From positions 1 through 64,000 of the forward strand of contig NZ_QRAI01000001.1 in the NCBI RefSeq assembly GCF_014336955.1: a DNA stretch of 64,000 bases, given 5' to 3'. A program made the translations under genes and the position numbers. Source of the DNA: Saccharophagus sp. K07. Lineage in GTDB: Bacteria; Pseudomonadota; Gammaproteobacteria; Pseudomonadales; Cellvibrionaceae. This document shows positions 1 to 64,000 of this stretch, in pieces. Numbering within the stretch: position 1 is the first letter of the stretch; every line of letters starts with the position of its first letter. The notes beneath the pieces are model-generated. The model did no database searches and was not told the origin of the DNA. It saw nothing but the letters and a program-made list of their open reading frames with translations.

Positions 1-58
1 TGCAGTTGGGGAAAAGAACACCTACATCCTTCACATCTTCTTCTCCTTGCATCCCTTC

Positions 59-280
59 CTAACACACCAATCCGTGTTTGGTCTTGACCTCAGTTCCTGC
101 TTCAATCCCAGCTTTACCAATCTTCTCCCATGCCTTCTCGTGAAAGTAGTAAGCAACCGTGTTCACCGCAGGCTCCACTAAAGCAATCAGGCCACCCACA
201 ACAAAATTACCGGTTAACAACCACGCAACCGTAAATGCCACTGTGAAGTGGGTGATAGCAAAAGTCATTGTCTTCAACAT
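59..280 (-). CDS. DUF2061 family small membrane protein
   Basis: A 73-residue protein with two hydrophobic stretches (about residues 5-22 and 26-44) and a short hydrophilic tail. The layout and the sequence around GGLIALVEPAVNTVAYYFHE match the DUF2061 family of small predicted inner-membrane proteins, whose function is unknown. The start is the ATG at 280. A Fur-box-like palindrome lies about 30 bases upstream, so expression may respond to iron; that is inference. It stands alone, with the next gene (queD-like) on the same strand upstream beyond the palindrome. Confidence 0.75.
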   Translation of the reverse strand: MLKTMTFAITHFTVAFTVAWLLTGNFVVGGLIALVEPAVNTVAYYFHEKAWEKIGKAGIEAGTEVKTKHGLVC

Positions 281-308
281 GGCTAATTCTCCCGAACGCC
301 TTTTCTTT

Positions 309-327
309 AATGATAATCGTTATCATT
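309..327. promoter_or_regulatory. Fur-box-like operator upstream of the DUF2061 gene
   Basis: AATGATAATCGTTATCATT is a 19-base site with perfect 8-base arms (AATGATAA / TTATCATT) around a TCG centre. It closely matches the Fur consensus built from GATAAT hexamers. It lies 29 bases upstream of the DUF2061 start, a normal operator position. Fur binding is inferred from sequence only. Confidence 0.7.
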
Positions 328-394
328 CATTAGAAAAGTATATTGTTCATATCGAGACAATAGCCTAGGCCTATTTTAGCCGTGATGCGGAGGG

Positions 395-1237
395 CTAGTG
401 ATTAAGTGCTTCCGCTATTGCGCCCTTGCCAATGCCCTCGAATGCTTTGACCCGGATGCGATCTCCCGGGTAGTGTCGGGCAGTTTCATTTGCGAGATGT
501 TGGGCGATAAATTCGACGGTTGAGTCGGTTTTGATCATGTAGCAAGAGGTTTTGGGGAGCTTCAGACGGAAAAAGCCCTGTGAGGATGTGTATTCAAAGG
601 TGTAGCTCTTGCCGTCATTGGCAATCAGATCTTCTTCGGTAGCTATATAGATGTCTTTCCAGGAAGAAGCCCAACGTTGGATCGCATCCATGCATAAAGC
701 ATCGTTGCGCCAAATCAGAAGTTTGGAACGATGGCCGTGAGCAATTCGCTGACAGTCGCCACCGTGTTTCTTTAAGCCGTGGCTGTAGTGATAGTAGGGA
801 GACTCAATATGTTCCGTAGTAAAGGAGAGTTTTACCTGCGCTACGGTTGAGCCGAATTCCTTTTTCATTTGCGCCGCACACCAGTCAGCGACGCTCTCTG
901 GGGTTACCTCCGCTACATCTATAAGAGTGATGGCTTCAGTCGGTGCAGAGACTTCTATGCTGGAATTATCAAACTGGAGGGACGCGAGTTGCTGGTTTCC
1001 TTGCGTATCTGTTTTGACCTCTGGGCTGTTTGCAGGAACCAGCAGGCAGTGATCGATACGGTGTTCAAGCCAATTTCTGAGGATCTTTTTTACGATCCCA
1101 AAATCGCAAATCATGCCTTGCTCGTCCAATTCTCCCGCGAGCTCCACATTCGCGAGCCAGGTTTCACCCACAAGTCCACGTTTTGGGCACAGATAACTGA
1201 AATCAATGTTGGTCAGATTGTCGACAAATAAACGCAT
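395..1237 (-). CDS. 6-carboxytetrahydropterin synthase-like protein (QueD/PTPS family, long form)
   Basis: A 280-residue protein with features of the PTPS/QueD fold. An N-terminal segment has DFGIVKKILRNWLEHRIDHC (about residues 45-64), resembling the family's DF..LK...LDH element. A second half carries a His-rich stretch HYSHGLKKHGGDCQRIAHGH that could bind zinc. QueD makes 6-carboxytetrahydropterin from dihydroneopterin triphosphate in queuosine synthesis. The length is about twice the usual 120-150 residues, so it looks like a duplicated-domain form. The substrate of this long form cannot be told from sequence. It is divergent from the yqfO-like gene, and no other queuosine genes are nearby. 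Confidence 0.65.
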   Translation of the reverse strand: MRLFVDNLTNIDFSYLCPKRGLVGETWLANVELAGELDEQGMICDFGIVKKILRNWLEHRIDHCLLVPANSPEVKTDTQGNQQLASLQFDNSSIEVSAPTEAITLIDVAEVTPESVADWCAAQMKKEFGSTVAQVKLSFTTEHIESPYYHYSHGLKKHGGDCQRIAHGHRSKLLIWRNDALCMDAIQRWASSWKDIYIATEEDLIANDGKSYTFEYTSSQGFFRLKLPKTSCYMIKTDSTVEFIAQHLANETARHYPGDRIRVKAFEGIGKGAIAEALNH

Positions 1238-1308
1238 AATTGTGGTGATTGCTCGATGGGATAAATGAGATGCCTATTTTACGGTTAAACCGGTCATGTG
1301 AGGTTTAA

Positions 1309-1620
1309 ATGATAAAAATAGCTGTTTATGTTCCGGAGGATGCCCTTGAGACCGTTAAGTCAGCCATGTTTGAGGCGGGAGCGGGGCGAACGGAACGCTA
1401 TGAGCAATGCGCTTGGCAGACGTTGGGGCAGGGGCAGTTTAAACCGCTGCCACACAGCAATCCTACTTTAGGTGAAATCAATCAGCTCACCTATGTCCGC
1501 GAATACAAGCTGGAAATGATTTGCGAAGAGGCGGTGCTGCGGGATGTCGTCGCGGCTATGAAGCGTGCACATCCGTACGAGGAACCGGCTTATGGCGCGT
1601 GGCCGCTCATAGACATTTGA
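1309..1620 (+). CDS. YqfO/NIF3-like domain protein
   Basis: A 103-residue protein that corresponds to the small inserted domain of NIF3/YqfO proteins, present here alone. The C-terminal HPYEEPAYGAWPL motif is the family hallmark, and the N-terminus starts with a predicted beta strand (IKIAVYVPEDALETVKSAM). The function is unknown; the fold resembles PII/CutA-type ferredoxin-like domains, so small-molecule or metal binding is a guess. The ATG at 1309 follows a GAGGT ribosome site. Its 3' end overlaps the convergent DUF3135 gene by 31 bases. Confidence 0.75.
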   Translation: MIKIAVYVPEDALETVKSAMFEAGAGRTERYEQCAWQTLGQGQFKPLPHSNPTLGEINQLTYVREYKLEMICEEAVLRDVVAAMKRAHPYEEPAYGAWPLIDI

Positions 1621-1934
1621 CTTCGAGATGCGCCCATTGGAATTACCTGCGCTCGCGCTGGTTTAAGCGGACTAATCCCTTCTCCAGTTATAGAAAGTCG
1701 GAGATTGAGCAGCGAATCCATCATCATTTGGCTGATGGCAATGCAGGCCCCCATGGGAGTGGGGTGAAGGCGTCGCTTGCAATCGATCTGAAACTGTAGG
1801 CCGCGAAGCCTGTGGCGTAAGGTCTCGGGGGCGCTGTTGATCAATTTCTCAATTTCGCGCAAGCGCCAGCTTTCCAACTCTTCAGGATCGCGTTTGGCAA
1901 GTTCAAATAAATATTCAATATCTAAACCGCTCAT
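1590..1934 (-). CDS. DUF3135 domain-containing protein
   Basis: A 114-residue soluble protein. The first 75 residues (FELAKRDPEELESWRLREIEKLI, then the RLRGLQFQID segment) match the small DUF3135 family of gammaproteobacteria, whose function is unknown. The tail after about residue 85 is low in recognisable features and is the part that overlaps the end of the yqfO-like gene on the other strand. Start at ATG 1934. No partner gene is evident. Confidence 0.6.
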   Translation of the reverse strand: MSGLDIEYLFELAKRDPEELESWRLREIEKLINSAPETLRHRLRGLQFQIDCKRRLHPTPMGACIAISQMMMDSLLNLRLSITGEGISPLKPARAQVIPMGASRSQMSMSGHAP

Positions 1935-2094
1935 GGTATTGGCTCGTGTACTGGTTAAAACGTGAACGAGCCTAACATAGCGATTTAAGGGTGTAACCCA
2001 AAAAACCTATAGCGATTGGTTATATGAGAGCAATTTGTGAGCTGTTTTGAAAGCTTTTGAAAGGAATGTGAGAGAGTCGGCATTAACCAAGTGG

Positions 2095-2889
2095 TCAGCT
2101 AATACCGAGAATGACTTCTAAAACGAATTTGCTGCCCAGGTAAGCCAGTACTAAGCTTGCAAACCCCGAAAGACTCCAGCGTATCGCCGAGTTTCCTCTC
2201 CAGCCGAGATGGTGTCTTCCCCACAGCAAAATCGCGTAAATCAGCCAAGCGAGAACGGTGAAGACGATTTTGTGATGAAGATGTTGTGCGGCAATATTTT
2301 CGATTTGAAAAACACCGGTGATGATCACCAGAGTCAACAAAATCTCACCCACCCACAGCAGCTCGAATAACAGCTTTTCCATGGTTTGCAGAGGCGGGAA
2401 TAGGCGGATCAAGCCAGTTGGATGTTTGTGTTTGAGTTTGTAGTTCTGAAATGCCAGCAATAACGTTTGTCCAGTGGCGACGATCATAGTGCTGTATGCG
2501 AGGATCGACAAAAGTATGTGTATTGCCGAGCTGGTGCTCAGCTTTAAATACACACTAGCGGCATCCGGTTCAGTATAGAGACTGCTGAGCAGCGCAAAAA
2601 TCGAAATCGGGAGAGTGACAAGAAACAGATTGTGCAGCGGTTTGCGTAGGCTACTGAGCAACACCAAGAAGTTGGCCGTCCAGAAAAACAGGGAGGATAT
2701 CTTGAAAAACGCAAAGTGATAGCCGTCTGGCATCACCATTTGCTTATAGATCCCAAATCCGTGCGCCAGTAAAGCGAGCGCCAATATGCCATTGAAAAGC
2801 GCCGGGAAATGCGTGCGGCGACGGCTAATGGCTCGGACTAGCAGTAACCAAGCAATGCTATAGAGAGTTATCGCGATTGTTATGGGCAT
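2095..2889 (-). CDS. ypjD: Inner-membrane protein YpjD, CcsA/HemX cytochrome c assembly family
   Basis: A 264-residue polytopic membrane protein with about eight predicted helices; the first is at residues 3-20 and the last at 240-260. Length and topology match E. coli YpjD of the CcsA/CcmC-like family. These proteins are related to haem-handling subunits of cytochrome c maturation, but YpjD itself has no firm role. It is divergent from ffh, the typical location of ypjD in gammaproteobacteria, which supports the assignment. Start at ATG 2889. Confidence 0.8.
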   Translation of the reverse strand: MPITIAITLYSIAWLLLVRAISRRRTHFPALFNGILALALLAHGFGIYKQMVMPDGYHFAFFKISSLFFWTANFLVLLSSLRKPLHNLFLVTLPISIFALLSSLYTEPDAASVYLKLSTSSAIHILLSILAYSTMIVATGQTLLLAFQNYKLKHKHPTGLIRLFPPLQTMEKLLFELLWVGEILLTLVIITGVFQIENIAAQHLHHKIVFTVLAWLIYAILLWGRHHLGWRGNSAIRWSLSGFASLVLAYLGSKFVLEVILGIS

Positions 2890-2992
2890 GGCTCAGATTC
2901 TTGGTGGACAGGCTGCAAAAGAGCAAGGGTAGAGGGGCGCCAGATGCTTGGCAAGGGCTTGGTAGCAGGTCGTCTTTACCAATCTTTGGCGA

Positions 2993-2998
2993 TATACT
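2993..2998 (+). promoter_or_regulatory. Candidate -10 element of the ffh promoter
   Basis: TATACT lies 45 bases before the ffh start in the ypjD/ffh intergenic region. No good -35 hexamer is visible at 16-18 bases, so only the -10 is proposed. Confidence 0.35.
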
Positions 2999-3042
2999 GC
3001 CCGCCAATTTATCCGGACCACTGAAGAGATACTCATACGCCT

Positions 3043-4419
3043 ATGTTTGAAAGCCTTTCGGATCGCCTCAGTCGTAGCTTGCGGAGCATTACCGGCAAAG
3101 CTCGGCTCAACCACGACAATATTCAGGATACTTTGCGAGAAGTGCGCAAAGCGCTACTCGAGGCTGACGTAGCGCTTCCGGTTGTCAAAGCGTTTGTCAA
3201 TCAAGTGCGCAAGCGTGCTTTGGGTCAAGAGGTATCGAGAGCGCTTAACCCGGGCCAGCAGTTCTTAAAGATCGTCGAAAGTGAGCTGACCCAGGTCATG
3301 GGTGAGGCGAATGAGCGCTTGAATCTGGCGGTGCAGCCGCCAGCAGTTATTCTGATGGCCGGCTTGCAGGGTGCCGGTAAGACGACCACTGTGGCCAAGT
3401 TGGCGCGCTTTCTCAAAGACAAAGAAAAGAAGAAGGTTCTGGTTGCGAGCGCTGACGTTTATCGTCCAGCTGCTATTAAGCAGCTCGAGACGCTGGCTAC
3501 AGAAGTGTCGGCCGAGTTCTTTCCTTCCAGCCCTGATCAACAGCCAATCGACATAGGCAAGAACGCCGTTGCCCATGCAAGAAAGATTCACGCGGATGTG
3601 GTGATCATCGATACCGCTGGTCGTCTGCATATTGATGAAGAGTTGATGAAAGAGATCCAGGATCTGCATAAGGCTCTGAATCCTATCGAGACTTTGTTTG
3701 TCGTTGATGCCATGATCGGTCAGGACGCGGTCAATACCGCCAAGGCGTTTAACGATGCGCTGCCATTGACCGGTGTCATCCTGTCGAAGGCCGATGGCGA
3801 TGCCCGTGGTGGTGCGGCTTTGTCGGTCCGATTCGTCACTGGCAAACCGATCAAGTTTCTGGGGATGGGTGAAAAGGTTGATGCGTTGGAGCCGTTTCAC
3901 CCCGACCGTTTGGCGTCCCGAATCCTGGGGATGGGCGACATACTGTCGCTGATCGAACAGGCCGAGCAGAAGCTGGATAAGGAAAAAGCCGAGAAGCTGG
4001 TTCAGAAAGTCAAAAAGGGTAAAGGCTTCGATCTCGAAGATTTGCGCGACCAGTTGCAGCAAATGCAAAATCTCGGCGGCATCGGGTCAGTGTTGGATAA
4101 GCTGCCTGGCATGGGCAATATCGCGCAAATTGCCGAACAGGCTGATGTCACCAAACAATTTAAAAGAATGGAAGCTCTTATCAACTCCATGACGCCTGCT
4201 GAGCGCCGTGACCCGGAGATACTGAATGGTTCGCGCAAGCGCCGCATCGTTCAGGGTGCCGGTGCGGATATCCAGGACTTGAATCGTTTGCTCAAACAGC
4301 ACAAGCAAATGGGCAAGATGATGAAAAAGCTCAAGGGCGGCGGCATGTCGAAAATGATGCGCGGCCTGTCCGGAATGATGGGTGGTGGCGGTGGATTGCC
4401 GCCAGGATTCGGTCGTTGA
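3043..4419 (+). CDS. ffh: Signal recognition particle protein Ffh
   Basis: The 458-residue GTPase of the bacterial SRP. It binds 4.5S RNA and signal peptides of nascent inner-membrane proteins and docks with FtsY. The NG domain has the P-loop GLQGAGKTT (about residues 107-115), DTAGR, and the SKADG guanine-specificity motif. The C-terminal M domain is rich in Met and Gly and ends in a Gly-rich tail, as usual. Length is typical (E. coli 453). It is divergent from ypjD and followed by rpsP-rimM-trmD-rplS, the conserved gammaproteobacterial order. No 4.5S RNA gene was found in the window. Confidence 0.98.
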   Translation: MFESLSDRLSRSLRSITGKARLNHDNIQDTLREVRKALLEADVALPVVKAFVNQVRKRALGQEVSRALNPGQQFLKIVESELTQVMGEANERLNLAVQPPAVILMAGLQGAGKTTTVAKLARFLKDKEKKKVLVASADVYRPAAIKQLETLATEVSAEFFPSSPDQQPIDIGKNAVAHARKIHADVVIIDTAGRLHIDEELMKEIQDLHKALNPIETLFVVDAMIGQDAVNTAKAFNDALPLTGVILSKADGDARGGAALSVRFVTGKPIKFLGMGEKVDALEPFHPDRLASRILGMGDILSLIEQAEQKLDKEKAEKLVQKVKKGKGFDLEDLRDQLQQMQNLGGIGSVLDKLPGMGNIAQIAEQADVTKQFKRMEALINSMTPAERRDPEILNGSRKRRIVQGAGADIQDLNRLLKQHKQMGKMMKKLKGGGMSKMMRGLSGMMGGGGGLPPGFGR

Positions 4420-4437
4420 GTTCCAGTTTGTGACCTA

Positions 4438-4460
4438 AGGCAGGCAAATTTCGCCTGCCT
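4438..4460 (+). terminator. Stem-loop after ffh
   Basis: AGGCAGGC / GCCTGCCT form a perfect 8-bp stem with a 7-base loop, starting 18 bases after the ffh stop. It lacks a following T-run, so it is either a weak terminator or a transcript 3'-end stabiliser. Confidence 0.5.
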
Positions 4461-4474
4461 CTGTGCTTAAACTC

Positions 4475-4543
4475 TATACACACATTTTTCTTTCGATTAG
4501 AATACGCGGCCTTCTGCGGACCCCCTATATCTGGCGGTCCGCA
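4475..4543 (+). promoter_or_regulatory. Candidate rpsP operon promoter and leader hairpin
   Basis: TAGAAT at 4498-4503, followed by a GC-rich discriminator (ACGCGGCC), is a good -10 for a ribosomal-protein operon; the -35 is poor. Just downstream of the expected start site, TGCGGACC (4515-4522) pairs with GGTCCGCA (4536-4543), an 8-bp stem in a leader of about 105 nt before rpsP. The hairpin is clear; its role is unknown. Confidence 0.45.
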
Positions 4544-4617
4544 CAGCGTGTTTATTATTCAACGTTGCGGTGAGTGCTGCGGCGTTAGGTCAATCTTTTA
4601 ATAGGAATTGAACATTC

Positions 4618-4863
4618 ATGGTAACCATTCGACTGGCTCGTGGAGGCTCCAAAAAGCGTCCTTTCTACCACTTGACCGTCACTGATAGCCGCAGTGCACG
4701 TAATGGCCGTTTTATTGAGCGTATTGGTTTCTTTAACCCTATTGCTCGCGGTCAAGAAGTCAAACTGCGTGTGGATTCTGAGCGTTTGAACTACTGGCTG
4801 GGCACTGGTGCTCAAGTGTCAGAACGAGTTGGCAAGCTGATCAAAGAATCCAAAACTGCTTAA
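4618..4863 (+). CDS. rpsP: 30S ribosomal protein S16
   Basis: An 81-residue small-subunit protein beginning [17 protein letters not shown], the conserved S16 N-terminus (family length 80-85). S16 helps assemble the 5' domain of 16S rRNA. It is the first gene of rpsP-rimM-trmD-rplS. The ATG follows the ribosome site AATAGGAAT. It is separated from rimM by only three bases, implying co-transcription and translational coupling. Confidence 0.98.
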
Positions 4864-4866
4864 TTT

Positions 4867-5403
4867 ATGGCAGATGTTCCGTCGACAAGCATTGTCGTTG
4901 GGCAGTTGGCGGGCGTATTCGGAGTAAAAGGCTGGGTTAAGGTGCGATCCTTCACTCAGCCGGAAAAAAATATCCTAGAGTACAATCCCTGGCGAATCAA
5001 AACGGCGACAGGAATTAAGACCCTAGAGGTGGATGCGTACAACCTTCGCCCACAAGGCTTGGTTGTGCACTTTAAAGGCATTGATGACCGCGATATCGCA
5101 GCCCAATTTGGGCGCGCCGAAATCGAGGTCGACGCTGCTGAGTTGCCTGAGCTACCCGCTGGTGATTATTACTGGCATCAATTGATCGGTTTAAAGGTGA
5201 TCACGGAAGAAGGAGCCCCCCAGATATTGGGAGTGGTTTCCGAGATGCTGGAAACAGGGGCGAACGACGTATTAGTGGTTCGGCCAAGCCCTGACAGCAT
5301 TGATGCCCGTGAACGCTTGGTGCCTTATGTGCCCGATCTTTATGTCCGGAAAGTGGACCTGGATGCCAGAGCAATATATGTAATGTGGGATCCGGAGTTT
5401 TAA
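4867..5403 (+). CDS. rimM: Ribosome maturation factor RimM
   Basis: A 178-residue factor for 16S 3'-domain maturation. The N-terminal RimM domain has VGQLAGVFGVKGWVKVRSFT, and the PRC-barrel domain starts near LPAGDYYWHQLIGLKV (about residues 97-112). RimM binds S19. Length is normal (E. coli 182). It sits between rpsP and trmD as in most gammaproteobacteria. Confidence 0.96.
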   Translation: MADVPSTSIVVGQLAGVFGVKGWVKVRSFTQPEKNILEYNPWRIKTATGIKTLEVDAYNLRPQGLVVHFKGIDDRDIAAQFGRAEIEVDAAELPELPAGDYYWHQLIGLKVITEEGAPQILGVVSEMLETGANDVLVVRPSPDSIDARERLVPYVPDLYVRKVDLDARAIYVMWDPEF

Positions 5404-5427
5404 CCCGGCAAACAAACGGCGCGGGTT

Positions 5428-6192
5428 ATGCGAATTGTGGTAGTGACATTATTTCCGGAGATGTTTGAGGCGGTCACGCATTACGGCATCACCGGGCGGG
5501 CGGTAGCGAAGGGGTTGTTGAGCCTTCATTGCATTAACCCGCGGCAGCTCACGACAGATCGCCATCAAACTGTGGATGACCGGCCTTATGGCGGCGGTCC
5601 GGGAATGGTGATGATGATTGAACCGTTGCGTCAGGCAACGGCAGCGGCTCGAAAGCACCTGATTGATCAAGGTGCTCGTGCTGGTGAGATCAAAGTGATT
5701 TATTTATCTCCGCAGGGCAAAAGGTTTTGTCATGCGGGTGTTGCCGAGCTGGCGACGCAGGAAAATATTGTATTTATAGCGGGACGCTACGAAGGGGTTG
5801 ATGAGAGATTCATCCAATCCGAAGTCGATGAGGAATGGTCCATCGGCGATTATGTGTTGAGTGGTGGCGAGTTGCCGGCCATGGTCATGATCGACGCGCT
5901 GACCCGAATGATTCCCGGGGCTTTAGGAGATGCCGATTCTGCAGTGCAGGACTCTTTCGTAAAAGGTCTACTTGATTGTCCCCATTACACGCGCCCTGAG
6001 GATTACCAGGGGCAGAAGGTCCCCGCCATTTTGTTGAGCGGTGATCACAAGCGAATAGAGCGCTGGCGACTACAGCAATCCCTGGGGCGAACCTGGGAGC
6101 GTAGGCCGGATTTGCTGGAAAGAATTCAGTTAGGCCCTGCCGAGCACGAGCTGTTAGAGGCGTATAAGGCAGCGAAAGATACTGAAGTATAA
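5428..6192 (+). CDS. trmD: tRNA (guanine-N1-)-methyltransferase TrmD
   Basis: A 254-residue SPOUT enzyme that makes m1G37 in tRNAs using S-adenosylmethionine, preventing +1 frameshifting. The trefoil-knot signature is visible: [20 protein letters not shown] (about residues 113-123) and [12 protein letters not shown]. Length matches E. coli (255). It lies 24 bases after rimM and 68 before rplS in one operon. Confidence 0.98.
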
Positions 6193-6260
6193 ATTGGCGG
6201 ATTACCGTTTTTGCAAAGTTGATTGGTAGCTGAGAAGCTACATATTGTGTGGAGCATGCT

Positions 6261-6617
6261 ATGAGTTCTAAGAACAAGATCATTCAAGAGCTGGAAAACG
6301 AGCAGCTCAAACAAAACGTGCCAGAGTTTTCTCCTGGTGACACTGTCGTTGTTCGGGTGCGCGTAATCGAAGGTGATCGCGAGCGTCTGCAGGCTTATGA
6401 AGGTGTTGTTATCGCGATTCGCAATCGCGGTTTGAACTCTTCTTTCACTGTGCGCAAGATCTCTCACGGTGTAGGCGTTGAGCGAACCTTCCAAACTCAC
6501 AGCCCGCAAGTTGCTGATATCCAAGTGAAGCGTCGTGGTGACGTACGTCAAGCCAAGCTTTATTACCTGCGTGAATTGGCTGGTAAAGCGGCTCGTATCA
6601 AAGAGAAGCTCAACTAA
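6261..6617 (+). CDS. rplS: 50S ribosomal protein L19
   Basis: A 118-residue large-subunit protein located at the 30S-50S interface. The start [15 protein letters not shown] and the block [21 protein letters not shown] are typical. I chose ATG 6261, preceded by GTGGAG, over the in-frame GTG at 6249, because family members start here. It is the last gene of the operon and is followed closely by a strong terminator. Confidence 0.97.
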
Positions 6618-6631
6618 TTCCCTTTCAAATG

Positions 6632-6654
6632 AAGCGGCCCTCTGGGCCGCTTTT
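6632..6654 (+). terminator. Rho-independent terminator after rplS
   Basis: AAGCGGCCC and GGGCCGCTT form a perfect 9-bp GC-rich stem with loop TCT, running into TTTT. It lies 15 bases after the rplS stop. Confidence 0.9.
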
Positions 6655-6807
6655 CATTTCTAGGGCGGTAATTCACAAAAATCTTATCGCCACTTGCCTC
6701 TTGCAATCACCCTTGCCATATTACGGAACCGGCCGCTGGATCTAGTGTCTTCGGTAGATCGTCGCGCTTGCGCACGGGTGTCCATAACGATTGAGAAGTA
6801 ATCTCCT

Positions 6808-7575
6808 ATGAAAAAAAATCCTTTCAGCATTGCTCTTCGCTCTATTTTTGGCCTGAGTATGGTTGTGGCCGCCAGTGCGTACGCCGCCGAAGCGAAAAAA
6901 GAACCCAATTTGGAGCAAGTGAAGCAGACTATCTCTGCTGGAATCCAGGCCGCTAAGCCAGGTCTGACCGTGACTTCCGTTGAAACCTCTGTGATTCCAG
7001 GTCTTTATAAGACTCAGGTAGGAGATGGTCCAGTCGTATATGCCACTGCAGATGGCAAGTATTTTATTGCGGGTGAAGTCTATGAACTGTCGCCCGGCAA
7101 GATCGTGAATCTCACCGATCAGGAGCGCAACGTAGAGCGCGCCAAGTTGATCGCAGGGGTTAACAAAAAAGATGCGATCGTTTTCTCCCCTAAAGGGAAT
7201 GTTAAGAAGGTTATGTATGTGTTCACCGACGTGGATTGCGGCTACTGCCGTATGCTCCATTCCAAGGTGGCGGAATATAACGACCTCGGCATCGAGATCC
7301 GCTATCTGGCCTATCCCCGCGCCGGTATCCCTTCCAAGTCCTACAATAAAATCGCCTCTGCCTGGTGCTCCAAAAACCGCAACGAAGCGATTACCAAGCT
7401 GAAAAACCTGGAAGAGATTCCAGAAAACGTGTGTGCGGAAAACCCTGTTGCCGCGCAATTCGATCTGGGCCGAAAAATTGGCCTGAGCGGTACCCCGGCA
7501 TTGGTATTTGAAGATGGTCAGTTGATCGGCGGCTATGTCGAGCCTGCCCGCTTGGCCGAAATGGTCGGTATCTAA
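6808..7575 (+). CDS. dsbC: Thiol:disulfide interchange protein DsbC
   Basis: A 255-residue periplasmic disulfide isomerase. A signal peptide is visible (lysine-containing start, hydrophobic core at residues 10-22, likely cleavage after SAYA near residue 26). An N-terminal dimerisation domain is followed by a thioredoxin domain with the active site CGYC (Cys144 and Cys147) and the cis-proline loop GTPALVF. Two further cysteines (in SAWCSK and NVCAEN) match the structural disulfide of DsbC. DsbC is kept reduced by DsbD and corrects wrong disulfides. It lies upstream of hom, the pseudomonad arrangement (often xerD-dsbC-hom-thrC); xerD is absent here. Confidence 0.95.
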   Translation: MKKNPFSIALRSIFGLSMVVAASAYAAEAKKEPNLEQVKQTISAGIQAAKPGLTVTSVETSVIPGLYKTQVGDGPVVYATADGKYFIAGEVYELSPGKIVNLTDQERNVERAKLIAGVNKKDAIVFSPKGNVKKVMYVFTDVDCGYCRMLHSKVAEYNDLGIEIRYLAYPRAGIPSKSYNKIASAWCSKNRNEAITKLKNLEEIPENVCAENPVAAQFDLGRKIGLSGTPALVFEDGQLIGGYVEPARLAEMVGI

Positions 7576-7600
7576 TCCCCCGTTGATCCTGCGCTCTTCA

Positions 7601-7626
7601 CCAAGGCACCTCCTCCGGTGCCTTGG
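7601..7626 (+). terminator. Stem-loop after dsbC
   Basis: CCAAGGCACC and GGTGCCTTGG form a perfect 10-bp stem with loop TCCTCC, 25 bases after the dsbC stop. No T-run follows, so termination strength is uncertain. Confidence 0.6.
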
Positions 7627-7733
7627 TATCCATCCTCCCTCTGCCTCCAATTGACAGCCCTAGATCGCGCCAGTATGGTTGCGTATCTTTTTGGGCCCCG
7701 ATTTTCAGGGGCTGTGATCAATGAGGTGTCAGT

Positions 7734-9038
7734 TTGAAACTTGTCAACGTCGGTATATGCGGTCTGGGTACCGTCGGTAGCGGTACGGTGAATGTCATAG
7801 TGCGCAACCACGAAGAAATCACGGCGCGCACGGGATGTGATATTCGGATCGCTCAGATCGGTGCCCGACGGAATCGTCAAAATTGTGATCTCGACGGTAT
7901 CCCTGTTACGAAAGATGTTTTTGAGGTTGCGGACAATCCAGATGTCCACATTTTGGTGGAGTTGATTGGCGGGACCTCGGTCGCCAAAGAGCTGGTAGAG
8001 CGCGCGATCGCCAACGGCAAACACGTTGTTACAGCCAATAAAGCCTTGATTGCCCAGCACGGCAATGAGTTGTTCCGCAAGGCGAATGAAAAGGGAGTGA
8101 GCATTGGTTTTGAGGCGGCGGTAGCAGGTGGTATCCCGATTATTCGCACCCTGCGCGAGGGTTTGTCGGCCAACCGGATTGAGTGGCTGGCGGGCATTAT
8201 CAACGGTACCGGCAACTTCATCCTGACGGAAATGCGCGATAAAGGGCGCGCTTTCGAGGACGTATTGAAAGAAGCTCAAGCATTAGGCTATGCCGAAGCG
8301 GATCCGACCTTTGATGTGGAAGGCATAGACGCTGCGCATAAGCTGGTGATTCTGGCAGCTTTGGCGTTTGGTATGCCGCTGCAGTTCGACAAGGTCTTCA
8401 CCGAAGGCATTCGCAATATATCGCCAGTGGATGTCTCTTATGCCGGTGAACTGGGCTATCGCATCAAGCATCTGGGCATTGCCCGCAAGCATGACAATGG
8501 GGTGGAACTGCGAGTTCATCCGACACTGATTCCTGAGCGCCGCCTGATCGCCAACGTCGACGGTGTTTCCAACGCGGTGGTCATTAAAGGGGATGCGGTT
8601 GGGCCGACTTTGTATTACGGTCCGGGCGCAGGCTCCGAGCCGACGGCATCGGCGGTGATTTCAGACATCATGGACATTAGCCGAACATTGAATGTGGACC
8701 AGGATGTGCGTGCTCCTTATCTCGGGACACGGTTTGAGCAGTTGAAAGAATTTCCCATTCTGCCGATCGACGACGTGAAAACCAGCTATTACCTGCGCAT
8801 GTCCGTGGTTGATAAGCCGGGCGTTCTTTCCAAGATCACGCAAATCCTCAGCGATGCGGGCATCAGTATAGAAGCGCTTATCCAGAAGCAGCCTTGGCAG
8901 GGAGAAACCGAAGTGCCGGTTATTCTGCTGACCAATCGCGTGCGGGAGAGCCATATGAATGAAGCTATTCAGCAGATCGAGCAGTTGGACAGCATCCACC
9001 ACAAAGTGGTGAAGATCCGGGTGGAATCTCTCTCTTAA
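7734..9038 (+). CDS. hom: Homoserine dehydrogenase
   Basis: A 434-residue enzyme that reduces aspartate semialdehyde to homoserine for threonine, methionine and isoleucine synthesis. The NAD(P)-binding loop GICGLGTVGSGTV is at the N-terminus, the catalytic domain includes GIINGTGNFILTEM, and a C-terminal ACT domain (about residues 350-430, YYLRMSVVDKPGVL) suggests feedback by threonine. It is the stand-alone form, not fused to aspartokinase. Translation appears to start at TTG 7734, preceded by GAGGTG, because no ATG or GTG fits in frame. thrC follows after 20 bases. Confidence 0.97.
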   Translation: MKLVNVGICGLGTVGSGTVNVIVRNHEEITARTGCDIRIAQIGARRNRQNCDLDGIPVTKDVFEVADNPDVHILVELIGGTSVAKELVERAIANGKHVVTANKALIAQHGNELFRKANEKGVSIGFEAAVAGGIPIIRTLREGLSANRIEWLAGIINGTGNFILTEMRDKGRAFEDVLKEAQALGYAEADPTFDVEGIDAAHKLVILAALAFGMPLQFDKVFTEGIRNISPVDVSYAGELGYRIKHLGIARKHDNGVELRVHPTLIPERRLIANVDGVSNAVVIKGDAVGPTLYYGPGAGSEPTASAVISDIMDISRTLNVDQDVRAPYLGTRFEQLKEFPILPIDDVKTSYYLRMSVVDKPGVLSKITQILSDAGISIEALIQKQPWQGETEVPVILLTNRVRESHMNEAIQQIEQLDSIHHKVVKIRVESLS

Positions 9039-9058
9039 TTTTTCCAAGGTTATTCGTT

Positions 9059-10459
9059 GTGAAATATATCAGTACACGAGGTGCGGCCCTCGCACTTGGT
9101 TTTGAAGATGTGGTATTGACCGGCCTTGCTACCGACGGCGGGTTGTACGTTCCTGAAACTCTGCCCGAGTTTTCCCATGCGGAAATCGCTTCCTGGGCGG
9201 GCTTGGGCTATAGAGATCTCGCGTTCAAAGTGATTTCTCCGTTTGTCGCCGGCGCGATTCCGGATGCGGATCTGAAGCGCATTATCGATTCTTCCTACGA
9301 CACCTTCCGCCACCAGGCCATTGCGCCGCTGGTGCAGACGGGCCACAACGAGTGGGTGCTCGAACTCTTCCAAGGCCCGACTTTGGCGTTCAAAGATTTC
9401 GCGTTGCAGTTCCTCGGTAATCTGTTGGATTACATCTTGGCCAAACGCCAACAGAAAGTGGTGGTGCTCGGTGCTACTTCAGGGGATACAGGTTCCGCAG
9501 CAATTGAAGGCTGCCGTCGCTGCGAAAACGTCGATATTTTTATTTTGCATCCGTATCAGCGAGTGTCAGAGGTGCAGCGCCGGCAGATGACGAGCGTGCT
9601 GGAGCCGAATGTCCACAATATCGCGCTGCAAGGCAATTTCGACGACTGCCAGAATTTGGTCAAAGCCAGCTTTTCCGATCAGTCGTTCTTGCCTGCTGGA
9701 AGACAGTTGGTTGCGGTCAACTCGATCAACTGGGCGCGCATCATGGCGCAAATCGTTTATTACTTTTATGCGGGCCTGGCTTTGGGTGCGCCGCATCGTC
9801 CAGTGGCTTTCTCCGTGCCCACGGGAAATTTCGGCGATATTTTTGCGGGTTATCTGGCCAAGCGCATGGGCTTGCCGATCGACCAGTTGGTGATCGCCAC
9901 CAATAGCAACGACATTCTGCACCGTTGCATCAGCAGCAACGACCACACGAAAAAACCGCTGCAACATTCGCTCTCGCCCAGTATGGATATCATGGTATCC
10001 AGCAACTTCGAGCGCATGTTGTTTGATTTGTACGACCGCGATGGTGCGCAGATCAATTCCTTGATGAACGAGTTCAAAAACTCCGGAGCTCTGCATTTGG
10101 CTCCCGCCGCACTGGATAAAGCGCGCGCCTTGTTCAGCAGTTATCGCCTGAGCGATGAAGAAACGGTTGCGGTGATCAAAGACGTGTACGAAAACACCGA
10201 ATACCTGTTGGATCCGCACACGGCGATCGGTGTTCAGGCTGCGCGTAAAACCCGTCGCGATACTTCCACTCCGATGATTTGCCTTGCGACTGCGCATCCG
10301 GCGAAATTCCCGGAAGCGGTTAAGCAAGCCGTCGCAGAGGGTGACCCTGCGCTGCCACACCATATGCGCGATCTGTTAGCGCGCGATGAGCGTTATCAGG
10401 TGCTGGCCAACGATCTCTCCAGCCTGAAAAGCTTTATCAGCTCCAATATTCGCGCGTGA
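9059..10459 (+). CDS. thrC: Threonine synthase
   Basis: A 466-residue PLP enzyme converting O-phosphohomoserine to threonine. It starts at GTG 9059 (MKYISTRG) after the ribosome site AAGGT. The PLP lysine is Lys112 in GPTLAFKDFALQF, and the glycine-rich phosphate loop GATSGDTGSAAIEG follows. Length matches the long gammaproteobacterial/yeast-type ThrC. It is in an operon with hom, giving the last steps from aspartate semialdehyde except homoserine kinase, which is not here. Confidence 0.97.
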   Translation: MKYISTRGAALALGFEDVVLTGLATDGGLYVPETLPEFSHAEIASWAGLGYRDLAFKVISPFVAGAIPDADLKRIIDSSYDTFRHQAIAPLVQTGHNEWVLELFQGPTLAFKDFALQFLGNLLDYILAKRQQKVVVLGATSGDTGSAAIEGCRRCENVDIFILHPYQRVSEVQRRQMTSVLEPNVHNIALQGNFDDCQNLVKASFSDQSFLPAGRQLVAVNSINWARIMAQIVYYFYAGLALGAPHRPVAFSVPTGNFGDIFAGYLAKRMGLPIDQLVIATNSNDILHRCISSNDHTKKPLQHSLSPSMDIMVSSNFERMLFDLYDRDGAQINSLMNEFKNSGALHLAPAALDKARALFSSYRLSDEETVAVIKDVYENTEYLLDPHTAIGVQAARKTRRDTSTPMICLATAHPAKFPEAVKQAVAEGDPALPHHMRDLLARDERYQVLANDLSSLKSFISSNIRA

Positions 10460-10490
10460 TTTTTAAGCGCGCGCTGCGTTAAATAAACGG

Positions 10491-10519
10491 TCAGATCGAA
10501 TATTCGGTCTGATCATTTT
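10491..10519 (+). terminator. Probable terminator after thrC
   Basis: TCAGATCGAA / TATTCGGTCTGA is an imperfect inverted repeat of about 11 bp (one T-G pair) that runs into TCATTTTCC. It is 32 bases after the thrC stop. Confidence 0.5.
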
Positions 10520-10739
10520 CCTAACATTCCCTGCATTCTTAACACTTTTCTCTGATTGCTCTGAGCCCTTCAGGAGCATTACCTCGTACGTCTGCACCAA
10601 ATTGTGTCGTTTAAATTTTCTGATGGCGCATTTTTATTCCTTTAATTGCGCCCAAATCATCATTTTGGGGCTGGAATATTAATTGCTCCGTTGGTTGCGT
10701 AGTGAGCAATTGTGTCCAGATAGAAACAAGAGGCGTTCG

Positions 10740-11558
10740 ATGGGTGAATTAGCCCCGATAACCAAAATTATCCCGGTATTGGTGGTGACGGCATTTATGG
10801 TGATCGGCATGATGCTGCACCAGACTGCGCGTCAAAAACAGATACTGGGTGTTTTGTGGTTGCAAGCCATGCGTCGCCTGATTACGCACCTGCAACGGCA
10901 TAGAGGTTTGTCCGCAGGGGTGTTGGGGGGCGAGCAGGCACTGGAAGAAAACCTGAGCGAAGTCCGCAAACAGGTTTTTAAGGACATAGACGCAATCAAC
11001 GGCGTGGGCGAATGGATGAACCAGCACGCCGATTGGTTATCCATTGTTGAACATTGGACTCGCTTGATCGGAAGCATGCATCGGCTCTCGGTATCTGACG
11101 CAATCCATCAACACACGCTGCTGATTAAAAATGTATTGGCGCTGGTGGATGAAATTGCGGTGGAACATCACCTGCACGATGTGCCCGGTGGCAGCCAATG
11201 GCGCGACCTTTTGACTCTGGCGGAATATGTGGGACAGATGCGCGCGCTGGGTACCGCAATCGCGACAGTTGCAAATCACCAGGATGAAATCGCGGTAAAT
11301 AAAACGCGCGAGGATTTACAGGAACTCAGCCAGGAAATCCTGACCAGTCTGGACTCGCCCAACTATAGGGCCGGTATCGACGGCGATAATTTGCAGCGCA
11401 TTCTGGATTTTCTCAGTTATGTCGATGCGCAGTTGTTGAAGGACGCGCCGGGAGTTGAGGCGAGCGGTTTCTATGCCGAGGCCACCAAAACCTTGGATCA
11501 ACTGTTTAAGCGGTTTGATCAGCAGTTGTCGCAAGTGCATCAGCGATTGGCGCACTGA
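10740..11558 (+). CDS. Membrane-anchored NIT-domain-like sensory protein without output domain
   Basis: A 272-residue protein with one N-terminal membrane helix (about residues 8-24, IIPVLVVTAFMVIGMML) followed by an all-helical region. The LQRHRGLSAGVLGG segment (about residues 50-63) strongly resembles the LQ.ERG.S..FL element of nitrate/nitrite-sensing (NIT) domains. No HAMP, methyl-accepting, kinase or cyclase domain follows; the protein simply ends. I chose ATG 10740 with AAGAGGCG upstream rather than the earlier in-frame TTG at 10683. Its ligand and partner are unknown. It lies alone between thrC and recJ. Confidence 0.6.
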   Translation: MGELAPITKIIPVLVVTAFMVIGMMLHQTARQKQILGVLWLQAMRRLITHLQRHRGLSAGVLGGEQALEENLSEVRKQVFKDIDAINGVGEWMNQHADWLSIVEHWTRLIGSMHRLSVSDAIHQHTLLIKNVLALVDEIAVEHHLHDVPGGSQWRDLLTLAEYVGQMRALGTAIATVANHQDEIAVNKTREDLQELSQEILTSLDSPNYRAGIDGDNLQRILDFLSYVDAQLLKDAPGVEASGFYAEATKTLDQLFKRFDQQLSQVHQRLAH

Positions 11559-11646
11559 ATTTGAACACTTAAAAACTGAGGATTTGCAGACTTAAGACGC
11601 TCAGGTTTGAAGACATAAGAAAAGCACGGCAAATCGCGCTAAACTT

Positions 11647-11667
11647 CCGAGCAATTTTGTTGCTCGG
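11647..11667 (+). promoter_or_regulatory. Hairpin in the recJ leader next to the start codon
   Basis: CCGAGCAA and TTGCTCGG form a perfect 8-bp stem with loop TTTTG. The 3' arm ends seven bases before ATG 11675, where the ribosome site should be. It could limit recJ translation; this is inference. Confidence 0.5.
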
Positions 11668-11674
11668 CCAGACT

Positions 11675-13402
11675 ATGCGCAAATTGATCAAACGCCGCCA
11701 GGCGACAGCAGACCTTCAAGCCTTCCCCAATACGCCGGCCATTTTAAGCCGGCTTTACGCCGCCCGCGGCGTCACTCACGAAGAACAGCTGCAATACGAA
11801 CTCAAACGCCTGCTCAAACCTTCCCTTAAAGGCTTGGAAGCGGCCTTGTCGCTGCTGGTGACGGCGCTACAGGAAAACCAGCGCATTATGATCGTCGGCG
11901 ACTTCGACGCGGATGGGGCGACCAGCACGGCGCTGGCGATGCGCTGTCTGCGCGCCTTCGGCCATCGCAATACCGAATTTCTGGTGCCGAACCGGTTTGA
12001 ATACGGCTATGGCCTGACACCGGAAATTGTCGAGGTGGCGGCACAGCGCAAACCCGATCTGATTATTACGGTGGACAATGGCATCGCCAGTATTCAGGGG
12101 GTGGAGCGCGCTCATGCTCTCGGAATACGCGTCCTGGTGACCGATCACCATTTACCCGGTGCGCAATTGCCGGATGCCGATGCCATAGTCAATCCGAATC
12201 AGCCCGGCTGTGATTTTCTCAGTAAATCCGCCGCCGGCGTGGGTGTGGTGTTTTACGTGATGACGGCGTTGCGGACGCGCCTGCGGGAGATTGGCTGGTT
12301 CAACGCCGAGCGCCCTGAGCCGAATCTCGCGTCCTTTTTGGATTTGGTGGCTTTGGGAACCGTCGCCGATGTGGTGCCGCTCGACTTCAACAACCGCATC
12401 TTGGTCGCCCAAGGGTTGCAGCGTATGCGAGCCGGGCTGGCGTGTCCTGGTATACGGGCGATCTTGAGTGTGGGCGGGCGCGATTGGCGCAAAATTTCCG
12501 CCACGGACCTGGGCTTTGTGGTCGGACCTCGCCTTAACGCCGCCGGGCGACTGGACGATATGAGTCTCGGGATACGCTGCCTGTTGGCTGACAATGAGGG
12601 AGAAGCTCAAGCGTTGGCGCAGGAGCTGGATATGCTCAACCGTGACCGCCGCGCTATCGAAGCGGTGATGCAAAAAGAGGCAGCGGCGAATCTCGAAGCC
12701 ATGCTGGTTTCCATGCAGGGAGAACTGCCCTCTGGCATCTGTTTATATCGCGAGGACTGGCACCAGGGCGTCATCGGCATATTGGCGTCGCGCATCAAGG
12801 ATCGCTGGCATAGACCGGTGATTGTGTTTGCCGACGATGAACACGGCGCGCTCAAAGGCTCAGGGCGCAGTATTCCAGGTCTGCATCTGCGCGATATTCT
12901 CGACGAAGTCGCGACGCAACATCCCGGCCTCTTAACCAAATTCGGTGGTCATGCCATGGCGGCCGGGTTGAGTCTGGAAAAACACCATCTCGAACTCTTT
13001 TCCCAGGCCTTCGCATCTGTGGTCGCGCGCCATCTCGGTGATCGAGGGTTGGAGCCGGTTATTGAAAGCGATGGTGAGCTTCAGGCGGATGATTTCACTT
13101 TGGCGCTGGCGCAACAGTTGGAGGAGGGTGGTCCTTGGGGGCAGGCCTTTCCTGAGCCGGTGTTCGATGGCCAATTCCACGTGGTCAATCAGAAGGTAGT
13201 GGGTGAGAAGCACTTGAAGCTGGTGTTGGCGCCAGCTTCCAGGCCGGACATGGTGGTGGATGCCATTGTGTTCAATATCGACCGTGCCCAATGGCCGAAC
13301 CCCAACTGCCAGAAGGTCATTGCGGCCTATAAACTCGCCGTCAACGAATTCCGCGGTACACGCTCGGTGCAGCTGATGGTGGATTATCTGGAATCGTGTT
13401 AA
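11675..13402 (+). CDS. recJ: Single-stranded-DNA-specific exonuclease RecJ
   Basis: A 575-residue DHH-family 5'-3' exonuclease acting in RecF-pathway repair, mismatch repair and base excision repair. Metal-binding motifs are visible: VGDFDADGATSTA (about residues 74-86), the DHH motif VTDHHLPG (about residues 156-163), and the DHHA1 motif FGGHAMAAGLSL. A C-terminal OB-like domain completes it. Length matches E. coli RecJ (577). The start is uncertain: ATG 11675 fits family alignments but has a weak ribosome site, and in-frame TTGs lie upstream (11657). It is convergent with the next gene. Confidence 0.95.
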   Translation: MRKLIKRRQATADLQAFPNTPAILSRLYAARGVTHEEQLQYELKRLLKPSLKGLEAALSLLVTALQENQRIMIVGDFDADGATSTALAMRCLRAFGHRNTEFLVPNRFEYGYGLTPEIVEVAAQRKPDLIITVDNGIASIQGVERAHALGIRVLVTDHHLPGAQLPDADAIVNPNQPGCDFLSKSAAGVGVVFYVMTALRTRLREIGWFNAERPEPNLASFLDLVALGTVADVVPLDFNNRILVAQGLQRMRAGLACPGIRAILSVGGRDWRKISATDLGFVVGPRLNAAGRLDDMSLGIRCLLADNEGEAQALAQELDMLNRDRRAIEAVMQKEAAANLEAMLVSMQGELPSGICLYREDWHQGVIGILASRIKDRWHRPVIVFADDEHGALKGSGRSIPGLHLRDILDEVATQHPGLLTKFGGHAMAAGLSLEKHHLELFSQAFASVVARHLGDRGLEPVIESDGELQADDFTLALAQQLEEGGPWGQAFPEPVFDGQFHVVNQKVVGEKHLKLVLAPASRPDMVVDAIVFNIDRAQWPNPNCQKVIAAYKLAVNEFRGTRSVQLMVDYLESC

Positions 13403-13407
13403 GCGCG

Positions 13408-14520
13408 TCAGTTAAACGCGACCTTCATTCCCAGCTGCGCCATTATGTGGCTGTATTGGGATTGGATTTCCAGACACTGGTCGTAAATCGCCAAGCGGGT
13501 TTTCATACAGTCATCCAGCAGCATTCGTAGCGCCTGTTGCTCTTGCGGACTTTTGTCGGGTTGAAGTGAAAGCTCTTGCAGGCGCTGGCAGACTTTCGCA
13601 AGACTCTGCTCGCTGCTGTTCTCCAAATCCTCCAATGCGCACTCCAGTTTATAGCCGTGCAATTGAATGCCGGCGTAGTCCACGGATGGCGGGTTTTGGC
13701 GTTGCGGGGTGAGCTTGGTAACGGTCGGTCGCGCCAGTTCCACAATCTTTTGATTGGTAGCGCTAAATAGTGTGGTCAGGATTTGCACCAACGGTTGGTA
13801 TTGCTCGTGCCGCGCCAAGGGCATGTTCTGGATGATTGCGCCGAGATTGTCGGAGCCCCACAGGTAGCGGGCGGAATATTCGGACGGGTAGGGCCGTGTC
13901 GCTTGTTGCAGGAGCATGCTTTCCAGATCGGTCAGTGGACCGATGGAAGAAAAAATGTCGCCGCTGGCGTGGAGATAAACCGCGCCCTTCAGACCCAATT
14001 TATCCAATGCATCCAGCACTAATTGCCCTAACTCCTGTTGTGTTCCCCGAAAAGAAATCAGACTGAGCAAAAAGTCGTGCAGGCTTTGAGTGTTCTGGTC
14101 TAGCGCCAGGGAATCATTGGAGGCAGAGGACTGACGATCCAAAAGAAGTGCGCGCTGCAGATTGAAATTCAGCTTTTGGCGGAGGAGTTCCACATCAATG
14201 GGCTTGCTGATGTAGTCATCTCCGCCCGCCTGAAAGCCGCGCGCCTGGTCTTCCTGGCTGTCGAGGCCAGAGACAAACAGAATCGGGGTGGAGGCGAATA
14301 AAGGCTCGGAGCGGATCATGCGACACAGGCGTAATCCATCGATCGTTGGCATATCAACGTCGAGCAAAATGGCATCTGGCTTGAAGGTCACCGCCGCTTC
14401 AATGCCGGAAAGGCCCGACATGGCGGTTTTAACGTCGTAATCGCCGCCCAGCGCCCGCTCCACCAGCTTTTGGTTTGCGTCGTTGTCGTCAATGGACAAA
14501 ATCTTCGGCCGATTTTCCAT
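13408..14520 (-). CDS. Response regulator with receiver domain and uncharacterised output region
   Basis: A 370-residue protein. Residues 5-120 are a CheY-like receiver: SIDDND acidic pocket, phospho-acceptor Asp in ILLDVDMPTIDG (about residue 56), and the lysine in ISKPIDVELL. The remaining 250 residues contain no recognised DNA-binding, GGDEF, EAL or kinase domain. Residues 145-270 (GAVYLHASGDIFSSIG, then the ILTTLFSATNQKI helix) look like a degenerate GAF-type sensor, followed by a long helical tail. ATG 14520 has a GAGAGAGG ribosome site. No kinase is adjacent, so it is an orphan regulator. It ends five bases from the convergent recJ. Confidence 0.7.
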   Translation of the reverse strand: MENRPKILSIDDNDANQKLVERALGGDYDVKTAMSGLSGIEAAVTFKPDAILLDVDMPTIDGLRLCRMIRSEPLFASTPILFVSGLDSQEDQARGFQAGGDDYISKPIDVELLRQKLNFNLQRALLLDRQSSASNDSLALDQNTQSLHDFLLSLISFRGTQQELGQLVLDALDKLGLKGAVYLHASGDIFSSIGPLTDLESMLLQQATRPYPSEYSARYLWGSDNLGAIIQNMPLARHEQYQPLVQILTTLFSATNQKIVELARPTVTKLTPQRQNPPSVDYAGIQLHGYKLECALEDLENSSEQSLAKVCQRLQELSLQPDKSPQEQQALRMLLDDCMKTRLAIYDQCLEIQSQYSHIMAQLGMKVAFN

Positions 14521-14914
14521 GGTGTACCTCTCTCTAAACAGAGTCCGGCAGATGTATGACGTCCACAAGCGGGTCGCATAACTCTGCCGCGTGTGCACAG
14601 TAGACAACAAAACAGAGCGCCGATTCGTTCGGTAAGTCTCAACTCAAAGCAGCGAACAACAATAAAGCTGTGGGAGAAGTGGCGGGGCATCTGCAGGTCG
14701 GCGCGGGCCAGATCGATGCCGCGTCCCTCGGCTGACTGCCGGATATTGATGCAAAAAACGATGCAGTCCGCGGGGGAAAAGAAGCTTAGTGTAACGGTTT
14801 TCAGTAAAACCGAACAATCGAACCGGTCGCGCTCTTGTTAAGGGCAAGACCAATTGATGTACAATTCGCCTCTTTTTTAGCGCCACCCTTCTTTATTCAG
14901 CTTGAGACACATCC
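14521..14914. other. Divergent intergenic region between the response regulator and prfB
   Basis: 394 bases with no convincing gene; short open frames here lack ribosome sites and family resemblance. TACAAT at 14860-14865, with TTGTTA 19 bases before it, is a weak candidate promoter for prfB. I see no terminator or repeat. Confidence 0.4.
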
Positions 14915-16010
14915 ATGGAAATCAACCCGCTTCTTAACGCCTTGGCCGATATGAAAAAACGCACCGACGTGCTTCGGGGGTATCTTTGACTACGAAGTCA
15001 AAAAAGAGCGTTTAGCGGAAGTTGAAGCCGAGCTGAGTGAGCCCAATGTTTGGAATGATCCAGAGCGCGCCCAAGCACTGGGCAAAGAGCGCGCATCTTT
15101 AGAGCAGGTGGTAAAAACCATCGATACCCTGGATCAAGGACTGTCGGACTGCGGCGAGCTGATTGATCTTGCCGTGGAAGAAAAGGATGAAGCCAGTCTT
15201 GCCGATGTAGAGAAAGAAATTCAAAGTCTGGAAGAACAATTGGCGCAACTGGAATTCCGGCGCATGTTTTCCGGCGAGACCGATCCCAATAATGCCTACC
15301 TCGATATTCAGGCGGGCTCCGGTGGTACGGAAGCCCAGGATTGGGCAGAAATCCTGCTGCGTATGTATTTGCGCTGGGGCGATCACAAAGGCTTTAAGGC
15401 GACATTGGAAGAAGTGTCCGCCGGTGAAGTGGCGGGAATCAAAAGTGCCACTGTGCATTTTGAAGGCGAATATGCTTTCGGTTGGTTGCGCACGGAAACT
15501 GGCGTACACCGCTTGGTGCGTAAATCGCCGTTTGACTCCGGTAACCGCCGCCATACATCCTTCGCCTCCGTGTTCGTGTCGCCGGAGATCGATGACAACA
15601 TCGAAATCAATATCAACCCGGCGGATTTGCGCGTCGATACCTATCGCGCCAGTGGTGCCGGTGGTCAGCACGTTAACAAAACCGATTCGGCCATTCGTAT
15701 TACCCACGAGCCGACCGGCATAGTGGTGCAGTGTCAGAGCGAACGATCGCAGCACGCCAACCGTGATAAAGCCATGAAAATGCTGCGCGCCAAGTTGTAC
15801 GAGCAGGAAATGCTTAAGCGCAATGCGGAAAAACAAGCCATGGAAGACAGCAAGGCCGATATCGGCTGGGGTAGCCAGATTCGCTCCTATGTGTTGGATG
15901 ATTCGCGGATTAAAGATTTGCGTACGAGTGTGCAAACGTCCAACTGCCAGGCAGTGTTGGATGGCGACCTTGATATGTTTATTGAAGCCAGTTTGAAAGC
16001 CGGTCTGTAA
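14915..16010 (+). CDS. prfB: Peptide chain release factor 2 (programmed +1 frameshift)
   Basis: RF2 releases nascent peptides at UGA and UAA. The first 24 codons (from ATG 14915) end at an in-frame TGA (14987-14989), and the rest of the protein is in the +1 frame from 14988, giving 364 residues, the normal RF2 length. The stop-recognition motif SPF (residues 204-206) and the catalytic GGQ (249-251) are present. It is followed by lysS, the conserved prfB-lysS order. Confidence 0.98.
14976..14990 (+). promoter_or_regulatory. prfB programmed frameshift site
   Basis: GGGGG-TAT-CTT-TGA-C is the classic RF2 autoregulatory site. An internal Shine-Dalgarno-like G run is placed three bases before CTT TGA C, promoting slippage from CUU to UUU when RF2 is scarce. 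The frame change is confirmed because the RF2 homology continues only in the +1 frame. Confidence 0.97.
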
Positions 16011-16050
16011 GATCGGCAAACCTTTCATTTATTTGACAGCAAGTATTCCC

Positions 16051-17541
16051 ATGACCGAGCCAGTCCTTGACGAAAACAAACTCATCGCCGAACGCCGCGC
16101 CAAATTGGCGCAGTTGCGTACTCAGGGCAATCCGTTTCCCAACAATTTCCGCCCTCAGCATCAAGCCCAGGCGTTGCAGAACGAGTTTGGTGAAAAGACC
16201 AAGGAAGAACTCGAAGCTCTCAACACGCAAGTCAGTGTTGCCGGTCGCATCATTCGCAATCGCGGCGCGTTTATGGTGTTGCAGGACGGCAGCGGCAATA
16301 TTCAGTTGTACGTCACCAAGGAAGCGCGCGAATTCGCCAAAACCATCGACCTCGGCGATATTGTCGGCGTCGCTGGTGTGCTGCATAAATCCGGTAAGGG
16401 CGATTTGTATGTGAATATGGAGCAGTTCCAGTTGCTCACCAAAGCGCTGCGTCCGCTACCGGATAAATTCCACGGTCTCGCCGATCAGGAAATTCGTTAT
16501 CGTCAACGCTATGTGGATTTGATTGCCAATCCGGAAGTGCGTAACACGTTTGTTATTCGCTCTCGTGTTGTGCAATTTATTCGCAACTATCTCAACGGGC
16601 GCGATTTCCTCGAAGTGGAAACGCCTATGTTGCAAACTATTCCCGGTGGTGCAACGGCGCGTCCGTTTATCACCCATCACAACGCGCTCTCCATGGATAT
16701 GTATTTGCGGATTGCGCCGGAGTTGTATCTCAAGCGTTTGGTGGTCGGCGGATTTGAGCGGGTTTATGAAATCAACCGCAACTTCCGCAATGAAGGTCTG
16801 AGTACGCGTCACAATCCTGAATTCACTATGCTCGAGTTTTATCAGGCATACGCGGATTATCACGATTTGATGGATCTGACCGAAGACATGCTGCGCCAGT
16901 TGACTGCGCAAGTATTGGGAACAAACCAAGTGGTTAATACGCGCACGCAAGGCGAAGACGAAATTACGGTTACTTACGATTTTTCTCAGCCATTTACGCG
17001 CTTGACCGTGTTTGATTCGATTTTGAAATTCAACCCGGAAATTTCCGCGGATGAACTCAATAATCTGGAAGGAGCGAAAGCCATTGCTGGCCGCCTCGGA
17101 ATTCCGCTGAAAGATTCCTGGGGTCTCGGAAAAATCCAGATCGAAATATTCGAAAAAACCGTTGAGCATCGCCTCGAACAGCCAACTTTTATTACCGAAT
17201 ATCCGACTGAAGTATCACCGCTCGCGCGCCGTAACGATGACAACCCATTTGTGACCGACCGATTTGAATTTTTCGTCGGCGGGCGCGAAATCGCCAATGG
17301 CTTTTCGGAGTTGAACGATGCAGAAGATCAGGCAGCGCGTTTCCGTCAGCAAGTTGCGGAAAAAGATGCGGGTGATCTGGAAGCTATGCATTACGACGCA
17401 GATTACATTCGCGCCTTGGAATATGGCTTGCCGCCAACTGCAGGCGAGGGAATCGGCATCGACCGTTTGGTAATGTTGCTGACCAATTCTCCAAGTATTC
17501 GCGATGTGCTTTTGTTCCCGCATATGCGTCCGGAAACCTGA
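16051..17541 (+). CDS. lysS: Lysyl-tRNA synthetase, class II
   Basis: A 496-residue cytoplasmic synthetase that charges tRNA-Lys. The N-terminal OB-fold anticodon-binding domain (about residues 60-150) has [20 protein letters not shown]. The class II catalytic core has motif 2 ([20 protein letters not shown]) and motif 3 ([15 protein letters not shown]) near the C-terminus. I chose ATG 16051 ([11 protein letters not shown]) over the in-frame TTG at 16033, based on family length (E. coli 505). A strong terminator follows. Confidence 0.97.
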
Positions 17542-17570
17542 TGTAATGCCTTAGGTAATAACATCTCAAT

Positions 17571-17596
17571 AAAGGAGGCCAAAAGCCTCCTTTTTT
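17571..17596 (+). terminator. Rho-independent terminator after lysS
   Basis: AAAGGAGGC / GCCTCCTTT stem with loop CAAAA and a TTTTTT tail, 30 bases after the lysS stop. Confidence 0.93.
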
Positions 17597-17619
17597 ACGA
17601 GTATTAGGGGATCAATGCT

Positions 17620-18303
17620 GTGGCAACTGAACGAAATATTCAGATAGAACCATCCTGGTTTGAGGTTCTGCACGATGAATTCGACAAGCCTTATATGCAG
17701 TCGCTGAGGCAATTTCTGCAGCAGGAAAAACAGCAGGGTAAAGTGATCTATCCGCCCGGAAAAAATATTTTCAACGCATTTAATTCCACGCCGTTTCACA
17801 AGGTGAAAGTCGTTATTTTGGGGCAGGATCCCTACCACGGCCCTGGTCAGGCCCACGGGCTTTGTTTTTCGGTTCTCCCCGGTGTGCCGTTTCCGCCATC
17901 ACTGCTCAATATTTTTAAAGAGATTCAGCAGGATCTCGGCATTCCTGTGCCGCAGCAGGGTTGTCTGCAATCCTGGGCCGATCAAGGGGTTTTGCTGCTT
18001 AACGCGACTTTGACGGTTGAGCAGGGCAGAGCGGGTTCCCATCAAGGCAAAGGCTGGGAGACCTTTACCGATCAGGCTATTTCCGCATTGAACCTGGGAC
18101 GCGAAGGGCTGGTGTTTTTATTGTGGGGTTCTTACGCCCAGCAAAAAGGTGCATTGATCGACGGCCGCCGTCATCTGATTTTGAAATCACCACACCCTTC
18201 GCCGCTGTCGGCGCATCGCGGATTTTTCGGCAATCGCCATTTTTCCAAGGCAAATGAATGGCTGCAGCAGCGCGGACAAACGCCGATCGACTGGCGGGTG
18301 TGA
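17620..18303 (+). CDS. ung: Uracil-DNA glycosylase (family 1)
   Basis: A 227-residue base-excision repair enzyme that removes uracil from DNA. The catalytic water-activating Asp70 is in [13 protein letters not shown], and the leucine-intercalation loop [13 protein letters not shown] is near residue 190. It starts at GTG 17620, nine bases after an AGGGG ribosome site; no ATG is available in frame. Length is normal (E. coli 229). It lies between two unrelated units, lysS and ruvCAB. Confidence 0.97.
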
Positions 18304-18471
18304 CCCAAAGGGAAAAATCAGCAATTGTCAGTGAACGGTTGCCGCCGCAGCTACGGCCCTCTAAGCTGTATATGAATACAGCCCTCGGCGGGACCGCTGC
18401 TTTATGACTTGTTTGTTTTCTAGCCAATTTGCGCGATGCTTTGATATTGCCGAAGTCGTGGTGGATCGGTC

Positions 18472-18993
18472 GTGAGCATTATTTTGGGAATCGACCCGGG
18501 TTCGCGTAAAACCGGCTACGGAATTGTGGAGCGCAATGGAACCAAAATGCGCTATGTCGCCAGCGGTGTCATCCGCATTCAGGCGGAGTTGACGCTGCCC
18601 GAGCGTTTGAAAGTGATCTTTGCGTCAGTGAGCGAGATCATTGCGCAATACCGGCCGCAGGAAATGGCGGTCGAGCAGGTGTTTATGGCAAAGAGTGCCG
18701 GCTCGGCGCTGAAATTGGGGCAGGCGCGCGGCGCGGCGATTGTCGCGGGCGTCAGCCATAATCTCACGGTATTCGAATACGAAACCCGCAAAGTCAAACA
18801 AGCCGTGGTTGGCACTGGCGCGGCGGACAAGCTGCAGGTCCAGCATATGGTGAAAACGCTTCTGCATTTGCCGTGTGCTCCCCAGGAGGATGCGGCTGAC
18901 GCTCTGGCGGTAGCGCTATGCCACGCCAACACGCAACACAATTTGATTCATCAGACGCAAGCGCGTCATTTTCGACGGGGTAGATTGGTGTGA
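18472..18993 (+). CDS. ruvC: Holliday junction resolvase RuvC
   Basis: A 173-residue endonuclease that cuts Holliday junctions symmetrically. The RNase H-like fold starts with [15 protein letters not shown] (catalytic Asp8), continues with a glutamate in MAVEQVF, and ends with the catalytic acidic pair in [15 protein letters not shown]. It starts at GTG 18472. Its stop overlaps the ruvA start by four bases (GTGA), so translation is coupled. yebC, often upstream, is missing here. An imperfect stem-loop (GCTGTAT/ATACAGC) lies in the 168 bases before the gene. Confidence 0.97.
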
Positions 18994-19607
18994 TCGGGCG
19001 ATTAAAAGGTGTTCTGCTAGAAAAACAACCGCCGCATCTTTTGCTGGATGTGCAGGGTGTCGGCTACGAGTTGCTTGCACCTATGACCACCTTTTACGGC
19101 TTGCCGGAAGTTGGTGCCGAAGTCGTTTTGCATACGCATTTCTCCGTCAGTGAAAACGCCCAGCAGTTGTTTGCTTTTATCAACAAAGAGGATCGTGCGC
19201 TGTTTCGTCAGCTGATCAAGGTCAGTAACGTCGGCCCGAAAATGGCGCTCGGCATTTTATCTGGTATGGATAGCAGCGAATTTGTCCGCTGTGTGATGAG
19301 CAATAACTTGAATGCGCTGGTGCAGGTTCCTGGGGTCGGCAAAAAAACGGCGGAGCGTTTGGTAGTAGAAATGCGCGATCGCTTGCGCGACTGGTCCGGC
19401 GCCGCGGATGGTCCTGTGCCTGCACCGGTAAAAGCGGCTGTTTCCTCCAGCAATCAAATGTTTGCCGACGCCGAAAGCGCTTTGATTACGCTGGGCTATA
19501 AACCGGTCGAAGCCGCCAAAGCGCTGAATGCGGTATTGGCGGAGCAGGCAGTGGAGCGCAGTGAGGATTTGATTCGCCTTGCATTGCGCAGCATGATGCC
19601 GAAGTAA
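18990..19607 (+). CDS. ruvA: Holliday junction DNA helicase subunit RuvA
   Basis: A 205-residue tetrameric protein that binds four-way junctions and loads RuvB. The N-terminal OB fold ([28 protein letters not shown]) is followed by two helix-hairpin-helix motifs ([12 protein letters not shown] and [12 protein letters not shown]) and a C-terminal RuvB-contact domain (about residues 157-203). It starts at GTG 18990 inside the ruvC stop. It is 18 bases before ruvB. Confidence 0.97.
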
Positions 19608-19625
19608 TTCAGCGAGGGCAGTGAG

Positions 19626-20672
19626 ATGATCGAACCGGACGAATTCACCAGTGGCCGCCTGATCGATGGTGTGGCCAAGCCGCGCGAGGATATGCAGGAT
19701 CGCGCCATACGTCCAAAGACACTGCGCGATTATATCGGCCAGCCCGTGGTGCGCGAGCAGATGGAAATTTTTATCGGTGCGGCGAAAAAGCGCGGCGAAC
19801 CGCTCGACCACACGCTGGTCTTCGGCCCGCCCGGTCTCGGCAAAACCACCCTCGCCAATATCATCGCCACGGAAATGAATGCGGATCTGAAAACCACCTC
19901 GGGTCCTGTTTTGGAAAAAGCCGGTGATCTCGCTGCATTAATGACCAATCTGGAGCCGGGCGATGTTTTGTTTATCGACGAAATTCATCGCTTGAGCCCG
20001 ATGGTCGAAGAAATTCTCTATCCGGCGATGGAGGATTATCAGCTCGATATCATGATCGGCGAGGGGCCTGCAGCTCGCTCAATCAAGCTCGATCTGCCAC
20101 CTTTCACCCTCGTCGGCGCCACCACGCGTGCCGGTCTGTTGACGTCACCGCTACGCGATCGTTTCGGGATTGTTCAGCGGCTCGAGTTCTACAATGTCGC
20201 CGACCTCACCCAGATCGTGATGCGTTCGGCCAATCTGCTGGGGGTGAAATTGGATCTGGGCGGCGCGGAAGAGGTGGCAAAACGTTCGCGTGGCACGCCG
20301 CGAATTGCCAACCGCCTACTACGCCGAGTGCGCGATTACGCTGAAATAAAAGGCGATGGTGTGATCAGTGCCGAGATTGCCGATGCCGCATTGAATATGC
20401 TGAATGTCGACGCCAAAGGGTTCGATCATATGGATCGCCGCTTGCTGCTCGCCCTGATGGAAAAGTTTGGCGGCGGACCCGTCGGGGTGGAAAGTCTCGC
20501 GGCTGCCATCAGCGAAGAGCGGGATACTATCGAAGACGTGCTCGAACCCTATTTGATCCAACAGGGTTATATGATGCGCACGGCGCGTGGACGCATTGCG
20601 ACTCAATATGCCTATGAGCACTTTGGGCTCAATCCCCCCAAAACTTTGCAGCCCGATTTACCGGGGATGTAA
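19626..20672 (+). CDS. ruvB: Holliday junction DNA helicase motor RuvB
   Basis: A 348-residue AAA+ ATPase that drives branch migration with RuvA. Walker A is GPPGLGKTT (residues 67-75), Walker B is LFIDEIHRL, and the arginine finger region [15 protein letters not shown] is present. The C-terminal winged helix includes [10 protein letters not shown] and ends [14 protein letters not shown]. Length is typical. The third gene of the operon; SOS control is usual for ruvAB, but I did not identify a LexA box. Confidence 0.98.
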
Positions 20673-21011
20673 AAATATTTCTGTGACAGATATGGCGGAT
20701 GAATAACGGAATCTATAAAATTGCGCGCCTCAAATGACCCACCTCCTGCGGGTAATTCTGCCGCAATTTTACGGAACTCCCTTTCCCAATCACGCTCAAA
20801 ACTGCGTTTTGTCATCGCTGTTATCCTGCATGCAGGTTAAGCGTTGCACCTTTGCGCAACTGAGTGTGTTCAGGAGTGTGGCGAACCCATGGCCAGGTGG
20901 ATGAAACACTCAATGTGCGTTAGGTGCCCGGCTTGTTTCTCTCGGCCCCGCCACCTATGCTTCAGCGCATTCACGATGTTTCGCTAAAAAACGCATAAGG
21001 ACCCGATCTTC
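20673..21011. other. Intergenic region between ruvB and tolQ
   Basis: 339 bases. In many relatives a ybgC thioesterase gene lies here; it is absent. A 67-residue open frame on the minus strand (20612-20815, MTKRSFERDWEREF...) has a possible AGGA site but overlaps the ruvB end and matches nothing I recognise. CCTGCATGCAGG (about 20824-20835) is a 12-base palindrome. The tolQ promoter should be here but is not clear. Confidence 0.4.
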
Positions 21012-21701
21012 ATGAATCAACCTGAACCTCTATCTATTTGGCATTTAGTCTCCGAGGCCAGTTTGCTGGTGCAACTGGTTATGGCGCTGTTGCTGCTCGC
21101 ATCGGTAGTTTCCTGGTTCATGATTGTGCAAAGGGGTATATATCAAGCGCGCGCGAAGCAGGCGTTGGTTAATTTTGAGAAGCAATTTTGGTCCGGTATA
21201 GATCTGTCGCAGCTTTATCGCCAAGGGAATAGCAATGCAGGGCGCGGCAAAGTAGAGGGCGTGGAAAATATTTTCCGCGCCGGTTTTAAAGAATTTTCCC
21301 GTTTGCGCCAGCAGCCCGGTACTGACAAAGATGCCATTATGGAGGGCACTCAGCGCGCGATGCGTGTGGCACTGGCGCGCGAAGAAGAAAAACTCGAAGA
21401 AAATTTGCCGTTTTTGGCGAGTGTCGCATCCGTCAGCCCCTATATCGGATTGTTTGGTACTGTGTGGGGTATCATGAATTCCTTCCGCGGCTTGGCCAAT
21501 GTGCATCAAGCCACTCTAGCTACTGTAGCTCCCGGTATTTCTGAAGCATTGGTCGCAACCGCGATGGGATTATTTGCGGCTATACCAGCGGTGCTTGCTT
21601 ATAACCGCTTTTCTGCCCGAGCTGAGCAGTTGAAGGCGAATTACCAGACGTTTTCTGAAGAATTTTCCGCCGTTCTGCACCGTCAGATTCACGCTGCTTA
21701 G
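21012..21701 (+). CDS. tolQ: Tol-Pal system proton channel subunit TolQ
   Basis: A 229-residue inner-membrane protein of the MotA/TolQ/ExbB family. Three membrane helices are visible (about 17-37, 133-155 and 170-192). With TolR it forms the proton-driven motor that energises TolA for outer-membrane constriction at division. The conserved ISEALVATAMGLFAAIPAVLAYNRF segment is present. ATG 21012 follows AAGGACCC. It heads tolQRAB-pal-cpoB. Confidence 0.96.
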   Translation: MNQPEPLSIWHLVSEASLLVQLVMALLLLASVVSWFMIVQRGIYQARAKQALVNFEKQFWSGIDLSQLYRQGNSNAGRGKVEGVENIFRAGFKEFSRLRQQPGTDKDAIMEGTQRAMRVALAREEEKLEENLPFLASVASVSPYIGLFGTVWGIMNSFRGLANVHQATLATVAPGISEALVATAMGLFAAIPAVLAYNRFSARAEQLKANYQTFSEEFSAVLHRQIHAA

Positions 21702-21709
21702 GCCCGATT

Positions 21710-22135
21710 ATGGCGACACCCAATAAACGTAAACCTATGGCTGAGATCAACGTCGTTCCATATATCGACGTGATGTTGGTGCTGCTCGTGGTTTTTATGG
21801 TGACCGCGCCGCTGTTGATGCAGGGAGTAAAAGTGGATTTGCCCCAGGCACCATCCGCACCTATCGACAACAAAGAAGATGAACCTTTGATCGTCTCGGT
21901 CAAAACAGACGGCACTTATTATTTGAATCTCGGTCAGGATCAGCAGGCGGCAAAGCCGCTCAAGGAAATTACCGATACCGTCAGCAAAGTATTGCGCCAA
22001 AAGCCTTCCACTCCGGTGTTAGTGTGGGGTGATACGGCAGTGCCCTATGGCACTGTGGTTGCGCTGATGACAGAGCTGCAGGCGGCGGGCGCAGCATCGG
22101 TCGGACTTGTGACAGATCCGCCGAAGATGCGATAG
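21710..22135 (+). CDS. tolR: Tol-Pal system protein TolR
   Basis: A 141-residue ExbD/TolR protein. One N-terminal membrane helix (about residues 17-37) carries the essential proton-path aspartate in NVVPYIDVMLVLLVVFMV. A periplasmic domain follows, whose GDTAVPYGTVVALMTELQAAG segment is typical. It works with TolQ as the motor stator. It is eight bases after tolQ and seven before tolA. Confidence 0.95.
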   Translation: MATPNKRKPMAEINVVPYIDVMLVLLVVFMVTAPLLMQGVKVDLPQAPSAPIDNKEDEPLIVSVKTDGTYYLNLGQDQQAAKPLKEITDTVSKVLRQKPSTPVLVWGDTAVPYGTVVALMTELQAAGAASVGLVTDPPKMR

Positions 22136-22142
22136 GCGGCTG

Positions 22143-22970
22143 ATGAAAGCCACACTGGAAAAATACATCGCTCCCGCAATTGTCAGCGTTGGTCTTCACG
22201 GTGCTGTATTGGCGTTTTTGTTTTTTGGTTTCAGTCCCGAACCGGTGAAAACCGAAATCAAAACCCCCAATTTTGTGCGGGCGCAGTTAGTCACGCTAGA
22301 AGATAAGAGCAAAACGCAAAAGCCAGCGGACAAGCCGCAGGTGGTGGATTTGACGCAGAAGCGCAAGGAGCAGGAGCGCCAGAAACAGCTGGCGGAGCAG
22401 AAAAAACAGCAAGAGTTGAAACGCCAGGAAGAGGCGAAAAAGAAAGCTGAAGCTGAACAGAAAAAGAAAGCTGAAGCAGAGCAGAAAAAGAAGGAGCAGG
22501 AGAAAAAAGCGCGCGAGGCGGAAGCCCAGCGTAAAAAAGAAGAGGCTGATCGCAAGGCCAAAGCGGAAGCGGAAAAACAGCGGCAAGAGCAGCAGCGCAA
22601 GCGTGAGCAGCAGGCATTTGAAGAAGCCCTGGCTCGAGAAGAAGCGCTTCTGGCGGAACAGTCCTACGCTGTCACCGCGCAAAGTTATATGAGCGTTATA
22701 GCGCAACGCGTTATTCAAAATTGGAGCCGACCGCCGTCTGCGCGCAATGGCATGCAATGTATTTTATTGATTCGCCTGGTGCCAACCGGTCGGGTAGTGA
22801 GTGTTGACGTACTGAAAAGCAGTGGCAATGCAGCGTTTGATTTGTCGGCTGTGCAGGCGGTCAAGAAAGTAGAGCAATTTGACGAAGTCAAAGAAATGCC
22901 GTCACAGGTATTCGAGCGACACTATCGTGAATTTGAATTGAATTTTAATCCGCAGGATTTGAGACAGTGA
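22143..22970 (+). CDS. tolA: Tol-Pal energy transducer TolA
   Basis: A 275-residue three-domain protein. A membrane helix at about residues 9-28 is followed by a long charged helix (about 50-175) rich in Lys, Glu, Ala and Gln that spans the periplasm. The C-terminal domain (about 180-275, [18 protein letters not shown]...) contacts TolB and Pal. The stop overlaps the tolB start (GTGA). The domain linking inner membrane to outer membrane is shorter than E. coli TolA (421 residues), as is usual outside enterics. Confidence 0.95.
22440..22494 (+). repeat. Short tandem repeat in the TolA helix
   Basis: Two near-identical copies of a 24-base unit encode KKAEAEQK heptad-like repeats. The DNA differs by a few bases. 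This is part of the TolA coiled helix and a place where length can vary by slippage. Confidence 0.6.
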
Positions 22971-24247
22971 GATTTGTTTGGATTGTTGGCTTGTTAATCA
23001 GCGTGTTGGCCAGTCCGGCGATGGCCCGATTGACCATCGAAATCACCTCCGGAATGGATAATCCCACTCCCATTGCCATAGTGCCCTTTGGCGGGGCGCA
23101 GGGCTTGTCGGAAGATATTCAGGACATCGTCTCTGCCGATCTGTTGCGCAGCGGCTTTTTCCGTCCGATCCCCAAAACCGATATGTTGGCCATGCCGAAA
23201 ACCCAGGCGGAAGTGTTTTACCGCGATTGGCGTATGCTCGGCGCTTCCTACCTGGTGATAGGACAAATGACCAACACGGCGGGTCGATACCAACTGCAAT
23301 TTGAACTCTATGATGTACTGTCGCAGCGCAAGGTATTTCAAAAACAAGTGGCAGGGAATGACAGCCAATTGCGCGATATTGCGCACGCGGTAAGCGATGC
23401 TGTTTATGAAGCTATTACCGGTATTCGCGGCGCATTCAGCACCAAGATTCTCTATGTGGAAGATTTGAAACGCCCGGGACCGGGTCGTTATAGATTGATT
23501 TACGCCGATGCTGACGGCGCTCGCGACCGAGTGCTTTTTTCTTCCAGCGAGCCGTTGCTGTCACCCGCTTGGTCTAACGATCTTTCCAAAGTTGCCTATG
23601 TTTCCTTTGAAACATCTCGACCGGCGATTTTTATTCAGGAGTTGGCCACCGGTAAGCGCACCCAAATGACCAATTTCACTGGCTTGAACGGCGCGCCGGC
23701 CTGGTCGCCGGATGATCGGTCATTGGCGCTGGTTTTGTCGAAAGATGGCAATCCGGAGCTCTATACTTTGGAAATCGCTACTCGCCAGTTGCGTCGTGTC
23801 ACTGATCATTTTGCCATCGACACAGAACCGAATTGGACGCAGGACGGCCGCTCCCTGATCTTTACTTCCAATAGGGGAGGCAGCCCGCAGATTTATCAGG
23901 TGAGCCTGGCTACCGGTCGGGTTGAGAGACTGACGTTTGAAGGGGATTACAACGCGCGTCCGCGTTTGTCACCCGATGGCAAAACTTTGATCATGGTTCA
24001 TCGTAGAGATGGCATTTTCCACATCGCTTCCCAGGATTTGAAAACTGGTAACATGCGCATTCTTACGGAAACATGGTTAGATGAATCACCGAGCATCGCG
24101 CCAAACGGGGCTATGTTACTATATGCTACGCAGCACCAGAATAAGGGTGTATTGGCCGCGGTCTCCATGGATGCAGGTGTGAAGTTTCGCCTACCGTCGA
24201 AACAGGGGGATGTACGGGAACCGGCTTGGTCTCCGTTTGCTAAATAA
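22967..24247 (+). CDS. tolB: Tol-Pal system beta-propeller protein TolB
   Basis: A 426-residue periplasmic protein. A signal peptide ([16 protein letters not shown], cleavage after about residue 20) precedes an N-terminal domain and a six-bladed propeller with repeated WSPDG/LSPDGK-type motifs ([36 protein letters not shown]). TolB binds Pal and is displaced by TolA. It starts at GTG 22967, overlapping the tolA stop by four bases. Length is normal. Confidence 0.97.
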
Positions 24248-24298
24248 TTTATCGAGTTGTTTCTTATTTATTTCATGCTCACTTGGGAGTTACAAAAA

Positions 24299-24805
24299 AT
24301 GTTGAAGTCAATTAAGTCTTTCGCTGTGTTGGCCGTGGTAATGGGGTTGATGGTAGGCTGCTCAAGCAACAAACCAGTTGAACAAGATCCAAATGCTGGT
24401 TCTGTTAGCACTGATACTTCTGGTGTTGGCGTTCAGTCCAGCGGTGTGGACGTCGATGGCGGTGAAGATTCCATTGCTGATCTGGCGACTGTGTTCTACT
24501 TCGAATTCGATTCAGCAGTGTTGCTGCCTGAAGCTCGCGCAGCTTTGATCGCTCACGCTGAATATGCTCGCAACTCAAGCCGCTCTGTTCGTCTGGAAGG
24601 TCACGCTGACGAGCGCGGTTCACGCGAATACAACATGGCTCTGGGTGAGCGTCGTGCTAATGCCGTGCGCGACTTCCTGGTACTCCAAGGTGTCAGCAGC
24701 TCCAGCATTGAAACTGTCAGCTACGGTGAAGAGCGTCCTGCAGTTTCTGGCAGCGGCGAGTCTTCCTGGTCTAAAAACCGTCGTGTAGAACTGTTCTATC
24801 GATAA
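24299..24805 (+). CDS. pal: Peptidoglycan-associated lipoprotein Pal
   Basis: A 168-residue outer-membrane lipoprotein. The lipobox LMVGC makes Cys22 the lipidated residue; an OmpA-like peptidoglycan-binding domain (about 65-165) has the FEFDSAVL and GHADERGSREYNMALGERRA motifs. It links the outer membrane to the wall and binds TolB. I chose ATG 24299 (MLKSIKSFA), with GGGAGT upstream, over an upstream in-frame start at 24257. cpoB follows in seven bases. Confidence 0.97.
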   Translation: MLKSIKSFAVLAVVMGLMVGCSSNKPVEQDPNAGSVSTDTSGVGVQSSGVDVDGGEDSIADLATVFYFEFDSAVLLPEARAALIAHAEYARNSSRSVRLEGHADERGSREYNMALGERRANAVRDFLVLQGVSSSSIETVSYGEERPAVSGSGESSWSKNRRVELFYR

Positions 24806-24812
24806 GCTTTAA

Positions 24813-25589
24813 ATGCTGAAACATATGCTAACCGCCATCCTCGTGATGGCGGTTCCTTTCGCGAACGCACAAGTTCAAATCATCGACTCCCAACCTATTG
24901 GGGGACGAGTTTCATCCCCACAACCGCGTTCCGCACCAGCACCCGCCGATGCTGCCGCTCAGGCAGAGATCTTTTTCCAAATCCAAGCGTTGCAGCAGGA
25001 AGTACTCGAATTGCGCGGATTGGTTGAGCAGCAGTCGTTCGAACTGCGTCAATTGAAACAGCAGCGAATGGATGATTATCTGGATTTGGATCGCCGTTTG
25101 AGTCAGTTGTCGGGAAGTGCGCCGTCTCAGCCCGTCGTACCGTCAGCATCGACCTCCCGGTCGCTGGATGTTGCGCGAGAGACCGCTGCAGAGCTTCCGG
25201 TAGCGGATGGCGCCCAGGCCAATGAATTAGCCGCGTATCGCACTGCCATAGACCTGGTGTTGAAGCAGCGGGATTTCGACGGTGGTTCTGCCGCGCTTCA
25301 GCAATATCTCAAGGATTTTCCGGCTGGTCATTACGCGGGGAATTCGCTTTACTGGTTGGGTCAGATCAGTTTGCAAAAAAATGATTCGCAGCAGTCAAAA
25401 CGCTGGTTTCAGCAGTTGATTGATCAACACCCCAATCATCAAAAGACGCCTGAGGCCAAATTCAAATTGGCAAAGCTCTATTTCGAAGAAGGGCAGCTGG
25501 AGCGAGCCAAAAAAATGCTGCAAGAGGTTGCTAGTACCAATTCAGCCGCAGCAGGTTTGGCAAAAGATTTTCTGCAGCAAAACTTTTAA
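24813..25589 (+). CDS. cpoB: Cell division coordinator CpoB (YbgF)
   Basis: A 258-residue periplasmic protein that couples Tol-Pal constriction with septal wall synthesis. A signal peptide (LTAILVMAVPFANA, cleavage near residue 19) precedes an N-terminal coiled coil (about 50-95, FFQIQALQQEVLELRGLVEQQ) and C-terminal TPR-like repeats (about 135-258, including AGNSLYWLGQISLQKNDSQQS). It is the last gene of tolQRAB-pal-cpoB and is followed by a strong stem-loop. Confidence 0.93.
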   Translation: MLKHMLTAILVMAVPFANAQVQIIDSQPIGGRVSSPQPRSAPAPADAAAQAEIFFQIQALQQEVLELRGLVEQQSFELRQLKQQRMDDYLDLDRRLSQLSGSAPSQPVVPSASTSRSLDVARETAAELPVADGAQANELAAYRTAIDLVLKQRDFDGGSAALQQYLKDFPAGHYAGNSLYWLGQISLQKNDSQQSKRWFQQLIDQHPNHQKTPEAKFKLAKLYFEEGQLERAKKMLQEVASTNSAAAGLAKDFLQQNF

Positions 25590-25603
25590 GCACGCCGGTT
25601 GTT

Positions 25604-25655
25604 CGCAATTCGCGCATTTGATTTTATGGGCGCGAATTGCGCGTTCTCTTTTTTT
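25604..25655 (+). terminator. Terminator of the tol-pal operon
   Basis: CGCAATTCGCGC (25604-25615) and GCGCGAATTGCG (25630-25641) form a perfect 12-bp stem with a 14-base loop, followed by CGTTCTCTTTTTTTC. It begins 15 bases after cpoB. The rest of the roughly 350-base gap before malQ holds no gene I can see. Confidence 0.85.
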
Positions 25656-25939
25656 CTTTTCACTCTGCAACTCAAAATTGGCTTAGCATTGCGCGCGAGT
25701 GAGAGCTCGCAAATTTCCAGCGTTAAACGTAATTTTTTCTCTGGCTGTGAAAAAAATACCTAGCCAAAAATCAGTATTGCCTTTGGCAAAAAATTGGCAT
25801 TGTTTTGGATTCAGTTGCTCTCGCGAAACGAAGGGATAAATTGGCCGAGATCAAACCCTAGAAGTTGGCATGAGATAAGCTAGACTTGTTCCTTTAGGAA
25901 TTCTCTCAATAATTAAAACCGACCATTGGTGGTGAATCT

Positions 25940-28060
25940 ATGAACAACTTAGATAAGTTGTTTTATTGGCGTGGAATAGCTGACGAATATTACAACTATC
26001 GAGGGGAGAGAGTTTTTGTTTCGCTGGAAAATCGTCAACGTTTGCTGCAGGCAATGGGAGTTAACGTTGACTCCCCCGAAGCCATAGCAGAGCAGGCATA
26101 TGCTCTTGATATAGAGCCGTGGCGCACGTGGTTTCCACCAATGTTAATGACTGAGGTCGGGGGCAACGCGCACTTCACGATCAATTTACCGCCATCTCAT
26201 TTACCCCATAAATTTCACTACGAAATCTTTTTAGAGTCCGGTGGCACCCGAAGTGGTGAGTTTGTCGCAGCGGATTGCCCAGAGGTCGGTGATTACCTTT
26301 ATGAGGGCACGCGATATTCTCGACGCGCCATTGGAGTGCACGAGGTGCCAATCGGCTATCACCGTCTGCGCGTCATCATGGTGTCGGATTCCGGTGCGTC
26401 CATGGAAACGCAGTTCGTAGTGGTGCCGTCTCAGGCTTATACCCCGGAATGGGTGACTGAGGAAAAGCATCCCTGGGGAATCATCGTCCAGTTGTACACA
26501 TTGCGCTCTGCCCGCAACTGGGGAATCGGCGATTTTACCGATCTGAAATTATTGATTACTGAAGCCGCTGCGGCGGGCGCCGATATGATCGGGCTGAATC
26601 CTCTGCATGCGCTGCGGATTCCGGTGGAAAATCACTGCAGTCCTTACAGCCCGTCTGATCGACGCTTTCTCAATCCGCTCTATATAGATCCGGAAGTCGA
26701 ACCCGAATACCAAAAGAAACCCGGTGATATGCTGCCAATCTTGGTTCGTCTGCGCGCCCAGGACAAGGTGCCTTACGCCGCCGTCTACAGCACCAAAATG
26801 TCGGTATTTCGGGAAATGTACGCGGTGTTTGTCGCCAATGAGCTGGACAAAAAATCGCCCAGAGCGCAGAAATTTCTCGAGTTTGTCGCGAAGGCAGGAC
26901 CTACCCTGCAGGACTTTTGTCTCTACCAGGTTCTGGCCGAAGCAACCGGTCAGCAGATCGATCAACTGAGTGCTGAAGAAAAAGAAAGCGCCCGCAGCCG
27001 TTACGCGGAGCAGATTCAATTCCATGCTTATCTGCAGTGGCTGGCGGACGCGCAACTCGAAGCCTGCCAGCGCCTTGCCCACGACAAAGGTATGAAAGTC
27101 GGTTTGATGCGCGATCTGGCGGTGGGCGCGGATGGCGGCGGCGCTGAAGTAACGACTAATCTGCATTTATTTTGCCGCTCGGCGGCGGTGGGTGCTCCGC
27201 CGGATCCGCTGGCGGAAAAAGGGCAAAATTGGGGGCTGCCGCCAATGGACCCAGCGACCTTGCGGGCTACGGGGTTTGCGCATTTTATTAACTTGTTGCG
27301 GACCAATATGGCCCATTGCGGCGCCTTGCGAATTGACCACGCCATGGCGCTGATGCGGTTGTGGTGGTGTCCACCGGGGCAAACTGCGGACTACGGTGCG
27401 TATATTTATTACCCGTTCAAAGAAATGCTCGGCCTCCTTAAGTTAGAGAGCGTACGCAATCAATGCGTCGTAATCGGTGAGGATATGGGGGTGGTGCCGC
27501 AAGAGTTTCGCGAAGCTTTGATCAACGCGAATATTTTCACTAACAAGTTGTTTTATTTTGAAAAACTGCACGACGGTCAATTCCGTCCGCCAGAGCAATA
27601 CGAACCGCATTCACTGGCGATGCTGACAAATCACGACGTGCCCACCATCGCGAGTTGGTGGATCGGTTCCGATCTGCAGTTGCGCGCGAAGCTGAATTTG
27701 TTAGAGGACGGTGTTGGTTACGAGGAAGTGTCGGTGCAGCGGGATATGGAAAAACTGCGCCTGTTGGAGTGGCTGGCCAACTTGGGATTGGTGAAACGCG
27801 AGGAATTCGCGGAATTGCTCGCCGGACCCATGACGCAGGCTTTTGCCGCGACGCTCTTGCACGGCGTCAGCAAATGCAGCTCGCAGCTGTTTGTCGTGCA
27901 ACTGGAGGACCTGGAGTTGCTGGAAGATCCGGTCAATGTGCCAGGCACCAGTTATCAATACCCCAATTGGCAGCGCAAGCTGGCGGTGCCGTTGGAAATG
28001 TTATTTTCCGAAGAGCGTGTGCAATCTCTGTTGCGCGCGATTGCCATGGAGCGAAGTTAA
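25940..28060 (+). CDS. malQ: 4-alpha-glucanotransferase (amylomaltase), GH77
   Basis: A 706-residue cytoplasmic enzyme that transfers alpha-1,4-glucan segments between maltodextrins. GH77 catalytic residues are in place: nucleophile Asp466 (ALRIDHAMAL), acid/base Glu514 (VVIGEDMGVVP) and the third acid in TNHDVPT. Length is like E. coli MalQ (694), including the N-terminal extension. It heads a run of glycogen genes, so it probably recycles the short glucans made by GlgX and GlgP. Start at ATG 25940. Confidence 0.95.
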   Translation: MNNLDKLFYWRGIADEYYNYRGERVFVSLENRQRLLQAMGVNVDSPEAIAEQAYALDIEPWRTWFPPMLMTEVGGNAHFTINLPPSHLPHKFHYEIFLESGGTRSGEFVAADCPEVGDYLYEGTRYSRRAIGVHEVPIGYHRLRVIMVSDSGASMETQFVVVPSQAYTPEWVTEEKHPWGIIVQLYTLRSARNWGIGDFTDLKLLITEAAAAGADMIGLNPLHALRIPVENHCSPYSPSDRRFLNPLYIDPEVEPEYQKKPGDMLPILVRLRAQDKVPYAAVYSTKMSVFREMYAVFVANELDKKSPRAQKFLEFVAKAGPTLQDFCLYQVLAEATGQQIDQLSAEEKESARSRYAEQIQFHAYLQWLADAQLEACQRLAHDKGMKVGLMRDLAVGADGGGAEVTTNLHLFCRSAAVGAPPDPLAEKGQNWGLPPMDPATLRATGFAHFINLLRTNMAHCGALRIDHAMALMRLWWCPPGQTADYGAYIYYPFKEMLGLLKLESVRNQCVVIGEDMGVVPQEFREALINANIFTNKLFYFEKLHDGQFRPPEQYEPHSLAMLTNHDVPTIASWWIGSDLQLRAKLNLLEDGVGYEEVSVQRDMEKLRLLEWLANLGLVKREEFAELLAGPMTQAFAATLLHGVSKCSSQLFVVQLEDLELLEDPVNVPGTSYQYPNWQRKLAVPLEMLFSEERVQSLLRAIAMERS

Positions 28061-28179
28061 ACGCTCCTTTCAGATTAACCAACACCCGGATAGCTGAAAT
28101 ACTGAACGCGTTCCGGCGCGATGCTGGGAAGGTGTCCTGGATCCTTTCCGGGTGATAAGAACGATAAGGAAAACACATT

Positions 28180-30378
28180 GTGATAAACGACTTGGCTTTG
28201 CTTTCTCCTGCACAAGTTGATTCCCTGATTTATTCCGATTGCGAGGATATTTTTGGCCTGTTGGGCCTGCACGAGTGGGGACCAGGCCAATATGTGTTGC
28301 GGGTGTTTTTGCCCGGCGCCAATGCAGTGGATGTGATTGAAGCTTCTGGCGATGGCGTGCTCGGCACCTTACACGAAGTCCGCGACGGTATTTTTGTTGG
28401 TTTGATCGAGGCGGAATCGCGTTTCCCCTATCGCTTACGTGTGACCTATGGTGAACATGTGGTGGTGCGCGAAGATCCTTATCGATTCGGCAGCACTATT
28501 GGTGAATTGGATATCTATCTTTTCGGCGAAGGCCGTCATGAGCGTCTGTACGATTGGTTGGGTGCGCATGTAATGGAAGTGGATGGCGTGCCCGGCGTGC
28601 GCTTTTGCGTTTGGGCCCCCAACGCCCGCCGAGTGTCAGTGGTGGGCGATTTCAATTTCTGGGATGGCCGCCAGCACATGATGCGCAAGCATATCCCCAG
28701 TGGCGTGTGGGAGATTTTTATTCCCCATCTCACTGCCGGTACGCTCTACAAATACGAAATCAAAAATCGTGACGGCCATTTGTTACCGCACAAGTCCGAC
28801 CCCGTGGGATTCGCCGCGGAGCGCCCGCCGCGCACCGCATCCAAAGTGGTGGATACCCGCGATTATCGCTGGGGCGACGAGCAGTGGATGACCAATCGCC
28901 GTCATCAATCGGCCTTGGATCGCCCGATTTCCATTTACGAAGTGCACTTGGGGTCGTGGCGCCGCAATCCGGAAAATCCGGAGGAATATCTCACCTACCG
29001 TGAATTGGTGGAGCAACTGATTCCTTACGTGCAGAGCATGGGATTTACCCATGTGCAGCTGATGCCGGTCAGTGAATATCCCTTTGACGGCTCCTGGGGT
29101 TATCAGCCCGTCGGCTTGTACGCGCCGACTTCCCGTTTTGGTGATCCGCAGGATTTCATGTATTTCGTCGACCGCTGCCACCAAGCGGGTCTCGGCGTGT
29201 TGATCGATTGGGTGCCCGGGCATTTCCCCTCTGATGGCCACGGGTTGGCGCGGTTTGACGGCACACCTTTGTATGAGCACGCCGACGACCGTCAGGGGTT
29301 CCATCCGGACTGGAACACTTACATCTACAACTACGGTCGCCACGAAGTCGCAAATTTCCTGTATTCCAACGCGCTCTACTGGCTGGATCGTTTCCATGTG
29401 GACGGCCTGCGCGTCGATGCGGTGGCCTCCATGTTGTATCTGGATTACAGCCGCAAACAGGGCGAGTGGATTCCCAATGCCTACGGCGGCCGGGAGAATC
29501 TGGAAGCCATTGATCTGCTCAGACGTGTGAACCAGAAAGTCTACGAGCGTTTTCCAGACATCATGATGATCGCCGAAGAATCCACTGCCTGGCCGGGGGT
29601 GTCGCATCCGGTGCACGTGGGCGGGCTTGGTTTTGGTTACAAGTGGAATATGGGCTGGATGAACGACAGCCTGCGCTATATGTCCTACGACCCCATTTAC
29701 CGCCAGTATCACCACCACGATCTGACGTTCAGCCTGCTGTACGCTTTCAACGAAAACTTTATTCTCCCGCTCAGCCACGACGAAGTGGTGCACGGCAAGC
29801 GTTCGCTGCTCGATAAGATGCCAGGAACGGGAGAGCAAAAATTCGCCAATCTGCGCGCGTATTTCACCTATATGTGGACGCACCCTGGGAAAAAACTGCT
29901 CTTTATGGGCGGCGAGTTTGCGCAGGGCAAAGAGTGGAATCACAATGTCAGCCTGGATTGGCATTTGCTGGACATCCACCTGCATCAAGGTGTGCAGCGT
30001 TTAGTTCAGGATCTCAATCGGCTCTATCGTGAATACCCAGCATTGCATTATCACGACTGCGATCCGAAGGGCTTTGAGTGGATCGACGCGGACGATAGCC
30101 ACAACTCCGTGTTTGCTTATATGCGCAAGGCCGAAGGCTCCGCTCCCGTCGTGATCGTTACCAATATGACGCCGGTTCTACGCAGCGGCTATCGCATGGG
30201 AGTACCGGCGCCCGGTTACTATCGCGAACTGCTCAATACCGACGCAAAAATTTACGGCGGCGAAGATCGTGGCAATGCCGGTGGCTGTTTAGCCGAAGCA
30301 GTGGAAAGCCACGGCCGGCAGTGGTCGATAAGCCTCACCTTACCGCCGCTGGCAACGCTGGTGTTCGTGCTCGAGTAG
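28180..30378 (+). CDS. glgB: 1,4-alpha-glucan branching enzyme GlgB, GH13
   Basis: A 732-residue enzyme that makes alpha-1,6 branches in glycogen. Two N-terminal carbohydrate-binding/CBM48-type domains (the second starting near [21 protein letters not shown]) precede the GH13 barrel with nucleophile Asp413 ([10 protein letters not shown]) and acid/base Glu466 (MMIAEEST), spaced as in E. coli GlgB (405 and 458). Start is GTG 28180 after AAGGA. Length is typical (E. coli 728). Confidence 0.97.
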
Positions 30379-30419
30379 AATTTCCAGTCAACTTATTCCG
30401 TCTTGTGTATGCGAGACAA

Positions 30420-30440
30420 CGCGCCCGCGTCGCGGGCGCG
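30420..30440 (+). repeat. Very GC-rich hairpin between glgB and glgX
   Basis: CGCGCCCGCG-T-CGCGGGCGCG, perfect 10-base arms around one base, 42 bases after the glgB stop. No T-run follows. It may stabilise or separate the glgB and glgX messages. Confidence 0.5.
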
Positions 30441-30467
30441 CTAAATGCGAGGTGATTTAGCGACACT

Positions 30468-32633
30468 ATGTCGTCTACCGTAACTACTTATAACGTCAGA
30501 GAAGGGGTGGCATATCCGCTCGGCGCCACGCCTATGGAAGGTGGCGTCAACTTCGCGCTCTTTTCCCGACACGCGCAAAAAGTCGAGCTTTGTCTATTTG
30601 ATGAAACTGGACAGCGGGAGATTGCCCGTTTGACGCTTCCCGGCTCGACCGACCACGTCTGGCATGGTTGGGTCGAGGGGTTGGAGCCAGGTGCTTTGTA
30701 CGGCTACAGAGTCCACGGATTGTTCCAACCACAAAACGGCCACCGCTTTAATCCCCACAAACTTTTATTAGATCCCTACGCCAAAGCCATACACGGCAAA
30801 TTTGTCTGGTGCGATGAGCACTACGGCTACAACCTCAAAGATCCCAGTTTAGATTTTTCCTTCGATCGCTCCGACAACGCCGCACAAATGCCCAAGGCAG
30901 TGGTGGTCGCCCCGGGGCAGCCGCCAGAGCCCTTGGCCAAGCCGGTGCCCTGGACAGATACACTGATTTACGAGTTGCACGTCAAAGGTTTTACCAAGCT
31001 CAACGAGCTCTTGCCAGAGAATCTGCGCGGGACTTACGCGGGTTTGGGCAGCGAACCTGTTGTGCGCTATTTGCAAGAGCTGGGAATTACCAGCGTTGAA
31101 CTGTTACCCGTCCACTTTTTTGTCGACGAGCATTTTCTGATCAAACGTAACCTGGTGAATTACTGGGGTTATAACACGCTCAATTTTTTCACGCCCCATC
31201 CGGCTTATGCGGCTACAGACGATCCGGTTGCCGAGTTCAAGCAGATGGTGACGAACCTGCACGCCGCAGGAATCGAGGTATTGCTGGATGTGGTTTACAA
31301 CCACACGGCGGAAGGCAATCACTTGGGGCCGACCTTAAGTTTTCGCGGCATTGATAATTGCAGCTATTACTGCCTGCTGAGCCAGGACCCGCGCTTTTAT
31401 GTGAACGACACCGGTTGCGGCAATACCTTCAACGTCAAACATCCGCGCGTGCTGCAAATGGTGATGGACAGCTTGCGTTACTGGGCGACGGAAATGGGAG
31501 TGGACGGTTTTCGTTTCGACTTGGCGTCGGTACTTGGACGCGAGGCTCACGGCTTTGATTCACAAGGCGGTTTTTTTGATGTGATCCGCCAGGATCCGGT
31601 GCTGAATACGAAAAAACTGATCGCCGAACCTTGGGATATAGGGCCAGGCGGTTATCAGCTTGGCCACTTTCCTCCCGGCTGGGCCGAGTGGAATGACCGC
31701 TACCGCGACACGGTGCGGCGCTACTGGCGCGGCGATCAGGGCATGCTGCCGGAATTCGCGCGGCGAATTCACGGCTCCAGTGACCTGTTTGAATACTCTG
31801 GTCGCAAGCCTTACAGCACCATTAATTTTGTCACCAGTCACGACGGTTTTACGCTGCGGGATTTGGTGAGCTACAGTCAACGTCATAACCACGCGAATAA
31901 AGAACAGAATAACGACGGTCACCACGCGAATTTCAGTCACAATTTTGGTGTAGAAGGTCCGACGCAAAATGAGCGCATCGATGCTCTGCGCATGCGTCAG
32001 CAGCGCAATTTTTTAGCGACTCTGTTATTGAGCCAAGGCACTCCCATGTTACTGGCAGGAGACGAACTGAGCCGGACTCAGCAGGGCAATAACAACGCCT
32101 ACTGCCAGGATAACGACATCAACTGGCTCAACTGGTCCGCGCTGCAACAGCAGCAGTGGAATTTGCGCGAATTCGTGCGCAACGTCATTCGTGTGCGCCG
32201 GGAATTTCATCTGTTGCGCAGCCCGTTTTTTATTCACAAACCGGAAGAGCAGGTGACCAAGGCGGGGTACAACATTCACTGGTTGAACCGCGATGGCGTT
32301 CCCATGAAAGACGAAGAATGGTCGCGCCCAGATGAGGTGTGCCTGGGCTGGATGCTGGAGTCGGTAGTCAATTCCCGCTGTGTGCACTGTTTATTGAGCT
32401 TGTTCAATGCTGGCGATAAAGCATCGAGCTTCCGTTTGCCACCCGGTTGGTATTGGGTTGCGTTGTTGGATACCGCGGCCACCGATGGTTTGCCAGTGGA
32501 GCGATACGTAGAACTGGAAAACGAACTGGTGGTGGAAGAAAAATCCATGATGGTGTTGTATGGCTTATCCAGCCAGTGCGATTGGCAGACAGACCCTCTG
32601 TTGGTCGGCAATCCCGATACGTCCAAACCTTAA
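30468..32633 (+). CDS. glgX: Glycogen debranching enzyme GlgX (GH13 isoamylase-type)
   Basis: A 721-residue enzyme that hydrolyses alpha-1,6 branches of phosphorylase limit dextrin. An N-terminal CBM48 domain (YPLGATPMEGGVNFALFSRHA) precedes a GH13 barrel with VVYNHTAEG, nucleophile Asp351 (GFRFDLASVL), acid/base Glu387 (LIAEPWDIG) and VTSHDGFTL. Length is near that of related isoamylases. With GlgP and MalQ it covers glycogen breakdown. glgP begins 163 bases downstream, after an A-rich leader containing two copies of ATAAAAAGAAAAACA. Confidence 0.95.
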   Translation: MSSTVTTYNVREGVAYPLGATPMEGGVNFALFSRHAQKVELCLFDETGQREIARLTLPGSTDHVWHGWVEGLEPGALYGYRVHGLFQPQNGHRFNPHKLLLDPYAKAIHGKFVWCDEHYGYNLKDPSLDFSFDRSDNAAQMPKAVVVAPGQPPEPLAKPVPWTDTLIYELHVKGFTKLNELLPENLRGTYAGLGSEPVVRYLQELGITSVELLPVHFFVDEHFLIKRNLVNYWGYNTLNFFTPHPAYAATDDPVAEFKQMVTNLHAAGIEVLLDVVYNHTAEGNHLGPTLSFRGIDNCSYYCLLSQDPRFYVNDTGCGNTFNVKHPRVLQMVMDSLRYWATEMGVDGFRFDLASVLGREAHGFDSQGGFFDVIRQDPVLNTKKLIAEPWDIGPGGYQLGHFPPGWAEWNDRYRDTVRRYWRGDQGMLPEFARRIHGSSDLFEYSGRKPYSTINFVTSHDGFTLRDLVSYSQRHNHANKEQNNDGHHANFSHNFGVEGPTQNERIDALRMRQQRNFLATLLLSQGTPMLLAGDELSRTQQGNNNAYCQDNDINWLNWSALQQQQWNLREFVRNVIRVRREFHLLRSPFFIHKPEEQVTKAGYNIHWLNRDGVPMKDEEWSRPDEVCLGWMLESVVNSRCVHCLLSLFNAGDKASSFRLPPGWYWVALLDTAATDGLPVERYVELENELVVEEKSMMVLYGLSSQCDWQTDPLLVGNPDTSKP

Positions 32634-32796
32634 AGGAATCGCCCTGACCTGAAGCCTCAAGTCGGGCAAAGACAAGAACCGTCTTGCAAAATAATTCGGC
32701 AAATAAAAAGAAAAACAGTAGATAAAAAGAAAAACAAAAGTCGCGCTGATGTTTGTGCGTGGCATATCCGCGAATCTTTGTGCATCTAGAGGAACT

Positions 32797-35253
32797 ATGG
32801 CGATGATTTCGGTAAAAACCCCCGTCCCGGCAGGCACAGATTCTGCGCAGCTGGTGACGGAGCTGCAAAAGCACTACAACATTACGCTCGGCCGCTTTGA
32901 ATGCGAGCAAATCCCCAGTTATTTGTTGCTGGCGCTGTCGCTGACGGTGCGCGATCGCTTGATCGAGCGCTGGCGCGAGACGCGGTTGCAGGAAATTCAG
33001 AATAATCCGAAGCGGGTGTTTTATTTATCGCTGGAATTTTTGTTGGGACGCACGCTCAGCAATGCAGTGATGAATCTGCAGACGGAAAATGAAGTCGCCG
33101 AAGCTCTGCGCTATTACGGCACCAGCCTGGAAGAATTGCGCCAGAACGAACTCGATGCCGGATTGGGCAACGGCGGTTTGGGGCGCTTGGCGGCCTGTTT
33201 CCTCGACAGTTGTGCAACGCTCGGTCTGCCGGTTACCGGCTACGGCATCCGCTACGAATACGGCATGTTTCATCAGCGGATTGAGCAGGGCCGCCAAGTG
33301 GAATATCCGGACCACTGGTTGCGCGAAGGCAATCCCTGGGAACTGGAACGACCTGAACTGACCAAGCGGGTGAAGTTTTACGGTCACACCGAGTTTTACA
33401 TCAACGATCGCGGGCGCAAATGCGCGCGTTGGTCCGGTACCAACGATGTGCTCGCGGTGCCCTACGATGTGCCGATTCCCGGCTACGGCAATGGCGTAGT
33501 AAATACTCTGCGTTTGTGGCGGGCGGCGGCGACGGACGAGTTTGATCTGGAAGAATTTAACGCGGGTGATTACACCGAGGCAGTGGCGGCGAAAAACCGA
33601 GCCGAGCAGATCACCATGGTGCTCTATCCCAATGACGCCAGCGAAAACGGTAAAGAGCTGCGTCTGCGCCAACAATATTTTCTCGCTTCCGCGAGTTTGC
33701 AGGATGTATTGGCAGACTGGGTACATTTCCACGGGGAAAATTTTGGTGAGTTCGCCAATAAACATGTTTTTCAATTAAATGACACGCACCCGACGCTGGC
33801 AGTCGCGGAATTGATGCGCCTGTTGCTGGATGATTATTTGTTGGAGTGGGACGTCGCTTGGCGCATTACCACGTCCACAATGGCGTACACCAACCACACC
33901 TTATTGCCGGAAGCTTTGGAAAAATGGCCGGTGCGTCTGATGCGCGAATTATTGCCGCGCCTGCTCGATATCATCTACGAAATCAACGCGCGCTTCCTCG
34001 CTGAAGTTGCTTTGCGCTGGCCGGGCGATACCCAACGGCAACAGCGTATGTCGCTGATCGAAGAAGGCAATGATCCCCATGTGCGTATGGCGTATTTGGG
34101 TATTGTCGGCAGCTTCTCCGTTAATGGAGTGGCAGCGCTGCATTCCAATTTGTTGAAGCGCGGATTATTCAAAGATTTCTTTGAACTCTGGCCGGAAAAA
34201 TTCAATAACAAAACCAATGGTGTAACACCGCGGCGTTGGTTGGCGCACAGCAATCGCAAACTGGCTGAACTTATAACAGAGGCCGTGGGCGATGGTTGGC
34301 AGACCGATCTGGAAAAAATCAGTCATTTAAAAGATTTTGTAAATGACAGCGCCTTCTGCGAGCGTTGGTTCCAGATCAAACAACACAATAAAGCGGCACT
34401 TGCTGAATTGGTCCACAGAGAATGTGGCGTGTGTTTTGATACTGGCCACATGTTCGATGTGCAGGTAAAACGTATCCACGAATATAAACGCCAGTTGCTG
34501 AATGTTCTGCATATTATTCATTTGTATGACCGTATTAAACGCGGTGATGCGGTGAAAATGAAACCTCGCTGCGTGCTGATCGGAGGCAAAGCGGCTCCGG
34601 GTTATGCAATGGCGAAACTCATCATTAAACTGATCAACAATGTGGCGGCGGTGATCAACGCAGACACTTCCGTAAAACATTTATTGCAGGTGGTATTTCT
34701 GCCGAATTATCGTGTGTCCAGCATGGAAATTATTTGCCCGGGGACGGATCTTTCCGAACAGATTTCCACCGCGGGGAAAGAGGCATCCGGCACTGGCAAT
34801 ATGAAATTCATGATGAACGGTGCTGTGACCATTGGCACATACGACGGCGCCAATATTGAAATATTGGAGGCTGCAGGCGGAGAGAATTTCTTTTTATTTG
34901 GTTTGCGGGTGGAAGATATTCCGGCCTATCGCGCGGCTCACAAGCCCAATCAAATCATCGAACACGATGAAGATTTAAAACGGGTGATGCAGTTGCTGGA
35001 GTGCGGTCACTTCAGTTTGTTTGAACCCGGTATTTTTGACCCTATAGTTGCAGCCATACGCCGGGATGACGACCCGTGGATGGTGGCAGCGGATTTTCGC
35101 AGTTATGTGGAAGCACAGAGAAAAGCCGCGGAAATGTATCAGGATCGTGCAGCTTGGACGCGCATGAGTATTTTAAACGCGGCGGCGAGTGGACGGTTTT
35201 CCAGTGACCGTACCATCCGGGAATATGCCCGTGATATTTGGCAGATAATTTGA
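32797..35253 (+). CDS. glgP: Glycogen/starch/alpha-glucan phosphorylase GlgP, GT35
   Basis: An 818-residue PLP enzyme that releases glucose-1-phosphate from alpha-1,4 glucan ends. PLP-binding Lys670 sits in SGTGNMKFMMNGAVTIGTYDGAN; the ELDAGLGNGGLGRLAACFLDS and YGIRYEYGMFHQ segments are family hallmarks. I chose ATG 32797 (MAMISVKTP), four bases after AGAGGA, over an upstream ATG at 32749. Length is typical (E. coli 815). It is 41 bases before glgC. Confidence 0.97.
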   Translation: MAMISVKTPVPAGTDSAQLVTELQKHYNITLGRFECEQIPSYLLLALSLTVRDRLIERWRETRLQEIQNNPKRVFYLSLEFLLGRTLSNAVMNLQTENEVAEALRYYGTSLEELRQNELDAGLGNGGLGRLAACFLDSCATLGLPVTGYGIRYEYGMFHQRIEQGRQVEYPDHWLREGNPWELERPELTKRVKFYGHTEFYINDRGRKCARWSGTNDVLAVPYDVPIPGYGNGVVNTLRLWRAAATDEFDLEEFNAGDYTEAVAAKNRAEQITMVLYPNDASENGKELRLRQQYFLASASLQDVLADWVHFHGENFGEFANKHVFQLNDTHPTLAVAELMRLLLDDYLLEWDVAWRITTSTMAYTNHTLLPEALEKWPVRLMRELLPRLLDIIYEINARFLAEVALRWPGDTQRQQRMSLIEEGNDPHVRMAYLGIVGSFSVNGVAALHSNLLKRGLFKDFFELWPEKFNNKTNGVTPRRWLAHSNRKLAELITEAVGDGWQTDLEKISHLKDFVNDSAFCERWFQIKQHNKAALAELVHRECGVCFDTGHMFDVQVKRIHEYKRQLLNVLHIIHLYDRIKRGDAVKMKPRCVLIGGKAAPGYAMAKLIIKLINNVAAVINADTSVKHLLQVVFLPNYRVSSMEIICPGTDLSEQISTAGKEASGTGNMKFMMNGAVTIGTYDGANIEILEAAGGENFFLFGLRVEDIPAYRAAHKPNQIIEHDEDLKRVMQLLECGHFSLFEPGIFDPIVAAIRRDDDPWMVAADFRSYVEAQRKAAEMYQDRAAWTRMSILNAAASGRFSSDRTIREYARDIWQII

Positions 35254-35294
35254 ATCACCCATAACGTTAATTTTTGAAATTGAGTAGGTCTGCA

Positions 35295-36575
35295 ATGGAT
35301 AAACCCCTGGAACACCCAAATCCGCGATTTGTCAGCCGCCTCACCAGAGACACGCTTGCGTTGATTCTGGCCGGCGGGCGCGGTAGCCGTCTTTACGAAC
35401 TCACCGACTGGCGCGCCAAACCCGCGCTCTATTTCGGTGGAAAATTCCGCATTATCGATTTCCCGCTTTCCAACTGCATTAATTCGGGCATTCGCCGCGT
35501 CGGTGTTTTGACCCAATATAAAGCGCACTCCTTGATCCGCCATATCCAAGTGGGCTGGAGTCATTTCAAACGTGAACTGGGTGAATATGTTGAAGTATTG
35601 CCGGCGAGCCAGCGCAATTCTCCCAACTGGTATCAAGGCACTGCAGACGCGCTGTATCAGAACGTCGATATTATTCGAGCAGCCAATCCGAAATATGTGA
35701 TGGTGCTTTCCGGAGACCACGTTTATCAAATGGATTACGGCAATATTCTCGCCTATCACGTCGAGAGCAAAGCCAAGCTGACCGTTTCCTGTATCGAAGT
35801 TCCGGTGGAAGAAGCGGCGGGTGCATTTGGTGTAATGACGGTGGACGACAACAACCGGGTTCTGCGTTTCGACGAAAAACCGGCCAACCCGACGCCTGTT
35901 CCGGGTAATCCGAACTTGTGTCTTGCCTCCATGGGCAACTATATTTTCGACACCGAATTTCTGTTGGATCTCTTGGAAAAAGATGCAACGAAAGAAGGTT
36001 CGGATCACGATTTTGGTAAAGACATTATTCCGTCAATTATCGACAGCGGCGACGTATACGCTTTCCGTTTTCGCGATCAGCGCGGCAATCAGGCCTACTG
36101 GCGCGATGTGGGAACGCTGGATGCGTTTTGGGAAGCCAATATGGAATTGGTATCGCCCACACCTTCATTGAACCTGTACGACCACCAGTGGCCGATCTGG
36201 ACTTATCAAACTCAATTGCCACCGGCGAAATTCGTGTTCGATGACGATGGCCGACGCGGTTATGCGGTGGACTCCATGGTATCCGGCGGCTGCATTATTT
36301 CCGGCGGTACAGTGCGTAAATCGCTGCTGTTCTCCGACGTGCGCGTGCACTCCTACACCTTGATTGAAGAATCCGTGTTGTTGCCGGAAGTGCAGGTGCA
36401 CCGTTACGCCAAGGTGAAACGAGCCATTATCGATCGCGCCTGTGAAATTCCGCGCGGCATGGAAATTGGTGTCGATCACGAGCAGGACAAAGCCCGCGGC
36501 TTCCGCGTCACCAAGAAGGGCATTACCCTGGTGACTCGCGAAATGCTCGGTCAACGCGGCGGCGCCCGTTATTGA
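35295..36575 (+). CDS. glgC: Glucose-1-phosphate adenylyltransferase GlgC
   Basis: A 426-residue enzyme making ADP-glucose, the committed and allosteric step of glycogen synthesis. The nucleotide-binding loop [22 protein letters not shown], the substrate loop [11 protein letters not shown], and [15 protein letters not shown] (catalytic Asp) are present; the C-terminal left-handed beta helix holds the regulatory region. I chose ATG 35295 ([12 protein letters not shown]), with GAGTAGG upstream, over TTG 35274. A terminator follows, so glgA may have its own promoter. Confidence 0.96.
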
Positions 36576-36602
36576 TCAAATCGGCTTAAACTGTATAGCG
36601 AT

Positions 36603-36628
36603 GGGAACCTCTATAGGTTCCCTTTTTT
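36603..36628 (+). terminator. Rho-independent terminator after glgC
   Basis: GGGAACCT and AGGTTCCC stem with loop CTAT, running directly into TTTTTT. It lies 28 bases after the glgC stop and may split the glg cluster into two transcripts. Confidence 0.92.
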
Positions 36629-36701
36629 GTGCTCCGCCACAGCCAAACGGCTCATAAAAAAGGCGGCACAGCGAAACAGAAGCAAATAGTAAGGTGCGAT
36701 A

Positions 36702-38282
36702 GTGACAAAAAGAATTCTGATGGTGGCAGCGGAAAATGATGCGCTGCCCAACGCCAAAGTTGGCGGCATCGGCGATGTGGTGCGAGATTTACCCAAAGCT
36801 TTGGCTGAGCAGGGTTGTGTCGTTCATGTGGTCGTCCCTTCATATGGTTTTTTACATCGCGGCGCGGCGCAGCAAGTCGCATCCTTTCCGGTTTTGTTCG
36901 GCAATGCCATTGAACAGGTTACCTTGTTCCGTTGGAGCCAATTGCAAGAGGGGCAGGATGTTGATGCGCCGGGCGTGCATCAGTGGGTGCTCGACCATCC
37001 GGGTTTTTATCCCTGCGGTCCAGGACAGATTTATTGCAATGATCCCAATAACCGGCCATTTGCCTCGGACGCTGGTAAATTCGCGTTATTTTGTGCGGCT
37101 GTCGGCCAGGCGATTTTGAACGAGTCTTTTGGCCCTCTGGATATTCTCCATTTGCACGATTGGCACGCGGCTGTGCTGGCGGTGTTGCGGGAATACGATC
37201 CGCACTATGCGCGTCTGAAATCCTCCCGCGTGGTCTATTCCATCCACAATTTATCGCTGCAAGGCATTCGTCCCTTGGCGGGCGACCCGTCCTCACTGGA
37301 AAGCTGGTTTCCGCGGTTGGAGTACGATCAGGCAGTGATTTGCGATCCACGGGTGACTCACTGCTTTAACCCTATGCGCGCCGCCATCGCCTTGAGCGAC
37401 AAGGTTCACGCGGTATCGCCCACCTATGCGGAAGAAATTCAGCGTCCGAGCCAAGTGGCGCAGCATATTTACGGTGGAGAAGGGCTGGAAACTGATTTGG
37501 TCGCAGCGGCCAAGCAGCAGCGTCTCCTGGGCATTCTCAACGGTTGTGAATATCCCAAGGATGCCGAGTACCCGCGGTTTAACAAAGCCCGTTTGTCCGC
37601 GCTTATCGACGAAACTCTGTTGCATTGGGTGATCAAAAGCCCGGCCGTATTAAGCGTGCATTGGGTGGCGCGGGAGCGTTTGCAGCAGTGGACCAACAGG
37701 CGTGAGCGCGGTTTGCTGTTGACGTCCGTGGGACGGGTGACCGAACAGAAGGTGCGTTTGTTGCGTCACAAGGTGCAATATCAGGGACGCGAACTGCCGG
37801 TTTTGCGCCATTTGCTGAATCAGCTCGGTGATAAAGGCGTGTTTATTCTGCTCGGCAGTGGCGATGCGGATTACGAAAAATTCCTGCTGGAAACCAGCGC
37901 CTATTGCCCGAATTTTATTTTCCTGCGCGGCTATTCCAACGAGCTTGCCCAGGCACTCTATGCCTCCGGCGATCTGTTCCTGATGCCCAGCTCGTTTGAG
38001 CCCTGCGGAATCAGCCAGATGCTGGCCATGCGCGCCGGTCAACCCTGTCTGGTGCACGGGGTCGGCGGTCTCAACGATACGGTGATCGACGGGGTGAGCG
38101 GCTTTGTTTTTCGCGGTAATGACGGCGATGAGCAAGGTCAACAGTTGCTCGACCGTTTTGCGGAAATACTCGCGCTCCACGACGAGAATCCCAAAAAGCT
38201 GCAATCCATCGCCAAGGGTGCTGCCAAAGCGCGTTTTACCTGGGAGGCAGTAGCCAAGGAGTACTTGGAAAAACTCTATTAA
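36702..38282 (+). CDS. glgA: Glycogen synthase GlgA, GT5
   Basis: A 526-residue ADP-glucose-dependent synthase that elongates alpha-1,4 chains. The N-terminal ADP-glucose-binding motif KVGGIGDVV (near residue 20) and C-terminal GT-B elements (ERGLLLTSVGRVTEQKV, then SSFEPCGISQMLAMRAGQP) are present. It starts at GTG 36702 after AAGGTG. Length is a little longer than E. coli (477). It uses GlgC product and is immediately followed by a small HEAT-like gene. Confidence 0.95.
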   Translation: MTKRILMVAAENDALPNAKVGGIGDVVRDLPKALAEQGCVVHVVVPSYGFLHRGAAQQVASFPVLFGNAIEQVTLFRWSQLQEGQDVDAPGVHQWVLDHPGFYPCGPGQIYCNDPNNRPFASDAGKFALFCAAVGQAILNESFGPLDILHLHDWHAAVLAVLREYDPHYARLKSSRVVYSIHNLSLQGIRPLAGDPSSLESWFPRLEYDQAVICDPRVTHCFNPMRAAIALSDKVHAVSPTYAEEIQRPSQVAQHIYGGEGLETDLVAAAKQQRLLGILNGCEYPKDAEYPRFNKARLSALIDETLLHWVIKSPAVLSVHWVARERLQQWTNRRERGLLLTSVGRVTEQKVRLLRHKVQYQGRELPVLRHLLNQLGDKGVFILLGSGDADYEKFLLETSAYCPNFIFLRGYSNELAQALYASGDLFLMPSSFEPCGISQMLAMRAGQPCLVHGVGGLNDTVIDGVSGFVFRGNDGDEQGQQLLDRFAEILALHDENPKKLQSIAKGAAKARFTWEAVAKEYLEKLY

Positions 38283-38294
38283 GGAAAAACGCCA

Positions 38295-38822
38295 GTGGGA
38301 GAAAAAGGGACGCTACTGCAACAACTGTCCGGCGGCGATCGGCGCTCCATAGGCGCGGCCAAAGAGGCGGCGCAGCAGGTGTTGCAGAAACCGGAGCTAT
38401 TGGCGGAATTATTCGAAGGAATGACCTCCGCAGATCCGGTACTGCGTATGTGCTGTGCGGATGTGGCAGAAAAGGTGACGGCACACCATCCCGAGTGGTT
38501 GGCACCGTACAAAAAGATTCTGCTGGGGGAATTGAGTCACAGCGAGCAGCAAGAAGTACGCTGGCATGTGGCGCCAATGCTGATTCGCCTGCCGCTGAGC
38601 AAACGCGAAGAAGGTGAGGTGCTGCATATTTTGCTGGACTACACCCAGGATAAAAGCAGCATAGTGAAAACCATGGCCATGCAGGCCATGGCCGATCTCG
38701 GACTGGGTAGTGATCAGGCGGAATTACGGCAGAAAGTGGTTCACCACATAGAGGATCTGACCGCTGTAGGAACGCCCGCTATGCGGGCGCGCGGTAAAAA
38801 AACTGCTGGCGAAACTCGCTAA
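38295..38822 (+). CDS. HEAT-repeat-like small protein in the glg cluster
   Basis: A 175-residue, mostly helical soluble protein without signal peptide or membrane segment. Paired helices recur (LAELFEGMTSADPVLRMCCADVAEKV, then EEGEVLHILLDYTQDKSSIVKTMAMQAMADLG), the pattern of HEAT/ARM repeats that bind other proteins. GTG 38295 is preceded by TAAGGA, 13 bases after glgA, so it is co-transcribed. The role is unknown; protein-protein regulation of glycogen enzymes is only a guess from position. Confidence 0.6.
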   Translation: MGEKGTLLQQLSGGDRRSIGAAKEAAQQVLQKPELLAELFEGMTSADPVLRMCCADVAEKVTAHHPEWLAPYKKILLGELSHSEQQEVRWHVAPMLIRLPLSKREEGEVLHILLDYTQDKSSIVKTMAMQAMADLGLGSDQAELRQKVVHHIEDLTAVGTPAMRARGKKTAGETR

Positions 38823-38852
38823 GTACTACCCTTAAAAGCGTTGCCTGCTGAA

Positions 38853-39230
38853 TTAAGCAGGTTTAGAAGGCGATGCAGGTTTGGCGGCTGCGGCATTTTC
38901 CTTGCGGCGTGCAGCAGCGCAGAGCAGCCAGAGCGTGAACAGGGGAATCAACAACGGGAAAAGGTAGGGATGCAACACGCTGACGACGATCAAACTCATC
39001 AACGCCAGTGCGCCCAAAAGTATCAGTCCCCATCCCGATGTAATCATGTAAGTAATAACCAGTGCGGCGCCAAAAATAATTGTAGCCGCTGCCAGCGTGT
39101 TCATTCCGGTCGCCAGGGATTTTAAGGGTGCGCCGATTTGCGCAGTGTTGATGCTCATCGCCGGGGCCAGCATAAACCAAGCGAATATGAGAATAGCGAC
39201 ATAAATAATAAAGCGAATGGGCTTTTTCAC
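38853..39230 (-). CDS. Small four-helix membrane protein, unknown
   Basis: A 125-residue protein with roughly four hydrophobic stretches and an Ala-rich, charged tail (ARRKENAAAAKPASPSKPA). No family is recognised. I start it at GTG 39230 because a strong GAGGAG site lies seven bases upstream; an in-frame ATG at 39290 would add 20 residues but has no such site. It is convergent with the HEAT-like gene. Confidence 0.5.
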   Translation of the reverse strand: MKKPIRFIIYVAILIFAWFMLAPAMSINTAQIGAPLKSLATGMNTLAAATIIFGAALVITYMITSGWGLILLGALALMSLIVVSVLHPYLFPLLIPLFTLWLLCAAARRKENAAAAKPASPSKPA

Positions 39231-39813
39231 CTTGATTCTCCTCGATGCATTGGCGCCTGAGGCGCTCGATTTCTGATTTAAAAAACGCAACCAGCAATCA
39301 ATTAACTGCTTTACTGCGCGTTTGTTACAAACTGCTAAACCCTTGCTGAAAACCTTGCCGCAAAAAGACCAGATTTATGTCGCACATCAGGCGCCATACA
39401 GCAAATAAGTGGCCGCAAACAAACAATCAGTGATAAGTGAAAAACCAGACATCGGGCCAGTCGTACTGCGATATCACGCCGGCGATTTTTATTATTAGTT
39501 AACAAGTATAGCTATGTCTGGAAATTTGGCTGCACTAGAGAAACTGCATTTTGTCCCGGGGCAACCAGAGCCTCGGCATTTAACCACCGACACACAACGG
39601 AAGCAAGCCGGGCTGCGCCTTGATGATTTTTTGATCATCTTGCGTTGCTTATTCAAGCGACTTTTTCACGCGACCTGATCATATTTCAGGAAAGAGAAGG
39701 GGAATACTGTGGGGAAGGACACAGACCGGGTGAATAATTTTTACGCGGTCGATGGCGTCAACCGCAAATCTATGGCGTTTTATTGGGCTCGTCTAAAGGG
39801 ATCGTGGAAAAAA
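39231..39813. other. Intergenic region without a supported gene
   Basis: 583 bases between the small membrane gene and the 3' end of the LuxR-type regulator. A 54-residue open frame at 39514-39678 and a GTG frame from 39709 lack support. GATGAT-TTTTTG-ATCATC (39622-39639), with outer AAGCAA/TTGCTT, is a stem-loop, and CCTGA/TCAGG (about 39674-39690) is another. They could end the regulator transcript, but neither has a clear T-run on that strand. Confidence 0.35.
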
Positions 39814-40725
39814 TTAAATGCGACCTTTTTGCAGAACGCTCACCGCCAAGGTCGCAGCCGATGTTCGATTTTCAACACCGATTTTTTTAAACAGTTGTTC
39901 CAAATGTTTATTGACGGTGCGGGGGCTGAGTTCGAGGATCTGGGCAATTTCCCGATTGGTCTTGCCCCGCGCTACCCATAAAAGCACTTCGGCTTCACGC
40001 TGAGTAACGCCGAAATGATTTTTCAGCAAACCACTTTCTTCGGGCTGCTCATCGCTGATCAAGCGCAAAAGAAATTCGTTGTTGCTGGCAGTACCGACTA
40101 GCACCCATTTCAATGTTGTGCCGGCGGCATCCACTTGTAATTGTCCGCCCTCGGGTGGATTGTGTTTTAGCCATTGTGCAAAATGACTCTCCAGGTGCAG
40201 TGTTTCCCAACCACCTGGAGATATTTTGTCGAGGTAGTGATTAACCTGTGGTGTTGCCCAGCATAATTCGCCGCGTTTATTGACGGCGCATAAATTCTGC
40301 CCGGTGCTGTCCAACGCCGCCTGTGCGCTGCGTGTGGCGCGCGCATTATTTAAATGCACACGAATACGTGCAATTAATTCCAGCGGATTAATGGGCTTGG
40401 TTACATAATCCACCCCGCCTGCAGAAAATCCTTTAACAATATTGTCGGTATCAGCAAGGCCGGTCATAAAAATCACGGGAATATTTTTTAATTCCAAATC
40501 GCGTTTGAGGTTTTCGCAGGTTTCAAAACCGTCCATATTCGGCATGACAGCGTCGAGCAAAATAACGTCGGGGGTCATTTTGCGGGCGATATTCAAAGCC
40601 TGGCGGCCTTCCAGCGCGACCAGAGTGGTCATGCCCGCCTGTTCCAAGGCGTCATTAAGCATGCCCAGGGTTTCCGGAGAATCATCCACGACCAGAACCA
40701 GATCATGGGAATTTGAAGTGTTCAT
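39814..40725 (-). CDS. LuxR/NarL-type DNA-binding response regulator
   Basis: A 303-residue regulator. The receiver (about residues 5-125) has VVDDSPETL, the phospho-acceptor Asp in ILLDAVMPNMDG (about residue 58) and KPINPLEL. A linker (about 140-225) of unknown fold follows. The C-terminal helix-turn-helix is GVTQREAEVLLWVARGKTNREIAQILELSPRTVNKHLEQ. ATG 40725 is assigned with GAG nine bases upstream; an in-frame ATG at 40734 is possible. It follows the permease-fused kinase by about 30 bases, so the two form a two-component pair. Confidence 0.85.
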   Translation of the reverse strand: MNTSNSHDLVLVVDDSPETLGMLNDALEQAGMTTLVALEGRQALNIARKMTPDVILLDAVMPNMDGFETCENLKRDLELKNIPVIFMTGLADTDNIVKGFSAGGVDYVTKPINPLELIARIRVHLNNARATRSAQAALDSTGQNLCAVNKRGELCWATPQVNHYLDKISPGGWETLHLESHFAQWLKHNPPEGGQLQVDAAGTTLKWVLVGTASNNEFLLRLISDEQPEESGLLKNHFGVTQREAEVLLWVARGKTNREIAQILELSPRTVNKHLEQLFKKIGVENRTSAATLAVSVLQKGRI

Positions 40726-40756
40726 AAGGTACATCTCAGTAAACCACGATCCAACA

Positions 40757-43700
40757 TTACAGTGATTGAGAAAAAGTCGGTGTTCCTTGTACGGAACGAA
40801 CCGTGTCGATCAAATCATCGAGATTGACTTGGTCCAAACAATTGCGAAAACGCTGAATCATCTGCGCGCTCGCGCCGTTTTCTTCTTCCAGTCGGTTGAC
40901 CAGATCGCGTATTTTCCCTAAGGCGCCGACCTCGGCCCAGCCGATCATTTCTTCCAGAATTTCATCCGAGGGAAGTTTTTCGCCACCATAGGAGGAAAAA
41001 GAAAACATATCCGTCATGCGCTGCTGATGATCCCAGGTCAAATTCAAATGCTGGCCCAATTTTTCCAACAGACTGTCCAAGCGAATGGGTTTAATCAAAT
41101 AATCGTCATACGCCGGTTTTGATTCTGCTGGCGGTGCGTCTTCGTTGGCGTTGGCCGAAACCATAATAATTGGCTGGCGATAATTCAGACTGCGCAGTTT
41201 TCGCGCCAATTCCGGCCCGTTTATGCCGGGCATACGCCGGTCGATCAAAAAGGCATCCGGCGAAAATATTTTCAAAACGCTTAAGCACGATTCTGCATCC
41301 GGTGCTTCCACCACGGTAAATCCGAGTGGGGCCAAGAGATCGTGCATCAAACCGCGATGGGCCGGGTCGTCATCCACAATCAACAGCGAACGCTTCTGTC
41401 CCATATAGCCGTAGATTTTTTCCTTCACCACTTCCGACGGCATCTGATAAACATGGGCGAGCATCAGCCACACAGAAAAGGTAACGCCGCCGTTGGGATT
41501 GGCGGTGACCACTAGATCGCCGCCCATAATATCGACCAGCAATTTGGTAATGGTGAGGCCGAGACCGGTGCCGCTGACCACCGGCGCGCCGGGCAGGCGA
41601 ATGCGCTCGAAGGGTTTAAAAATCCGCTCCAGTTCATTTTCTGGAATGCCGACGCCGGTATCGCGCACACGAATTTCCGCTACCTGATTGCGATAACGAA
41701 TGCTCAATTCCACTTCGCCCTTGGGGGTGAATTTCACCGCGTTGGACAAAAGATTGATCAGAATCTGGCGCACGCGTTTTTCATCGCCCTGAACCAAGTC
41801 CGGCAGCGGGGTGGTGCGCAGATAGCGGAAATTCAGACCTTTACCTTCCGCCTGCAGGCGAAACATGTCGACGATCTGGTTCATCATCGCATTGAGATTA
41901 AAAATGTCCTTTTGAATTTCCAGACGACCGGCTTCGATTTTGGAAATATCCAACAAGCCCTCGATCAAATCCGTCAGGTGTTCCGCGCTGCGCTGAATCA
42001 CCTTGATTTGATGCTTTTTGTGTTTGGGAATCTGATCGTCGTGATCGAGCAATTGTGCATAACCGAGAATCGCATTGAGCGGCGTGCGTAGTTCGTGGCT
42101 AAGACCCGTGAGGTAACGGCTTTTGGCATTGTTGGCCGCTTCAGCGGTTTCTTTGGCTTGTTGCAAGGCGAGGTCGGTTTTTTTGTGCGCCTCGATTTCC
42201 TCTGCCAGCAGGCGATTCTGTCGCTGCGATTCTTCTTCCGCGACCAAGCGGCTTTCATGGGCGAGTACAAACAGCCAGGAAATAACCCCTGCGACAATCA
42301 TCAGAATAAAAAACACTTTCCACAGAGTGCGCGACAGAAATTCATTCGCGCCCGGAATATCCGTAATCGAATTGGTGTAAATCAACGAGAGCAGAATGCC
42401 GGTGACGCCGGTGACCAGAATCAGCAGCGTTAAAAAATTCACCAGACGGATATTGATATAGTCGCCCAATTTCTCCGGGAACACTCGCTGCAAACTGCGG
42501 GTAAAAATTTCGCTGAAACTATCGTGCGTTTTGCAAGCGTCGCGACAGCGTGAATCCAGCGAACAACACAGCGAACAGATCGACCCGTTATACGCCGGGC
42601 AAAATGCCATATCCTGGCGTTCGTAGGTATTTTCACAAATGGAACAGCGAATGGTTGCATCGCTGCTGATAATGGATGCCGGGCGCGCTATATAAAAACG
42701 CCCGCGCGTAATCAATGCAATCGTCGGCGCAAGAATGCAGGCGCAAGCCAAAGCAATAAAGTGTGCAAGGGCTTGGGCGTAAGCGCCGAACATGCCGAGG
42801 TAAGCGAGAATTCCCACCAGCGACGCCGCCAACATGGCTCCCACGCCGACTGGATTAATATCGTAGAGATGCGCGCGTTTGAATTCGATGTAATTCGGGC
42901 TGAGTCCAAGAGGTTTGTTGATAACCAGATCCGCAACCAATGTTCCCACCCAAGCAACGGCCACTATGGCGTAAACGCTCAGAGTTTTCTCAAACGCGTG
43001 ATAGACCCCTAACTCCATCAACAATAAGGCAATGCACACATTGAAGATCAACCAGACAACACGGCCGGGATGACTGTGGGTAAGGCGGGAGAAAAAATTC
43101 GACCAAGCAATAGAGCCCGCGTAAGCATTAGTCACATTAATTTTTAGTTGCGACAAAATGACAAACACCCCGGCCAATAAAAGTGCAGCGTTAGGAGATT
43201 GGGTGAGATAGGAAAACGCAATGGTGTACATGGCAGTGGGATCCGCCGCATCCATCATGGACATGCCATGGGACAAGGCGAGAAATGCCAGAAAGGAGCC
43301 CGCGAGCAATTTCAGCATGCCGATCACAATCCAGCCCGGTCCTCCGGCCAGCATGGCAAGCCACCAGCGATAGCGATTGTCTGAATTTTTTTCCGGCAGA
43401 AAACGCAGAAAGTCGACTTGCTCGCCAATCTGTGCCACCAGTGCAAACATCACCGACGCTGCTGCACCAAACAGCAAAAGGCTAAATCCTGTCTCACTGT
43501 TTTGGTGCGCGGGTGGAAGGGCAGCCCAATCTTCGAGCATGGAAAAATCGGAAATAAAAATCACCAGCAGCGGCAGGATTTGCAGCGTCAACCACAGCGG
43601 CTGGCTCCACAATTGAAAGCGGCTGATAAAGGTAATGCCGTGAAATACCATGGGAATCACAATCACCGAAGAGATGACATAGCCCCAAGCCAGTGGCAAA

Positions 43701-44137
43701 CCGGTGAGCAATTCCAACGCTTTGGCCATAATGGCCGCTTCCAGCGCGAAAAAAATAAACGTAAAAGAGGCGTAAATCAGCGAGGTTGCAGTAGAGCCTA
43801 TATAACCAAAGCCTGCCCCACGGGTGAGCAGATCAATATCCACGCCGTAACGACTGGCGTAATAACAGATGGGCACGCTGGCAAGAAAAATCAGCGCACT
43901 GACCACCACTATAGCGCTGACGGCATTCAGAGTGCCGTAGTTCAGCGTAATAGCCCCGCCAATGGCTTCCAACGCCAAAAAAGAAATCGCTCCCAACGCC
44001 GTATTGGCGACTTTGGTCAAGGACCATTTGCGCGAACCGTTGGCGGTAAAGCGCAAGGCGTAGTCTTCCAGGGTTTGGTTGTTCACCCACTGGTTATAAC
44101 TTCTGCGGATACGAAAAATATGCTGAATGGCCGCCAT
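40757..44137 (-). CDS. Hybrid sensor histidine kinase with NCS1-permease sensor domain
   Basis: A 1126-residue membrane protein. Residues about 25-475 resemble NCS1 (cytosine/purine/allantoin) permeases: around twelve helices beginning after NQWVNNQTLEDYALRFT, with GGAITLNYG and SQLKINVTNAYAGS. Then come a Cys-rich region (about 498-535), two more helices (about 565-625), a coiled coil, a HisKA domain (His681 in LSHELRTPLNAI), HATPase_c (about 790-895), and a receiver (phospho-acceptor near Asp966 in FLIDRRMPG). The helical tail (about 1040-1126) has no clear Hpt histidine. Whether the permease part transports or only senses is unknown. ATG 44137 was chosen; GTG 44170 is an alternative. It is divergent from urtA. 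Confidence 0.85.
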   Translation of the reverse strand: MAAIQHIFRIRRSYNQWVNNQTLEDYALRFTANGSRKWSLTKVANTALGAISFLALEAIGGAITLNYGTLNAVSAIVVVSALIFLASVPICYYASRYGVDIDLLTRGAGFGYIGSTATSLIYASFTFIFFALEAAIMAKALELLTGLPLAWGYVISSVIVIPMVFHGITFISRFQLWSQPLWLTLQILPLLVIFISDFSMLEDWAALPPAHQNSETGFSLLLFGAAASVMFALVAQIGEQVDFLRFLPEKNSDNRYRWWLAMLAGGPGWIVIGMLKLLAGSFLAFLALSHGMSMMDAADPTAMYTIAFSYLTQSPNAALLLAGVFVILSQLKINVTNAYAGSIAWSNFFSRLTHSHPGRVVWLIFNVCIALLLMELGVYHAFEKTLSVYAIVAVAWVGTLVADLVINKPLGLSPNYIEFKRAHLYDINPVGVGAMLAASLVGILAYLGMFGAYAQALAHFIALACACILAPTIALITRGRFYIARPASIISSDATIRCSICENTYERQDMAFCPAYNGSICSLCCSLDSRCRDACKTHDSFSEIFTRSLQRVFPEKLGDYINIRLVNFLTLLILVTGVTGILLSLIYTNSITDIPGANEFLSRTLWKVFFILMIVAGVISWLFVLAHESRLVAEEESQRQNRLLAEEIEAHKKTDLALQQAKETAEAANNAKSRYLTGLSHELRTPLNAILGYAQLLDHDDQIPKHKKHQIKVIQRSAEHLTDLIEGLLDISKIEAGRLEIQKDIFNLNAMMNQIVDMFRLQAEGKGLNFRYLRTTPLPDLVQGDEKRVRQILINLLSNAVKFTPKGEVELSIRYRNQVAEIRVRDTGVGIPENELERIFKPFERIRLPGAPVVSGTGLGLTITKLLVDIMGGDLVVTANPNGGVTFSVWLMLAHVYQMPSEVVKEKIYGYMGQKRSLLIVDDDPAHRGLMHDLLAPLGFTVVEAPDAESCLSVLKIFSPDAFLIDRRMPGINGPELARKLRSLNYRQPIIMVSANANEDAPPAESKPAYDDYLIKPIRLDSLLEKLGQHLNLTWDHQQRMTDMFSFSSYGGEKLPSDEILEEMIGWAEVGALGKIRDLVNRLEEENGASAQMIQRFRNCLDQVNLDDLIDTVRSVQGTPTFSQSL

Positions 44138-44325
44138 AAAATTTCTCAAAAAATGACACATTGCTGACACGAAAGTGTGTCGCTAAGCGGCTAAGTCGAA
44201 TCATGAGTAACATCCGATTGCACAGTCCGTGCCGCTCCGAAAACGCGAGCGTTTTTCTGTGATGAAATTCGCGTGAACAATCCTCCTGCATGCGTCCTAT
44301 AACATCAGCAAAAGTCGGCCGCCTA

Positions 44326-44341
44326 TACGTCATTTGACGTA
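44326..44341. promoter_or_regulatory. TACGTCA-TT-TGACGTA palindrome, candidate response-regulator operator
   Basis: A perfect 7-2-7 inverted repeat in the region between the sensor kinase and urtA, 92 bases before the urtA start. The geometry and the outer TAC/GTA bases resemble NarL/NarP-type sites, and the adjacent regulator is of that family. Direct sight: the palindrome. Inference: that it controls urtA and perhaps the kinase. Confidence 0.55.
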
Positions 44342-44432
44342 GGTGGGGTGAGCATTCCTCGCATAGGCTCCGATTCGGTTATTGCCCAACAATGGCTCCG
44401 ACGAATGTTGTCCATTGCGAGAGGGTAAACCT

Positions 44433-45692
44433 ATGACGATGCAGTTGAAGTTGAAGAATCTCCATATGACCGGGATCCGCGGAATATCGCGGCGCTGGTT
44501 GGGTAAAGCAGCGTTGGCGATTTGCAGCGGATGGATTTTTTCCGCAGCTGCCGCGGACGTGAATACCACCGGTCTAGCGGTGACGGATAAAGAGGTCACT
44601 GTGGGGATCCTCCACTCGGTGACTGGCACCATGGCCATTAGTGAAACCGGTTCGGTGCAAGCAGAAAAATTGGCCATCAAACAAATCAATGCTATGGGCG
44701 GTGTGCTCGGACGGCAAATCAAATTTATTCAGGAAGACGGCGCGAGCGACTGGCCGACTTTCGCGGAAAAATCCAAAAAATTATTGGTGAACGATAAGGT
44801 CGCTGCAGTGTTTGGTTGCTGGACATCAGCATCGCGCAAAGCGGTATTGCCAATTTTTGAGCAGTACAACGGTATGCTGTATTACCCGACCTTCTACGAA
44901 GGTTTGGAGCAATCTCCCAACGTCATTTACACCGGTCAGGAAGCAACTCAGCAAATTCTTGCTGGTATTGACTGGGTAGTAAAAGAAAAAGGTGCAAAAA
45001 CATTTTACCTGCTCGGTTCGGACTACATCTGGCCTCGCACCTCCAACAAAATCGCCCGCAAACATATTGAAAAACTCGGTTTGAAAGTGGTTGGTGAAGA
45101 GTATTACCCACTCGGTCACACCCAGTTCAACAGTGTGATCAACAAAATCAAACTCACCAAGCCTGATGTGATTTACGCGATTGTGGTCGGTGGTTCCAAC
45201 GTTGCCTTCTACAAACAGTTGAAAGCGGCTGGTATCAGTTTGCCGAAAGAAAAACCGCTGTTGCTCACCATTTCCGTAACTGAAGACGAAATTCTCGGTA
45301 TCGGTGGCGAAAATATCGAAGGCGCTTATGCCGCCATGAAATATTTCCAAAGCCTCGACAACCCCAACAACAAAGCTTTCGTTGAAGCCTTTAAAGCAGA
45401 GTACGGCGATAACATCGTAATCGGTGACGTAACTCAGGCGGCTTATCTCGGCCCCTGGTTGTGGAAAGCGGCGGTGGAAAAAGCTGGCTCCTTTGATATC
45501 GATAAAGTGCGCGCAGCATCGCCCGGCATTGAGTTGACCACGGCTCCTGAAGGCTACGTCAAAGTTCACGAAAACCATCACCTCTGGTCCAAAACCCGCA
45601 TAGGTCTGGCTCTGAAAAACGGTCAGTACAAAGTGGTACACGAAACCGAAGAGTTGATGGAGCCAGATCCATTCCCGAAAGGTTATCAATAA
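44433..45692 (+). CDS. urtA: Urea/short-chain amide ABC transporter, substrate-binding protein
   Basis: A 419-residue periplasmic binding protein of the UrtA/FmdD/AmiC type. A signal region is visible (charged start, then WLGKAALAICSGWIFSAAAA, cleavage about residue 45). The core begins VTVGILHSVTGTMAISETGSVQAEKLA and carries FGCWTSASRKAVLPIFE and YYPTFYEGLEQSPNVIYTGQ, typical of urea- and amide-binding members. ATG 44433 follows GAGAGGG. An inverted repeat lies between it and urtB. The amide or urea preference cannot be read from sequence; the formamidase downstream favours amides. Confidence 0.9.
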   Translation: MTMQLKLKNLHMTGIRGISRRWLGKAALAICSGWIFSAAAADVNTTGLAVTDKEVTVGILHSVTGTMAISETGSVQAEKLAIKQINAMGGVLGRQIKFIQEDGASDWPTFAEKSKKLLVNDKVAAVFGCWTSASRKAVLPIFEQYNGMLYYPTFYEGLEQSPNVIYTGQEATQQILAGIDWVVKEKGAKTFYLLGSDYIWPRTSNKIARKHIEKLGLKVVGEEYYPLGHTQFNSVINKIKLTKPDVIYAIVVGGSNVAFYKQLKAAGISLPKEKPLLLTISVTEDEILGIGGENIEGAYAAMKYFQSLDNPNNKAFVEAFKAEYGDNIVIGDVTQAAYLGPWLWKAAVEKAGSFDIDKVRAASPGIELTTAPEGYVKVHENHHLWSKTRIGLALKNGQYKVVHETEELMEPDPFPKGYQ

Positions 45693-45718
45693 AACCATCT
45701 GTCTTGACGCAAGTGATC

Positions 45719-45741
45719 GGAAGGGCGCACGCCGCCCTTCC
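45719..45741 (+). terminator. Intercistronic stem-loop between urtA and urtB
   Basis: GGAAGGGC / GCCCTTCC form a perfect 8-bp stem with a 7-base loop, 26 bases after the urtA stop. No T-run follows. Such hairpins often protect binding-protein mRNA and lower downstream expression. Confidence 0.6.
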
Positions 45742-45779
45742 TGTAAACCAGCAGTACCGGATAAAGACGTGGGGTTCCA

Positions 45780-46706
45780 ATGTTTGCCGACTACACCAGT
45801 GCTGAGCTTCTATCCATATTTGCCATGCAAGGTTTTGCAGGGCTAATTCTGTTTTCCGTATTTGTTTTAATGGCGTTGGGCCTTGCCATTATTTTCGGCC
45901 AGATGGGTGTAATTAATATGGCCCACGGCGAATTTATGATTCTCGGCGCTTACGTCACCTATTTAATTTCCAATTTATTTTCGACCTATCTACCGTCTCT
46001 TTTCGGAATTTATTTCTTTGTTGCCATGATCATTTCCTTTTTTGCCGCTGGTGCTCTAGGGGCTTTGGTGGAGTGGTCGTTTATTCGCTTTTTGTATCAA
46101 CGCCCGCTGGACACCCTTTTGGCAACCTGGGGGTTAAGCCTGATTTTGCAACAAATTTATCGCAGCGTATTCGGTGCGCGCGAAGTGGGTGTGACTCTGC
46201 CGGATTGGTTGATGGGTTCCGTACCTCTGACAGAAACCATCGAAGTCCCAATTAATGGTTTATTTGTCATGGGCTTGACCATTGCGATCGCCATTGCCGT
46301 TTATTTATTGATGTACAAATCCCGCTGGGGCTGCCAGGTGCGCGCCGTCGTGCAGAACCGACCTATGGCTGCAGCTGTGGGAATCAATACGGCAAAAATC
46401 GACCGCATTACCTTTGCGCTCGGATGTGGAATTGCAGGTGTCGCTGGCAGTGCATTTACCATGATTGGTTCAACAGGCCCAACTGCTGGACAACTTTATA
46501 TTGTCGATACCTTCTTGGTTGTTGTATTCGGTGGTGCAGCCAGTTTGCTTGGCACTATCGCTTCAGCCTTCACCATTTCTCAAGCTCAATCCACCATGGA
46601 ATTCTTTTTGAGCGGTTCTATGGCAAAAGTATTAACGCTCCTGACGGTCGTCATCATCTTGATGATTCGCCCGCAAGGACTCTTCGCCATGAAAGTGCGC
46701 AAATGA
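45780..46706 (+). CDS. urtB: Urea/amide ABC transporter permease UrtB
   Basis: A 308-residue inner-membrane permease of the LivH/UrtB family with about eight hydrophobic segments. The QMGVINMAHGEFMILGAYVTYLI segment is the family signature, and RAVVQNRPMAAAVGINTAKIDRI is the cytoplasmic loop expected to contact the ATPases. It pairs with UrtC. The stop overlaps closely with the next gene (urtC begins ten bases later). Confidence 0.93.
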   Translation: MFADYTSAELLSIFAMQGFAGLILFSVFVLMALGLAIIFGQMGVINMAHGEFMILGAYVTYLISNLFSTYLPSLFGIYFFVAMIISFFAAGALGALVEWSFIRFLYQRPLDTLLATWGLSLILQQIYRSVFGAREVGVTLPDWLMGSVPLTETIEVPINGLFVMGLTIAIAIAVYLLMYKSRWGCQVRAVVQNRPMAAAVGINTAKIDRITFALGCGIAGVAGSAFTMIGSTGPTAGQLYIVDTFLVVVFGGAASLLGTIASAFTISQAQSTMEFFLSGSMAKVLTLLTVVIILMIRPQGLFAMKVRK

Positions 46707-46716
46707 GGTGATGACC

Positions 46717-47961
46717 ATGTCGATGCCTAATCAATCATCAATGGAAAATTCTGCGCTGGTTGAAAATCCACTGTCGCAGCACGGATTAAAAGCCTTATTT
46801 CCCAAGCATGACATTATTTATCTCGCCATACTGGCTGTATTTCTCGGGATTTTACTGCCTATGACGCTGGATATTTTCCGCCTGAATCTGGTGGGGAAAT
46901 ATCTCACTTACGCTTTCGTCGCTGTAGGTTTGGTGTTGTGCTGGGGATACGGTGGGATTTTGAGTTTGGGCCAGGGGGTGTTTTTTGGGCTGGGCGGATA
47001 TTGCATGGCAATGTTTCTCAAACTGGAAGCTTCCGATCCGGAAAGCACCAAAATTCAATCCACACCGGGAATTCCGGATTTTATGGATTGGAACCAGATT
47101 ACCGAATTGCCCTGGTTTTGGGAGCCCTTCTACAGCTTGCCTTTTGCCTTGATTGCCATTCTTGTGGTGCCGACCATTTTCGCTTACATCATCGCCGTTG
47201 CCATGTTTAAACGGCGTGTGGGCGGAGTGTATTTCGCCATTATCACTCAGGCGATTGCCTCCATTCTGACGATTTTGATTATTGGCCAACAGGGATATAC
47301 CGGCGGCGTCAACGGCATTACCGATTTGCGCACCTTATTAGGCTGGGATATCCGCACCGATTCCGCCAAATACATTCTGTATTACGTGAATTTCATCCTG
47401 CTGATGCTGTGTTTGCTGGCCGCGCAATTCGTGCGTAAAAGCAAGCTGGGTCGTCTACTGGTGGCCATGCGCGGTAGAGAAGACCGGGTGCGATTTTCCG
47501 GTTACGACGTATCGAGCTTCAAAATCTTTGTGTTCTGCCTGGGTGCAGCATTTTCCGCGATCGGCGGCGCCATGTTTACCCTGCAAGTTGGTTTTATGTC
47601 GCCTTCCTTTGTCGGCATAGTGCCTTCAATCGAAATGGTAATTTTCTGCGCAGTCGGCGGCAGATTATCAATCTTCGGGGCGGTGTACGGCACTCTGCTG
47701 GTCAACTGGGCGAAAACCACTTTTTCCGAATCCTTCCCTGAACTCTGGTTGTTTGCCATGGGCGCGCTGTTTATCGGAGTTGTAATGGCATTCCCGAATG
47801 GTCTTGCCGGTATCTACAAATCCCATATCGAACCGCTGTTTTCGCGCAAACCGAAAATGTTTGAGAAAAAGCCCAGTACACCAAAACCTGCGTCTGCACC
47901 AGAACCTGTATCAGCAGAGCCGCCATCAATTCCGGGTTCTATCAGCGCCATGGGGAAATAG
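46717..47961 (+). CDS. urtC: Urea/amide ABC transporter permease UrtC
   Basis: A 414-residue permease of the LivM/UrtC family, about ten membrane segments, with the GYGGILSLGQGVFFGLGGYCMAMF signature and AMRGREDRVRFSGYDVSSFKIFVF loop. A Pro/Ala-rich C-terminal tail (about residues 375-414) is not part of the transporter fold. I chose ATG 46717 eight bases after GAGG, over GTG 46708 or ATG 46711. It forms the heterodimer with UrtB. Confidence 0.92.
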   Translation: MSMPNQSSMENSALVENPLSQHGLKALFPKHDIIYLAILAVFLGILLPMTLDIFRLNLVGKYLTYAFVAVGLVLCWGYGGILSLGQGVFFGLGGYCMAMFLKLEASDPESTKIQSTPGIPDFMDWNQITELPWFWEPFYSLPFALIAILVVPTIFAYIIAVAMFKRRVGGVYFAIITQAIASILTILIIGQQGYTGGVNGITDLRTLLGWDIRTDSAKYILYYVNFILLMLCLLAAQFVRKSKLGRLLVAMRGREDRVRFSGYDVSSFKIFVFCLGAAFSAIGGAMFTLQVGFMSPSFVGIVPSIEMVIFCAVGGRLSIFGAVYGTLLVNWAKTTFSESFPELWLFAMGALFIGVVMAFPNGLAGIYKSHIEPLFSRKPKMFEKKPSTPKPASAPEPVSAEPPSIPGSISAMGK

Positions 47962-47970
47962 GAGACATTT

Positions 47971-48726
47971 ATGAGCGAGAAAAAAGCAGCTAAAGATTTT
48001 GTCCTCGCAGTTGAAGGATTGACTGTCTCCTTCGATGGATTCAAAGCGGTAAACGATTTGTCGTTCTACGTGGACGAAGGGGAGATCCGCGTAATTATCG
48101 GCCCTAACGGCGCAGGTAAAACCACGGTGCTGGATTTGATCTGCGGAAAAACGAAATCCACCGCCGGGTCGATTAAATTCCGTGGTATGGAACTGACCAA
48201 AATGACTGAGCACGCCATAGTCCACAATGGCGTCGGCCGAAAATTTCAAAACCCGTCGATCTACGAAGATCTCACTGTTTTTGAAAATCTGGAGTTGTCA
48301 TTTCCGCGCGGCAGAAGCGTTCTAGGCGCGCTGTTTTTCCGCCGCGATGCCGAAGTGGTCGAAGCGGTGGAAGAAGTCGCGGAAACCATTTTTCTCAAAG
48401 ACCAATTGCACACCACCGCCGGTTTATTGAGTCACGGACAAAAACAATGGCTGGAAATTGGCATGTTGCTGATTCAAAAACCCGATCTGCTGATGCTCGA
48501 CGAGCCGGTTGCGGGCATGTCCGTTGCCGAACGCAAACGCACGGCGGAATTGCTCAACCGTATTACCAAAGGTCGCTCGGTGATTGTGATTGAGCACGAT
48601 ATGCAATTTGTTGAAGACATTGCGCATCGCGTTACCGTGATGCACCAGGGAAAAACTCTGTCGGAAGGCTCCATGGAGCGTGTGAAAAACGATCCTAAAG
48701 TCGTTGAAGTTTATCTCGGGCATTAA
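47971..48726 (+). CDS. urtD: Urea/amide ABC transporter ATP-binding protein UrtD
   Basis: A 251-residue ATPase of the LivG/UrtD type. Walker A GPNGAGKTT (about residues 46-54), signature LSHGQKQWLEIGMLL (the usual LSGGQ replaced by LSHGQ, as in UrtD), Walker B LLMLDEPVAGMS and an H-loop (VIEHDMQF) are present. It energises UrtBC together with UrtE. It starts at ATG 47971, ten bases after urtC, and urtE follows after 13 bases. Confidence 0.95.
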   Translation: MSEKKAAKDFVLAVEGLTVSFDGFKAVNDLSFYVDEGEIRVIIGPNGAGKTTVLDLICGKTKSTAGSIKFRGMELTKMTEHAIVHNGVGRKFQNPSIYEDLTVFENLELSFPRGRSVLGALFFRRDAEVVEAVEEVAETIFLKDQLHTTAGLLSHGQKQWLEIGMLLIQKPDLLMLDEPVAGMSVAERKRTAELLNRITKGRSVIVIEHDMQFVEDIAHRVTVMHQGKTLSEGSMERVKNDPKVVEVYLGH

Positions 48727-48739
48727 GAGGAACACCGCT

Positions 48740-49429
48740 ATGTTAGCCATTCAAGATTATTCGGTCGCCTACGGTCAGAGCGAAGTCATCCACAACATGA
48801 ACGTGACGGTGGAGCCCAACCAAATTGTTGCCATTCTCGGTCGCAACGGCATGGGTAAAACCACTTTGATGAAATCCCTGATCGGCATGATTCCCACCGC
48901 CGGGGGTTCACTCAAACTGGACGGCAAAGAATTGTCGCAACAAAAAAGTTATGAGCGGGTAAAAAGTGGTATGGCATTTGTGCCGCAAGGGCGCATGATT
49001 TTTTCCACCATGACCGTGAAGGAAAATATCGAAACTGGTTTAACCACCACTTCGCAAAAAAACATACCGGAAAATATCTACGAGCTTTTCCCGGTTTTAA
49101 AAGAAATGAAAAGTCGCCGCGGCGGCAATTTATCCGGCGGTCAGCAGCAACAATTGGCCATTGCGCGAGCGCTTGCCAGCAATCCCAAAGTTTTGTTGCT
49201 CGACGAGCCCACCGAAGGTATTCAGCCCTCGATTATTCGTGAAATGGCGCGCACGCTGCGGCGCATTCGCGACGAACGCGGGCTTTCCATAGTGGTATCT
49301 GAGCAGGTTTTAAGTTTTGCGCTGGATGTGGCCGATCGCATTCTTGTAATTGAGAAAGGCCACATAGTTCAGGATCAGAAGCGCGAGGATGTGGACCACG
49401 ACAAGGTCGCGTCCTATCTCTCTGTTTAA
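48740..49429 (+). CDS. urtE: Urea/amide ABC transporter ATP-binding protein UrtE
   Basis: A 229-residue ATPase of the LivF/UrtE type. Walker A GRNGMGKTT, signature LSGGQQQQLAIARAL, Walker B VLLLDEPTEGIQ (the EGIQPS wording is characteristic of UrtE) and SEQVLSFA at the H-loop region are visible. In that last element the usual histidine is Gln, as commonly seen in LivF/UrtE proteins. ATG 48740 follows AAGAGGAA; an upstream in-frame start at 48704 would run into urtD. Confidence 0.94.
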   Translation: MLAIQDYSVAYGQSEVIHNMNVTVEPNQIVAILGRNGMGKTTLMKSLIGMIPTAGGSLKLDGKELSQQKSYERVKSGMAFVPQGRMIFSTMTVKENIETGLTTTSQKNIPENIYELFPVLKEMKSRRGGNLSGGQQQQLAIARALASNPKVLLLDEPTEGIQPSIIREMARTLRRIRDERGLSIVVSEQVLSFALDVADRILVIEKGHIVQDQKREDVDHDKVASYLSV

Positions 49430-49477
49430 TGCATTTTTCACGACGTTATTTTTAACAACCGCAAGAGGAAAATCCCA

Positions 49478-50707
49478 ATGGCTGAAACGATTATCAAAAT
49501 CGACCTCAAGCAATCTCCTTATGAAAATGAAAAAGTCCACAACCGCTGGCATCCGGATATCCCCATGGCGGTTATGGTAAAACCGGGAGATGATTTTATT
49601 ATCGAGTGCTACGACTGGACCGGCGGGCAAATCAAAAACGACGACGACGCATCCGACGTACGCGATGTGGACCTCACCCAAGTACACTTTTTATCTGGCC
49701 CGGTCGGCATCGAAGGCGCAGAGCCCGGCGACCTGTTGGAAGTGGATATTCTGGATATAGGCACTTTCGCAGAAAGTCTCTGGGGTTTTAACGGCTTTTT
49801 CTCCAAGAAAAACGGCGGCGGCTTTTTGACCGAACATTTCCCGGAAGCGCAAAAATCCATCTGGGATTTCAACGGCATGTTCACCAAATCCCGCCACGTA
49901 CCACAAGTGGAATTTGCCGGCTTGATTCACCCCGGATTGATCGGTTGCTTGCCGTCAAAAGAATTGCTGGAAGAGTGGAACAAGCGCGAAAAAGCCTTGT
50001 ATGACACAGATCCCGACGCTGTACCTGCACTTGCCACTCTGCCTTATGCAGAAACTGCGCATATGGGGCAATTAAAAGGCGAAGATAAAGCCAAAGCTGC
50101 CGCAGAAGGTGCGCGTACCGTGCCGCCGCGCGAGCATGGCGGTAACTGCGACATTAAAGACTTATCCCGCGGTTCCAAAGTGTATTTCCCGGTTTATGTA
50201 AAAAATGCCGGTTTGTCCATGGGTGACTTGCACTTCAGCCAGGGCGATGGAGAAATTACTTTCTGCGGTGCCATCGAAATGGCCGGTTGGATTCACCTGC
50301 GCGTCAATTTGATCAAAGACGGGATGAAAAAATACGGTATTAAAAACCCGATTTTCAAACCGAGCCCAATCACACCGAAATACGACGACTATTTGATTTT
50401 CGAAGGTATTTCCGTAGACGAAAAAGGCAAACAGCATTATCTGGATGTGCATATTGCTTATCGTCAGGCCTGTTTGAACGCCATCGAATATATGACCAAG
50501 TTCGGTTATAGCAGGGCGCAAGCCTACGCCATTTTGGGCGTGGCGCCGGTACAAGGGCATATCAGTGGTGTGGTGGATATTCCGAACGCGTGTGCAACCT
50601 TGTGGCTGCCGACGGATATCTTTGAATTTGATATCAAGCCGAATGCATCGGGTCCGACCAAAGCGGTTGATGGCTCCGTCGACGTTCCATTAGCCCCCGA
50701 TCTTTAA
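49478..50707 (+). CDS. fmdA: Formamidase FmdA
   Basis: A 409-residue enzyme of the acetamidase/formamidase family, which hydrolyses formamide to formate and ammonia. The N-terminus MAETIIKIDLKQSPYENEKVHNRWHPDIP, the GLIHPGLIGCLPSKELL segment and REHGGNCDIKDL, GDLHFSQGDGEI and GVVDIPNACATLWLP are typical. Length matches Methylophilus FmdA (407). The gene is 48 bases after urtE in the same direction, the arrangement seen in fmd clusters where the transporter brings in short-chain amides. Substrate preference is by family. Confidence 0.93.
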   Translation: MAETIIKIDLKQSPYENEKVHNRWHPDIPMAVMVKPGDDFIIECYDWTGGQIKNDDDASDVRDVDLTQVHFLSGPVGIEGAEPGDLLEVDILDIGTFAESLWGFNGFFSKKNGGGFLTEHFPEAQKSIWDFNGMFTKSRHVPQVEFAGLIHPGLIGCLPSKELLEEWNKREKALYDTDPDAVPALATLPYAETAHMGQLKGEDKAKAAAEGARTVPPREHGGNCDIKDLSRGSKVYFPVYVKNAGLSMGDLHFSQGDGEITFCGAIEMAGWIHLRVNLIKDGMKKYGIKNPIFKPSPITPKYDDYLIFEGISVDEKGKQHYLDVHIAYRQACLNAIEYMTKFGYSRAQAYAILGVAPVQGHISGVVDIPNACATLWLPTDIFEFDIKPNASGPTKAVDGSVDVPLAPDL

Positions 50708-50763
50708 TTTGTAGCGTTGTAATTTGATACCCACGGACGGGTAATTTGCTGGAGATTAATAAT

Positions 50764-51114
50764 ATGCCTGTGTACGACTACCGCTGCCGCGAACATGGTG
50801 TTTTTTATCAACTGCAAACCATGGAAAATCACGATAAACCGGTCGAATGTCCCACGTGTGCACAATTGTGCCCGCGCATCATTATGCTGCCGCCGGAATT
50901 ATTGTTGATGGATCCAGACAAACGCCTCGCGCACGCCACCAACGAAAAATCCCGCCACGAACCCATCATCTCTTCCCAAGACCGTCGCCAACACGACCAC
51001 AGGCACCGCCAGCAGTGCGGTTGCGACCACGGGCTGAAAAAATCCAAACTTTTCTACACCGCCCGCGGCGAAAAAATGTTTCCCTCCATGCGGCCTTGGA
51101 TGATCAGCCACTAA
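50764..51114 (+). CDS. fmdB: FmdB-family zinc ribbon protein
   Basis: A 116-residue protein of the FmdB family, a putative regulatory zinc ribbon found beside formamidase. The N-terminal MPVYDYRC begins the ribbon. The first ligand pair is C-x2-H (CREH) rather than C-x2-C, and the second is CPTC with an additional Cys three residues later. A His- and Cys-rich stretch (HDHRHRQQCGCDH, about residues 76-88) follows. I chose ATG 50764 with GGAG upstream. Its function is unknown; regulation of fmdA was proposed in Methylophilus. Confidence 0.8.
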   Translation: MPVYDYRCREHGVFYQLQTMENHDKPVECPTCAQLCPRIIMLPPELLLMDPDKRLAHATNEKSRHEPIISSQDRRQHDHRHRQQCGCDHGLKKSKLFYTARGEKMFPSMRPWMISH

Positions 51115-51133
51115 TCAAACCCCTCCTGTCTGG

Positions 51134-51157
51134 ACCCCGCCAAGCGCGGGGTTTTTT
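51134..51157 (+). terminator. Rho-independent terminator after fmdB
   Basis: ACCCCGC and GCGGGGT stem with loop CAAGC, followed by TTTTTT. It closes the urtABCDE-fmdAB operon. Confidence 0.93.
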
Positions 51158-51217
51158 ATTTTGGTGAAATGGATAATCTATGCTTAACCAAAAAGCACCC
51201 AATAAAAGGGCATAACC

Positions 51218-51556
51218 ATGATCTTCAACCCAGACGACTACCACCCCCAATTACCACTGCCCGCAACCGAAAAATGGAAAGAGGGCGTCTGGGATATAGA
51301 AGCCTTTAAACATGGCACCATGACCTTACTCTACTTCGCCCCCGAAGGGGCAGATTACCAAACGCCGCATGATCAGGATGAGCTGTATTTTGTATTGGAA
51401 GGCAGCGGCATTATCGAAATCGAAGGCAAAGAATTTCCCTTCACCCCCGGCTCCGCCATCTTCGTCAAAGCCGGCCAACAGCATCAATTTAAGGGCAATC
51501 TCAGTGGGATCAAAATGTGGGCGGTGTTTTATGGGGAGAAGGGTGGTGAGAGCTAA
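51218..51556 (+). CDS. Cupin domain-containing protein
   Basis: A 112-residue single-domain cupin. The metal-site pattern H-D-x-x-E in TPHDQDELYFVLEGSG (about residues 47-62) and the second motif with PGSAIFVKAGQQHQF match the cupin_2 fold. The substrate is unknown; small cupins can be isomerases, dioxygenases or sensors. It stands alone after a terminator and is convergent with the nucleotidyltransferase gene. Confidence 0.8.
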   Translation: MIFNPDDYHPQLPLPATEKWKEGVWDIEAFKHGTMTLLYFAPEGADYQTPHDQDELYFVLEGSGIIEIEGKEFPFTPGSAIFVKAGQQHQFKGNLSGIKMWAVFYGEKGGES

Positions 51557-51602
51557 GTGATGGATGAAAAATGCCGATATTCGGGATATGCTGATCCGAA
51601 AA

Positions 51603-52205
51603 TCAAAGGTTTTCGATGAAATGATCGGTGACCAGCTGCTGCAGTTGTTCCATAGTCGAGAGCTTTTGAGACTTGGCCTTTTTGAGCAAATTTTCCAACA
51701 TCAAATAAAGTCCATCTCCACCTTCGCGATCGCAAAACGGTTTTAATTTCGTGCGGTTGGTTGGATATTTGAGAAGTATGGCGAGTGCTTGAACAAGAGA
51801 TTGCCTATCTCGCCAGTGGATGTAAGCCGCTAGGCGATCCTTAATCACGTGGCTCACCTCCAAAATTGGAATTTTTCCCATTGCCACTTTCGCCATTGTT
51901 GTTTTGACAACGGACTCGTCCCCGACCGACAAAGGCTCAGAAGGGAACTCAATTGTTATATCGGTGGTTGGGTTCACAAATACCCGGCCTTTTTTTTGAA
52001 AGCCCAGCTTTGACATGGCATTCCGCAGCTCCTGCGGATTTTTATAGTTGGTGTTGACCATGTCGATGTCCTTGGTTAAGTACAAATTTTCCGTATAAAT
52101 CTCCACCGCAAGTCCACCTACCAACACCACATCGATGCCGTGTTGTTGTAGATGGTCAGCGACTATTGTGGCTAGCTCGACAATCGAAGTTTTGCTGAAA
52201 TCCAT
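51603..52205 (-). CDS. AbiEii/MNT-like nucleotidyltransferase, possible toxin
   Basis: A 200-residue protein with an MNT/DUF6036-type nucleotidyltransferase core: VLVGGLAVEIYTENLYLTKDIDMV gives the GG motif (residues 30-31) followed by two aspartates, Asp46 and Asp48, in the KDIDM metal-binding pattern. The rest is helical. An HTH gene lies 21 bases upstream on the same strand. This resembles AbiE-type or similar toxin-antitoxin and phage-exclusion modules, in which the nucleotidyltransferase is the toxin. I cannot confirm the family without a search. Confidence 0.65.
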   Translation of the reverse strand: MDFSKTSIVELATIVADHLQQHGIDVVLVGGLAVEIYTENLYLTKDIDMVNTNYKNPQELRNAMSKLGFQKKGRVFVNPTTDITIEFPSEPLSVGDESVVKTTMAKVAMGKIPILEVSHVIKDRLAAYIHWRDRQSLVQALAILLKYPTNRTKLKPFCDREGGDGLYLMLENLLKKAKSQKLSTMEQLQQLVTDHFIENL

Positions 52206-52226
52206 TTGCCCCTCACCAAAATTGAG

Positions 52227-52604
52227 TCAATTGTCATTATTGGTTGCCTGCTTGGATTTGCGCAGGCGGTTTGATGGTTTGCCCGGCTGACGTGGGCGGG
52301 TTCGTTGTACCGTCAGGTTTATTTGGACATCTGATGGGTAAGCCGCGACCGCCTTTTTTAGTAGCTCTTTTAGTGGCTCTATGAACGCATAACGCGGATT
52401 GAATTTGTATTGCCGGACGTTCCCAACGTAGCTGCCAACGACAACACCGTCTTCCTCAAGACGAGCCAGTTGTTTTTGCACGGGGTTAGTTGGCACACCA
52501 TAAAATTCCGCGATACTTCTGGCATAGCCGGTTTCGCGGACCAGTAGATAGATCAAAACCTTTTCCTGGCTTTCAGCTCTCAAGATACCCTTTAAGACAA
52601 ACAT
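52227..52604 (-). CDS. Winged-helix DNA-binding protein, possible antitoxin/autorepressor
   Basis: A 125-residue protein. Residues about 15-75 form a winged helix-turn-helix (KVLIYLLVRETGYARSIAEFYGVPTNPVQKQLARLEEDGVVVGSYVGNVRQYKFN), ArsR/MarR-like. The C-terminus is basic and low in structure. I prefer ATG 52604 (MFVLKGIL), six bases after a GAGGG site, over an upstream TTG at 52631. It is followed by the nucleotidyltransferase and preceded by three operator-like repeats, fitting autoregulation of a two-gene module. Confidence 0.65.
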   Translation of the reverse strand: MFVLKGILRAESQEKVLIYLLVRETGYARSIAEFYGVPTNPVQKQLARLEEDGVVVGSYVGNVRQYKFNPRYAFIEPLKELLKKAVAAYPSDVQINLTVQRTRPRQPGKPSNRLRKSKQATNNDN

Positions 52605-52638
52605 ATCCGCCCTCACCGCTATACGTCTCAATATTATA

Positions 52639-52695
52639 TACCAACTAGTGGTTCAAATTTACCAACTAGTGGTTCAAATATACCAACTATTGGTA
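52639..52695 (-). repeat. Three 21-base-spaced operator-like repeats upstream of the HTH gene
   Basis: TACCAACTAGTGGTTCAAAT begins at 52639 and again at 52660, and a shorter TACCAACTATTGGTA begins at 52681, exactly 21 bases apart. The last is a perfect palindrome (TACCAA-CTA-TTGGTA). They lie 35 to 91 bases before the HTH start, where a promoter would be. Likely binding sites for the HTH protein; inference. Confidence 0.65.
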
Positions 52696-52813
52696 AGTGA
52701 GGGTGCCGCAGTGTGGTCTTCGGAATTTTGAAGCGGCGGATGTCGAATGAGCGGAAAACGGGCGGAGCTTTAGTAAAGTTGGTGAAGGGTTTCTGATCCT
52801 AATTTTAAATTTG

Positions 52814-52846
52814 CCTAAAAAATAAAATAAGGATTTTGCTTATTTT
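52814..52846 (-). terminator. AT-rich terminator downstream of tetR
   Basis: On the minus strand, AAAATAAG / CTTATTTT forms an 8-bp stem with a 7-base loop, followed by ATTTTTTAGG. It lies about 70 bases beyond the tetR stop. The rest of the 312-base gap to the HTH gene holds only the repeats described. Confidence 0.6.
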
Positions 52847-52916
52847 AAGTTGGATTCCCGAAAAGCTGAAAATTACTGGGTCAAGCAACGCCAAATCAAG
52901 CGTCCGCTACGCGGCG

Positions 52917-53492
52917 TCAATCTTCGGCGGTTGCGTTGTTGGTTAACAATGCAATCAACCCTTCAATCGCCTGCTCAAAAGGCGCCGGCGAATTGGCCGC
53001 TCGTGCCAACACATATCCTCCCTGGATTACCGCAAGCACCGTTGCCGCAAGGGATTGCGCGTCCCACTCTTGGGGCAGACGGCCGCAGTCCTGAGCTTCA
53101 CGTAGCAGTGCCGCCAATCGTTCGGTGATCCACCCAAAGGCGTGTTCCAGTGGTTTGCGCAAAGCCGGATCAGCCACGACTTCAGGGTCGGCAGCCAAGC
53201 GGCCGATGCGACAGCCTTTAAGGACGTCGCGTTCTCGCCGCAGGTAGGTCAGCACACGGTCCAGAGGATCTCCGGGGGCATCCAGGAGGGCGCGAACTTC
53301 TTCAATCAATTCAGCAGCAGACCGCTCCTCCGCGGCCTGAGCGAGTTCGGCTTTGGTGCGGAAGTGGTGATACATGCTGCCTTGGCCAACGCCTGCGCGA
53401 TCTTGGATGGCGCGCGGACTAGTGCCGACGTAGCCGCGTTCCCAAAGCAGGGCTTGGGTTGTCGTGATTAATTTTTCGATGGATTTATTCAT
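52917..53492 (-). CDS. TetR/AcrR family transcriptional repressor
   Basis: A 191-residue repressor. The N-terminal helix-turn-helix (about residues 5-50, LITTTQALLWERGYVGTSPRAIQDRAGVGQGSMYHHFRTKAEL) is the TetR signature; the remaining helical domain is ligand-binding. ATG 53492 is preceded by the operator region. An in-frame TTG at 53510 was rejected. It is divergent from a broken efflux transporter, so the regulator has probably lost its main target. The inducer is unknown. Confidence 0.9.
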   Translation of the reverse strand: MNKSIEKLITTTQALLWERGYVGTSPRAIQDRAGVGQGSMYHHFRTKAELAQAAEERSAAELIEEVRALLDAPGDPLDRVLTYLRRERDVLKGCRIGRLAADPEVVADPALRKPLEHAFGWITERLAALLREAQDCGRLPQEWDAQSLAATVLAVIQGGYVLARAANSPAPFEQAIEGLIALLTNNATAED

Positions 53493-53500
53493 GGGGCATG

Positions 53501-53556
53501 ATTGTACCAACTAGTATGTTTTCGTGCTACAGTAAAAACATACTAGTAGGTACAAT
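53501..53556. promoter_or_regulatory. TetR-type operator, inverted repeat between tetR and the transporter
   Basis: ATTGTACCAACTAGTATGTTT-type arms: 53501-53521 and 53536-53556 are inverted copies with one mismatch. Each arm carries the palindrome ACTAGT. It sits between two divergent starts, the expected place for TetR control of both genes. Confidence 0.75.
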
Positions 53557-53569
53557 CTGGAGAATTTCA

Positions 53570-54925
53570 ATGTCACTTTCATTTCCTTCTCGCGATGTAA
53601 GAGAAGAGAGCTATTCCGGAAGCAATCCTTGGGGGCTGGCTGCCATTTGCTCCGGCGTGTTTATGGTCACGCTTGATGGCGCCGCGTTGAACTTGGCGCT
53701 GCCGACTATTCAGCAGGAGTTTCAAAGCACGGTTTCGCAATTGGAATGGATCGTCACGGCTTATACCTTGCCGTTGGCGGGGTTGCTGCTGACGGCGGGC
53801 GCTCTGGGTGATCGATGGGGTGCGCGGAGATTGTTTATCGCAGCAATGTTGGCATTTTCGTTTGCATCGCTGCTGTGTTCTGATCGCCTCGCGCCTATTG
53901 CAAGGTGTGGCTGCGGCAGGGTTGCTTCCCATGGTGTTATCACTCGTTGCCAAAAGCTGGCAGGACAAAGTCGAGCGCGCCCGCGCCGTTAATATGCTGG
54001 CGACTATCGGTGGTGTGGCTATGGTGGTTGGGCCGATCGGCGGGGGGTGGATGACGGAGTATTGGGGTTGGCGGTCGATCTTCCTGATTAATCTGCCCAT
54101 GGGTTTGTTGGGCGCTTGGCTGACCTATCAATACTTGCGAGAGACCTCATTGCGCCGAGTCCCGCTGGATTTTGTCGGCGTCAGCCTGGGAACCTTGGCT
54201 CTGACATCTTTGGTTGCCGGCCTTATCGAAAGCAACACCCTGGGAGGCACACACCCATTGGTGATCGGTTTGATTGCCGGCGGTATGATGGGAATCATGG
54301 CGTTCATTTGGGCCGAATTGCATGTGCCTCATCCCATGCTGCCACTAAGAATTTTCCGCAATCGGCCTTTCAGTGCGGCGGTTGCAGGCGGCTTTGCCTT
54401 CCAATTCAGCTGCTATGGTCTGCTGTTTATGCTGGCTCTATTCGTCCAGCATGCCTGGCAAGTAACGCCGCTTAGAGCCGGAACATTGCTGCTGCCCTTT
54501 GCAATTGCAGTGATTCTGACCACGGCGGTGCTCAATCCAGGTCTGCGGAAAAACGGCGCGCGCTGGATGTTGTGGGTGGGCGGTTCTGGGCCTTGTTAGG
54601 CGGCGTAGTTGCCCTGTGGATTACAACTCCCGCGACTTGGCCCATCTTCGTGCTCGGAACTGTGCTGATCGGCATAGGTACAGGCATCTACTCCCCAGCA
54701 TTAAACTTGGTCGCAACAACCACGGTCGATCCTGCTTGTTCTGGATTAGCTTCCGGCATTTACAACACTTCGCGGCAGGTTGGTATGGCGCTGGGCATCG
54801 CGATTCTGGGATCACTGGTCGGCGGTGCAATACCTGCGTTGATCGGCTTGCGAATTGGACTGCTGCTGATCATCGCCTGCTTGGCAGGAGTTGTGGTGTT
54901 GGCTTTGCGTTATATAAAAGTGTGA
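53570..54925 (+). pseudogene. MFS drug-efflux transporter (DHA2/EmrB type), two frameshifts
   Basis: Three reading frames together encode a DHA2-type transporter. The first part starts MSLSFPSRDVREESYSG and runs to about 53880. Homology then continues in another frame (LIASRLLQGVAAAGLLPMVLSL); a few residues usually found between CS and the LIASR helix are missing, so a small deletion is likely. The second shift is near 54575-54600 (RWMLWVGG to GRFWALLGGVVALW), apparently one base. The rest of the coding sequence is well kept, so either recent decay or sequencing error. No complete protein can be made. Confidence 0.75.
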
Positions 54926-54947
54926 TGAGCGCTAAGCATTATGGAGT

Positions 54948-54965
54948 GGCCCTCCGCGGAGGGCC
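54948..54965. terminator. Palindromic hairpin after the transporter pseudogene
   Basis: GGCCCTCCGCGGAGGGCC is a perfect 18-base palindrome, 23 bases after the transporter's last stop and before the convergent fic gene. It lacks a T-run. It may end transcription from one or both sides. Confidence 0.5.
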
Positions 54966-55031
54966 TGAAAATGAGCAATAATTTTAATGTGGTAGATTGC
55001 TGCCGAAAAATTCTGTAATAGGCAGGAAACA

Positions 55032-55745
55032 TTAGTCCCAATTTTTATAGCAGTCCCTCATAAAGCGAATCATTCCATCAGCGTTTCGAGTGTTATAAAA
55101 GTCGACCATTCCTGAGTTGAATTCTTCTTTCTTTTCCGCAGGGACTGTCAGGTAGTAGTAGCCATTGTTCATCAAGAGGTAATTCATGACCAGTCGACCA
55201 GTACGTTTATTTCCGTCATAAAAAAATTGGTTCAGGGATGCCCAGAGAAAATAAATAACGGCTTTCTCAACAGGATTCGTGATTTTTTTTATTTCATTAA
55301 TACCACTTTCATAAATGGTATCGAGAAGTTCTGGGGGCGGTGGTTGATAAGAGGTGCCGCTGATGCCGACAGCGCCTTTGCGGAATTCGCCCCATGCTAA
55401 AGCTTCTTCACGCGCGACAAATGAATGCAGGTGGGTTGCCAGTTTTTTGGATAAGCTCCACTCCGGATTTCCGACCAAGTTAGATAATTCGCGAAGAGCT
55501 TTTGCTTGATTCAAGGCTTGATTGAAATCCTCAGTTTTATAACCACCAACCGTAATGCCGTCCAAAACAGTTTGGACGTCTAAAAAAGACATGGGGTTGT
55601 CTTCTAATTGCGTGATATCCCAAACATATTGCGCAAGCAATTTTTTCAAAATGAATTTTGGTTTGCGAGGGTCGGTAGCCGGGATCAGCTGAAAACCACC
55701 ATCCGACCATTCAATACCTAAGCGCGTTTTATCTGGAGTTTGCAT
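55032..55745 (-). CDS. Fic/DOC family protein, degenerate catalytic motif
   Basis: A 237-residue Fic-family protein. The FIC motif region is FLWASLNQFFYDGNKRTGR (residues 166-184). The usual H-x-F-x-D/E-G-N-x-R pattern has Asp177, Gly178, Asn179, Arg181 and Arg184, but the histidine position is Gln173. VLDGIT (60-65) occupies the place where class II Fic proteins carry an inhibitory [ST]xxxE[GN] motif, here with Asp. It lies three bases after a paralogous, frameshifted fic gene, so the pair arose by duplication. AMP transfer activity is doubtful. Confidence 0.75.
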   Translation of the reverse strand: MQTPDKTRLGIEWSDGGFQLIPATDPRKPKFILKKLLAQYVWDITQLEDNPMSFLDVQTVLDGITVGGYKTEDFNQALNQAKALRELSNLVGNPEWSLSKKLATHLHSFVAREEALAWGEFRKGAVGISGTSYQPPPPELLDTIYESGINEIKKITNPVEKAVIYFLWASLNQFFYDGNKRTGRLVMNYLLMNNGYYYLTVPAEKKEEFNSGMVDFYNTRNADGMIRFMRDCYKNWD

Positions 55746-55748
55746 GGT

Positions 55749-56469
55749 TTACTCGCAGTGTCTGGAATCTTGAAAACGATAGCATTGAATCAAAAATTTG
55801 ATTGCGCTGTCGGCATTTCTTGCATTGTAAAGCTCTAGCATCGTACGGTTATATTCGCCACGTTTATTGGCATCAATGACGAGCGCGTCCCACCCATTTG
55901 CAAAGCAAAACTCCGTTCATCATAAGGCGAGATGTGCGTTTGTTGCCGTCGTAGAAAAATTGATGGTAAGCCCCGAATAAAAAGAAAATTATCGCTTGTT
56001 CTAATGAATTGTCGATTTTCTTTATTGCCTGGATTCCTTTTTCGAAAATGGAATTCAGGAGATGAGCTGGAGGCGGGGAATAGTTTGTGCCTGCGACACC
56101 TACGCTGCCAGATCGAAATATGCCCCATTCAAGGGCTTCTTCCTTTGCTGCCACATCGTGCAGAGAGCAAAATGCATTTTTAGAGATGTCGAACTCCCCA
56201 CGTTTGACCAAGTCAATCAATTTTTCGAGGCTCTTTTTCTGATTCAAGATGTCCTGTTGGTGGGTTAGTTTGCTGCCGCCGGTCGTGATCCCGTCAATCA
56301 CAGTCTTAACCATCGGGTAAGTATAAGCCTTGCCTTCGGTTAAGGAGTCATTCCAGATGTATGCAGGGAAACGTTGCTGAAGCCTAAATATTGCTCTTTC
56401 CTTTCCGATTTTGGTTTTTACGTTTTTGAATAGTGAAGGTGTATAGGTAAACCCCAAAATATCCTTCAT
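55749..56469 (-). pseudogene. Second Fic family gene, frameshifted
   Basis: Paralogous to the downstream fic gene across its whole length. The intact part (198 codons) runs through GAYHQFFYDGNKRTSR. After MMNGVLL the frame moves by one base near 55897, so translation stops at about 55873. The ending is restored in another frame (FANGWDALVIDANKRGEYN, then NARNADSAIKFLIQCYR), ending at 55749. The catalytic position also holds Gln170, with His169 one residue before. As written it would give a truncated protein. Confidence 0.7.
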
Positions 56470-56570
56470 GCTGGACTCCTTCTCTTACAGGTGGCGGATG
56501 GGTGGGATCGGATAGTAACAGCTCAGTAAGCGGATTGAGCGTGAAAATGCGACATAACAATTTACAGATT

Positions 56571-56787
56571 TGCGCACCCACCAGGACTTAACGCCCAGCT
56601 CTGGGACCTGCCGCATAAAAAGCGGTCCCAGGTTCACAGATCAGCAACGAAGAAATAACAAAATTATATCTTGAGATGGTGGGCCCACCAGGACTTAACG
56701 GGGCGCCTTAGCTCTGGGGCCTGCCGAAGAAAAGCGGTCCCAGGTTCACTGAGCTGACTACGAAGGAAATAAAACGAATGCTTAAGA
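56571..56787. repeat. Two tRNA-derived repeat copies downstream of tRNA-Ile
   Basis: CCCACCAGGACTTAACG occurs at 56577 and 56684, 107 bases apart, each followed by similar sequence containing CTGGG[AG]CCTGCCG and AAAAGCGGTCCCAGGTTCAC. These pieces correspond to the 3' half of the tRNA gene, in both orientations. A 23-base stretch beginning AGATGGTGGGCCCACC is repeated exactly at 56674 and 56785, where it covers the tRNA 3' end. Copies of the 3' end of a tRNA are the usual mark of integrase-mediated insertion; no integrase gene is present. Confidence 0.65.
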
Positions 56788-56864
56788 TGGTGGGCCCACC
56801 AGGACTTGAACCTGGGACCTGCCGATTATGAGTCGGATGCTCTAACCAACTGAGCTATAGGCCC
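56788..56864 (-). tRNA. ileX: tRNA-Ile2 (CAU anticodon)
   Basis: A 77-nt tRNA with encoded CCA. Acceptor arm GGGCCTA pairs with TGGGCCC; D-arm, T-arm (GGTTCAA) and anticodon loop ACTCATAATC are visible. The CAT anticodon and overall sequence match the lysidine-modified tRNA-Ile2 rather than initiator or elongator Met; the match to E. coli ileX type is from memory. It lies between rpoD and the accessory patch. Confidence 0.85.
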
Positions 56865-57019
56865 TGAAAGAAAGGTCCGGTGCTCGTGGCACCGGTGGCG
56901 GGTAGGAGTGAGTGGCTTCAATCGAACCCGCCTAACTTTAAAGAGTCCCGAACCTTGCGCTTTTGACGTCGTGGTCGGTTGTTTGACTGGCCCTATGTCC
57001 GGGGCTGTCAAGGCCGGGC

Positions 57020-57025
57020 ATTATA
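57020..57025 (-). promoter_or_regulatory. Candidate -10 of the tRNA-Ile promoter
   Basis: TATAAT on the minus strand, followed by the GC-rich GCCCGGCC discriminator typical of stringently controlled tRNA promoters. It lies within the hairpin GCCGGGCA/TGCCCGGC (57013-57034), which may end rpoD transcription. No good -35 is seen. The leader to the tRNA is about 150 nt and contains another hairpin (CCGGTGC/GCACCGG, 56877-56895). Confidence 0.45.
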
Positions 57026-57068
57026 GTGCCCGGCGGCGAGCTTGGCCAGCCTCTTGCGAGGCAATTGA

Positions 57069-58919
57069 TTAATCGTCGAGGAAGCCGCGCAGATGGTCGG
57101 AGCGGCTTGGGTGGCGCAGTTTGCGCAGAGCTTTGGCTTCGATCTGACGGATACGCTCACGGGTAACGTCAAATTGTTTGCCCACTTCTTCCAATGTGTG
57201 GTCGGTATTCATATCGATACCGAAGCGCATGCGCAGAACCTTGGCTTCGCGCGCAGTGAGACCAGCCAGAACTTCGCGGGTCGCTTCCATCAAGCCTTGT
57301 GCGGTTGCTGCGTCCACTGGAGAGGTGATCGAGGTGTCCTCGATAAAGTCCCCCAGATGCGAATCTTCGTCGTCGCCAATCGGGGTTTCCATGGAGATTG
57401 GCTCTTTGGCGATTTTCAGCACCTTGCGAATCTTGTCTTCCGGCATATCCATGCGCTTGCCCAGTTCTTCCGGCGTCGGCTCGCGTCCCATCTCTTGCAG
57501 CATTTGGCGCGAGATGCGGTTGAGCTTGTTGATCGTTTCGATCATATGCACCGGAATACGGATGGTGCGTGCTTGGTCGGCGATGGAGCGTGTAATGGCC
57601 TGACGAATCCACCAGGTGGCGTAAGTAGAGAACTTGTAGCCGCGGCGGTATTCGAACTTGTCCACTGCTTTCATCAAACCGATGTTGCCTTCCTGGATCA
57701 GGTCGAGGAACTGCAAACCGCGGTTGGTGTACTTCTTCGCAATGGAGATTACGAGACGCAGGTTGGCTTCCACCATTTCTTTCTTGGCGCGGCGGGCCTG
57801 GGCTTCACCGATGGACATGCGGCGGTTGATTTCTTTCACCATCGCCAGGCTGATGCCCACTTCATTTTCGATGTCGGCCAGACGGCGTTGCACGGCGACT
57901 ATGTCGTCTGCCACGGCGCGCAGCGCGTCGGAGTAGTCGCGCTTCTTCTTAACAATACTTGGGATCCAATCTTCGTTGGTCTCGTTGCCTGGAAACTCTT
58001 TGATAAAGGTTTTGCGCGGCATATTGGCTTTGCGTATGCATAGAGCCATGATTTCCTTTTCGCATTCGCGGATGCGCGCCAGTACGTCGCGAGCCTGTTT
58101 GTAGATAGGGTCGAACTGACGGGGTGGCAGTTTGAAGAAGCGGAAGATTTCGCCCAACGCTTCCAGCTCTTTGTTGCCCTGTTTGCTGTCGCGGCCGTGT
58201 TTCTCCAGGGCTGCCAGGGTTTTCTTCAGTTGGACGCGCAGCTCTTCGAAGCGCTGTTTAGCCACTTCGGGGTCGATACCAGTGGCGGCGTCGTCTTCTT
58301 CGGTGTCGCTGCTGGCTTCTTCGCTCTCGTCGTCGTTAATAACGGCGGCGGCAGGAGCTTTGTCATCGTCAACGGGCAGGTCGATGTCCGCTTCTTGAAC
58401 TTCTGCTTCAAATGGGTCGAGCCAGCCAGCGATAACATCGGAAATGCGGCGCTCGCCTTTTTCGATCAGGTCGAATTCGTCGACAACCGTTTGCACTGCG
58501 CCGGGCCAGAAGGCGATGGCGTGCATCAGTTCGCGCAGGCCTTCTTCAATACGCTTGGCGATGGCGATTTCGCCCTCGCGGGTGAGCAGTTCGACGGTGC
58601 CCATTTCGCGCATGTACATGCGCACGGGGTCGGTGGTGCGGCCTGCTTCTGTTTCAACCGCAGCCAGGGCGGCAGCGGCTTCCGCAGCGGCGATTTCGTC
58701 GGTGTTGTCGCTGTCGTTCATCAACAGCTCATCGGCATCCGGGGCGACCTCGTATACACGGATGCCCATGTCGTTGATCATCTGAATGATGTCTTCGACC
58801 TGATCGGGATCGGAAATATCGTCCGGCAGGTGGTCATTGACTTCGTCGTAGGTCAGGTAGCCTTGTTCTCGGCCACGGTTGATCAAGTCTTTGATACGAG
58901 ACTGTTGTTGATCGCTCAT
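57069..58919 (-). CDS. rpoD: RNA polymerase sigma factor RpoD (sigma-70)
   Basis: The 616-residue primary sigma factor. Region 1.1 (about residues 1-80), an acidic insert (about 180-220) as in E. coli, region 2 ([24 protein letters not shown]), region 3 and region 4 ([32 protein letters not shown] at the end) are visible. Length is near E. coli (613). It is the last gene of the rpsU-yqeY-dnaG-rpoD group. The upstream region holds a TATAAT promoter and an inverted repeat. Confidence 0.99.
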
Positions 58920-58962
58920 TCAGTATCCTGCGAAACGGTGAGGGCTAACGAAAAAGGCGGCG

Positions 58963-58996
58963 ATTATAGCGTTTTATGGAGGGGGCATCCATAAAA
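58963..58996 (-). promoter_or_regulatory. rpoD promoter with overlapping inverted repeat
   Basis: On the minus strand, TATAAT lies at 58963-58968, 44 bases before the rpoD start. TTTTATGGA and TCCATAAAA (58972-58996) are a perfect 9-base inverted repeat around seven bases, covering the spacer and -35 area (best hexamer TGGATG). It could be an operator or the dnaG terminator stem; no T-run follows. Confidence 0.5.
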
Positions 58997-59097
58997 TCCA
59001 GCGCAGAAAAAGGCCGGCAGTCTGGTTCTCTCTGCATATTAGGCGTGGGGACTATGACAATTTGGTCGAACACCCAAGGAAAACCCGGCTCAAACAT

Positions 59098-61035
59098 TCA
59101 CTGCTTGGTGAGTCTAGTTTGCTGTTTGAGGATCAGCAATTCACGGTGACGTTGTTTTTGCTGCTCGTTCATTTGACCGACTTCGATGCTGGCGAGCTCA
59201 AACAGTTCCCTTTCATGTGCAAGTAGCAAATGTTCCTGGCGGATGCGGCCTAAGGCGTCCTTCAGCTCCTGGCAAGCGTCGTAGCGGGTGCCGCGTTTTG
59301 CTTCATCCACCAGGTCGTGCATCACCAGGCTCATCAGTTGACGTTGGGCATCCAGGCCATAAGCTCCGCCCCAATATCCCAGAATGCTGTGGAAGCTGGC
59401 GTTCGGACGATCGCGCAAAAAAGTCAGCAAGGTTTTGAGCTGCTGCAATTCGGGATCATCACTTTCCGGCAGTTCGCAGTTAATGCTGTGATGATGAATC
59501 AGCTCGGGGTTTTGCAAGGCGATGGTCAGAGCTAGGCGAGCGGGCGATAGTTTGACGCGGCCTTTGGCATCTTTGGTTTGCGGCTGGCTGCTGATCATCG
59601 GCCGCACGGGTTCCGGCGCACGCGGTGGCGCGACGGGTGGGCGAGGTGGTTTTGGAGTTTCGGCAGCCGGTTGAGTTTGTGGTGCAGGCTCTGCCAGGCT
59701 GACCGGTTCGTGAATCAACTCCAGCAATACATCCAGGCTCAAACCCGTGCGCTGCGCCAATTGTGCAAACATCAATTCGCGAAACACGCCGGGAGGCAGG
59801 CGGCCGAGCAGGGGAGAGGCCAGCTTGCTCATGCGGGCGCGGCCTTCCATAGTGCGGGTATCGATATTTTCGGAAACGGCAGAAAAGAAGAATTCTTCCA
59901 GTGGCTGAGCAGCGTTCAATTGCTGGTTGAAGCGCTCGGGTCCAATTTGGCGCACCAGCGAATCCGGATCTTGGCCTTCGGGCAAAAACAAAAACTGAAT
60001 TTTGCGACCGTCGTCCATTACGGGCAGGGCATTTTCCAGTGCTCGTTTGGCGGCTTTGCGCCCGGCGTTGTCGCCGTCAAAGCAGAAAATAATCGAGCTG
60101 GTATGGCGGAAGGCGAGTTTAAGGTGCTCTTCGCCGCAGGCTGTGCCCAGGGTGGCTACGGCGTTGCGAATGCCAAACTGGGCCAGGGCAATCACATCCA
60201 TATAGCCTTCAACGATGATCAGGCTGTCCGGTCGTCGCTGATGTTGCAGGGCTTGGTATAGGCCGTAAAGCTCGCAGCCTTTGTGAAAAATCGGGGTTTC
60301 GGGCGAGTTGAGATATTTCGGTCCGGCACCGCGCTTTTTGCCTGCCTGGGATTGCGGTTCTTTATCGGATGCGAGAATGCGACCGCCGAAGCCGATGGTT
60401 CTGCCGCGCAAGTCCAGAATGGGAAACATGATGCGATGGCGGAAGCGGTCGTAGAGGCGACCTGTCTCTTCATTAATAATGGCCATGCCGCTTTCGGACA
60501 GAAGCTGGCGGTCCTCTTCATTCAGGCCGAGTTTGACCAACAGATTGTCCCAGCCAGGAGGTGCATAGCCGAGGCCGAATTCCTTGGCGATAACCCCGGT
60601 CAAGCCGCGGTTTTTCAGATAGGTAATGGCTTCCCGGCGCTGTGGATGTTCCATCAGCTGCTGTTCGTAATACTTCTGCGCGCGCGCCAATATGCTGTAG
60701 AGATTCTGCTGGGATTTTTGCGGCGCTTCGCGGGTTTCTTCGCGCGGGACGGCAAGGCCGACGCTACCCGCCAAGTTCTCAACTGCATCCACAAAGCCGA
60801 GGTTTTCGTACTCCATCAAGAAGCCAACGGCTGTGCCGGAGGCGCCGCAGCCAAAGCAGTAGTAGAACTGCTTGTCCGGGCTGACGGTAAAGGATGGCGT
60901 TTTTTCTTTGTGGAAGGGGCAGCAGGCGCTGTAATTTTTGCCGGTTTTGCGCAATTTCACGCGGCTGTCGATCACTTCGACTATGTCGATGCGATTCAGC
61001 AGGTCGTCAATGAAATGCTGGGGAATCCGGCTCAT
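59098..61035 (-). CDS. dnaG: DNA primase DnaG
   Basis: A 645-residue primase that makes RNA primers for replication. The N-terminal CHC2 zinc finger is CPFHKEKTPSFTVSPDKQFYYCFGC (about residues 40-64), the Toprim domain includes VEGYMDVIALAQFG, and the C-terminal third should bind DnaB. ATG 61035 (MSRIPQHFIDDLL) was chosen on family alignment; the ribosome site is weak. Length is longer than E. coli (581). It has a Pro-rich linker near residue 445-475. Confidence 0.97.
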   Translation of the reverse strand: MSRIPQHFIDDLLNRIDIVEVIDSRVKLRKTGKNYSACCPFHKEKTPSFTVSPDKQFYYCFGCGASGTAVGFLMEYENLGFVDAVENLAGSVGLAVPREETREAPQKSQQNLYSILARAQKYYEQQLMEHPQRREAITYLKNRGLTGVIAKEFGLGYAPPGWDNLLVKLGLNEEDRQLLSESGMAIINEETGRLYDRFRHRIMFPILDLRGRTIGFGGRILASDKEPQSQAGKKRGAGPKYLNSPETPIFHKGCELYGLYQALQHQRRPDSLIIVEGYMDVIALAQFGIRNAVATLGTACGEEHLKLAFRHTSSIIFCFDGDNAGRKAAKRALENALPVMDDGRKIQFLFLPEGQDPDSLVRQIGPERFNQQLNAAQPLEEFFFSAVSENIDTRTMEGRARMSKLASPLLGRLPPGVFRELMFAQLAQRTGLSLDVLLELIHEPVSLAEPAPQTQPAAETPKPPRPPVAPPRAPEPVRPMISSQPQTKDAKGRVKLSPARLALTIALQNPELIHHHSINCELPESDDPELQQLKTLLTFLRDRPNASFHSILGYWGGAYGLDAQRQLMSLVMHDLVDEAKRGTRYDACQELKDALGRIRQEHLLLAHERELFELASIEVGQMNEQQKQRHRELLILKQQTRLTKQ

Positions 61036-61120
61036 AGGTGAAATCTGAGTGCAAGGCGCAACAAGCTTAAGCCAAACTGCGTCAAAGTGCTCTTGCAAGT
61101 CTCACTAAAATTTTAGATAG

Positions 61121-61160
61121 CAAATAAAACAAAGCGCCGACACTTGCGTGCGGCGCTTTG
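61121..61160 (-). terminator. Terminator downstream of yqeY
   Basis: On the minus strand, CAAAGCGCCG / CGGCGCTTTG forms a 10-bp stem with a 10-base loop, followed by the T-rich TTTTATTT. It lies 20 bases after yqeY and before dnaG, so dnaG likely has its own promoter or reads through. Confidence 0.8.
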
Positions 61161-61178
61161 ATTCGAATAGACGAGAGA

Positions 61179-61628
61179 TTACTGCAGCTGAGCTTTAACG
61201 ATCTGGCTGACCAGACCCATATCGGCGCGACCCTGCACTTTGGGCTTAACAGCGGCCATCAATTTGCCCATATCGGCCATGCCGCTGACGCCAAGACCGG
61301 TGGCGGCCTCTTGAACCAGTGCGCGAATTTCTTCTTCGCTCAACTGTTGCGGGAGGTATTCCTGAATAACGCTGATCTCGAAAAGCTCTTGCTCGGCCAG
61401 TTCGGGGCGTCCATTGTCGTTGTACTGCTTGGCGGACTCGCGGCGCTGCTTGACCATTTTGTCGAGCACGGCCAGTACGCGGGCATCGTCCAGCTCAATA
61501 CGCTCATCCACTTCAATGCGCTTGAATTCCGCAGTGATCAGGCGCAAGGTGCTCAGGCGCTCTTTGGCCTTGGCGCGCATGGCGTCTTTAACGGCTTCAT
61601 TGATGGCTTGTTGGATGGCGCTACTCAT
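61179..61628 (-). CDS. yqeY: GatB/YqeY domain-containing protein
   Basis: A 149-residue protein of the YqeY family, related to the C-terminal domain of GatB/GatE amidotransferase subunits; a tRNA-related role is suspected but unproved. The PEKG/AMRAKAKERLSTLRLITAEFKRIEVDERI block and the C-terminal GMADMGKLMAAVKPKVQGRADM are typical. ATG 61628 (MSSAIQQAINE) fits family starts better than the GTG at 61640. It lies between rpsU and dnaG, a conserved position. Confidence 0.92.
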   Translation of the reverse strand: MSSAIQQAINEAVKDAMRAKAKERLSTLRLITAEFKRIEVDERIELDDARVLAVLDKMVKQRRESAKQYNDNGRPELAEQELFEISVIQEYLPQQLSEEEIRALVQEAATGLGVSGMADMGKLMAAVKPKVQGRADMGLVSQIVKAQLQ

Positions 61629-61723
61629 GGATCGATGCACTCGAGATGAGCTACGCCGTTAAACAACTATCGGCGTAGACAGGCAGTGGAATGAAGCGGA
61701 TCTGGCGTGCCAAAAGCATCAGC

Positions 61724-61741
61724 TGAGGGGATAGCCCCTCA
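61724..61741 (-). terminator. Stem-loop between rpsU and yqeY
   Basis: TGAGGGG / CCCCTCA stem with a 4-base loop, five bases after the rpsU stop. It corresponds in position to the partial terminator that makes rpsU more abundant than downstream genes in the E. coli operon. Confidence 0.65.
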
Positions 61742-61745
61742 GAGA

Positions 61746-61961
61746 TCAATACATGCGCTGGAATTTACGGTTTTCGCGCAGCAATTTCTTAGCGTGACGC
61801 TTAACGGCAGCAGCAGCTTTACGCTTGCGAACAGAAGTGGGCTTTTCGTAGAACTCGCGACGACGAACTTCAGCCAGAACGCCAGCTTTCTCGCAAGAAC
61901 GCTTAAAGCGACGCAGGGCAACATCAAATGGTTCGTTTTCTTTCAGTTTTACTGAAGGCAT
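61746..61961 (-). CDS. rpsU: 30S ribosomal protein S21
   Basis: A 71-residue basic protein, [29 protein letters not shown]..., with a very basic end ([27 protein letters not shown]), the standard S21. Late-assembling small-subunit protein needed for translation initiation. It starts the macromolecular synthesis group and is divergent from tsaD across 266 bases. Confidence 0.98.
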
Positions 61962-62227
61962 AAGTCTACTCTGTTGAATTTCTTTCAGTTGGTTTCAGCT
62001 CAACCCTCAAAAACGGGGAGGGCGCTTTTAGGGGCGAGAATTCTATACCCATCGTTTACGACTGACAAGGGTCAAGTTAGTTTAGCGGAGCTTGGGCTTG
62101 GTAGCCGAAGCGCCGGAGGAATTGTAGAAGATTGTTGGAAGCCCGATGGCCAGTGGGTAAGATGGCTGGGTTTTGCGCCAGCTGACGCGCATTTTCATTT
62201 GTATCTGCAGAACCAACGAGAGTCATT

Positions 62228-63262
62228 ATGCGCGTTTTGGGCATAGAAACTTCATGCGATGAGACTGGGGTGGCGATCTACGACACCGATCAGGGCTTGC
62301 TCGCGCACCGCTTGTACAGTCAGGTCGCCCTGCATTCGGAATACGGTGGCGTGGTACCGGAACTCGCCTCGCGCGACCATGTGCGCAAATTGCTGCCTTT
62401 GATAGAAGAAGTCTTATCAGCAGCCAATACGTCACCCAAACAAATTGATGCCGTGGCCTATACCGCCGGTCCCGGATTGATCGGGGCGCTGTTGGTCGGC
62501 GCCTGTTTTGGCCGCAGTCTGGCTTACGGTTGGGGAGTGCCTGCCGTCGGCGTGCATCATATGGAAGGCCACCTATTGGCACCGCTGCTGGAACCCAATC
62601 CACCTTCATTTCCTTTTGTTGCCTTATTGGTGTCTGGTGGCCATACCCAACTTGTCGATGTTGCCGGTATTGGCCAGTACAAATTGTTGGGTGAGTCGGT
62701 CGATGATGCCGCGGGTGAAGCCTTCGACAAAGCGGCTAAGATGCTGGACCTGGATTATCCGGGTGGGCCATTAGTGGCGCGACTGGCGGAGAAGGGTACG
62801 CCAGGCCGTTTTGAGTTTCCCCGACCTATGACGGATCGCCCTGGCCTTGATTTTAGTTTCAGTGGTTTAAAGACCTTCACTCTGACGACTATCGCCGCCC
62901 ATGCGGGCGCCGATGGCTTGCCTGATGACCAGACCTGTGCCGATATCGCCTGGGCCTTTCAGGAGGCGGTCGTCGATACTCTGGTCATTAAATGTCGCCG
63001 TGCCCTGGAGCAGACGGGCAAGCGCACTCTGGTTATTGCCGGAGGCGTATCAGCCAATCGCCGCTTGCGTGAAAAACTGACCGAGTCCTTGGCCAAAATT
63101 GGTGGTGAAGTGTTTTATGCGCGTCACGAATTTTGTACTGACAACGGCGCCATGATCGCATTTGCCGGCGCGCAGCGATTACTCGCTGGTCAAACGGCAG
63201 AGTTGGGGGTGAATGTATTTCCGCGTTGGAATATGGAAACCCTGCCGCCGCTGGCATTCTGA
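62228..63262 (+). CDS. tsaD: tRNA N6-adenosine threonylcarbamoyltransferase TsaD
   Basis: A 344-residue ASKHA-fold enzyme that, with TsaB and TsaE, makes t6A37 in ANN-decoding tRNAs. [19 protein letters not shown], the metal-binding [10 protein letters not shown] (about residues 111-120), and [15 protein letters not shown] are family motifs. ATG 62228 follows AACGAGAG. It is divergent from rpsU, the usual gammaproteobacterial arrangement. plsY, often divergent or next to it, is not seen. Confidence 0.97.
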
Positions 63263-63282
63263 TTTCGTTTTTGGAATTTTGC

Positions 63283-63639
63283 ATGGATAAAGTGTTTATC
63301 AATAATCTTCGCGTCGACACCATCATCGGTATTTACGATTGGGAACGGCAGGTGCGGCAAACCGTGAGTTTTGACATCGAAATGGCTCACGATATTCGCA
63401 AAGCCGCAGAGACCGACGATATTCAATACGCGCTGAATTACAAAGCGGTGAGCAAACGCCTGATTACCTTGGTGGAAAACAGCCAGTATTTGTTAATTGA
63501 AACCCTCGCAGAAGAAGCCGCGCGCGTCATAATGACGGAATTTTCTGTGCCGTGGCTCCGCTTGACCTTGTATAAACCCGGCGCCGTGCGCGGAGCGGAA
63601 AATGTCGGCGTCATTATTGAGCGGGGGCGTTTGGCATGA
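63283..63639 (+). CDS. folB: Dihydroneopterin aldolase FolB
   Basis: A 118-residue enzyme of folate synthesis making 6-hydroxymethyl-dihydropterin and glycolaldehyde from dihydroneopterin. MDKVFINNLRVDTIIGIYDWERQVRQTV and the C-terminal LYKPGAVRGAENVGVIIER are typical. ATG 63283. Its stop overlaps the folK start by four bases (ATGA), coupling the two consecutive pathway steps. Confidence 0.95.
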   Translation: MDKVFINNLRVDTIIGIYDWERQVRQTVSFDIEMAHDIRKAAETDDIQYALNYKAVSKRLITLVENSQYLLIETLAEEAARVIMTEFSVPWLRLTLYKPGAVRGAENVGVIIERGRLA

Positions 63640-64000
63640 AGGTATTCCTGGGACTAGGCAGTAATCGGAATGCGCCGTATCACATTTCTCAAGCGCTGCT
63701 CGCGCTGAGAAAGTGTTTTGGCGCTGTGAATATCTCGCCTGTTTATGAAAGCAAATCGGTCGGCTTTGTCGGCAATAATTTTTTGAATTTGGTAGTGCAG
63801 ATCGAAACCGATTTGTCGGTCGGGGATTTATTGCAGGAATTACGCTGCATCGAAAATGACAACGGACGAGATCGCACAGCGCCGCGCTTTAGTGCACGCA
63901 CCTTGGATATCGATATTCTGTTGTACGGCGATGCAGTGGGAGATATCGACGGCGTGAAATTGCCGCGCGAGGAAATTCTCGAAAACGCGTTTGTATTGCA
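63636..64000 (+). CDS. folK: 2-amino-4-hydroxy-6-hydroxymethyldihydropteridine pyrophosphokinase FolK (partial)
   Basis: The first 121 codons of HPPK; the gene runs off the right edge. The start MKVFLGLGSNRNAP is the family N-terminus, followed by RDRTAPRFSARTLDIDILLYGD, the ATP/Mg-binding signature. The enzyme pyrophosphorylates 6-hydroxymethyl-dihydropterin for folate synthesis. It overlaps folB by four bases. Confidence 0.95.
   Translation, partial: MKVFLGLGSNRNAPYHISQALLALRKCFGAVNISPVYESKSVGFVGNNFLNLVVQIETDLSVGDLLQELRCIENDNGRDRTAPRFSARTLDIDILLYGDAVGDIDGVKLPREEILENAFVL

Follow-up and report, generated by a model that had tools for sequence, protein, structure and literature searches.

What does a histidine kinase with a permease-like sensor half recognize, and does it control the urea and amide genes that it faces? 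This question is raised by a locus within the analysed window, the first 64,000 nucleotides of contig NZ_QRAI01000001.1 of Saccharophagus sp. K07. The initial annotation had placed a 1126-residue kinase and a regulator opposite a divergent urt-fmd unit, and all nine genes were found as claimed, with kinase and regulator facing urtABCDE-fmdA-fmdB. The features are:

39814-40734, minus strand: response regulator, 306 aa (Pfam: REC 13-125, GerE 244-297)
40757-44137, minus strand: hybrid sensor kinase of 1126 aa, start ATG at 44137 (C-terminal half by Pfam, NCS1 by profile and fold)
42530-44137, minus strand: sensor module, kinase residues 1-536, NCS1 fold plus eight-cysteine motif (by profile and fold)
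44326-44341, no strand: predicted operator TACGTCATTTGACGTA, a 7-2-7 palindrome between kinase and urtA
44360-44366, plus strand: conserved box CGCATAG, exactly 18 nt past the palindrome
44433-45692, plus strand: urtA, binding protein of a urea/amide ABC transporter, ATG at 44433 likely (TIGR03407)
45780-46706, plus strand: urtB, short form, 308 aa (TIGR03409)
46708-47961, plus strand: urtC (TIGR03408)
47971-48726, plus strand: urtD (TIGR03411)
48740-49429, plus strand: urtE, from the ATG at 48740 (TIGR03410)
49478-50707, plus strand: fmdA, formamidase (NF045496, 2WKN)
50764-51114, plus strand: fmdB, zinc-ribbon protein, from the ATG at 50764 (TIGR02605 and NF053663)

The open reading frame of the kinase extends as far as a GTG at 44170. 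All five Urt subunits, UrtA to UrtE, score above the curated NCBIfam cut-offs (549.4 bits against 492.75 for UrtA), and the urtA product has urea-binding relatives among PDB structures. FmdA reaches 792.9 bits against a cut-off of 500 and is homologous to the solved formamidase 2WKN over its full length (E 6e-229), while FmdB passes both of its family models.

The sensor half of the kinase is invisible to simple searches: PF02133 gave no Pfam match up to E 10, and a sequence search of the PDB returned no usable match. Its profile, however, aligned with an 11-row NCS1 profile over 389 columns (hhalign E 1.5e-11), compared with E values of 0.1-0.17 for SSS, APC and BCCT control profiles, which held one or two rows each. 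CodB remained the best match even with a two-row NCS1 profile (E 9.8e-4 against 0.1-0.17), but over 132 columns only; AllW alone, also an NCS1 protein, gave E 0.5. Kinase residues of about 22-481 align to CodB, and the predicted fold matches CodB with a VIA Z of 32.8 (rmsd 3.5, 397 of 400 aligned) and Mhp1 with a Z of 27.8 (rmsd 4.2, 431 aligned), compared with a Z of 23.7 for the best other row. As judged from profile and model, the sensor half is an NCS1-type permease fold of the LeuT type, closest to CodB and Mhp1, which bears out the initial annotation. An SLC5 (SSS) input domain is contradicted by the E value of 0.1 for the PutP/ActP profile, against 1.5e-11 for NCS1, and by the rank of the listed SSS structures below the NCS1 entries in the fold comparison.

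Besides the fold, the sensor shares with CodB and Mhp1 the register, the D-F-x-R-F motif in TM6 and a tyrosine in TM8. It differs by the missing PF02133 match, an additional C-terminal cysteine motif and replacements at the ion and substrate sites, all mapped onto CodB through an earlier alignment whose NCS1 set contained two wrong reading frames (L134, L135). According to PMC9379551, the Na2 site of CodB includes two hydroxyl ligands on TM8, T278 and T279. This pair is absent in the sensors, where the aligned positions 331-333 read hydrophobic-K-I, with K332 and I333 present in every one of the 108; the register of this stretch is uncertain by one residue, and neither register gives Ser or Thr. 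The position of CodB W108 is Phe in 106/108 sensors; at that of F204, the aromatic residue of TM6 sandwiching the nucleobase, each of the 108 has Leu or Met. Allantoin or a purine breakdown product, among the possible signals in the initial annotation, would suit an NCS1 fold nearest to cytosine and hydantoin carriers, and some of the stand-alone relatives carry the label of an allantoin or a cytosine permease in database records. However, since one of the two CodB-type sandwich aromatics is lost and the linked genes are urt, urease, formamidase and amidase genes, this proposal is unsupported and very improbable.

Most pocket residues are kept in stand-alone relatives of the sensor. E133, Q236, E239, Q240, K332 and N334 are unchanged in kinases of urt-fmd and of canonical urt/urease loci alike, and E133, Q236, K332 and N334 are common to all 11 stand-alone permeases. 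The four shared residues, together with a lysine at the Na2 position that parallels K196 and proton coupling in CbrA (PMC13022988), would fit a domain that still transports actively and a kinase that senses flux or transport state, as a true transceptor of the kind proposed for CbrA, instead of occupancy. This is possible but rather doubtful, given that dedicated transporters are encoded alongside the kinase and that a glutamate in TM1, E57, is found in every one of 108 sensors and in none of 11 permeases, where the position is occupied by Phe (nine) or Gln (two). The two permeases with Gln also possess eight cysteines and form the branch next to the kinases. E57 is a candidate for the loss of transport. 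Positions 190, 170 and 230 separate urt-fmd kinases from canonical-urt kinases.

The permease domain is followed by the eight-cysteine motif (C498-C535) and by two hydrophobic stretches at about 567-625, judged by eye from the sequence. Residues 497-676 gave no Pfam match over cut-off; the linker's match to DUF6526 (E 5e-4) did not reach the cut-off of that family and was put down to chance. The C-terminal half consists of HisKA, HATPase and REC (Pfam), with H681 (HisKA) and D966 (REC) as phospho-sites by position. Classical hybrid relays need an Hpt domain, and none was found in the kinase by Pfam. Directly downstream of the kinase, in 94 of 101 loci, lies the regulator gene. Its product had been described as a LuxR-type regulator, which holds for the GerE helix-turn-helix; the protein as a whole is a two-component response regulator with an N-terminal REC domain, D61 as phospho-acceptor by position, and a middle stretch between REC and GerE without a Pfam match. 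By their domains (HisKA, HATPase, REC; REC plus helix-turn-helix), kinase and regulator form a two-component system.

The palindrome TACGTCA-NN-TGACGTA between kinase and urtA has no second perfect copy anywhere in the 4.27-Mb genome. Counting up to two mismatches, the 700 bp upstream of the kinase contain it in 43 of 77 urt-fmd-type loci and in 9 of the 10 loci with divergent canonical urt or porin genes; of 104 control stretches taken 3' of the kinase, none contains it. Among the 34 urt-fmd-type loci lacking such a site in these 700 bp, 22 encode a regulator with Asp at position 275, and 21 of the 22 have a variant palindrome; the others either depart from the palindrome at three or more positions or have their site in another part of the locus (L032, L078). 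Position 275 is located in the recognition helix (SPRTVNKH, Asn in the window) and covaries with the palindrome, N275 with TACGTCA half-sites and D275 with TACGCRA-like ones. In 24 of 69 N275 loci a free search gave no clearly symmetric site. The palindrome was not found at urease-only kinases (L140, L127) or at the canonical-urt kinase L042, and it is absent from the canonical urt/urease locus of the window genome itself. The CGCATAG box is possibly the -10 region of urtA, and 26 of the 45 sites that could be compared have CGNAT at this same distance of 18 nt past the palindrome; a sigma-54 pattern was sought upstream of urtA and not found.

Across genomes, sites with at most one mismatch occur in 16 of 23 kinase-bearing versus 3 of 35 kinase-free genomes, and 18 of the 20 such sites found in family-sample genomes with the kinase precede urt or porin-urt, fmdA or amiF. 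Where kinase and urt genes are separated, the palindrome can lie at urt instead of the kinase gene, as in G018 (about 59 kb apart) and in G023 and G095 (other contigs); it also follows urt rather than the kinase in L043, L124 and L094. Near-palindromes in G051, G025 (position 2391646) and G029 (contig C56), with no urea or amide neighbour among the proteins compared, and in G042 and G055, on other contigs than urtA, were regarded as chance. The fmdA gene has its own palindrome in four genomes (G006, G021, G033, G227), and in G029, where fmdA is a remnant, a nitrilase-type formamidase, AmiF, is encoded elsewhere with a perfect palindrome.

The association with urea and amide genes extends to the genomic neighbourhood. 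In 93 of 104 scored loci (five dropped as duplicates, four too short; L144, a class stretch with the sensor cut by a contig end, lies below the search threshold and outside this set), urt, urease or a urt porin is near the kinase. The best 80 of 572 matches make up the named loci, and for this reason their neighbourhood shares lean to the type of the window. A fairer sample is the evenly drawn class survey of 185 genomes, in which the sensor occurs in 12, in nine of them beside urt, urt porin or urease. Among 58 genomes (own and relatives), the sensor is found in 23 and FmdA over cut-off in 13, all 13 with the kinase; the expected co-occurrence of kinase and urt/fmd in relatives was thus tested and not refuted, although five of the 185 class genomes contain FmdA without the kinase. 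Kinship inflates p-values for such counts. With conserved linkage, a shared palindrome and covariation of regulator and palindrome, the earlier view of kinase, uptake and hydrolysis genes as one regulatory unit is strengthened. Sensor relatives are also present in 524 records of a plasmid collection.

Eleven of the 104 loci have no urt or urease gene nearby, including that of G018 with its palindrome at the distant urt; G194 possesses two sensors and no UrtA match. Kinases far from urt, and one sensor that is joined to GGDEF-EAL and whose genome gives no UrtA match, would accord with a kinase reporting general nitrogen or membrane state through a ligand-free permease scaffold. This is quite unlikely, as the polar pocket residues are strictly conserved among the kinases and, for the most part, shared by the permeases.

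In a tree built without 15 Bradyrhizobium rows and without rows shorter than 540 aa, the kinase shows several switches of partner between the urt-fmd and the canonical urt/urease type. For the other signals proposed in the initial annotation, amide and urea, these swaps favour urea or a shared urea/amide pocket. With the same regulon, the signal could be formamide or short amides only, the urease-linked versions having diverged to urea. The palindromes at fmdA and amiF agree with this alternative, as do stand-alone permeases accompanied by fmdA or amiE only. It nevertheless appears unlikely because, with partners swapped repeatedly and the six pocket residues constant in both groups, one ligand class common to both is the simpler assumption.

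The kinases form one clade beside the stand-alone permeases, which have fewer cysteines in most cases. Nine of the 12 stand-alone loci examined (a set leaving out the stand-alone-looking rows H57, H58, H60-H63, H65 and H69) contain urease, fmdA or amiE genes next to the permease and three do not; two Acinetobacter loci are near-copies, and L182, which has no annotation, was compared with reference proteins only. For MetT, an NCS1 metformin carrier, neither urea nor histidine kinases are mentioned in the accessible text of PMC13390362. The chances seem about even that an NCS1-fold family, whose members are now recorded as allantoin/cytosine permeases or hypothetical proteins, transports urea and short amides for operons of urease and formamidase, and that a single permease-kinase fusion gave rise to a family of urea/amide sensors (Proteobacteria, Cyanobacteria, Myxococcota) that has an operator of its own. 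On this view the module, which occurs in fusions with further output domains too, was later reused with GGDEF-EAL and others, and E57 would mark the change from carrier to receptor.

In answer to the opening question, a permease for urea and short amides has probably become the sensor that induces its own uptake-and-hydrolysis regulon. This reading is built on gene identities, NCS1 fold, conserved linkage, palindrome, covariation and a single kinase clade beside urease/amidase-linked permeases, all established by computation. The kinase would be a transceptor-type sensor with an input domain derived from an NCS1-fold permease whose substrates were urea and/or short amides such as formamide. 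Binding of this putative ligand in the permease-like pocket would change the conformation of the domain, and the eight-cysteine motif, probably holding zinc, together with the hydrophobic pair would pass the change to the HisKA-HATPase-REC core. The core would phosphorylate the REC-LuxR regulator, which in its phosphorylated form is predicted to bind the palindrome upstream of urtA, or elsewhere that upstream of fmdA, amiF, or porin and canonical urt, and would activate, rather than repress, the uptake and hydrolysis genes. If true, an NCS1-based class is added to the transporter-derived receptors, urea and formamide use in many environmental bacteria gains a dedicated regulator with a defined operator, and matched permease/kinase pairs allow a residue-by-residue test of the step from carrier to receptor.

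Parts of this system resemble known ones. NarL sites are 7-2-7 inverted repeats, and the regulator shares this repeat and the REC-GerE architecture with the NarL/FixJ family; it differs in its half-site, TACGTCA or TACGCRA, and in its unmatched middle stretch. In Kuenenia, an Amt domain is reportedly fused to a histidine kinase (PMC5764959), likewise a transporter fold as sensor for a nitrogen compound, but the Amt fold is unrelated to the sensor domain described here and the compound is ammonium. The same enzyme and transporter content is found in fmd clusters, which combine formamidase with urt or with fmdDEF, an amide-urea transporter. For an fmd-type cluster, Urt was suggested to carry formamide (PMC13209695), and in Ectopseudomonas guguanensis histidine kinase and LuxR genes are drawn beside such an urt operon with no function assigned (PMC13296017); the accessible parts of both sources give no regulator mechanism for fmd clusters. 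Closest in design are the SLC5/STAC kinases CbrA, CrbS and RpuS, in which a LeuT-fold transporter domain is fused to a kinase controlling nutrient genes; in CbrA a lysine occupies the Na2 site (PMC13022988), the counterpart of the invariant K332. In contrast to these, the domain described here is of NCS1 type, the predicted regulon concerns urea and amides, and the linker, as read from the sequence, appears to consist of the eight-cysteine motif and two hydrophobic stretches instead of a soluble STAC bundle. Transporter-derived kinases are thus already known; new are the NCS1-based sensor, the tracking of kinase and urea/amide genes, the palindrome, and the stand-alone relatives linked to urease and amidase genes.

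The regulator and the kinase share the minus strand of the window and face a divergent unit of urtABCDE, fmdA and fmdB, after which a cupin gene follows. UrtA-E and FmdA pass the curated NCBIfam cut-offs, UrtA matches solved urea-binding proteins, and the solved formamidase 2WKN is a full-length match of FmdA. The features are:

25940-38282, glycogen/starch cluster ahead of the kinase-urt unit (4-alpha-glucanotransferase, branching enzyme, isoamylase-like, phosphorylase, GlgC-like, starch synthase)
39814-40734, minus, 306-residue REC-GerE response regulator (zero Pfam matches in its middle stretch, residues 130-240)
40757-44137, minus, 1126-residue hybrid sensor kinase
44326-44341, palindrome in the kinase-urtA gap
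55032-55745, minus, Fic/DOC family protein
56791-56864, tRNA gene, about 1 kb from the Fic/DOC gene

On another contig, the same genome carries a further urt locus, canonical in type and accompanied by urease (UreC, UreG and UrtA above cut-offs). In the accessible parts of two papers, HK and LuxR genes are drawn beside a urt operon near fmdA (PMC13296017) and formamide is suggested as a cargo of urt (PMC13209695). Literature searches recognised no functional study of the kinase, found no NCS1-kinase class and found the letters of the palindrome in no paper. We infer that the kinase senses urea or formamide.

Across 58 genomes (the window's own and relatives), the sensor half, residues 1-536 of the kinase, was detected in 23 and FmdA above cut-off in 13, all within the 23 (Fisher 3.6e-7, uncorrected for kinship). 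Among 185 genomes drawn evenly from the class, 12 carry the sensor, 9 FmdA above cut-off and 4 both (p 0.0011); in these 4, sensor and FmdA are divergent neighbours. UrtA exceeds its cut-off in 11 of the 12 sensor-bearing class genomes; genome G194 of this survey has two sensors and no UrtA match. Locus organisation was scored in 104 loci, assembled from 22 stretches in relatives, the 80 best named hits and 11 class stretches after removal of 5 duplicates and 4 that were too short. Window-type UrtA lies divergently upstream of the kinase in 76 of them, 62 with FmdA in the stretch; others contain canonical UrtA (14), urease (2) or a urt porin (1), and 11 have neither urt, urease nor urt porin in the stretch. 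The regulator directly follows the kinase in 94/101 loci. The urt-fmd and canonical partners are intermixed on the tree built from 93 sensors, with 7 and 9 changes of partner label, 5 and 7 of which are forced by well-supported branches.

Reading of the kinase-urtA gap revealed the palindrome TACGTCA-TT-TGACGTA, a predicted operator, which is the window's only match at up to 2 mismatches (0.05 expected) and the only perfect copy in the genome, where two more places occur at 2 mismatches versus 10 for the reversed control pattern. When seven such gaps were aligned, 20 columns proved invariant, of which 12 belong to the palindrome, 2 adjoin it and 3 fall in a box that follows it at 18 nt. A site with up to 2 mismatches was found in the 700 bp upstream of the kinase in 43/77 window-type loci, in 9/10 with divergent canonical urt or urt porin, in 0/7 with non-divergent ones or urease only, and in 1/13 without urt, urease or porin (L086, a truncated contig); control stretches 3' of the kinase gave 0/104. 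The site can precede urt where the kinase is apart from it (loci L043, L124 and L094), at a distance of about 59 kb in genome G018 and on another contig in G023 and G095. None was seen in L042, in L044, whose contig starts just before the porin, or in L140 and L127, where the kinase is beside urease; five kinase-free fmdA loci (L150-L154) and the canonical urt locus of the window genome likewise have none at up to 2 mismatches. Sites with at most 1 mismatch occur in 16/23 genomes with the kinase versus 3/35 without it among the 58 (p 1.8e-6), and in 6/12 versus 17/173 in the class (p 0.0011). The kinase-bearing genomes among the 58 hold 20 of these sites: 17 stand ahead of urt, porin-urt or fmdA, two have no urt, porin-urt, fmdA or amiF neighbour, and one, a perfect palindrome (L165 5316; G029:C15:35315), is upstream of amiF. 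The G029 enzyme is of AmiF type (NF009803, 598 vs 406 bits) and the urt-side fmdA is a remnant; the enzyme has apparently been swapped under the same control.

Residue 275 of the regulator, which by its position and comparison with NarL we take to lie in the HTH recognition helix, is Asn in 69, Asp in 22 and another residue in 3 of 96 regulators, with 2 unread. Using a seed with half-site positions 5-7 left open, and counting sites of at least 5/7 symmetry, a site was found in 45/69 Asn and 21/22 Asp loci. Asn-locus half-sites carry T5 (87/90) and C6 (77/90), Asp-locus half-sites C5 (37/42) and G or A at position 6 (42/42). Most Asp loci belong to Bradyrhizobium and kin; since the Asp locus of Aureimonas (L126) is found elsewhere on the sensor tree, two origins of Asp regulators are likely, though not proven.

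The sensor also occurs on other outputs, the domains of six fusions being assigned by Pfam for four and by reading the sequence for L125 and L112. In G194 it is fused to PAS-GGDEF-EAL, an output of cyclic-di-GMP turnover, and to PAS-PAS-kinase-REC (L142, G194:C3; L143, G194:C11). Three cyanobacteria and Polyangium (L115, L117, L125, L112) carry fusions to kinases without REC and with no LuxR partner directly downstream; that of L117 faces a urt operon. In a plasmid collection the sensor is present in 524 records, 342 from Klebsiella and a few chromosome-sized. One Klebsiella kinase record was read; its kinase unit lies opposite a urea ABC transporter operon and amiF, with a 1-mismatch site in the gap.

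Stand-alone relatives exist as well, such as a 535-residue protein of Acinetobacter lwoffii ahead of a urease operon. Nine of 12 loci examined have urease (A. lwoffii, its near-copy A. ursingii, Klebsiella, G335), fmdA (Moraxella, Tsukamurella), amiE (Arthrobacter U41), or fmdA, amiE and the kinase (Methylovirgula, G319) nearby; two Streptomyces and one Arthrobacter loci have none of urease, fmdA and amiE. In G319 the kinase is opposite permease-fmdA-amiE with a 1-mismatch site in between. In Methylovirgula the permease comes after the regulator; no complete urt gene is present in the stretch, just a partial UrtA-like match (99 bits). In a midpoint-rooted 44-row tree the kinases form one clade (100/98), neighboured by two permeases that also have the eight-cysteine motif. 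The kinases' E57 is absent from 11/11 permeases (Phe in nine, Gln in the two eight-cysteine ones); T126, F129, E133, Q236, E239, Q240, K332, I333, N334, N337 and Y339 are kept in all. Two permeases after ureG, ending urease operons (L180 6956-8563, "cytosine permease"; L187 9107-10678, unannotated), are candidates for misannotated urea permeases.

Residues 1-536 of the kinase were recognised neither by Pfam nor by PDB sequence search. With an AlphaFold2 model from 22 sequences (pLDDT 76.7, pTM 0.79), CodB was the best match in Foldseek (E 2e-10; Mhp1 1.3e-9) and in VIA (Z 32.8, rmsd 3.5, 397 aligned; Mhp1 Z 26.3-27.8; next 23.7). Aligned to an NCS1 profile of 11 rows, the sensor profile gave E 1.5e-11 over 389 columns, against E 0.1-0.17 with SSS, APC and BCCT control profiles. 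Twelve residues (E133, Q236, E239, Q240, D242, R245, Q330, K332, I333, N334, N337, Y339) and eight cysteines are invariant in 108 sensors, in which position 233 is Leu or Met. Using the CodB residue list in the available portion of PMC9379551 and the profile alignment, the TM3 tryptophan W108 of CodB maps to F129, its TM6 aromatic F204 to L233 and Mhp1 Q121 to E133, while CodB's two sodium-ligating threonines map to the stretch L331-K332-I333. The accessible part of a CbrA cryo-EM preprint places lysine K196 at the sodium site (PMC13022988), and the sensor's lysine there would, in a comparison of our own, parallel K196 of CbrA.
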